From Chitinophagaceae bacterium (GTDB lineage Bacteria > Bacteroidota > Bacteroidia > Chitinophagales > Chitinophagaceae): a DNA stretch of 26,522 nt. The stretch is from NCBI GenBank assembly GCA_026785745.1, contig JAJAZO010000243.1, positions 1 to 26,522 on the forward strand. Direction: 5' to 3'. The position numbers and the translations under genes are program-made. This document shows, piece by piece, positions 1 to 26,522 of the stretch; position 1 is the stretch's first letter; the number at the start of each line of letters is the position of its first letter. The notes under the pieces are model-generated. The model was given only the letters and a program-made list of their open reading frames with translations, ran no database searches and had not been told where the DNA came from.

Positions 1-471
1 CTCTGTAACGTTGGAAAATGTATTTGATTCACTATCCTTACCAAGCATAATGGCTTTAAATGCAAATGAATTGGTGTCGGTTTGTTTCAGTTTTAATTTG
101 CTCGATTCATTCTTAACATACTGATTGGTTAAAAACATATTGTACAACCGCTCTGCATCTTGTAGTTTGCTGTTTTCTTTTGCAAAACGATATAGAGCCA
201 CATACAAAATATTAATGGTAGTTAAACGTTGCTGCCCATCTATAATAACCAATTCTTTTACTTCGCTGGTGCTATAAGTGCCTTCGTGTACAAATACAAT
301 ACTACCAATAAAATGTGTTCCTCTATCTTCCGTTTCTACTGATATAATATCATTCAATAAGTCTTTGCATTCAGTATTTGTCCAATCATAATTTCGTTGA
401 TATACTGGAATTACAAACTGTACATTGGGTGCTTGTAAAAAGTTGTTTATCTGTAATTCGTTTGCTTTCAT
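1..471 (-). CDS. DUF262 (GmrSD-type) protein, N-terminal part, cut by window edge
   Basis: The reverse strand reads 157 uninterrupted codons from ATG at 471 to the window edge, so the C-terminal part is missing. Two DUF262 signatures are visible: IPVYQRNYDW at residues 21-30 and IDGQQRLTT at about residues 77-85, with HFIGSIVF between them. In this family (ParB/sulfiredoxin-like fold, the GmrS half of type IV restriction systems) the DGQQR motif belongs to the nucleotide-binding/hydrolysis site. Proteins of this kind usually act in defence against modified phage DNA, often with a C-terminal DUF1524 HNH nuclease domain; whether that domain follows here cannot be seen. The start overlaps the stop of the preceding small ORF by four bases (ATGA), suggesting translational coupling. 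The family call is firm; the defence role is inferred from the family. Confidence 0.9.
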   Translation of the reverse strand, partial: MKANELQINNFLQAPNVQFVIPVYQRNYDWTNTECKDLLNDIISVETEDRGTHFIGSIVFVHEGTYSTSEVKELVIIDGQQRLTTINILYVALYRFAKENSKLQDAERLYNMFLTNQYVKNESSKLKLKQTDTNSFAFKAIMLGKDSESNTFSNVTE

Positions 472-653
472 ATTGTTTGACTATTCTCTATAATTATTAT
501 TTCTTCTTCTGTCAAGTTGTAAATTTGATTGTTCCTTTTTCTGTTGGTTAAGATAGGTTTTTCTGTCGAGATGCTTGCCGATGCGTTGGCAATAAATGTA
601 CCATTTGTGCGATTGGCTTTTAAGTCGTTCTTTCTGTAGGTTAATTTTAGCAC
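468..653 (-). CDS. Small ORF, possible C-terminal remnant of a restriction-modification gene
   Basis: A 61-residue ORF sits immediately upstream of the DUF262 gene and overlaps its start by four bases. The C-terminal third (QIYNLTEEEIIIIENS) resembles the tail seen on TaqI/Eco57I-like DNA methyltransferase or type IIG enzymes, where an LTEEEIKIVE-like stretch ends the protein. The first 35 residues look unlike a domain and overlap a short hairpin. It may therefore be the tail of a larger gene whose 5' part was replaced by other DNA, or simply a chance ORF. The resemblance is from memory of the families, not from a search. No convincing promoter or signal peptide is present. Confidence 0.35.
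   Translation of the reverse strand: MLKLTYRKNDLKANRTNGTFIANASASISTEKPILTNRKRNNQIYNLTEEEIIIIENSQTI
575..592. repeat. Short inverted repeat (TTGCC/GGCAA) inside the small ORF
   Basis: The arms TTGCC (575-579) and GGCAA (588-592) flank an 8-base spacer. It lies in the non-domain part of the small ORF, upstream of the DUF262 gene. It may mark the edge of an inserted cassette or repeat; this is only a suggestion. Confidence 0.3.
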
Positions 654-728
654 TGTCGGTCGTTTTGGGTTGCCACTAACTTATTGTACTGTCGCATGTT
701 CTTGTTCCAAATTTAATTCATTGTCAAT

Positions 729-1958
729 TTATTTCAGATTCTTATCAAACCAATCCGCAAAATCCAAAAACTCCGGCATCATCGTTGCAGGATTGTGAAC
801 CCCGCCTTTCTTAATGATAAATTTGTTTTCAACACCGGCTTCTTTTAGCCGGGCAACAAATGTTTGTGATTCCTGCAAAGGCACAGTCAAATCTGCATCA
901 CCATGAATAATAAAAATAGGTGGGTCGTCAGCAGAAACATAATAGATGGGTGACATCTCTCTGGCAATTTTATTTCTTGCACTGGTATCAGTAATATGGT
1001 CGTAGGTTGTGGTAAGCTCATTCCATTTTGTAAAATCAAGTGCACCGTATATCCGGTTGGCTATTTGTAAATTTTTATTGTTAATAAAACTAAGACCGGC
1101 GCCTCCCCAGTTCAGACAATCGGTGGGCGGATAAAGCACTGCTGCTGCCTGCACTCTTGATGACATACGATTTACCGGGTCTTGTGCTGCACTATCTATT
1201 TTTTCATCAGCCATTGCTACTGCCAGGGAAAGATGACCACCGGCAGAACCGCCTGTAATGCCGATTTGGTTGGGGTTTATCTGCCACTGCTTTGCATTGT
1301 AACGGATATAGCGAACGGCTCTTTTCGCATCTTCTATTTCATCAGGTATTGCATATCGGGGTTGCGACCCAAGTATAACAAGGAAGACAGTAAACCCTTT
1401 GTCAAGAAACATTGCTGATGGGCGAATAGTCCTTTCTGCCTGCTGGTAAGAAGAAAACCAGGAACCGGCAATTACCCAAATGATTGACTTGCCATTTGAT
1501 TTCATTCTTGGTTTTATATGAAGCATTGTTAAGGCTATGCCGTCTTTTCTTCCATAAATCAATTCATCTACTTTATAATTAGCTGTACCCTGTGCCATTA
1601 TTTTATTCATTAATGGTCTCCATTGTTTATCAGCCTGAACCGACTTGAAATCTTTATCACCTTCTATTCCATTTGCATCACCTTGTGAAATTGCCGGGGA
1701 TTTTGAAAGTATAGTAAGAAAATAAAAGGCACTATCCGGAACATTGGCCATTGCCCACCTACTGGCAGCCCGCCAGTAATTGCTTACATCAGCCTCTTTT
1801 CCCTGCATTTTTATACCGGCTGAATAGGCCATAGCAGCATTTTTATAGTTCTTTACTTTATAAAGGGAATCTCCTTTTTTATACAATGCATCTGGAGATT
1901 GTGCAAAAGAAAACTGTGCGGTGAGAAAGCAGCACAAAAGAATGAGTAAATTTTTCAT
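729..1958 (-). CDS. Secreted alpha/beta hydrolase (esterase/lipase-like) with N-terminal helical repeat region
   Basis: The 409-residue protein starts at the ATG at 1958, because that Met begins a clean signal peptide (MKNLLILLCCFLTAQFSFAQ, cleavage after AQ at residue 20). An upstream in-frame start would add 18 hydrophilic residues and hide the signal. Residues 21-75 look like a TPR-type helical pair (DALYKKGDSLYKVKNYKNAA). The hydrolase domain follows from about residue 130: GGSAG with Ser238 as nucleophile, HGDADLTVP with Asp356 as acid, and GGVHNP with His388 as base, an ordered and complete triad. The usual HGG oxyanion motif is replaced by VIAGSWFSS near residue 162. Carboxylesterase or peptidase activity in the periplasm or outside is inferred; the substrate is unknown. 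It follows the SDR gene by 61 bases and may share its transcript. Confidence 0.85.
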   Translation of the reverse strand: MKNLLILLCCFLTAQFSFAQSPDALYKKGDSLYKVKNYKNAAMAYSAGIKMQGKEADVSNYWRAASRWAMANVPDSAFYFLTILSKSPAISQGDANGIEGDKDFKSVQADKQWRPLMNKIMAQGTANYKVDELIYGRKDGIALTMLHIKPRMKSNGKSIIWVIAGSWFSSYQQAERTIRPSAMFLDKGFTVFLVILGSQPRYAIPDEIEDAKRAVRYIRYNAKQWQINPNQIGITGGSAGGHLSLAVAMADEKIDSAAQDPVNRMSSRVQAAAVLYPPTDCLNWGGAGLSFINNKNLQIANRIYGALDFTKWNELTTTYDHITDTSARNKIAREMSPIYYVSADDPPIFIIHGDADLTVPLQESQTFVARLKEAGVENKFIIKKGGVHNPATMMPEFLDFADWFDKNLK

Positions 1959-2005
1959 ATTTTTTTTGTCGGTTGTTTCAATACCTGAATTTATTACAAA
2001 GTAAG

Positions 2006-2019
2006 ATATCAATTGATAT
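2006..2019. repeat. 14-bp perfect palindrome between two minus-strand genes
   Basis: ATATCAATTGATAT is its own reverse complement and abuts the TAA stop of the SDR-like gene, upstream of the hydrolase gene. It is AT-rich and could be chance, an operator for the hydrolase, or a weak transcript hairpin. Confidence 0.25.
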
Positions 2020-2670
2020 TTATTCCTTTAACCTGGTCATTTCACTGTATTCATAAATATAGAAGCCGGTTCCACTTTTCTTTGAAGCCACCCGCATGGC
2101 TTTCGCCACAGTTTTTCCCTGTATGGGTTTGTATTTCGCTGGCATCAGAAAAGATAAGGCCGACATAAAGGCTTTCCCAATTTTTTCTCCCAATCTAAAT
2201 TCTTTTCTATCACCCAATAAAACAGATGGCCGAAGAATGTGTACAGATTTTAAATGAGCTTCTTTTACCGCATCTTCCACTTCACCTTTCAGTTTCAGGT
2301 AAAAATTATTGCTTTTGCTATTTGCTCCAACGGATGATACAAATACAAATGTTTCGCAGCCGTTCAACTTACAGAATTTTGCTGCATTTACTGGTATATC
2401 ATAATCCACTTTTCGGTAAGCAGCCTTGTCGCCTTTTACTTTTTTCTGTGTAGTGCCAATGGTACAAAAGACCACATCGCTGCCTTCGAGTGCTAAGCGA
2501 AAACTTTCTGCATCGCTAAAGTCCACCAGTTTCTTTTCCAGTTTTGCATTGGTAAACTCCATAGAACGGCGTATCAATATCCTAACGGTATCAAAATATT
2601 CATCTTGCAGTAATTGATCCAGTAAATAGCTGCCGATTAGGCCTGTTGCGCCGACTAATGATGCTGTCAT
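2020..2670 (-). CDS. NAD(P)-binding atypical SDR / HTATIP2-like oxidoreductase
   Basis: The 216-residue protein opens with an N-terminal dinucleotide-binding motif, GATGLIGSYLLDQLL (residues 7-21), the GxxGxxG form of extended and atypical short-chain dehydrogenases. VVFCTIGTTQKK (from about residue 66) is the second nucleotide-contacting strand. FVFVSSVGANS carries the Ser-rich strand of the active site, and YLKLK gives the YxxxK pair. ILRPSVLLGDR matches the later core of the family. Length and motifs fit small cytoplasmic NAD(P)H-binding proteins related to HTATIP2/TIP30 and yeast Fmp52. No signal peptide is visible. The substrate is unknown. It is divergent from murB with only 22 bases between the two start codons. 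Confidence 0.85.
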   Translation of the reverse strand: MTASLVGATGLIGSYLLDQLLQDEYFDTVRILIRRSMEFTNAKLEKKLVDFSDAESFRLALEGSDVVFCTIGTTQKKVKGDKAAYRKVDYDIPVNAAKFCKLNGCETFVFVSSVGANSKSNNFYLKLKGEVEDAVKEAHLKSVHILRPSVLLGDRKEFRLGEKIGKAFMSALSFLMPAKYKPIQGKTVAKAMRVASKKSGTGFYIYEYSEMTRLKE

Positions 2671-2692
2671 AAAAATTCAGGATGTTTGCAGT

Positions 2693-3703
2693 ATGCAAAT
2701 TCAGGAAAATATTTCATTAAAGCCATATAATACATTTGGTATTGATGCAAAGACGAAATTCTTCGCCAGCTTTAAAGATGCTGAAGAGTTAGGGAGTCTC
2801 CTCACTCCTCACTCCAAACTCCAGACTCTTATACTCGGCGGAGGCAGCAATATCTTACTCACCAAAGATTTTGACGGACTCGTATTGAAGAATGAAATAA
2901 AGGGAATTACTGAATTGCATGAGGACAGAGAATATGTGTATGTAAAAGCCGGGGCGGGGGAGAACTGGCATCAATTTGTTTTACATTGTATTAAAAGAAA
3001 CTGGGCGGGAGTGGAAAACCTTTCATTGATACCGGGCAATGTTGGTGCATCATCCATGCAAAATATAGGTGCTTATGGTGTGGAGATTGATGATTTGTTT
3101 TGGGATATGGAAGCCTGGCATATAAAAGAAAAGAAAATAGTGACGTTTACCAAAAATGATTGTGGATTTGCTTACAGGGAAAGTGTATTTAAAAGAAAGT
3201 ATAAAGATCAGTTTGTAATATTGAACGTTACTTATCAGCTACGAAAAAAGCCACGATTTAATACCAGCTATGGAGCTATTGAGCAGGAGTTGAAAAAAAT
3301 GGAAGTGAAAGAACTCACTATAAAAGCAATTTCCGATGCTGTTATTGCAATCCGGTCTTCAAAATTACCCGACCCGGCCAAGATTGGAAATGCAGGAAGT
3401 TTTTTTAAAAACCCTGAAATAAATAATGCACAATTTTTAATACTCAAGACTCAGTTTCCAACTATTGTATGTTATCCATTAGAGAATGGCAATATGAAAT
3501 TAGCTGCAGGCTGGTTAATAGAGCAATGCGGCTGGAAAGGCTTTCGCCGGGGAGATGCAGGTTGTCACGCAAAGCAGGCATTGGTATTAATAAATTATGC
3601 CAATGCAAGCGGCACTGAAATCTATAATCTTAGCGAAGAAATATTGCAGAGTGTGAAAGCGAAGTTCAATGTAATGCTGGAAAGGGAAGTGAATATCGTC
3701 TGA
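2693..3703 (+). CDS. murB: UDP-N-acetylenolpyruvoylglucosamine reductase MurB
   Basis: MurB reduces UDP-GlcNAc-enolpyruvate to UDP-MurNAc with NADPH and FAD in the cytoplasm, an early step of peptidoglycan synthesis. The 336-residue protein has the FAD-binding motifs ILGGGSNILL (residues 47-56) and GNVGASSMQNIGAYGVEI (115-132). The FAYRESVF segment at 159-166 carries the Tyr-Arg pair of type I MurB. GNAGSFFKNP (232-241) holds the catalytic Ser236, and the C-terminal LEREV carries the conserved Glu. All key positions are intact and the length is normal for the E. coli-like type. A short run of tandem CTCACTCC-like units at about 2800-2820 encodes part of a surface loop (LLTPHSKLQT) and looks like local slippage. 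The TGA stop lies 37 bases before the next gene on the same strand. Confidence 0.97.
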   Translation: MQIQENISLKPYNTFGIDAKTKFFASFKDAEELGSLLTPHSKLQTLILGGGSNILLTKDFDGLVLKNEIKGITELHEDREYVYVKAGAGENWHQFVLHCIKRNWAGVENLSLIPGNVGASSMQNIGAYGVEIDDLFWDMEAWHIKEKKIVTFTKNDCGFAYRESVFKRKYKDQFVILNVTYQLRKKPRFNTSYGAIEQELKKMEVKELTIKAISDAVIAIRSSKLPDPAKIGNAGSFFKNPEINNAQFLILKTQFPTIVCYPLENGNMKLAAGWLIEQCGWKGFRRGDAGCHAKQALVLINYANASGTEIYNLSEEILQSVKAKFNVMLEREVNIV

Positions 3704-3740
3704 TGCAGCAAAAGGTCTGGTATAGTAGTCATATAAAAGT

Positions 3741-4223
3741 ATGTTGAATTTTAACCGTATCATATTTTCACTCCTGTTATTGATTTCGGTATCAACGTAT
3801 TCTCAAAGTAAAATTTCAAAAAATGCTGCTCAATTTCAACTGGAAGCAGCAGGGCCGGGTGGTCTTTTCACTTTTAATTTCGATTCAAGATTTGCAAAAA
3901 AAGAAAAGGGAATTGGTTTCAGAGCTGGATTAGGCGGAACTCCATTAGGTTTGTTGGGATATTCCTGTAACAGAGGGTTCCAGTTATCTATACCTGTTGG
4001 AATCAATTATCTGATTGGTAAAACTAAACATCTGCTGGAATTAGGAGCCGGGCTTGTGCCCTCATTAATTGGGGGAACAAAAGTATTTTGTTTACCGGAA
4101 CCCGGTACTAAGAATGATTTTTTTAGCGACGAAACAAGTATTTACTGGTATTTACTTGCCGGGTACAGATATCAGCCTGTTCGCAAGAAAGGGATTACTT
4201 ACCGGTTTTTTATTTCTCCTTAA
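3741..4223 (+). CDS. Outer-membrane beta-barrel-like protein, 3' end lost at IS element
   Basis: The 160-residue ORF has a signal peptide (MLNFNRIIFSLLLLISVSTYSQ) followed by alternating, glycine-rich beta strands (GFRAGLGG, LGYSCNRGFQLSIPVGINYLIG, HLLELGAGLVPSL, WYLLAGYRYQP). This pattern is typical of small outer-membrane or outer-membrane-beta-barrel-like proteins of Bacteroidota. Such proteins normally finish with one or two more strands ending in an aromatic residue. Here the frame hits TAA exactly where the IS200 left end begins (the 4227-4247 hairpin), just after YRFFISP. I read it as the 5' part of a gene that lost perhaps 20-35 codons. Function is unknown, and loss of the last strands would probably abolish barrel assembly. 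Confidence 0.75.
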   Translation: MLNFNRIIFSLLLLISVSTYSQSKISKNAAQFQLEAAGPGGLFTFNFDSRFAKKEKGIGFRAGLGGTPLGLLGYSCNRGFQLSIPVGINYLIGKTKHLLELGAGLVPSLIGGTKVFCLPEPGTKNDFFSDETSIYWYLLAGYRYQPVRKKGITYRFFISP

Positions 4224-4226
4224 AAA

Positions 4227-4247
4227 ACCACCGCCTTTGGCGGTGGT
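4227..4247 (+). repeat. IS200 left-end hairpin
   Basis: A perfect 9-bp stem, ACCACCGCC with GGCGGTGGT, closes on a TTT loop. It is the expected foldback recognised by the transposase at the left end, about 45 bases upstream of tnpA. Such hairpins also tend to stop incoming transcription. Confidence 0.88.
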
Positions 4248-4293
4248 AATGTCCTGATGGCTATGCCTTATCTTTAGGGTCTTACTGTTCGTT

Positions 4294-4758
4294 ATGGCTG
4301 GTAAATATAAAAAGCTTTCACATGTTGTTTACAAATGCGACTATCATATTGTGTGGACGCCGAAATATAGATTTAGAGTATTGTTTGGAGAGGTAAAAGT
4401 TTTAGTAGAGAATGATATTCGAATGCTTTGTGAATGGAAAGGAGTTGAAGTTATCGAGCTAAATGTTCAAATAGACCATGTTCACATAGTTTGTTCAATT
4501 CCTCCAAAAGTTTCTGTATCTGAGTTGCTGGGAACATTGAAAGGTAAGTTGGCAATAAAAGTATTTAAAACGTATCCTAAATTGAAGCAGAAACCATATT
4601 GGGGAAATCATTTTTGGTCAAGAGGTTATTTTGTTACAACAGTAGGAGTTGATGAAGAAATAATAAGGCGATACGTTAAATATCAAGAAGGAGAAGATAA
4701 AAAAGAAGAAACCCAGACACGGGATTTCGACTTGTTTTCTCCGCCATCAGGGTCTTAA
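4294..4758 (+). CDS. tnpA: IS200/IS605 family Y1 transposase TnpA
   Basis: The 154-residue protein is a single-domain HUH (Y1_Tnp) DNA-nicking and joining enzyme for single-strand transposition. The HUH motif is visible as DHVHIV (His62 and His64). The catalytic tyrosine lies in EEIIRRYVKYQE (Tyr127, with Gln131 one helix turn later as in well-studied members). The VVYKCDYHIVWTPKYR start and FSPPSGS end are characteristic of the Bacteroidota branch. The length is standard and all catalytic residues are present, so the element may still be active. The low distance to the left-end hairpin and the weak leader fit the usual tight translational control of these genes. Confidence 0.97.
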   Translation: MAGKYKKLSHVVYKCDYHIVWTPKYRFRVLFGEVKVLVENDIRMLCEWKGVEVIELNVQIDHVHIVCSIPPKVSVSELLGTLKGKLAIKVFKTYPKLKQKPYWGNHFWSRGYFVTTVGVDEEIIRRYVKYQEGEDKKEETQTRDFDLFSPPSGS

Positions 4759-5790
4759 AGAGGGCTTTGCCCGATGTATTTCAACCCACCTTCTTAGAAG
4801 GTGGTTGTTGAGTCTTTTGGCTTCTGTTAAAGCACTGTATTCCCTTGCATCACCTTCATTGGCGGTAAAAAGAAGAGGCACACCATCACCCGGATAAATG
4901 ACTATTCCATCTGGCTGAAACATTCCTTTTACATTCCACTTATTGTTAAACGAAATAATATTGTCCCGGTCGCTGACATCCATTTTATAGGTATCCAGAT
5001 TATAATTCTTGAAGCCCAAGGGGAAAATCTTTGCAACAGTCTTTGTTTCAATATTTATAGTGGCAATGGCATTATTCTCCTGCAATGTTACCCATGCTGT
5101 TTTTGAATCGGGAGATATTGCAATGGATTCTGGTTCCAGATCTTTTGCAAAATTGTTGCCAATGCCAAACACCCTTAATCCACCAGCCTGCAGGGTGGCC
5201 TGCGAAGAAGTAAAGGAAGAAAAATCTAGATTTACCACGGCGTAATTATCCCCGACACTGATAATAGAAACAGTTTCCAGAGGGTCATTGGAGTAGTCTG
5301 CATTAGGCTCGCCTTCATTGGCTGTAAGGATATATTTTCCATCCGGGCTATAGGTAATCATATCCGGAAGCGAACCAACCGGAATTACTTTTACTTCGCT
5401 GTAGTCATTGGTTTTAAAAATAACCACTTTGCCGGCATCTTGTTTATTAATAGCTTCAATAGCGGCTGCAAGTTTGCCATCATTAACATCGAGGCTGTTG
5501 ACTAACCCACCATATGGTGCAAGTGCAATGGAGTGAATTACAACAAGGTTTGAAGGATTAGAAAAATCAATCACATCAATTTTACTCACGGTGCTGTTGT
5601 TGACAACAAAAAGCCGTTTTGTTTGCGGGTCGTACGTTGAGATTTCTGCTGCACCAACATCTCCAATATCAATTGAGCCGCTTTCGGCAAAAGAATAGGG
5701 GTCTTCTTTGATGATGTTAACGGCAGCTTCCTTTTTACAGGAAACAAAGATGAAAACAGGGATTATCGCTAAAAATGATATTTTTTTCAT
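4747..5790 (-). CDS. Choice-of-anchor I-type beta-propeller lipoprotein, 3' end lost at IS element
   Basis: The 347-residue ORF begins with a lipoprotein signal (MKKISFLAIIPVFIFVSC, lipid-modified Cys18). The body has beta-propeller repeats with YSPDGKYILTANEGEPNADYSNDP, LEPESIAISPDSKTAWVTLQENNA and FTANEGDAREY, the hallmark phrases of choice-of-anchor I proteins, which resemble esterase-like phytase or alkaline-phosphatase companion propellers. Family members in this phylum usually run to about 500 residues. Native homology stops near EAKRL, and the last roughly 20 codons (NNHLLRRWVEIHRAKPSLRP) are read through the IS200 right end in antisense. The C-terminal third is therefore missing. A surface or periplasmic role with phosphate chemistry is possible but unproven. 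Confidence 0.85.
   Translation of the reverse strand: MKKISFLAIIPVFIFVSCKKEAAVNIIKEDPYSFAESGSIDIGDVGAAEISTYDPQTKRLFVVNNSTVSKIDVIDFSNPSNLVVIHSIALAPYGGLVNSLDVNDGKLAAAIEAINKQDAGKVVIFKTNDYSEVKVIPVGSLPDMITYSPDGKYILTANEGEPNADYSNDPLETVSIISVGDNYAVVNLDFSSFTSSQATLQAGGLRVFGIGNNFAKDLEPESIAISPDSKTAWVTLQENNAIATINIETKTVAKIFPLGFKNYNLDTYKMDVSDRDNIISFNNKWNVKGMFQPDGIVIYPGDGVPLLFTANEGDAREYSALTEAKRLNNHLLRRWVEIHRAKPSLRP
4786..4804 (+). repeat. IS200 right-end hairpin
   Basis: CCACCTTC pairs with GAAGGTGG around a TTA loop, 28 bases after the tnpA stop. Its sequence differs from the left-end hairpin, as is normal in this family. The element should end a few bases after it. Confidence 0.85.
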
Positions 5791-5901
5791 TCAAGGTATT
5801 TGGTGCAAGATTAACAGCGGAATGTTACGAATGGATGAACAGAACATTATTGATATGTTAACCAATAATATCGCCGGAAAGGCTTTTCGGCAGTTGAGCA
5901 T

Positions 5902-5909
5902 TATCTTTG
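5902..5909 (+). promoter_or_regulatory. Probable -7 box of asnS promoter
   Basis: TATCTTTG fits the Bacteroidota TAnnTTTG -7 consensus and lies 18 bases before the asnS ATG. A matching TTTG -33 box at the expected distance is not evident, so the promoter is only partly supported. Confidence 0.4.
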
Positions 5910-5927
5910 CCCTCCAAAATTTCAGGC

Positions 5928-7367
5928 ATGTTCAACAAACGAATAAAAATAAAAGAGCTGCTTTTACAAGAGCCAACCGGGCAGCAAGTAACCGTAATGG
6001 GATGGGTGCGAACCTTTCGCAATAACCAGTTTATAGCACTCAATGACGGCAGCACTAATAATAACCTGCAGGTGGTGGTAGCACTCGGCAGCCAGGATGA
6101 TGAGTTGTTGAAACGCATCACTACTTCCGCTTCACTGAAAGTAACAGGTACCGTTGTTCCATCATTGGGCAAGGGACAAAAAATGGATTTGAATGCCACC
6201 GACATTGAAATACTTGGCGACAGCGATGCAGAAATTTATCCATTGCAACCAAAGAAGCACAGCCTTGAATTTTTAAGGGAGATTGCCCACTTACGTTTTC
6301 GTACCAACACCTTTGGTTCGGTGTTCCGGGTGCGTCATGCACTGGCATTTGCTGTTCATAAATTTTTTAATGATAAGGGCTTTGTGTACATGCACACACC
6401 CATCATTACCGCCAGCGATGCAGAAGGTGCCGGCGAAATGTTTCGTGTAACAACATTACCGTTTGAGGAAACACCCCGCAATGAAAAAGACGAAGTGGAT
6501 TTCAAACATGATTTTTTTGGAAGAGCCACCAACTTAACTGTTAGCGGACAGTTGGAAGGAGAACTCGGCGCAACAGCTTTTGGTGAGATATATACATTTG
6601 GTCCAACGTTCCGTGCAGAGAACAGTAACACAGCAAGACATCTTGCTGAATTCTGGATGATAGAACCCGAAATGGCTTTCCATGATTTAGAAGACAATGC
6701 CAATCTTGCTGAAGAGTTTATCAAGTACCTTATTAAATATGCTATTGATAATAATAAAGAAGACCTTGAATTTCTGGCACAACGTTTAGCGGACGAAGAA
6801 AAACAATAGCCGCAGGATAAACGCAGTGAAATGGGCTTGATAGAAAAATTAGAATTTGTACTCATCAATAATTTTGAACGACTTACTTACACCGAGGCTA
6901 TTGATATATTAAGAGAGAGCAGCCACAACAAGAAAAAGAAATTTCAATACCCGATTACAGATTGGGGAATGGACTTACAAAGTGAACATGAAAGATACCT
7001 GGTAGAAAAGCATTTTAAAAAACCGGTGATACTGACCGACTATCCCGCCGCCATCAAATCATTTTACATGAGGATGAATGATGATGGAAAAACAGTTGCG
7101 GCGATGGACATTCTTGCTCCCGGCATTGGAGAAATAGTTGGTGGTTCTCAAAGAGAAGAACGGTTTGATAAATTACTTGACCGCATGAAAGATATGGGTA
7201 TACAAGAGGAAGAACTCTGGTGGTATCTGGACACCCGCCGCTTCGGTACTGTCCCTCATGCAGGTTTTGGTCTTGGATTTGAGCGGATGGTACAATTTGT
7301 AACCGGGATGACGAATATCCGGGATGTGATTGCTTTTCCGAGAACGCCGGGTAGTGCGGAGTATTAA
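5928..7367 (+). pseudogene. asnS: Asparagine--tRNA ligase AsnS with in-frame TAG
   Basis: AsnS is the cytoplasmic class II enzyme that charges tRNA(Asn). The frame from ATG 5928 to TAA 7367 spans 479 codon positions, normal for the family. It shows an N-terminal OB anticodon-binding domain ([20 protein letters not shown]), class II motif 1 region ([22 protein letters not shown]), motif 2 ([20 protein letters not shown]) and motif 3 ([15 protein letters not shown]). Codon 294 is TAG (6807-6809), in the same frame on both sides, between ADEEKQ and [10 protein letters not shown]. The flanking protein is continuous with no insertion or deletion. The upstream 293-residue product lacks motif 3, so it should be inactive. 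A start at the upstream TTG (5907) would add seven residues and is less likely than the ATG. Because asnS is normally essential, a base error, readthrough, or a second functional route are all possible. Confidence 0.9.
6807..6809 (+). other. In-frame amber codon within asnS
   Basis: TAG interrupts the asnS frame between CAA and CCG. Every other complete gene in the window ends in TAA or TGA, so TAG is rare here. The next in-frame ATG is at 6831. One base change from a sense codon explains it. Confidence 0.9.
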
Positions 7368-7380
7368 AATCCCTGCCTGT

Positions 7381-7397
7381 CCCGACGAATGTCGTGG
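7381..7397. repeat. Imperfect palindrome, degenerate intergenic repeat
   Basis: CCCGACGAATGTCGTGG shows CGAC/GTCG arms around GAAT and would be a full CCCGAC-GAAT-GTCGGG hairpin but for one extra base. It lies 13 bases after the asnS stop. A similar GC-rich palindrome occurs at 25146-25163. Confidence 0.4.
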
Positions 7398-7433
7398 AAG
7401 CCTGACAAAGGGTGATGCTTAAGATAACTATTT

Positions 7434-7463
7434 AAAGAGATTCGGTAATGTGCCTCTTTTTTA
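7434..7463 (+). terminator. Possible terminator after asnS
   Basis: AAAGAG (7434-7439) can pair with CTCTTT (7454-7459) across a 14-base loop and is followed by a T-rich run. The stem is weak and AT-rich, so this is tentative. Confidence 0.3.
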
Positions 7464-7509
7464 TTTACTCTTTGCAGGATGTGAGATTGGCGGCACAATA
7501 GACTACCTT

Positions 7510-7530
7510 GTTTGATTACACACATCAAAC
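7510..7530. promoter_or_regulatory. Inverted repeat just before the first TPR-CHAT gene
   Basis: GTTTGAT (7510-7516) and ATCAAAC (7524-7530) are perfect 7-base arms separated by TACACAC, ending six bases before the ATG at 7537. The position suits an operator or a hairpin affecting translation initiation. No equivalent is seen before the other two paralogues. Confidence 0.4.
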
Positions 7531-7536
7531 TGCTTC

Positions 7537-10524
7537 ATGAAAATCATTGTATTGCTATGTTCGTTATTACTGCTCTCTTTTTTTGTATCAGCACAGACAT
7601 GGAAGGAATTAAATACTGAATTCAAGAGACTCACAAACAACTCCAACCTTGGAATTGAATATGAAACAGCATTTAAAATAGCCGAAAAATCTGTTGAGGC
7701 TGCTAAAAAAGAATTTGGAGAATCAGATTCGAACTATGCTACGAGTTTGAGCAACCTGGCATTTGCTTATTCATTTTATAATAATTTCGAAAAATCAAAA
7801 CCACTTTATATACAGGCACAAGAAATAAGGAAGAGGATTTTAGGGGAAATGCATCCCGATTATGCCTCCGGCATACAAAGCATGGGTGATTTTTATTATC
7901 GTAAAGATGAGAAGGAGAAAGCAGAAGCATTCTTTATACAGGCCATAAATCTTCGTAAAAAAATATTAGGGGAAAACCATCCGGATTACGCCGAAAGCCT
8001 GACCAGTCTTGGTCAGCTATATACCGATATGAGCTTGTATACAAAAGGTAATACCTTATTCATTGAAGCAAGGGAAATCAATAAAAAAATTCTTACAGAA
8101 TCCGATCCGGGGTATGTGGAGAACCTTAATAGCCTGGCTCTTTTATATACCAAGTCAGTACAGTATGAAAAAGCCGAACCGATTTATATAATTGCAAAGG
8201 ATGCAACAAGAAAATTATTCGGCGAAGCAGGTACGAGGTATGCAAAAAGCTTATCCACCCTGTCAGAATTATATGGTGCTATGTTTCAATTTGACAAGCA
8301 AGAAAAAATGCTGGTCCAAGCCATTGATATTTACAAACAAGTTCATAGTGAAACGCACCCTAATTATGCGGGTATGCTTTATAATTTAGCAGGCATATAC
8401 TCCCGAAAAAAGGAATATGAAAAGGCTGAACTCCTTTTTGTTAAAGCCATGGAAATCTTCAAAGCAGCACAGGGTAAATCTACAGGCTATACGGCATGTC
8501 TGAACGGGCTGGGTATATTATTTATGGTGAAAGAAGATTACAAAAAGGCGGAATCTTATTTTTTAGAATCAAGAGAACTTAAAATAAAACTTTTTGGCAA
8601 ACAGAACTCTGAATATGCAATAAGTCTAAATAATTTAGCTGAAGTATATACTGCAACTGGTCAATATCAAAAAGCTGAACCGCTTTATTTTGAGGCAATT
8701 CCAATAATTAAAAAAAACCGGGGCGAAAACAGTCCAAGTTATACAGCTTTGATCAGTAATCTTGCTGTGTTGTATTCAAATACTAACCAGGTTGCAAAAG
8801 CAGTTCCTTTGTTCATAGAGCAAAGCAATACTTTAATAAAAAACTTGCTGAAAAATTTTACAGTTCTTTCAGAAAGAGAAAAAGGGAATTACCTTGATAT
8901 TAATGCCTCTTTGATTTCCTTGAGTAACAGTTTTGCTTACAAACTAAAAAAAGTTCCTGCTGCTATATTGATGAATAATCTGAATCAACAACTTGTTTTC
9001 AAATCGTTGAGCCTGTCGGACACAAAAAACATTCTTTTATCCATACAACAAAACCCTGACACCTTACTTAATCAATTGCTGAAAAAATGGCAAGCTGATA
9101 AAAGTATATTAACAGAACAATATTCTTTGCCCGTTACCAGCAGACGAACGGACATACATGAAATGGAAATCAATATTGAAGGCTTAGAAAAAGAGCTTAA
9201 CCGTAAATCAGCAGAATTTCGTAATCAACAAAAAAGCATCCGTATTTCCTTGCAAGACGTTCGCAAAAATCTGGAACCAAATGAAGTTGCTATTGAATTT
9301 GTCAACTTTAAATTTTATAATAAAAAATGGACAAACAGCACTATCTATGCAGCTTATATATTGAATAAAAATGATTCAGTTCCGGTATTTGTTCCGCTCT
9401 TTGAGGAAAAACAATTACAACAACTTCTTGACAGTGCTGGTAACACTGCTACCAGCATGGTTAGCAGTTTTTATCGTGGCCTCGAAACTAAAAATAAAAG
9501 TGCAGTTACTTTAGGGAAAGAATTATACAAATTAGTGTGGCAACCACTTGAAGCATACTTTAAATGGGTAAAGAAAATTTCCTTCTCACTTGCCGGAAAA
9601 TTACACAGCATTGCGTTTCATGCTTTACAAATAGACAGTACAATGATATTGATGGATAAGTACTATTTGCAACAATACACCAGCACCCGACAGGTAGTAT
9701 TAAGGGAAAATGAAAAGAAAAATCCACAACCCCAAAGCGTTATATTATTTGGTGACCCAAGCTTTACAATGGATAGTTTGCAATTGGTAAAACAAAAAGA
9801 GTATCGGGCGGTTAAAGAAAAGAGTTTTACTCCCATTTATGATTCAAAAAAAAGAAGCAGGGATAACAATAGCTGGAACAACCTGTCTGGCACAGCGGAA
9901 GAAGTAAGTAAAATCAAACAATTGTTTGATCAGAATAATATCTCCACAAAATCATATACTCAATCAGCAGCTTCCGAAGAAAACCTGAAAGCACTCAGCG
10001 GTAACTCACCACAAATATTGCACATCGCCACACACGGTTTCTTTTTACCAGAACCTGATAAAAAAAGAAAAGAAAATAATTTCAATAATGAAAATACTTA
10101 CACATTAGCTGATGACCCTTTACTCAGAAGCGGCTTAATACTTTCCGGCGGCAACTATGCCTGGAGTGGTAAAACACCAATAGAAGGTGTGGAAGATGGT
10201 ATAGCGACAGCCTATGAAATTGCTCAATTAAATTTAAGCAATACCGAACTCGTTGTACTTAGTGCCTGCGAAACAGCATTGGGTGATGTAAAAGGAAGTG
10301 AAGGTGTATTTGGCTTGCAACGGGCCTTCAAAATGGCCGGAGTAAAAAAGATGATAGTGAGCCTTTGGCAAGTACCGGATAAAGAAACCGCCGAGTTGAT
10401 GACAACTTTTTATGGCTACTGGATGAAAGGTAAATCCATCAATGAATCCTTTACACAAGCACAAGCTGATATGCGGAAGAAATATTCTCCTTTTTACTGG
10501 GCGGCGTTTGTGCTGGTGGAGTAA
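7537..10524 (+). CDS. Exported TPR-CHAT protein 1 (caspase-like peptidase domain)
   Basis: The 995-residue protein has a signal peptide (MKIIVLLCSLLLLSFFVSAQ). Nine kinesin-light-chain-type TPR units of 42 residues follow from about residue 67 to 430, each starting with Y-A and ending with G-E-x-H-P-D or a variant (the sixth unit is one residue short). A helical linker (NFTVLSEREKGNYLD, then LNRKSAEFRNQQKS) leads to a C-terminal CHAT domain. The clan CD catalytic pair is visible: His833 in ILHIATHGFF and Cys911 in VVLSACETALGD. AWSGKTPIEGVEDGIATAYE and VSLWQVPD are other conserved CHAT segments. CHAT proteins are caspase-like peptidases or scaffolds, and the TPR superhelix usually binds the trigger or substrate. 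Export is unusual compared with cytoplasmic CRISPR-linked TPR-CHAT. Substrate unknown. Confidence 0.92.
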   Translation: MKIIVLLCSLLLLSFFVSAQTWKELNTEFKRLTNNSNLGIEYETAFKIAEKSVEAAKKEFGESDSNYATSLSNLAFAYSFYNNFEKSKPLYIQAQEIRKRILGEMHPDYASGIQSMGDFYYRKDEKEKAEAFFIQAINLRKKILGENHPDYAESLTSLGQLYTDMSLYTKGNTLFIEAREINKKILTESDPGYVENLNSLALLYTKSVQYEKAEPIYIIAKDATRKLFGEAGTRYAKSLSTLSELYGAMFQFDKQEKMLVQAIDIYKQVHSETHPNYAGMLYNLAGIYSRKKEYEKAELLFVKAMEIFKAAQGKSTGYTACLNGLGILFMVKEDYKKAESYFLESRELKIKLFGKQNSEYAISLNNLAEVYTATGQYQKAEPLYFEAIPIIKKNRGENSPSYTALISNLAVLYSNTNQVAKAVPLFIEQSNTLIKNLLKNFTVLSEREKGNYLDINASLISLSNSFAYKLKKVPAAILMNNLNQQLVFKSLSLSDTKNILLSIQQNPDTLLNQLLKKWQADKSILTEQYSLPVTSRRTDIHEMEINIEGLEKELNRKSAEFRNQQKSIRISLQDVRKNLEPNEVAIEFVNFKFYNKKWTNSTIYAAYILNKNDSVPVFVPLFEEKQLQQLLDSAGNTATSMVSSFYRGLETKNKSAVTLGKELYKLVWQPLEAYFKWVKKISFSLAGKLHSIAFHALQIDSTMILMDKYYLQQYTSTRQVVLRENEKKNPQPQSVILFGDPSFTMDSLQLVKQKEYRAVKEKSFTPIYDSKKRSRDNNSWNNLSGTAEEVSKIKQLFDQNNISTKSYTQSAASEENLKALSGNSPQILHIATHGFFLPEPDKKRKENNFNNENTYTLADDPLLRSGLILSGGNYAWSGKTPIEGVEDGIATAYEIAQLNLSNTELVVLSACETALGDVKGSEGVFGLQRAFKMAGVKKMIVSLWQVPDKETAELMTTFYGYWMKGKSINESFTQAQADMRKKYSPFYWAAFVLVE

Positions 10525-10642
10525 GTATTGTTCCCCTATGATGAATCAAGGATGGACTTCTTTTTTCCTGATACCCGGCATAGGATACAGTCTTCACTAA
10601 TAGATTATGTACTTTTAAAAAAATATTAGCTGAAATTTTCTA

Positions 10643-13618
10643 ATGAAAGGTAGTTTAACCATCATATTGCTTTCTATTTCTTTGCATTCATTTTCACAGA
10701 CATGGCAAGAATTGAATGATAGTCTTATCCAATATTACAATAACGGAGAATATAAAAAAGGTGTAGTGGCAGGAGAAAAAGCATTGTCAGATGCAAAAAA
10801 AGAATTTGGCGAAAATCATAGAGACTATGCCACCATCCTAAGCAACATCGCATTAGGGTATGCAAGTATGGGGCAGTATAAAAAAGCAGAACCGTTGTAT
10901 ATCAGGGTAATAGAAATCAGGAAAAATGTGCTGGGTGAAACTGATCCGGATTATGCCGTAAGCCTCAACGAGCTGGCAGAATTGTATAAAAATACAGGTC
11001 AATATGAAAAAGTGGTGCCATTGTATATAATGGCAATAGAAGTTAATAAAAAAGTGCTTGGTGAAACGGATCCGGACTATGCCATAAGCCTTGGTAAGCT
11101 GGCAGAACTATATCTATCATTGGGTCAGTACGAAAAAGCCGGGCCATTATATATTCAATCAATGGATATTTTCAAAAAAACATCTGGCGAAAACAATACC
11201 GACTATGCCACCAGTATAAACAACATGGCAAGATTTTACGAAAGTACGGGCCAGTATAAAAACGCAGAGCCGCTTTACATCAGTGCAATGTCTATCTATA
11301 GGAAAGTATTAGTCGACGATGATCTTTTCTATGCGACTACCCTGAATAACCTGGCCGGATTATACAATAAGATTGGCCAGTATGAAAAAGCAGAGCCGCT
11401 TTATATTGAATCAATGGCGATAATGAAAAAAGTTTTGGGTGAAACTCATGCAGACTATGCCAGCAGCCTGAACAACCTGGCAGAATTATACCGGGCCATG
11501 GGGCAATATCAAAGTGCAGAGCCCCTTTACATTGCAGCAATGTCTATCTGGAAAAAAACTTGGGGCAAAACTCATCCCGTCTATGCGGGAGGCCTGAACA
11601 ACCTGGCAGTACTATACGCAGGCATGGGTCTGTATGAAAAAGCAGAGCCGCTGTACATTGAATCAATGGCCATAATGAAGAAAGCTTTGGGCGAATCCCA
11701 TCCGGATTATGCCAGTAGCCTTAACAACCTGGCAGGATTATATGAAAACATGGGACAGTATGAAAAAGCAGAGCCTTTTTATACCCAAGCACTTATCATC
11801 AGAAAAAAAACATTAGGTGAAAGCCACCCTGACTATGCCATTGGCCTGAGCAACCTGGGGTTTTTATATCAAAGTATGGGTCAGTATGAAAAAGCAGAGA
11901 CGTTTATACTTCAAAACAACGGCATCGCTTTACAAAATCTGCTGAATAATTTTACCATTTTTTCTGAAAAAGAAAAAGGAAATTATATCACTAATAAAAT
12001 TGGGCTTCTGGCAATGAATAATAGCTTTATATATAATTACAAAAAAACATCCTCCCTTTTTCTCAGGAATAATTTTAACCAGCAACTTATTTTTAAGTCT
12101 CTTGCCCTTGCTGATACAAGAAATGTACTGGCATCGGCTCAACAAAGCAATGACACTACCATACGCCGGGTACTGAAAGAATGGCTAAACGCCAAAAAAA
12201 TATTGGCGATACAATACTCCCTGCCCATTGCCAAAAGAAGCACCGATCTAAAAATAATAGAAAGAAATACAGAAAATTTGGAAAAAGAACTTACCCGCCG
12301 TTCCTCCGGATTTCGTAATCAACAAACAGCTCTCAAAACCTCCATGCAGGATGTACAAAAGAACTTACAGGAAGATGAAGTGGCAGTAGAATTTGTACAA
12401 TTCCGGTTATACAATAAAAAATGGACCGACAGTATCCTTTATGGAGCGTACATTTTGAATAAAAATGATTCCGTTCCGGTATTTGTTCCCCTCTGTGAAG
12501 AAAAACAATTGCAGTACCTCTTTGATAGTGCAGGTAATACAGCTACATCAATGGTCAGCAGCTTTTATCGGGGGCTTGATATAAAAAATAAAAGTAGCGT
12601 TTCATTAGGAAAAGAATTATACAAATTAGTATGGGAGCCTTTAGAGCCTTATTTAAAAGGCATTAAAAAAGTGTCCTATTCTCCTGCCGGTAAACTATAC
12701 AGCATTGCCTTCCAGGCATTACCGATTGACAGCACAACGGTACTCATGGACAGGTATCAACTACAGCAATACATTAGTACCCGGCAGATAGCTTTACGGG
12801 ATTCAGAAAATCAGACTTCCAAACCCCGTAACATTACATTGTTTGGCAATGCAAGTTTTACCATGGATAGTTTACAGTTGATTAAACAAAAAGTAAATCA
12901 ACCGGAAAAAGAAATTGTATCTACTTCGATTTATGCTCCACAAAAAAGAAGCAGTGACAACAATACCTGGAATAACCTGCCCGGCACCGCGGAAGAAGTA
13001 AGTAAAATCAAATTATTATTTGATCAGAACAAGATAACTACTAAATCATTTATTCAAACATCCGCTTCTGAAGAAAATCTGAAAGCATTAGATGCCAACT
13101 CGCCACAGATATTGCATATCGCCACGCATGGTTTCTTTTTACCCGAACCAGATAAAAAAAGAAAAGACAATAGTTTAAATAATGAAAACAGTTACACCTT
13201 AGCCGATGACCCATTACTCAGAAGCGGATTAATATTTGCCGGAGGCAACTATGCCTGGAGTGGTAAAACACCGATTGATGGAGTGGAAGATGGAATCGCC
13301 ACGGCTTACGAAATTTCGCAACTGAATTTAAGCAATACCGAACTCGTTGTACTCAGTGCCTGCGAAACAGCTCTTGGTGATGTTAAGGGAAGTGAAGGAG
13401 TATTTGGATTACAACGGGCTTTTAAAATGGCGGGAGTTAAAAAGATGATTGTAAGTCTTTGGCAAGTACCGGATAAAGAAACCGCCGAGTTGATGACAAC
13501 TTTTTATGCTTACTGGATGAAAGGAAAAACAATCAACGATTCTTTGACACAGGCACAAGCAGATATGCGGAAGAAACATTCTCCTTTTTACTGGGCGGCG
13601 TTTGTGCTGGTAGAATAA
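10643..13618 (+). CDS. Exported TPR-CHAT protein 2 (caspase-like peptidase domain)
   Basis: The 991-residue paralogue of the preceding gene starts 118 bases after its stop on the same strand. The signal peptide is MKGSLTIILLSISLHSFSQ. There are nine regular 42-residue TPR units from residue 62 to about 426, more uniform than in protein 1 (GQYEKAEPLYIESMAIMKKVLGETHAD type). Units 4-5 and 6-7 are an internal duplication. The linker NFTIFSEKEKGNYIT leads to the CHAT domain with His829 (LHIATHGFF) and Cys907 (VVLSACETALGD). Both catalytic residues and the 78-residue spacing between them match protein 1. No clear promoter was recognised in the gap, although a TACTTTTA stretch near the -7 consensus occurs about 30 bases before the start. 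An extracytoplasmic caspase-like role is inferred. Confidence 0.92.
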   Translation: MKGSLTIILLSISLHSFSQTWQELNDSLIQYYNNGEYKKGVVAGEKALSDAKKEFGENHRDYATILSNIALGYASMGQYKKAEPLYIRVIEIRKNVLGETDPDYAVSLNELAELYKNTGQYEKVVPLYIMAIEVNKKVLGETDPDYAISLGKLAELYLSLGQYEKAGPLYIQSMDIFKKTSGENNTDYATSINNMARFYESTGQYKNAEPLYISAMSIYRKVLVDDDLFYATTLNNLAGLYNKIGQYEKAEPLYIESMAIMKKVLGETHADYASSLNNLAELYRAMGQYQSAEPLYIAAMSIWKKTWGKTHPVYAGGLNNLAVLYAGMGLYEKAEPLYIESMAIMKKALGESHPDYASSLNNLAGLYENMGQYEKAEPFYTQALIIRKKTLGESHPDYAIGLSNLGFLYQSMGQYEKAETFILQNNGIALQNLLNNFTIFSEKEKGNYITNKIGLLAMNNSFIYNYKKTSSLFLRNNFNQQLIFKSLALADTRNVLASAQQSNDTTIRRVLKEWLNAKKILAIQYSLPIAKRSTDLKIIERNTENLEKELTRRSSGFRNQQTALKTSMQDVQKNLQEDEVAVEFVQFRLYNKKWTDSILYGAYILNKNDSVPVFVPLCEEKQLQYLFDSAGNTATSMVSSFYRGLDIKNKSSVSLGKELYKLVWEPLEPYLKGIKKVSYSPAGKLYSIAFQALPIDSTTVLMDRYQLQQYISTRQIALRDSENQTSKPRNITLFGNASFTMDSLQLIKQKVNQPEKEIVSTSIYAPQKRSSDNNTWNNLPGTAEEVSKIKLLFDQNKITTKSFIQTSASEENLKALDANSPQILHIATHGFFLPEPDKKRKDNSLNNENSYTLADDPLLRSGLIFAGGNYAWSGKTPIDGVEDGIATAYEISQLNLSNTELVVLSACETALGDVKGSEGVFGLQRAFKMAGVKKMIVSLWQVPDKETAELMTTFYAYWMKGKTINDSLTQAQADMRKKHSPFYWAAFVLVE
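11204..11707 (+). repeat. Tandem 252-bp supra-repeat inside TPR-CHAT gene 2
   Basis: Two consecutive blocks of two TPR units (11204-11455 and 11456-11707) correspond unit by unit: the first units share AEPLYI-AMSI, the second share IESMAIMKK followed by LGE. The second units are close at DNA level too. This indicates duplication of a two-repeat block. Confidence 0.6.
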
Positions 13619-13702
13619 TGATACCGGCTTTTTTTATTATTCATTTGCTGTGGCCGTAAAGATTGCGTAAATTAAACAATCAATCAGCCAAAAACTACTG
13701 CT

Positions 13703-16700
13703 ATGAAATTCATCCTGGTATCATGCCTGTTGTTTTTTTCTGTTACGGCAGTTGGCCAGATTACAAGACCCACCCTTGATTTGCTGACCAAATCAATGCA
13801 ATTGTTAACTAATGGGGAATACGAGAAAGCAATTCCTATAGCAGAAAAAGCTATAGAAGTTGTTAAAACCGAAGCAGGTGAAGATGATCCTATTTATATC
13901 GGGCAACTTTTTATACTGGGATACTGCCATTACATGCTTTACCATTATGAAAAGGCAGAAAAATATTATCTCCTGCAAAAAGAACGGCTGGCAAAAACTT
14001 CCGGAGAAAAAGATATCAGCTATTCGGCCTCTCTTTCACGATTGGCAATGCTGTACAGGGATATGGGAAAATACCAGCAATCAATAGCCCTGTACTTACA
14101 GGCAAAAGCAATTAATAAAAACGTATTAGGCGAAAAAGCCACGGAGTACTCAACGGTTCTCAATAACCTTGCATCCTTATACCAGTCTATTGGCGACTAT
14201 CCGAAAGCGGAACAGCTTTTCATAGAATCTGGAAACATATATAAAGCAGCAGCGGGGGAAAACAATGCTTCATATGCGAGCAACCTGAATAACCTGGCTA
14301 CATTATATTCTGACTTGGGACAATATGAAAAAGCTAAAATTCTTTGTGTGCAGGGGTTAACTATCAGGAAAAATGTTTTGGGAGAAACCCATCCTGATTA
14401 TGCTGAAAGCCTTAATAACCTCGCTTCTCTTAGTGTATCAATGGGTAAGTATGAAGAAGCAGAAACGCTTTACATAACGGCAACAGGAATATTTAAAAAA
14501 ACCCTGGGAGAAACAAGCCCTTACTATGCTGTTGGCCTTAATAACCTTGCCTATTTCTATGAAACTACCGGCAAGTATGAAAAAGCAGAACGGCTTTATA
14601 TGGAAGTAAGAGATATAAGAAAAAGAATTTTGGGATCCACCCATCCTGATTATGCTACCACACTTAGTAACCTTGCCGGTTTATATGTATATGCCGGGCA
14701 ATATGAAAAAGCAGAAGGGCTTTACACAGAAGCGATGGAAATAAAAAAGAATTCTCTTGGAGAAACACATCCGGAATATGCTGTAAGCCTTAACAATCTC
14801 GGTGTTTTGTATGAGTCTATGGGCCAATATAAAAAGGCTGAGCTACTCTATATGGAATCCGTGGCTATAAAGAAAAAGGTTTTAGGAGATAGTCATCCTG
14901 ACTATGCCACCGGGCTAAATAACCTTGCTATATTATACACATTTTTAGGCCAGCATGAAAAAGCAGAAACCCTTTTAACCCATGCAGTAGAGATAATTAA
15001 AAACGCACTTGGAGAAAACAATATAGCTTATGCTACCAGCTTAGACAACCTCGCTAATGTATGGCAGAGTCTGGAAAAATACTCCAAAGCGGAATCGGCT
15101 TATATAAGGGCAATGCAAATCAGGAAAAACCTGTTTGGAGAAATCAATGCTACGTATGCATACAGCCTTAACAACCTGGCGGCTTTTTATAGTGAAACAG
15201 GTCAATACAAAAAAGCCGAACCGTTAATTATACAGGCAAAAGATATTTGGAAAAAAACAATGGGAGAAACCAGCCCGGCGTATGCTACGGCCGTTAATAA
15301 CCTGGCTGCATTTTACAGAAAAACACAAACACAATACATAAAAGCAGAAGCCCTGTATCTTGAAACAATACGGCTTCGGGCAATAATACTGGGAGAGAAC
15401 CATCCTTATTATTCAGGCAGTCAGAACGACCTGGCATTATTATATATGCAGATGGCACAGTATAAAAAGGCGGAGCCCCTGTTCCTGTCAAGCAGTGCTA
15501 TTCTTTTACAAAAAATACGTAGCACATTCAGCATTCTTTCAGAAAAAGAGAAAAGAAAATACCTGGACTACAACAGGGAAATAATGGAGTGTAACAACAG
15601 CTTCTTGTATCAGTACCCGAAAGCTTCCCTTGCGATTATCGAAAACAACTACAACCTGGAACTGGGGTTTAAATCATTATCACTTGCTGATACAAAGAAT
15701 ATGCTAGAACAGGTGCGTAACAGCAATGATACGGCTGTAAAAAGAATATTCAATCTATGGCTGGTGACAAAAAACATATTGGCAAAACAATACACCTTAT
15801 CGGCTACAAGCAGAACTGTTGATGTAAAATCTGTTGAAACAGAAGCAGAATCTTTTGAAAAAGAATTGAATCGCCGCTCTTCCGCTTTCACTAACCAGCA
15901 AAAAGCATTGCAGGTTACCATGAAGGATGTACAGAAAAACCTCTCCGCAGATGAAGCAGCGGTTGAGTTTGTAAAGTTCAGACTGTATAATAAGAAGTGG
16001 ACTGACTCTGTTATTTACGGGGCCTATATTCTTCGTAAAAATGATGTGGCTCCGAAGTTTGTTCCGCTTTGTGAAAAAAAGCAGTTACAGCAGTTATTTG
16101 ACAGTGCAGGAAGTACAGCATCAAGAGTAGTAAAAAGTTTTTATCGTGGGCTTGAAGTGAAAAGCAAAGAAACGGCACGGTTAGGCATTAAAATGTATAA
16201 ACTGGTGTGGGAGCCATTAGAACCATTTTTAAAAGGAGTAAAAAAAATATCTTACTCTCCTGCCGGTAAGTTATATAGTGTGGCATTTCATGCACTACCC
16301 ATTGATAGCACAGCTATATTAATGGATAAATACCAGTTGCAGCAATATACAAGTACCCGGCAAATTGCTTTACGAAATGAGGGTAGTGAAAAAGTAAAGC
16401 CAGGCAGTATTGTGTTATTTGGTGATGCACTGTTTACTATGGACAGCCTGCAATTGGTAAAGCAACGGAAGAATAATAGTAATGATAAATTTAATGCAGC
16501 ATCTTCTTATATCTCAAAAAGCCGTGACAATGAAACAGGAACCTGGATAAGCCTGCCCGGCACCGCTGAAGAAATAAAAAAGATCGGACAATTGTTTGAG
16601 CAAAATAAAATCAGCAACCATTCTTATATGGAGGAATCAGCATCAGAAGATAACCTGAAAGCATTGACAGGTAAGCCACAACAAATAATACATATTGCTA

Positions 16701-17191
16701 CACATGGTTTCTTTTTAAAGGAATTGAATAAGAAAAAAACTCCACTGTCTGGGCAGGGTAATGCCTATTCATTGGCAGAAGACCCTTTATTGCGGACCGG
16801 GTTGGTATTAGCAGGAGGTAATTATGCTTGGAGTGGCAAAACACCGGTTGACGGAGTGGAAGATGGAATTGCAACGGCGTATGAAATTTCGCAATTGAAT
16901 TTAAGTGCTACAGAATTACTGGTGCTTAGTGCCTGCGAAACTGCTTTGGGTGATATTAAAGGAACAGAAGGAGTTTTTGGAATGCAAAGAGGATTTAAAA
17001 TGGCGGGAGTAAAAAAAATGATAGTTAGCCTGTGGCAGGTGCCGGATAAAGAAACCGCCGAGCTAATGACATCTTTTTATTCTTACTGGATGAATGGAAA
17101 AAATATCAACGAATCATTTTACCAGGCACAAGCGGATATGAGAAAAAAATATGCTCCTTATTACTGGGCTGCTTTTGTGTTGGTGGAGTAA
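13703..17191 (+). CDS. Exported TPR-CHAT protein 3 (longest paralogue)
   Basis: The 1162-residue third paralogue starts 84 bases after gene 2. The signal peptide is MKFILVSCLLFFSVTAVGQ. Thirteen TPR units run from residue 65 to about 598; unit 12 carries a one-residue insertion (FYRKTQTQYIKAE). The TFSILSEKEKRKYLD linker and a CHAT domain follow, with His1001 (IHIATHGFF) and Cys1078 (LVLSACETALGD), so the active-site pair is intact. The extra length over protein 1 equals four 42-residue units, so the paralogues differ mainly in the size of the superhelix. Its CHAT DNA is more diverged from genes 1 and 2 than they are from each other. It ends 29 bases from the convergent membrane-protein gene. 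Confidence 0.92.
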   Translation: MKFILVSCLLFFSVTAVGQITRPTLDLLTKSMQLLTNGEYEKAIPIAEKAIEVVKTEAGEDDPIYIGQLFILGYCHYMLYHYEKAEKYYLLQKERLAKTSGEKDISYSASLSRLAMLYRDMGKYQQSIALYLQAKAINKNVLGEKATEYSTVLNNLASLYQSIGDYPKAEQLFIESGNIYKAAAGENNASYASNLNNLATLYSDLGQYEKAKILCVQGLTIRKNVLGETHPDYAESLNNLASLSVSMGKYEEAETLYITATGIFKKTLGETSPYYAVGLNNLAYFYETTGKYEKAERLYMEVRDIRKRILGSTHPDYATTLSNLAGLYVYAGQYEKAEGLYTEAMEIKKNSLGETHPEYAVSLNNLGVLYESMGQYKKAELLYMESVAIKKKVLGDSHPDYATGLNNLAILYTFLGQHEKAETLLTHAVEIIKNALGENNIAYATSLDNLANVWQSLEKYSKAESAYIRAMQIRKNLFGEINATYAYSLNNLAAFYSETGQYKKAEPLIIQAKDIWKKTMGETSPAYATAVNNLAAFYRKTQTQYIKAEALYLETIRLRAIILGENHPYYSGSQNDLALLYMQMAQYKKAEPLFLSSSAILLQKIRSTFSILSEKEKRKYLDYNREIMECNNSFLYQYPKASLAIIENNYNLELGFKSLSLADTKNMLEQVRNSNDTAVKRIFNLWLVTKNILAKQYTLSATSRTVDVKSVETEAESFEKELNRRSSAFTNQQKALQVTMKDVQKNLSADEAAVEFVKFRLYNKKWTDSVIYGAYILRKNDVAPKFVPLCEKKQLQQLFDSAGSTASRVVKSFYRGLEVKSKETARLGIKMYKLVWEPLEPFLKGVKKISYSPAGKLYSVAFHALPIDSTAILMDKYQLQQYTSTRQIALRNEGSEKVKPGSIVLFGDALFTMDSLQLVKQRKNNSNDKFNAASSYISKSRDNETGTWISLPGTAEEIKKIGQLFEQNKISNHSYMEESASEDNLKALTGKPQQIIHIATHGFFLKELNKKKTPLSGQGNAYSLAEDPLLRTGLVLAGGNYAWSGKTPVDGVEDGIATAYEISQLNLSATELLVLSACETALGDIKGTEGVFGMQRGFKMAGVKKMIVSLWQVPDKETAELMTSFYSYWMNGKNINESFYQAQADMRKKYAPYYWAAFVLVE

Positions 17192-17220
17192 ATAGAAAGA
17201 ACCTTTTCATTCTTCAAATA

Positions 17221-18900
17221 TTACTGTACCGCTTCTTCCCTGTAAACAAAATAAACATTATCATAATTACGATATTGCTTTACGTCAGACCGGTGGAGAT
17301 AGTTGCTGATTCTGGCAGTATCTTCTTTTGCAACCACCGTTAATAATATTGTTTTGGGCGGCAATCGCAAAGTGCTGTCATTTAAAATGGCAAGTCCATT
17401 CAATACTTTTTGTGATTGTAGCTTGGCATACCAGTCTAAATGAGGCAGCTCGGTTGCCAGCCAAACATCATATCCCGGGTTAGCTTTGCGTATGCTGTCA
17501 GCTTCATTTGTTACCAGCCCGTTTACCGACAAGGCTTTTTGTTTAGAAGAAGAAAGGATAATTGCTTTTTTACCCAGAAAATAAACTCCATGTACAAAGC
17601 TGATACCAATAATAATTAAAAAGAAGTTTCGCAGCCAATGGGTAAACACAGCCGTTTGCTTTTGAGAAAAAAGAAAAACAAACAAACAGAGTTGCAGGAA
17701 AATAATGGGAAACAAAAAACCCCGGCTTTCATATACAAAAGTCCAGGAGGAAACGCTGCCCTTATATTCAACAGCATGGTATCGTAATGACATATAAGAC
17801 AGCATAGCAATAATAGAAAGAGAAACAAATAAACCGGTAAGCAGGAAAAATATCCTGTCAGAAATTAACTTCCGGAAATACTTCTTTGCGAGGTAGAAAA
17901 AAACAGTAACTAAAAAAGCGAGGCCAATAAAATTAATAACATAAAGCAGTATGCCATAGAGGTGGTAAACGGAGTAGAGATGTGTTTTAACCTGAACTCC
18001 CAGGAAATCAAGATTGATAACCGAAGCCGGCACAAAAGGATACAGCACTTTCAGGTTTTCAGGAAAGAAACCTGCAACATATTCATTACCGCTTTTTGCC
18101 ATTGTCCATCGCTGAGAATAAAAATCGGGATACAGGGCAAGAGTTTGTGTTTCTAAAGAATGGAAATAAAAATAATGAACAGCTACCAGCAGTACAGAAA
18201 GCAGCAATGTTACAGAGCCGTAATGAAGTATCCGTTTTTCTTTTTTTAGAAAACCAATAAATAATAAGGAAAGAGGAAAAACGATAGTAAGCGGCAGGTA
18301 GGTGAGTTTTGTCAACCCGGGCAGAAAGAATAAAAAAGCAGTTACAGCCAGGTAAACAAAAGAGGGACGGCTTCCGGCTTGGGCAATATAAATGCACCTC
18401 AACAAGGCTAAAAATAATAATGCAAGTGCAAACACATCTTTGGAAGAAGAACTGATTTCTACTGTGTAAAGAAAAAACCCTGACAAAAGGATAAATAGAT
18501 TTGTCCAGAAATGATTTTCTGTTAACAGTAACATTATTTTTCGGAGAACAAGAAAAAGAAAAAGCCACGACAAAGATTCAATCAGCCAGGTAACAAGAAA
18601 GTAATTATCCGGGAATAATTTTAATAATGGTGCGGCAATGATAGAATATAAAGGTGAAACCGCCGAGGGCAAATAAATATTCTCAGTAATGCCCGGAGTG
18701 CTAAGTAAACTAACAGGAATAGTAAACCCGTCTCCAGTAGATAAGTTTTTGGCGAGCAACAGATAAAACGATTTGTCTGTTTCATAATTGGAGAAAACGG
18801 CAACCAGGATTGATTTACTGATAGTGGCAATAGCAACAAATAACCAGCCTATCCTTTTTTGATTTAATAGCTGGTATAGAAAAAGCCGGGTGGATGCCAT
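17221..18900 (-). CDS. Polytopic membrane protein, possible GT-C glycosyltransferase
   Basis: The 559-residue protein has about ten to twelve hydrophobic segments up to residue 440, followed by a soluble C-terminal domain of about 110 residues. The first extracytoplasmic loop after TM1 carries NYETDKSFYLLLAKNLSTGDGF (residues 39-60). An acidic residue there followed by Y-x-x-x-A-x-x-L-x-x-G-x-G-F is the layout of the catalytic loop in GT-C enzymes (ArnT/PMT/DUF2029-like), which transfer sugars from polyprenyl-phosphate donors. No firm subfamily is recognised. The start codon lies 10 bases after the stop of the DUF3089 gene, so the two are almost surely one operon. Glycosyl transfer is an inference from the loop and topology. 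Confidence 0.7.
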   Translation of the reverse strand: MASTRLFLYQLLNQKRIGWLFVAIATISKSILVAVFSNYETDKSFYLLLAKNLSTGDGFTIPVSLLSTPGITENIYLPSAVSPLYSIIAAPLLKLFPDNYFLVTWLIESLSWLFLFLVLRKIMLLLTENHFWTNLFILLSGFFLYTVEISSSSKDVFALALLFLALLRCIYIAQAGSRPSFVYLAVTAFLFFLPGLTKLTYLPLTIVFPLSLLFIGFLKKEKRILHYGSVTLLLSVLLVAVHYFYFHSLETQTLALYPDFYSQRWTMAKSGNEYVAGFFPENLKVLYPFVPASVINLDFLGVQVKTHLYSVYHLYGILLYVINFIGLAFLVTVFFYLAKKYFRKLISDRIFFLLTGLFVSLSIIAMLSYMSLRYHAVEYKGSVSSWTFVYESRGFLFPIIFLQLCLFVFLFSQKQTAVFTHWLRNFFLIIIGISFVHGVYFLGKKAIILSSSKQKALSVNGLVTNEADSIRKANPGYDVWLATELPHLDWYAKLQSQKVLNGLAILNDSTLRLPPKTILLTVVAKEDTARISNYLHRSDVKQYRNYDNVYFVYREEAVQ

Positions 18901-18910
18901 TGCTGTGTAA

Positions 18911-19933
18911 TTATTTTTTCCAGAACATTCCTATCCGGCGGTTTACATTTTCCCGGATGTTCAGGTAATATAAATTAATATCGGCAATATGGTAATTCCT
19001 GTTGACGTATAAAAAGCTCCAGGGAAACTTTGGTTTCTTTACATACAAAAGACCATTACTGGTTTGTGCATCGGTGGTATGACTATAAATTGTATTGAAC
19101 CTTGTCAGCACACTTCCTTTATTCGATTTTCTGGGGGCATATTCATTTCCTGTTGTCCAGGTAAGAGGATTAGTGACGTAGGAGTTTCCATTTTCATTTT
19201 TTAAATAGAAAGGAACAAATCCTTTGCGGAGTGTTCGCCAGCTACAGATACAACCTGTTTGTAAGGAGTCTTCACACATTTTCAGCGAAATAAAATATTC
19301 TTTTGGCACCGGCCATCCGATTATATAGGCAACCACTAATTTGTTTTGTAATACTTTGCCTTCGAAGTAGTCTTTCAATAATCTTTCTGCCAGTAAACTT
19401 CCCTGGCTATGGGAGGCGATAATGATTGGCCTTTCTTTGTTCCATGTCTTCAAATAATATTCAAAAGCAGTTTTTAAATCCTGGTAAGCCAGTTCAAATG
19501 CCTTGGCGGCTTTTTGTTTATCTTTTTCAGAAAATGTTTTGATATGTGCCTGCCGGTATCTTGGTGCAAAAACCCGGCATTGATTATTAAATACACTGGC
19601 CTGGTATAGCAAAGAAGAGTAATCCGTTTTGGCATTTATATAATCATCATCAATATCAGCATTCTGGCCTTTCATTTTTTTCATGCTGGTATAAGTGGTG
19701 GGATGTAAAAAGAAAACATCCACCATCGAGTCTTTGGGTTCGTTTCGCAGCGGGGCAGGCACACTATCGGATGGGTCCCATTTCCAGGGATGGGCTGCCC
19801 AATAATTCAAATTGCTATAATCTGGTTTTCCATCAGGGCTTTTGAATGTATAGTTGCTTTTAAAAGCCTGGTATTTATCAGAACAAGAGATAATGGACAC
19901 TATTAATATTATAAGGAAGCCAAATAACCGCAT
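18911..19933 (-). CDS. DUF3089 alpha/beta-hydrolase lipoprotein
   Basis: The 340-residue protein starts at ATG 19933, which gives a lipoprotein signal (MRLFGFLIILIVSIISC, Cys17). The longer in-frame start at 19978 would place 15 extra residues before it. DUF3089 features are present: VDVFFLHPTTYTS near residue 71, a central nucleophile motif ASHSQGS with Ser176, YIIGWPVP near 203, and NYHIADINLYY with His315 as the likely base. The family is lipase/esterase-like, usually attached to the envelope. Its substrate is unknown. It heads a two-gene operon with the membrane protein and is divergent from padR. An inverted repeat (19963-19977) lies 30 bases upstream of the start and could regulate it. 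Confidence 0.85.
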   Translation of the reverse strand: MRLFGFLIILIVSIISCSDKYQAFKSNYTFKSPDGKPDYSNLNYWAAHPWKWDPSDSVPAPLRNEPKDSMVDVFFLHPTTYTSMKKMKGQNADIDDDYINAKTDYSSLLYQASVFNNQCRVFAPRYRQAHIKTFSEKDKQKAAKAFELAYQDLKTAFEYYLKTWNKERPIIIASHSQGSLLAERLLKDYFEGKVLQNKLVVAYIIGWPVPKEYFISLKMCEDSLQTGCICSWRTLRKGFVPFYLKNENGNSYVTNPLTWTTGNEYAPRKSNKGSVLTRFNTIYSHTTDAQTSNGLLYVKKPKFPWSFLYVNRNYHIADINLYYLNIRENVNRRIGMFWKK

Positions 19934-19962
19934 AAGGCAAAGTAACCCAAAACCCGCCAAAA

Positions 19963-19977
19963 TGGACAGTTCGTCCA
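19963..19977. promoter_or_regulatory. Inverted repeat upstream of the DUF3089 gene
   Basis: TGGAC (19963-19967) and GTCCA (19973-19977) flank AGTTC. It sits 30 bases before the start codon, where an operator or a 5' leader hairpin would be. Short arms keep confidence low. Confidence 0.3.
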
Positions 19978-20102
19978 CTTATTTTGCCATTTATGGAAAC
20001 GGGGATAATTTCATAATTCACAAATTTGGAAGTAAAATTCAAGCCCAGACTGCATTTGAGGGCAAAGAGTAATAATTTTTCAAACCATTACCCTAAAAAA
20101 TA

Positions 20103-20127
20103 TGGTACTTTAGTTTGCATAGTACCA
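20103..20127. promoter_or_regulatory. Probable PadR operator (autoregulatory dyad)
   Basis: TGGTACT (20103-20109) and AGTACCA (20121-20127) form a perfect 7-base dyad with an 11-base spacer. The probable -33 box TTTG (20114-20117) lies inside the spacer, so protein bound here would block RNA polymerase. PadR regulators commonly bind such dyads and repress their own operon. Confidence 0.6.
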
Positions 20128-20145
20128 AATATCACCCTATCTTTG
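20114..20145 (+). promoter_or_regulatory. Promoter of the padR-pspC operon
   Basis: A -33 TTTG (20114-20117) and a perfect -7 TATCTTTG (20138-20145) are 20 bases apart, matching the Bacteroidota sigma-A consensus. The -7 box lies 24 bases before the padR ATG. Confidence 0.7.
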
Positions 20146-20169
20146 ATTTCTAATTGAAAAAGAAGGGAT

Positions 20170-20523
20170 ATGAATATAGATAACACACAAAGCCAGATGC
20201 GGAAGGGCATATTCGAATTCTGCATTCTTTCCATCATTCGCCGGGGCGAGGCATACCCCAGTGATATTGTGGAAGAGATGCGGGCCGCCAATCTGCAAAT
20301 ACTGGAAGGCACCTTGTACCCATTACTTACCCGGTTGAAAAATGCTGAAATGTTAACCTATCGCTGGGTAGAAAGTAATTCCGGGCCACCCCGCAAATAT
20401 TTTTCACTAACCGAAAAGGGCAGCAATTTTTATAAAGAGCTGGAGCAAACCTGGAACGAACTATCAAACGGTGTAAATGCCCTGACCAGTAAAAAATCTG
20501 ATGAACCGCTGAACAACCAATAA
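20170..20523 (+). CDS. PadR family transcriptional regulator
   Basis: The 117-residue winged-helix protein is of the short PadR type. The conserved opening MRKGIFEFCILSIIRRGEAYPSDIVEEM is the first helix and the start of the HTH. LEGTLYPLLTRLKNAEMLTYRW is the recognition helix and wing (the LYPxLxRLexxGLL signature with Met in place of Gly), and PPRKYFSLTEKG is the second wing strand. The C-terminal helix that drives dimerisation is short. Members repress neighbouring membrane-protein genes and respond to small ligands or envelope stress. It precedes the PspC gene by 35 bases, and a dyad overlapping its own promoter supports autorepression of the whole operon. Ligand unknown. Confidence 0.93.
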   Translation: MNIDNTQSQMRKGIFEFCILSIIRRGEAYPSDIVEEMRAANLQILEGTLYPLLTRLKNAEMLTYRWVESNSGPPRKYFSLTEKGSNFYKELEQTWNELSNGVNALTSKKSDEPLNNQ

Positions 20524-20558
20524 GACAACAAGAAAACTTCAACCAAATATTTAAGGAC

Positions 20559-22745
20559 ATGAAAAAGATTATCAACATAAACTTAAGCGGCCGGGTTATC
20601 CCGATAGAAGATGCTGCTTATGAAAAGTTGCAGGCCTACATTGAAAGTTTGCGTCGCTATTTTGCTAATGAAGAAAGCCGTGATGAAATCATCAATGACA
20701 TTGAGAGCCGCATTGCTGAATTGCTACAGGAGAAAATCCGCAAGGGTGCAGATGCGATAACCGATGAAGCTGTAAATGAAGTGATAGCGTCAATGGGAAC
20801 GGTAGAAGATTTTGAAGCTGAAGAAAAAGAAAATGCTTCTTCTGCAACAACCGCTTCTGCTTCTCAACAAAGCAATCAGCAAAATTTTATCTACGGTGAA
20901 AAAAACCCACGGGGTCGTTTATACCGGGATAGCAATGACAAGTTTATTGGTGGTGTGTGTAGCGGTATTGCTACTTACCTCAATGTTGATCCTGCTGTTG
21001 TACGTTTATTATTTGCCATTATAGGATTTGGTACAGGTATTGGCTTCCTGGCTTATATCATTTTATGGATTGTGTTGCCACCCAAAGATCTGGAAGGATA
21101 TAACGGTAAAAGATTGTATAGAAATCCGGAGGACAGGATATTGGGTGGAGTAGCTGGTGGCCTTGCCGCTTATTTTGATAAAAAGGCAACCAACATCAGG
21201 TTAATATTTGCCGCACCGATTTTGCTCAACATATTGATTAACATTTTTAGCGGATTCCGGTGGGATAATGATTTTGGTTTTGTGATGAACATAGGCTTTG
21301 GCTCAATCAGCGGCACCTTTATTCTTACGTACATTATTTTATGGATTGTGTTGCCCGAAGCAAATAGTGATTATGAGAAAATGGAAATGCGGGGCGAAAA
21401 GGTAGACGTAAATCGTATCCGTCAGAATGTAAAAGAAGGAATGGGTAATATGAAAGACCGTATGAAAGGGTGGGGCGAAGAAGTAAAAGAGTCTGCACAA
21501 AATATTAGTAGTAGGGCAAAAGAATTTGCAGGCACAAGAGGAAAAGCTTTTGCTTCGGAAGTTAATGACACAGTGCGCCGTGGTGGTGGTGGCATCGGGC
21601 ATGCAATAGCAGTACTTTTTAAAGTGTTTTTCTTGTTCATCGCCGGTGTTATCACTTTTTCTTTATTCGTTTTATTGATTGCATTATTGTTTGGCGGTGT
21701 TGCCTGGTGGCCAATCAATAATTTTTTGTGGACCAGTAAGTGGCAGCAAATTTTTGCATGGAGTACATTGATTTTTTTCCTTATAGTTCCACTGATAGGA
21801 TTTGTTACCTGGATTGTTCGCCGCATCATTAAAGCAAAATCAAGAAATAATTATCTCGGCTGGACCTTTGGTGGCCTGTGGACTATCGGCTTTGTGGCTA
21901 TGACATTATTTGTTTCCAGTATGGTAAAAGATTTCCGTGAGTACGAACATGTTGATACACCTGTAACTATTACCCAACCTGCCAACGGTAAAATGATAGT
22001 GGCAGTATCTCAACCGGAACTGGAATTCAGTGGCAGCTTTGGCTGGATGAATGATGGAAGGGATGGCTGGGATCTTTCTGCTGATACATTAAAGATTGCG
22101 GCTGTAAAATTCAATGTAAAAGCAAGTACTGACGATCAATACCGGGTGTTTATAAAAAGATACAGTTTTGGAAGAACAAATGAAGATGCTACAACCAGGG
22201 CTGAGGAAATTCAATTTGCTGCCGTATCAAAGGACAGTGTGCTTGACATAGCAAACGGATACGCCATTGGTAAGGAAAGTAAATTCCGGGGACAAAATAT
22301 AGAGATAGAGATACAAGTACCCGCCGGAAAAAAAATAAGGTTTAATAAATCTGTAACGGACAAGCTTAATTCTATACATATACAAGTGAAAAAAGGCGGC
22401 AGAAGAAACAGGATAACCGGGTTTGAAATTAATAATGATGAAAGTGATTTCCGGTACAGCCCCGAGGTGGATTATATAATGGGTATTGATGGAGAACTAA
22501 AAGACCCGAACGGAACTACCACCATTACGGAGCCAACTAACGATTATCGGTATGACAACAACGACAGCCTTAATCTTGAAAAGTCTATCGAAAAGAAAAA
22601 ACAGGAATTGAAAGAACTGGAAGAAAAGAAAAATAAAAAAGTGGTAAAGTCAGCTATTCTTAAAAAGAAAGTCAATAGTAAAAGTGTGGAAGATGCGGTT
22701 GCAACAACACCCACACCAGCCTCTTCGGTACTGGAATGGTTTTAA
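20559..22745 (+). CDS. PspC-domain membrane protein with two PspC modules
   Basis: The 728-residue protein begins with a cytoplasmic helical domain (residues 1-88, SRDEIINDIESRIAELLQEKI) resembling the HAAS domain that is typically co-encoded with PadR. Two PspC modules follow: RLYRDSNDKFIGGVCSGIATYL to WIVLPP (120-175) and RLYRNPEDRILGGVAGGLAAYF to WIVLPE (185-267). A charged segment (268-340) may form an amphipathic helix. Three further transmembrane stretches lie at about 348-383, 398-424 and 433-455, then a beta-rich domain (465-625) and a lysine/glutamate coiled coil (SIEKKKQELKELEEKKNKK). PspC proteins respond to membrane stress. The order of domains suggests a large envelope sensor or scaffold. 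It is cotranscribed with padR; TAA stop and 27 bases precede the next gene. Confidence 0.92.
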   Translation: MKKIININLSGRVIPIEDAAYEKLQAYIESLRRYFANEESRDEIINDIESRIAELLQEKIRKGADAITDEAVNEVIASMGTVEDFEAEEKENASSATTASASQQSNQQNFIYGEKNPRGRLYRDSNDKFIGGVCSGIATYLNVDPAVVRLLFAIIGFGTGIGFLAYIILWIVLPPKDLEGYNGKRLYRNPEDRILGGVAGGLAAYFDKKATNIRLIFAAPILLNILINIFSGFRWDNDFGFVMNIGFGSISGTFILTYIILWIVLPEANSDYEKMEMRGEKVDVNRIRQNVKEGMGNMKDRMKGWGEEVKESAQNISSRAKEFAGTRGKAFASEVNDTVRRGGGGIGHAIAVLFKVFFLFIAGVITFSLFVLLIALLFGGVAWWPINNFLWTSKWQQIFAWSTLIFFLIVPLIGFVTWIVRRIIKAKSRNNYLGWTFGGLWTIGFVAMTLFVSSMVKDFREYEHVDTPVTITQPANGKMIVAVSQPELEFSGSFGWMNDGRDGWDLSADTLKIAAVKFNVKASTDDQYRVFIKRYSFGRTNEDATTRAEEIQFAAVSKDSVLDIANGYAIGKESKFRGQNIEIEIQVPAGKKIRFNKSVTDKLNSIHIQVKKGGRRNRITGFEINNDESDFRYSPEVDYIMGIDGELKDPNGTTTITEPTNDYRYDNNDSLNLEKSIEKKKQELKELEEKKNKKVVKSAILKKKVNSKSVEDAVATTPTPASSVLEWF

Positions 22746-22772
22746 GATTCGCATTGAATTATAACATCGAAC

Positions 22773-23264
22773 ATGATTAAAAGTAATCGCATACTATTTT
22801 TATTACTGCCGGGCTATTTTCTGTTAGCAGCTTGTTCCGGTACTAAAAATGCAATAGCGGCAAAGAAACATTCCGGTGATGCCGGCGAATTATATAACAC
22901 TATTGCTAATATGGACAGTGTTCTCTTCAATGCATTCAAAAGCCGGGATGTGGAGAAATTAAAAACATTGTTTACAGAAGACCTTGAGTTTTATCATGAC
23001 CTGAGTGGACTTACTAACTACACCCAAAACATGGAAGCCTTTAAAAGCACAGCGGAAAAAAATAATGACCTGAAACGGGAATTAATACCCGGAAGTCTTG
23101 AAGTGTATCCTGTAAAAGATTTTGGTGCCATGCAAATAGGAGAGCATCGTTTTTGCCACACCGAAAATGGAAAACCCGATTGCGGCACATTTAAGTTTGT
23201 TCATATCTGGAAAAAAGTAAACGGCGGATGGAAAATATCAAGAGTGGTCAGTTATGGACATTAA
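22773..23264 (+). CDS. DUF4440 / SnoaL-like lipoprotein
   Basis: The 163-residue protein has a lipoprotein signal ending LLAAC (Cys21). The mature part matches the NTF2-like DUF4440 fold: an N-terminal helix ANMDSVLFNAFKSRDVEKLKTLFTEDLEFYHD (residues about 46-77), a second helix with NMEAFKST, then strands GAMQIGEHRFCH and FKFVHIWKKVNGGWKISRVVSYGH at the C-terminus, the classic W-K-I-x-R-V ending. Such domains form a cone-shaped pocket and may bind small ligands; enzymatic function is usually unproven. It follows pspC by 27 bases and ends before a terminator, so it is probably the last gene of the padR-pspC operon. Confidence 0.85.
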   Translation: MIKSNRILFLLLPGYFLLAACSGTKNAIAAKKHSGDAGELYNTIANMDSVLFNAFKSRDVEKLKTLFTEDLEFYHDLSGLTNYTQNMEAFKSTAEKNNDLKRELIPGSLEVYPVKDFGAMQIGEHRFCHTENGKPDCGTFKFVHIWKKVNGGWKISRVVSYGH

Positions 23265-23296
23265 TAATAAGAGTATATAATATAGGTTGAAGTTGG

Positions 23297-23313
23297 CTCC
23301 CTTTTACAGGGAG
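23297..23313 (+). repeat. Hairpin upstream of the terminator
   Basis: CTCCC pairs with GGGAG across TTTTACA. It directly precedes the intrinsic terminator and may assist it. Confidence 0.45.
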
Positions 23314-23318
23314 AGAAG

Positions 23319-23340
23319 AGCCCCGAAAAAGGGGCTTTTC
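23319..23340 (+). terminator. Intrinsic terminator of the padR-pspC operon
   Basis: AGCCCC (23319-23324) and GGGGCT (23331-23336) form a strong stem around GAAAAA, followed by a short T run. It lies 54 bases after the DUF4440 gene stop. Confidence 0.85.
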
Positions 23341-23369
23341 TGTATATGATAAACGAAATTTTTTTCAGT

Positions 23370-23377
23370 TACATTTG
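23370..23377 (+). promoter_or_regulatory. -7 box of the gcvT promoter
   Basis: TACATTTG fits the TAnnTTTG consensus and ends 17 bases before the gcvT ATG, implying a short leader of about ten bases. No good TTTG -33 box is seen at the expected spacing. Confidence 0.5.
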
Positions 23378-23394
23378 CGGACAATTTTGCCAAC

Positions 23395-24522
23395 ATGAAG
23401 AATACCCCGTTTACTGATAAACACATTGCTCTCGGAGCTAAAATGGCAGAGTTTGCCGGATACAATATGCCCATTTCTTATACCGGCATTAATGATGAAC
23501 ATGCGGCGGTTAGAAAAAATGCCGGTGTGTTTGATGTAAGCCACATGGGAGAATTTATTCTGAAAGGAGAAAATGCTCTTGATCTTATTCAACGGGTAAC
23601 CAGTAACGATGCGGCTAAACTGAAAGCAGGACAGGCACAATACAGTTGCCTGCCAAATGAACAAGGCGGCATTGTAGATGACTTATTGGTGTATTGCGTG
23701 GAAGAGAATAACCTGCTTGCCGGTAAGACAGGAATCTATATGCTGGTAGTAAATGCTTCCAACATAGAAAAAGACTGGAACTGGATTCAAAAGCACAATC
23801 TCCCCATTGCGGGGGGACAAAGGGGAGCCGTGGAAATGCACAACATCTCTGATAAAACCTGTTTGCTTGCAATACAAGGTCCCAATGCAACAAAGATTTT
23901 GCAGTCGTTGACGGAGATGGATATTTTGAATTTGAAATACTACACATTTACCAAAGGAAAATTTGCCGGTGTAGATAATGTTGTCGTAAGTGCAACCGGC
24001 TATACAGGTGCAGGTGGGGTAGAAATATATTTTGAAGATAAAGATGGATCTGCGGAGCAAATATGGGATGCTATTTTTGCTGCCGGTGCACCGCAGGGAA
24101 TGAAACCTGTTGGCCTTGGTGCAAGAGATACACTGCGGTTAGAAATGGGTTTTTGTTTATACGGAAATGATATTGATGATACTACTTCTCCTATAGAAGC
24201 GGGACTGGGATGGATAACCAAATTCACCAAAGAGTTTATTGCAAAAGAAGTTTTTGAAAAACAAAAAGCAGCAGGGCCAGAAAAAAAACTCGTCGGCTTT
24301 GAAATGATTGAAAAAGGAATACCCCGGCAGGGTTATGAAATAAAAGATTTCAGTGGCGAAACGATTGGACATGTTACCTCTGGCACACAATCACCCAGCC
24401 TGGGCAAAGCGATAGGCATGGGATATGTACGAAATGTATTTGCTGCAATTGATACGGATATTTATATCAAGGTTAGGGATAAATTATTACAGGCAAAAGT
24501 TGCTAAACTTCCTTTTTCATAA
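23395..24522 (+). CDS. gcvT: Glycine cleavage system T protein (aminomethyltransferase)
   Basis: GcvT moves the methylene group from aminomethylated lipoyl-GcvH to tetrahydrofolate, releasing ammonia, in the cytoplasmic glycine cleavage complex. The 375-residue protein has a normal length. It shows [21 protein letters not shown] (residues 20-40), DVSHMGEF (47-54), the [10 protein letters not shown] stretch (91-100) that carries the family's catalytic Asp, [32 protein letters not shown] and the C-terminal barrel segment [21 protein letters not shown]. All conserved blocks are intact. It stands alone, with no gcvH or gcvP adjacent, as is common in Bacteroidota. A strong terminator separates it from the padR operon, and a -7 box lies just upstream. 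Confidence 0.97.
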
Positions 24523-24591
24523 TAAAGCTGTGCGGTAAGATTTTTGCGATTGCAGTTCATCCTTTGTCTTTCGTATTTCAAACTTGCTCTG

Positions 24592-25068
24592 ATGCCAACT
24601 ATTCATCTTACCACATTTATAGCAGCCCCCGTTACTGTGGTATTTGACCTGTGCCGCAATATTGATATGCACCGGCAAACCATGAATGCTTACCAGGAAG
24701 AAGCTGTTGCAGGAATACGATTTGGATTAATTGAAAAAGAGGAAACGGTAACCTGGAAAGCAAAACATCTTTTTAAAACCCGGATGCTGCGGGTAAAGAT
24801 CACCGAAATGAAGAAGCCGGACATGTTCATCAGCGAACAGGCCGAAGGTGATTTTAAGTTGATGAAGCATGAACATCATTTTAAACCCTGCGATAACGGT
24901 ACCATTATGATTGACCTTTTTTATTTTGAAACACCCTACGGAATACTGGGGCAGGGGCTTAACAGTCTTTATCTTACCAGATACATAAAGCGGCTGCTGG
25001 AACAGCGGAATAAAACGTTAAAAGAATTTGCAGAGAGTGATAAATGGAAGAAGGTGTTGGTGAAATGA
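24592..25068 (+). CDS. SRPBCC (START-like) family protein
   Basis: The 158-residue protein is read from ATG 24592; an upstream TTG (24544) would add 16 hydrophobic residues lacking homology to the fold. The pattern is Bet v 1/START-like: MPTIHLTTFIAAPVTVVFDLCRNIDMHRQ, the usual first strand plus I-x-A-P-x-x-V-F-D helix; VTWKAKHLF and MLRVKITEMKKPDMFISEQAEG for the central sheet; FETPYGILGQGLNSLYLTRYIKRLLEQRNKTLKEFAE for the long C-terminal helix. It is close to the ligand-binding SRPBCC proteins sometimes called cell-division inhibitor-like. The cavity ligand is unknown and no catalytic residues are evident. It lies 69 bases after gcvT on the same strand and may be read from the same transcript. 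Confidence 0.85.
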   Translation: MPTIHLTTFIAAPVTVVFDLCRNIDMHRQTMNAYQEEAVAGIRFGLIEKEETVTWKAKHLFKTRMLRVKITEMKKPDMFISEQAEGDFKLMKHEHHFKPCDNGTIMIDLFYFETPYGILGQGLNSLYLTRYIKRLLEQRNKTLKEFAESDKWKKVLVK

Positions 25069-25145
25069 TGAGCTTTGCGGTTTAATTTCTGTTCCTTTAT
25101 TTATTTTCGAATGTACAACTTTCGTTTCGGTCTGCATGAACGGCG

Positions 25146-25163
25146 ACCCGATAGCTATCGGGT
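25146..25163. repeat. 18-bp perfect palindrome (intergenic repeat type)
   Basis: ACCCGATAGCTATCGGGT is fully self-complementary and lies in the 197-base gap between the SRPBCC and TIR genes. From memory, CCCGATAGCTATCGGG-like palindromes recur between genes in many Bacteroidota. Nothing else was recognised in the gap. Confidence 0.65.
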
Positions 25164-25265
25164 GCAACAGCCCCACTCACAAAATCATCTGACACATCGC
25201 CTAGGAACCTTTATTGTTGGAGACTCGGCCGGGAAGAAAAATACCGTTGTTGCACGATATATTTA

Positions 25266-26048
25266 TTACTGAATGATTGGAATAGTTCGAATCTGGTTTT
25301 CTGCCACAGCTCTCATTATTCCTTTAAATCTTATTGGAATATCAGATTTGCTTTTCAAGCTAAATCTTATTGGAAAGCCAGGCATAGTTGGTTTTGAAAT
25401 ATAAAAATAGAAACCATTGCATTTATAATTAGCTCCATCATTCACATCTCTAACAAATTTTTCGCCAGTAGGATACAGTAGTTCCTTACATTCACAATCT
25501 ACTTCCGTCTCTTCATTTTCAACTAGCACAATATACTTTGACATAGGTTCCAGATAAGTTTCTGCTTTAACTTCAATTTGAATTTCTTTGTCGGGAATAA
25601 GAATTGAAAGATATCCCCTCACATTTTGATATGTCTGATGTTGTGGAAGAAAAGTATTCTGTTTATTTATTACATCTACCATTTGTTTAAATGCGAAGTC
25701 CAGACCGTTTGCAAAAACGTCAATGTATAAAGTTTGTAATAAAATTGTAGGCATCAAGCAATCATCTAACTTAACTGGAATTAATTTAACCTTATTTTGA
25801 GTCGCTATATACAATGCGTTTTGCCATTCAAGTTTCACCATATTACTGGCGAGGCTATTTTTTGAGACGAAAAAGAAAAAGAACTCGCATTGCTCTAAAC
25901 CTTGATTCATTTTATCAATGATTCCTTCTCCTGGTTGCATAGACCAGCTATCGTAAAAAACATTTTCCATTCCATATACTTCTGATAACTTTATTGCAAT
26001 AGGTTCGACTATTGGTTTGTCCTTCCAGTTATGGCTTAAAAATATCAT
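25266..26048 (-). CDS. TIR domain protein with unassigned beta-rich C-terminal domain
   Basis: The 260-residue protein has an N-terminal TIR domain (residues 1-130): MIFLSHNWKDK is the first strand with the SHxxKD box A, NVFYDSWSMQPGEGI the BB-loop region, and FFFFFVSKNSLASNMVKLEWQNAL the strand plus helix carrying the putative NADase catalytic Glu74. LIPVKLDDC completes the core. Residues about 140-260 are beta-rich, with GYLSILIPDKEIQIEV, SKYIVLVENEETEVD, NGFYFYISKP and PIRFSLKSKSDIPIRFKG; I cannot assign this part to a family. Bacterial TIR proteins of this kind usually act in antiphage NAD+ depletion or signalling, with the second domain as sensor. No Thoeris ThsA or other partner gene is visible. 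The DNA looks more AT-rich than gcvT next door, hinting at acquisition. Confidence 0.88.
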   Translation of the reverse strand: MIFLSHNWKDKPIVEPIAIKLSEVYGMENVFYDSWSMQPGEGIIDKMNQGLEQCEFFFFFVSKNSLASNMVKLEWQNALYIATQNKVKLIPVKLDDCLMPTILLQTLYIDVFANGLDFAFKQMVDVINKQNTFLPQHQTYQNVRGYLSILIPDKEIQIEVKAETYLEPMSKYIVLVENEETEVDCECKELLYPTGEKFVRDVNDGANYKCNGFYFYISKPTMPGFPIRFSLKSKSDIPIRFKGIMRAVAENQIRTIPIIQ

Positions 26049-26166
26049 AAAAGCTACTTAAATATTTCGTACAACTCTGTAATTTACACAACTTCTTCTA
26101 TAAAAACAGACCGATAACCACTATAAGATTATACAAGAAACAATCTCATTTTACTCTCTCATCCTT

Positions 26167-26174
26167 TATTTTTG
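26167..26174 (+). promoter_or_regulatory. -7 box of the comB promoter
   Basis: TATTTTTG fits TAnnTTTG and lies 10 bases before the comB ATG. A clear -33 box is not visible. Confidence 0.4.
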
Positions 26175-26184
26175 CTGTACAACT

Positions 26185-26358
26185 ATGAGCAACAAACCCA
26201 CCCTCCATACATCTCTTTCACCGGCATTGTTACACTTATATGATTTAAGCAACAGCGTTGTCGTTATCATAGATGTGTTCCGGGCTACATCCACTATTGC
26301 TTCTGCATTATATAATGGTGCAAAATGTGTAATCCCGGTTGATTTAGTGCCTGGGTAA
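26185..26358 (+). pseudogene. comB: comB (2-phosphosulfolactate phosphatase) 5' fragment
   Basis: The 57-codon ORF begins like ComB: SNSVVVIIDVFRATSTIASALYNGAKCVIPVD, with the IDVFRAT metal/substrate-binding motif at residues 29-35. ComB dephosphorylates 2-phosphosulfolactate, a step of coenzyme M-type sulfonate metabolism; the bacterial family members may have other substrates. Full-length ComB is about 240 residues. Here the homology stops after VIPVD, and four residues later a TAA follows. Downstream DNA in any plus frame does not continue the family. The gene is thus cut off, apparently by foreign DNA beginning close to 26344. Its own promoter box is intact. Confidence 0.75.
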
Positions 26359-26460
26359 TCTAAATCAGTATAACATCGGCGGTGTTACGGAAGGCCAAAA
26401 ATAGTGTGTGAGAGTTGTGTGGTTTGCATCAAAGCAAACAAACGATACCCGTATTGTAAT
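26341..26460. other. Hairpin-rich segment at the comB break
   Basis: Several inverted repeats crowd this stretch. GATTTAG/CTAAATC is at 26341-26366. TAACATCGGCGGTGTTA is a short dyad around 26372-26388. GTTTGC/GCAAAC is at 26422-26439. Near 26442-26457, ACGATAC and GTATTGT pair with one mismatch. The arrangement starts where comB homology ends and precedes the stop of a minus-strand gene. It could be a cassette recombination site, a transposon end or a bidirectional terminator. No coding sequence was recognised in it. Confidence 0.4.
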
Positions 26461-26522
26461 TTAAATATCAAGCACAACAACCAGATTCTTTTTTATAGAT
26501 TCTATTTCTCTCTGACTAAGAC
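26461..26522 (-). CDS. C-terminal tail of an unknown minus-strand gene
   Basis: One reverse frame is open from the window edge to a TAA at 26461-26463 and reads LSQREIESIKKNLVVVLDI. The other two reverse frames hit stops within the first seven codons. It looks like the end of a coding sequence, but 19 residues are too few to name it. A hairpin just beyond the stop could be its terminator. Confidence 0.3.
   Translation of the reverse strand, partial: LSQREIESIKKNLVVVLDI

Follow-up and report, generated by a model that had tools for sequence, protein, structure and literature searches.

The window (the whole stretch of 26,522 nucleotides analyzed, from contig JAJAZO010000243.1 of a Chitinophagaceae bacterium) contains three intact open reading frames (ORFs) on the same strand, which fill positions 7537–17191 with intergenic gaps of 118 and 84 bp and code for the apparently exported TPR-CHAT proteins A, B, and C (Table 1). 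Each combines an N-terminal signal peptide with a long arm of TPRs of the KLC type, recovered by Pfam as many TPR_12/TPR_10 units and by a simple consensus as 9 (A), 10 (B), and 14 (C) 42-residue units, and a C-terminal CHAT domain (PF12770; residues 659–994, 655–990, and 828–1161). The CHAT matches (219, 221, and 202 bits, respectively, against a Pfam cut-off of 24 bits) are far beyond chance, and the three proteins share the C-terminal end ...WAAFVLVE. A phmmer search with B listed TPR proteins, and no NCBIfam model exceeded its cut-off for A–C. Terminator-like sites are at chance level (9 vs 7.9 by chance) in a promoter/terminator scan whose sigma-70 promoter consensus is unsuited to the phylum Bacteroidota.

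Table 1. Coordinates of the TPR-CHAT genes, their parts, and the flanking genes in the window.
Feature	Position	Strand	Basis or remark
asnS, fixed upstream flank of the slot	5907..7367	+	Two ORFs in this window, with an in-frame TAG (6807-6809)
Gene A, exported TPR-CHAT protein, 995 aa	7537..10524	+	ORF, Pfam CHAT E = 1e-64
Signal peptide of A, Gln at +1	7537..7593	+	Sequence; cleavage site inferred
CHAT domain of A	9511..10518	+	His833 codon 10033-10035, Cys911 codon 10267-10269
Gene B, exported TPR-CHAT protein, 991 aa	10643..13618	+	ORF, Pfam CHAT E = 3.9e-65
Signal peptide of B, Gln at +1	10643..10696	+	Sequence; cleavage site inferred
CHAT domain of B	12605..13612	+	His829 codon 13127-13129, Cys907 codon 13361-13363
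Gene C, exported TPR-CHAT protein, 1162 aa	13703..17191	+	ORF, Pfam CHAT E = 1.3e-59
Signal peptide of C, Gln at +1	13703..13756	+	Sequence; cleavage site inferred
CHAT domain of C	16184..17185	+	His1001 codon 16703-16705, Cys1078 codon 16934-16936
DUF3089, downstream flank	18911..19978	-	Kept in many relatives
PadR, downstream flank	20170..20523	+	Kept in many relatives
PspC, downstream flank	20559..22745	+	Kept in many relatives

The catalytic His and Cys of all three proteins are intact, as the preliminary description had stated, and are kept in 120/120 best homologues, in 58/58 rows aligned for the genus and the named loci, and in 63/65 phylum-locus rows, the other two having a gap at the His (121/123 rows in total); catalytic loss across homologues, which that description had named as grounds for giving up its reading, was looked for and not seen. 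The structure prediction it had suggested, carried out for single protein B, points to a caspase/separase-like fold: the fold matches of a model of residues 440–991 (pLDDT 80, pTM 0.82) are Csx29, separase, and caspase, and the transmembrane anti-sigma factor DdvA (PDB 8rot, 8rw5; known here from the entry titles alone) is also among the closest predicted folds of the protease half. The whole-chain TM-scores with Csx29 are modest (0.39–0.44 by query length; Foldseek), its residues beside the dyad were compared only visually, and the model has pLDDT <50 in segments 753–773, 839–848, and 910–918, the last of which lies just after the catalytic Cys. As much of the CHAT domain has pLDDT <50 in a first model of whole B, that model was used for the TPR arm only. 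A sequence-based comparison of the CHAT profile with the PDB matched 0 chains.

The predicted cleavage sites (A, ...VSA/Q; B, ...SFS/Q; C, ...AVG/Q) place a Gln at +1, in agreement with the Q-rule for Sec/SPI-exported proteins of Bacteroidota, as set out in PMC10653852. A signal peptide with this Gln was likewise detected in 103/117 homologues by our own heuristic (not SignalP), and the strongest hydrophobic segment lies beyond residue 45 in 0/390 CHAT entries (duplicates included; entries <300 aa left out; scan limited to the first 220 residues). The export signal earlier claimed for A–C is supported as a prediction. A–C have no lipobox, and no Pfam domain or stretch follows the CHAT domain that might represent a C-terminal T9SS domain.

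Across the genus (42 genomes), 1–3 TPR-CHAT genes stand directly 3' of asnS in 11 genomes, this slot is empty in 25, and six are undecidable (G023, G033, and G019, whose contigs end soon, and G004, G017, and G060, which are outside the slot comparison). The asnS tree omits G032, whose contig carries only the end of asnS, and three short rows each were omitted from the first tree and from the slot tree. Any CHAT match is absent from 17/42 genomes, and copy number reaches 8 away from the slot. Tandem arrays, for which the preliminary description had advised searching related genomes, do recur, with 10 in 6/42 genomes, counted without two small CHAT fragments and including one pair with a broken gene. 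No specific partner emerged among the neighbors of the slot: rho, UspA, an ExbD-like gene, two membrane genes, DUF3089, and PadR-PspC are present with and without TPR-CHAT genes and were rejected for this role. In the two clean occupied/empty pairs the occupied slot exceeds the empty one by nothing but the TPR-CHAT gene. Orthologs scattered singly among unrelated neighbors had been held to speak against a system; some genomes do have only one such gene, but it occupies one fixed slot and does not lie among unrelated neighbors. The window trio is best read as an accessory, copy-number-variable set at the asnS slot, without sigma linkage.

The two halves of these proteins have diverged to different degrees. 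The CHAT half of B is 79% identical to that of A and 69% to that of C, and the TPR halves of the three are about 35–53% identical (in windows). Given CHAT halves that are alike and TPR halves that are much less so, the sequences suggest that A–C probably answer to different ligands and act on similar targets. As claimed earlier, TPR length differs, the 18 asnS-slot genes having 7–21 units. A fast-evolving receptor fares less well, since the TPR half of positional orthologs is under purifying selection: in three pairs of positional orthologs dN/dS is 0.12–0.16 for the TPRs, 0.12–0.29 for the linker, and 0.12–0.14 for CHAT, and for these pairs we reject a hypervariable receptor. At the third positions of codons that specify the same amino acid (p values per pair, uncorrected) CHAT is closer than TPR at p < 0.01 in 6/38 within-array pairs, namely 5/9 asnS-slot pairs and 1/28 pairs of an eight-gene array, with no such signal in the slot pairs of G059 and G027; a further 23 between-genome pairs in this comparison were hand-picked. 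As CHAT is closer at silent sites in only part of the array pairs, uniform concerted evolution is rejected. One tree unites gene C with a G029 gene and the final gene of the G027 array, a grouping not found in CHAT-only trees.

Beyond the genus, 7510 relatives were found at E <= 1e-10 among 7999 candidates scored, and CHAT occurs in 126/247 sampled phylum genomes (own genome included). The earlier statement that no known substrate gene lies next to the trio is correct at this slot, but exported TPR-CHAT genes are in themselves a common, little-studied family; a literature search without sigma-factor terms found no paper dealing with exported TPR-CHAT proteins from Bacteroidota, and we found no role assigned to their large exported CHAT branch in this phylum. 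For gene neighborhoods, 60 phylum loci from 47 genomes were hand-picked among the upper matches listed, with some passed over, and are not independent; the choice preceded any sigma search result, and one locus with no CHAT ORF called (L117) was dropped. An ECF sigma gene lies within 3 kb in 20 of the remaining 59 (about 2–4 expected by chance) and there is none within this distance in 39; the sigma genes near CHAT are mostly followed by an anti-sigma-like membrane gene. A six-frame version of the sigma detector found sigma in 25/60 phylum loci. Among 46 loci comprising the window, the genus, and named relatives, the detector found sigma in 6 (within 3 kb in 4), missing the sigma gene of L019, which was seen otherwise. 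Neither the window nor the asnS contexts contain a sigma or anti-sigma gene. Identity to B is only about 40% even in the closest sigma-linked kin. In 7/12 contiguous cases the genes are convergent and hence do not form one operon. On the tree, sigma linkage requires 13 changes, 8 of them forced by starred branches, a count inflated by the 3 kb cut, which labels L123 and L138 'no' with a kin-like layout at 3.3 kb. In L133 and L149 the distance to the sigma gene is 4 and 6 genes, respectively, which may be coincidence.

We tentatively favor the reading, to which we give somewhat less than even confidence, that A–C are periplasmic peptide-gated proteases or regulators in envelope-to-transcription signaling, probably acting via anti-sigma-type proteins. 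What is directly seen comprises the domains, the export signal, the dyad, the slot, the domain-wise divergence, and the sigma/anti-sigma-like neighbors of relatives. A, B, and C would be soluble periplasmic proteins, in which the superhelix of 42-residue TPRs might bind a peptide or a protein segment in extended form, and such binding would gate the C-terminal caspase-like CHAT cysteine protease, by analogy to the gating of Csx29 by target binding. Their most likely job would be limited cleavage or binding of a single-pass anti-sigma-type regulator at its outer part; we infer both the substrate and the proteolysis, and the unlinked window trio would share the role guessed for its sigma-linked relatives. 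Several results count against this reading: the lack of sigma and anti-sigma genes in the window and the asnS contexts, the 39/59 loci without sigma within 3 kb, the few sigma-bearing loci among the 46, the low identity of the sigma-linked kin to B, the convergent layouts, the number of linkage changes on the tree, and the modest Csx29 scores and low-pLDDT segments of the model. Csx29, the TPR-CHAT protein of type III-E CRISPR (Craspase), is bound to Cas7-11 and crRNA and has no export signal, whereas A–C have signal peptides with Gln at +1 and a longer KLC-type TPR arm, and lie in a window without CRISPR genes: no Cas7-11, crRNA array, or Csx30/CASP-sigma is present among its Pfam-scanned genes. 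DdvA is itself the transmembrane anti-sigma factor, whereas the CHAT protein here is a separate, exported chain. A bolder proposal, speculative and somewhat unlikely in its entirety, is that exported TPR-CHAT proteins of Bacteroidota are the outer half of ECF sigma switches, sensing a peptide and cutting a single-pass anti-sigma outside in a Craspase-like logic across the membrane; DdvA would be the fused version, and the trio and other arrays of 2–8 genes would be unlinked banks of extra sensors, their protease half shared by recombination, feeding the same switches. CHAT-type proteases are tightly gated, specific cutters known from CRISPR, separase-like relatives, and cyanobacterial development. 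With half of the sampled phylum genomes carrying CHAT genes, the ECF sigma/anti-sigma-like association suggests a testable role for an 'unknown exported protease', and the signaling reading, if right, would add a protease class to envelope signaling and a context for the DdvA fold. The preliminary description is thus supported in part: its anatomy, export signal, dyad, and tandem arrays stand, and its suggestion of extracellular release is not supported; nor do the data support a specific neighboring partner or a fast-evolving receptor.

An unlikely alternative is envelope defense, with the TPRs recognizing a phage or competitor protein crossing the periplasm and the protease killing or protecting the cell. 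The presence and absence at a fixed slot, the variation in copy number and TPR length, the greater closeness of the CHAT halves, and the occurrence of CHAT domains in conflict systems (PMC10907252) would fit such a role, but PADLOC returned no system-specific model for A–C, only generic TPR matches and one weak kinase-model match over the TPRs; the two clean occupied/empty pairs differ by a TPR-CHAT gene alone; and the low TPR dN/dS of the positional orthologs also counts against it. Quite unlikely is envelope maintenance, in which periplasmic or septal proteins are processed or removed without a transcription link, as by HetF with PatU3: in several clades the CHAT genes come after asnS, metG, ahcY, or atpA, which we read as housekeeping genes, but the CHAT genes are dispensable in the genus, being absent from the slot in 25/36 decidable genomes and, as any CHAT match, from 17/42. 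HetF of Anabaena similarly combines CHAT and TPRs and is envelope-linked, with protease activity reported in PMC12288457; its CHAT domain is N-terminal (aa 1–555) with a predicted TM segment, according to the domain description in PMC8406250, whereas that of A–C is C-terminal. With this segment, and with DdvA as a transmembrane fold match, the assertion that studied TPR-CHAT proteins are cytoplasmic was too strong. An improbable variant is a non-proteolytic regulator that works by binding, with CHAT as a folded signal-transfer domain, as may hold for DdvA; binding alone would not need the dyad, which is kept in nearly all aligned rows and in every best homolog. Release from the cell as extracellular effectors or public-goods proteases is very improbable, as nothing points to it and A–C end at CHAT, lacking a T9SS-type domain and a lipobox; gingipains, unlike A–C, are T9SS-secreted, and are without TPRs.

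SAVED-CHAT proteins are not known to be exported. They differ further from A–C in having a SAVED domain in place of the TPRs (PDB 8tl0). The PEX2 family of Parachlamydiaceae (PMC4209131) has no domain detected at the N-terminus and is thought to act in eukaryotic hosts; it resembles A–C in its organization of TPRs followed by a C-terminal CHAT domain and has expanded to 27 proteins.

All three genes of the trio (A, B, and C) are built alike: behind a signal peptide come serial 42-residue TPRs of the kinesin-light-chain type, then a linker of ~200 residues that is mostly helical, and CHAT closes the protein as its last domain. The gene set is real, as the preliminary description had it, namely three paralogs, very probably exported, with an intact catalytic dyad: the His and Cys are present in A, B, and C, and are retained in 120/120 best homologs, in all 58 rows aligned for the genus and the named loci, and in 63 of the 65 aligned rows from the phylum loci, with L127 and L150 showing a gap at the His. 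In several rows the His was overlooked by a simple motif search and is visible by alignment.

Of the 120 best homologs, 117 begin with Met and 104 of these score as signal peptides by our own heuristic, 103 with Gln at +1; several of the other 13 resemble truncated gene calls, and a lipobox-like string occurs in 2/117. Of 320 non-CHAT ORFs from the loci, 139 score as a signal peptide or N-terminal TM segment (Gln at +1 in 66). The 65 CHAT ORFs of the phylum loci divide into 39 that score and have Gln at +1, 20 that score with a different residue there, and 6 that do not score. Gln at +1 fits the Q-rule of the phylum (PMC10653852). The trio is very probably exported; given that CHAT ends the proteins, A–C have no T9SS-type tail, and we infer a periplasmic location.

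The trio is not a lone system; it belongs to a broad, little-studied family. Of 7999 scored candidates, 7510 reach E ≤ 1e-10 against the C-terminal half of B, and a CHAT match occurs in 126/247 genomes of the phylum sample (own genome included) and in 25/42 genus genomes. Ten arrays occur in the genus, spread over 6/42 genomes and holding between 2 and 8 genes each (one pair includes a broken gene). The largest occupies ~25 kb with a tandem series of eight exported TPR-CHAT genes (G027 contig C62; L022, L023), placed after a gene read as atpA from no family search. Being common across phylum and genus, neither exported TPR-CHAT proteins nor tandem organization is peculiar to the trio's own genome, a 2.8 Mb draft (completeness 72.8%, contamination 0.94%) of which the window is contig C243 and which has four further CHAT genes elsewhere. 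The nearest named relative of B is from a Ferruginibacter MAG of the Chitinophagaceae (L017).

In the window, the trio lies between asnS and a block of DUF3089, PadR, and PspC genes. C is followed by a gene for a 559-aa membrane protein, which seems to be an insertion into this otherwise kept block, as only distant matches (25–33% identity) occur in 8/41 other genus genomes. The housekeeping gene asnS is a single long open frame in most relatives, unlike the split window copy, whose in-frame TAG may be genuine or may stem from an error in the draft genome. Other genes of the window and selected loci are collected in the table.

Coordinates and arrangements of features in the window and in related loci
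Feature	Location	Coordinates	Remark
A	window	7537-10524	+ strand
B	window	10643-13618	+ strand
C	window	13703-17191	+ strand
559-aa protein	window	17221-18900	no Pfam match
asnS, two in-frame ORFs	window	5907-6809 and 6831-7367	TAG at 6807-6809 between
IS200-like transposase beside choice-of-anchor I protein	window	4294-5790	the latter matches part of its model only
GmrSD-type gene	window	1-471	cut by contig end; PADLOC match
TIR-domain protein	window	25266-26048	near other contig end; PADLOC match
Small exported ankyrin gene	L024 (G027 slot)	4478-5281	precedes array
Gene with ankyrin-like N-terminal part	L032	1805-6334	CHAT part broken
Co-directional ECF sigma - TM protein - CHAT	L154, L159, L161, L164, L167		
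Convergent ECF sigma - TM protein - CHAT	L136, L142, L143, L146, L162, L166, L169		

The stretch after asnS is covered for 39/42 genus genomes, three of which end too soon. Eleven carry TPR-CHAT genes in this slot: three genes in the window and G058; two in G027, G062, and G059; one in G029, where a further TPR gene begins just as the contig stops (with pieces on a second asnS contig); at least one in G032; and one each in G028, G009, G021, and G005. These genes have 7 to 21 TPR units, mostly varying in 42-residue steps. The slot is empty in 25 genomes, and in 16 of these UspA or DUF3089 is reached within two genes of asnS. The closely related G009 and G025 share 91% DNA identity as far as 2 bp beyond the stop codon of asnS, and 89% once the 3′ end of UspA is reached, the intervening stretch being 2.8 kb (a TPR-CHAT gene) in the former and 127 bp in the latter; likewise, G028 has 4.6 kb vs 292 bp in G012. 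On the asnS tree the occupied state takes 5 changes (2 forced by starred branches; shuffled mean 8.9, 0/500 as low). The clean pairs and the tree together indicate that the gene set is accessory and comes and goes in clean units.

G058, G062, and G059 have positional orthologs as their last array genes (100/100 support), alike in all regions (79–90% identity, dN/dS 0.12–0.29). C joins the last G027 gene and a G029 gene (95/90) in the tree including the 200 residues before CHAT; in CHAT-only trees it does not group with them, being unresolved in one and beside A and B in the other. Of the genes compared, the last G027 gene is closest to C in the TPR (0.51) and linker (0.60), and B is closest in CHAT (0.60 and 0.78 in two parts, vs 0.51 and 0.72 for the last G027 gene). 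The first array genes of G062 and G058 show a TPR identity of 0.48 (third positions 0.44) and CHAT third positions of 0.83 and 0.69 (p=0.0005), and the A–B pair is likewise mosaic, with 0.54 for the TPR vs 0.64 and 0.70 for CHAT (p=0.006); an excess of CHAT likeness over TPR is absent from many pairs. Our reading of these sequence comparisons is that copies at times have the protease half in common and differ in the sensor half.

In two Chitinophagales relatives (L019, L020), a sigma-like gene is followed by one for a one-TM protein and then an exported TPR-CHAT gene; the L020 sigma gene matches TIGR02937 under the model cut-off (E=3e-8; Pfam only E=0.12), and that of L019 resembles it in sequence. 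Among 60 CHAT loci hand-picked from the upper part of the phylum-sample list (47 genomes; CHAT ORF called in 59), an ECF sigma gene was detected in 23/59, within 3 kb in 20 and at most two genes away in 15. From 445 PF04542 matches in 20 of these genomes (~91.5 Mb), 1.9 loci are expected within 3 kb, or 3.8 if half of the sigma genes were missed, vs the 20 observed (P~3e-14 and ~5e-9, respectively, with loci that are not independent and a detector partly trained on these contexts). The same detector found none in 342 kb of asnS contexts, and the window slot has none; across 46 loci from the window, genus, and named relatives it found a sigma gene in 6 (within 3 kb in 4), missing that of L019. 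The gene after sigma encodes a TM segment at residue 73–143 in 22/23 loci. Of five sigma genes compared with Pfam, four exceed the cut-off of a sigma model, which L146 narrowly misses; their five partners include one with a zf-HC2 match just under cut-off and two with TPR-type matches over it. The three genes are contiguous in 12 loci from 7 families of the phylum, 5 co-directional and 7 convergent, with G188 as the one case from the family of the window. Mapped onto a tree of 97 CHAT domains, linkage to sigma takes 13 changes, of which starred branches force 8; the number partly reflects the 3 kb cut. Another exported CHAT clade of the genus (L046, L052, L054, L058, L061) has a conserved block with an ECF sigma gene and an anti-sigma-like partner in 5/5 loci, 1.7–4.5 kb from CHAT, and a lipoprotein-like gene 18–38 bp before CHAT on the same strand.

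The simplest reading, by analogy with these relatives, is that the trio might be periplasmic, peptide-gated CHAT proteins that would act on anti-sigma-type envelope regulators, either by cutting, via the invariant dyad, or by binding, as the fold of DdvA, a transmembrane anti-sigma factor resembling the CHAT half, would allow. We advance this for the trio tentatively, as somewhat short of an even chance, because its last step is by analogy only; defense and envelope maintenance are less probable alternatives. What gives the gene set its value is that its arrays are accessory and mosaic and that its relatives are linked to sigma genes, a link that opens function to testing.

In several clades, exported CHAT genes (L049, L055, L025, L038, L022-L023) also directly follow same-strand genes besides asnS, read from no family search as metG, ahcY, and atpA. 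Ankyrin-TPR-CHAT proteins occur elsewhere (P0039, P0060, P0064), and the L032 gene has an N-terminal part like the ankyrin protein of the G027 slot.
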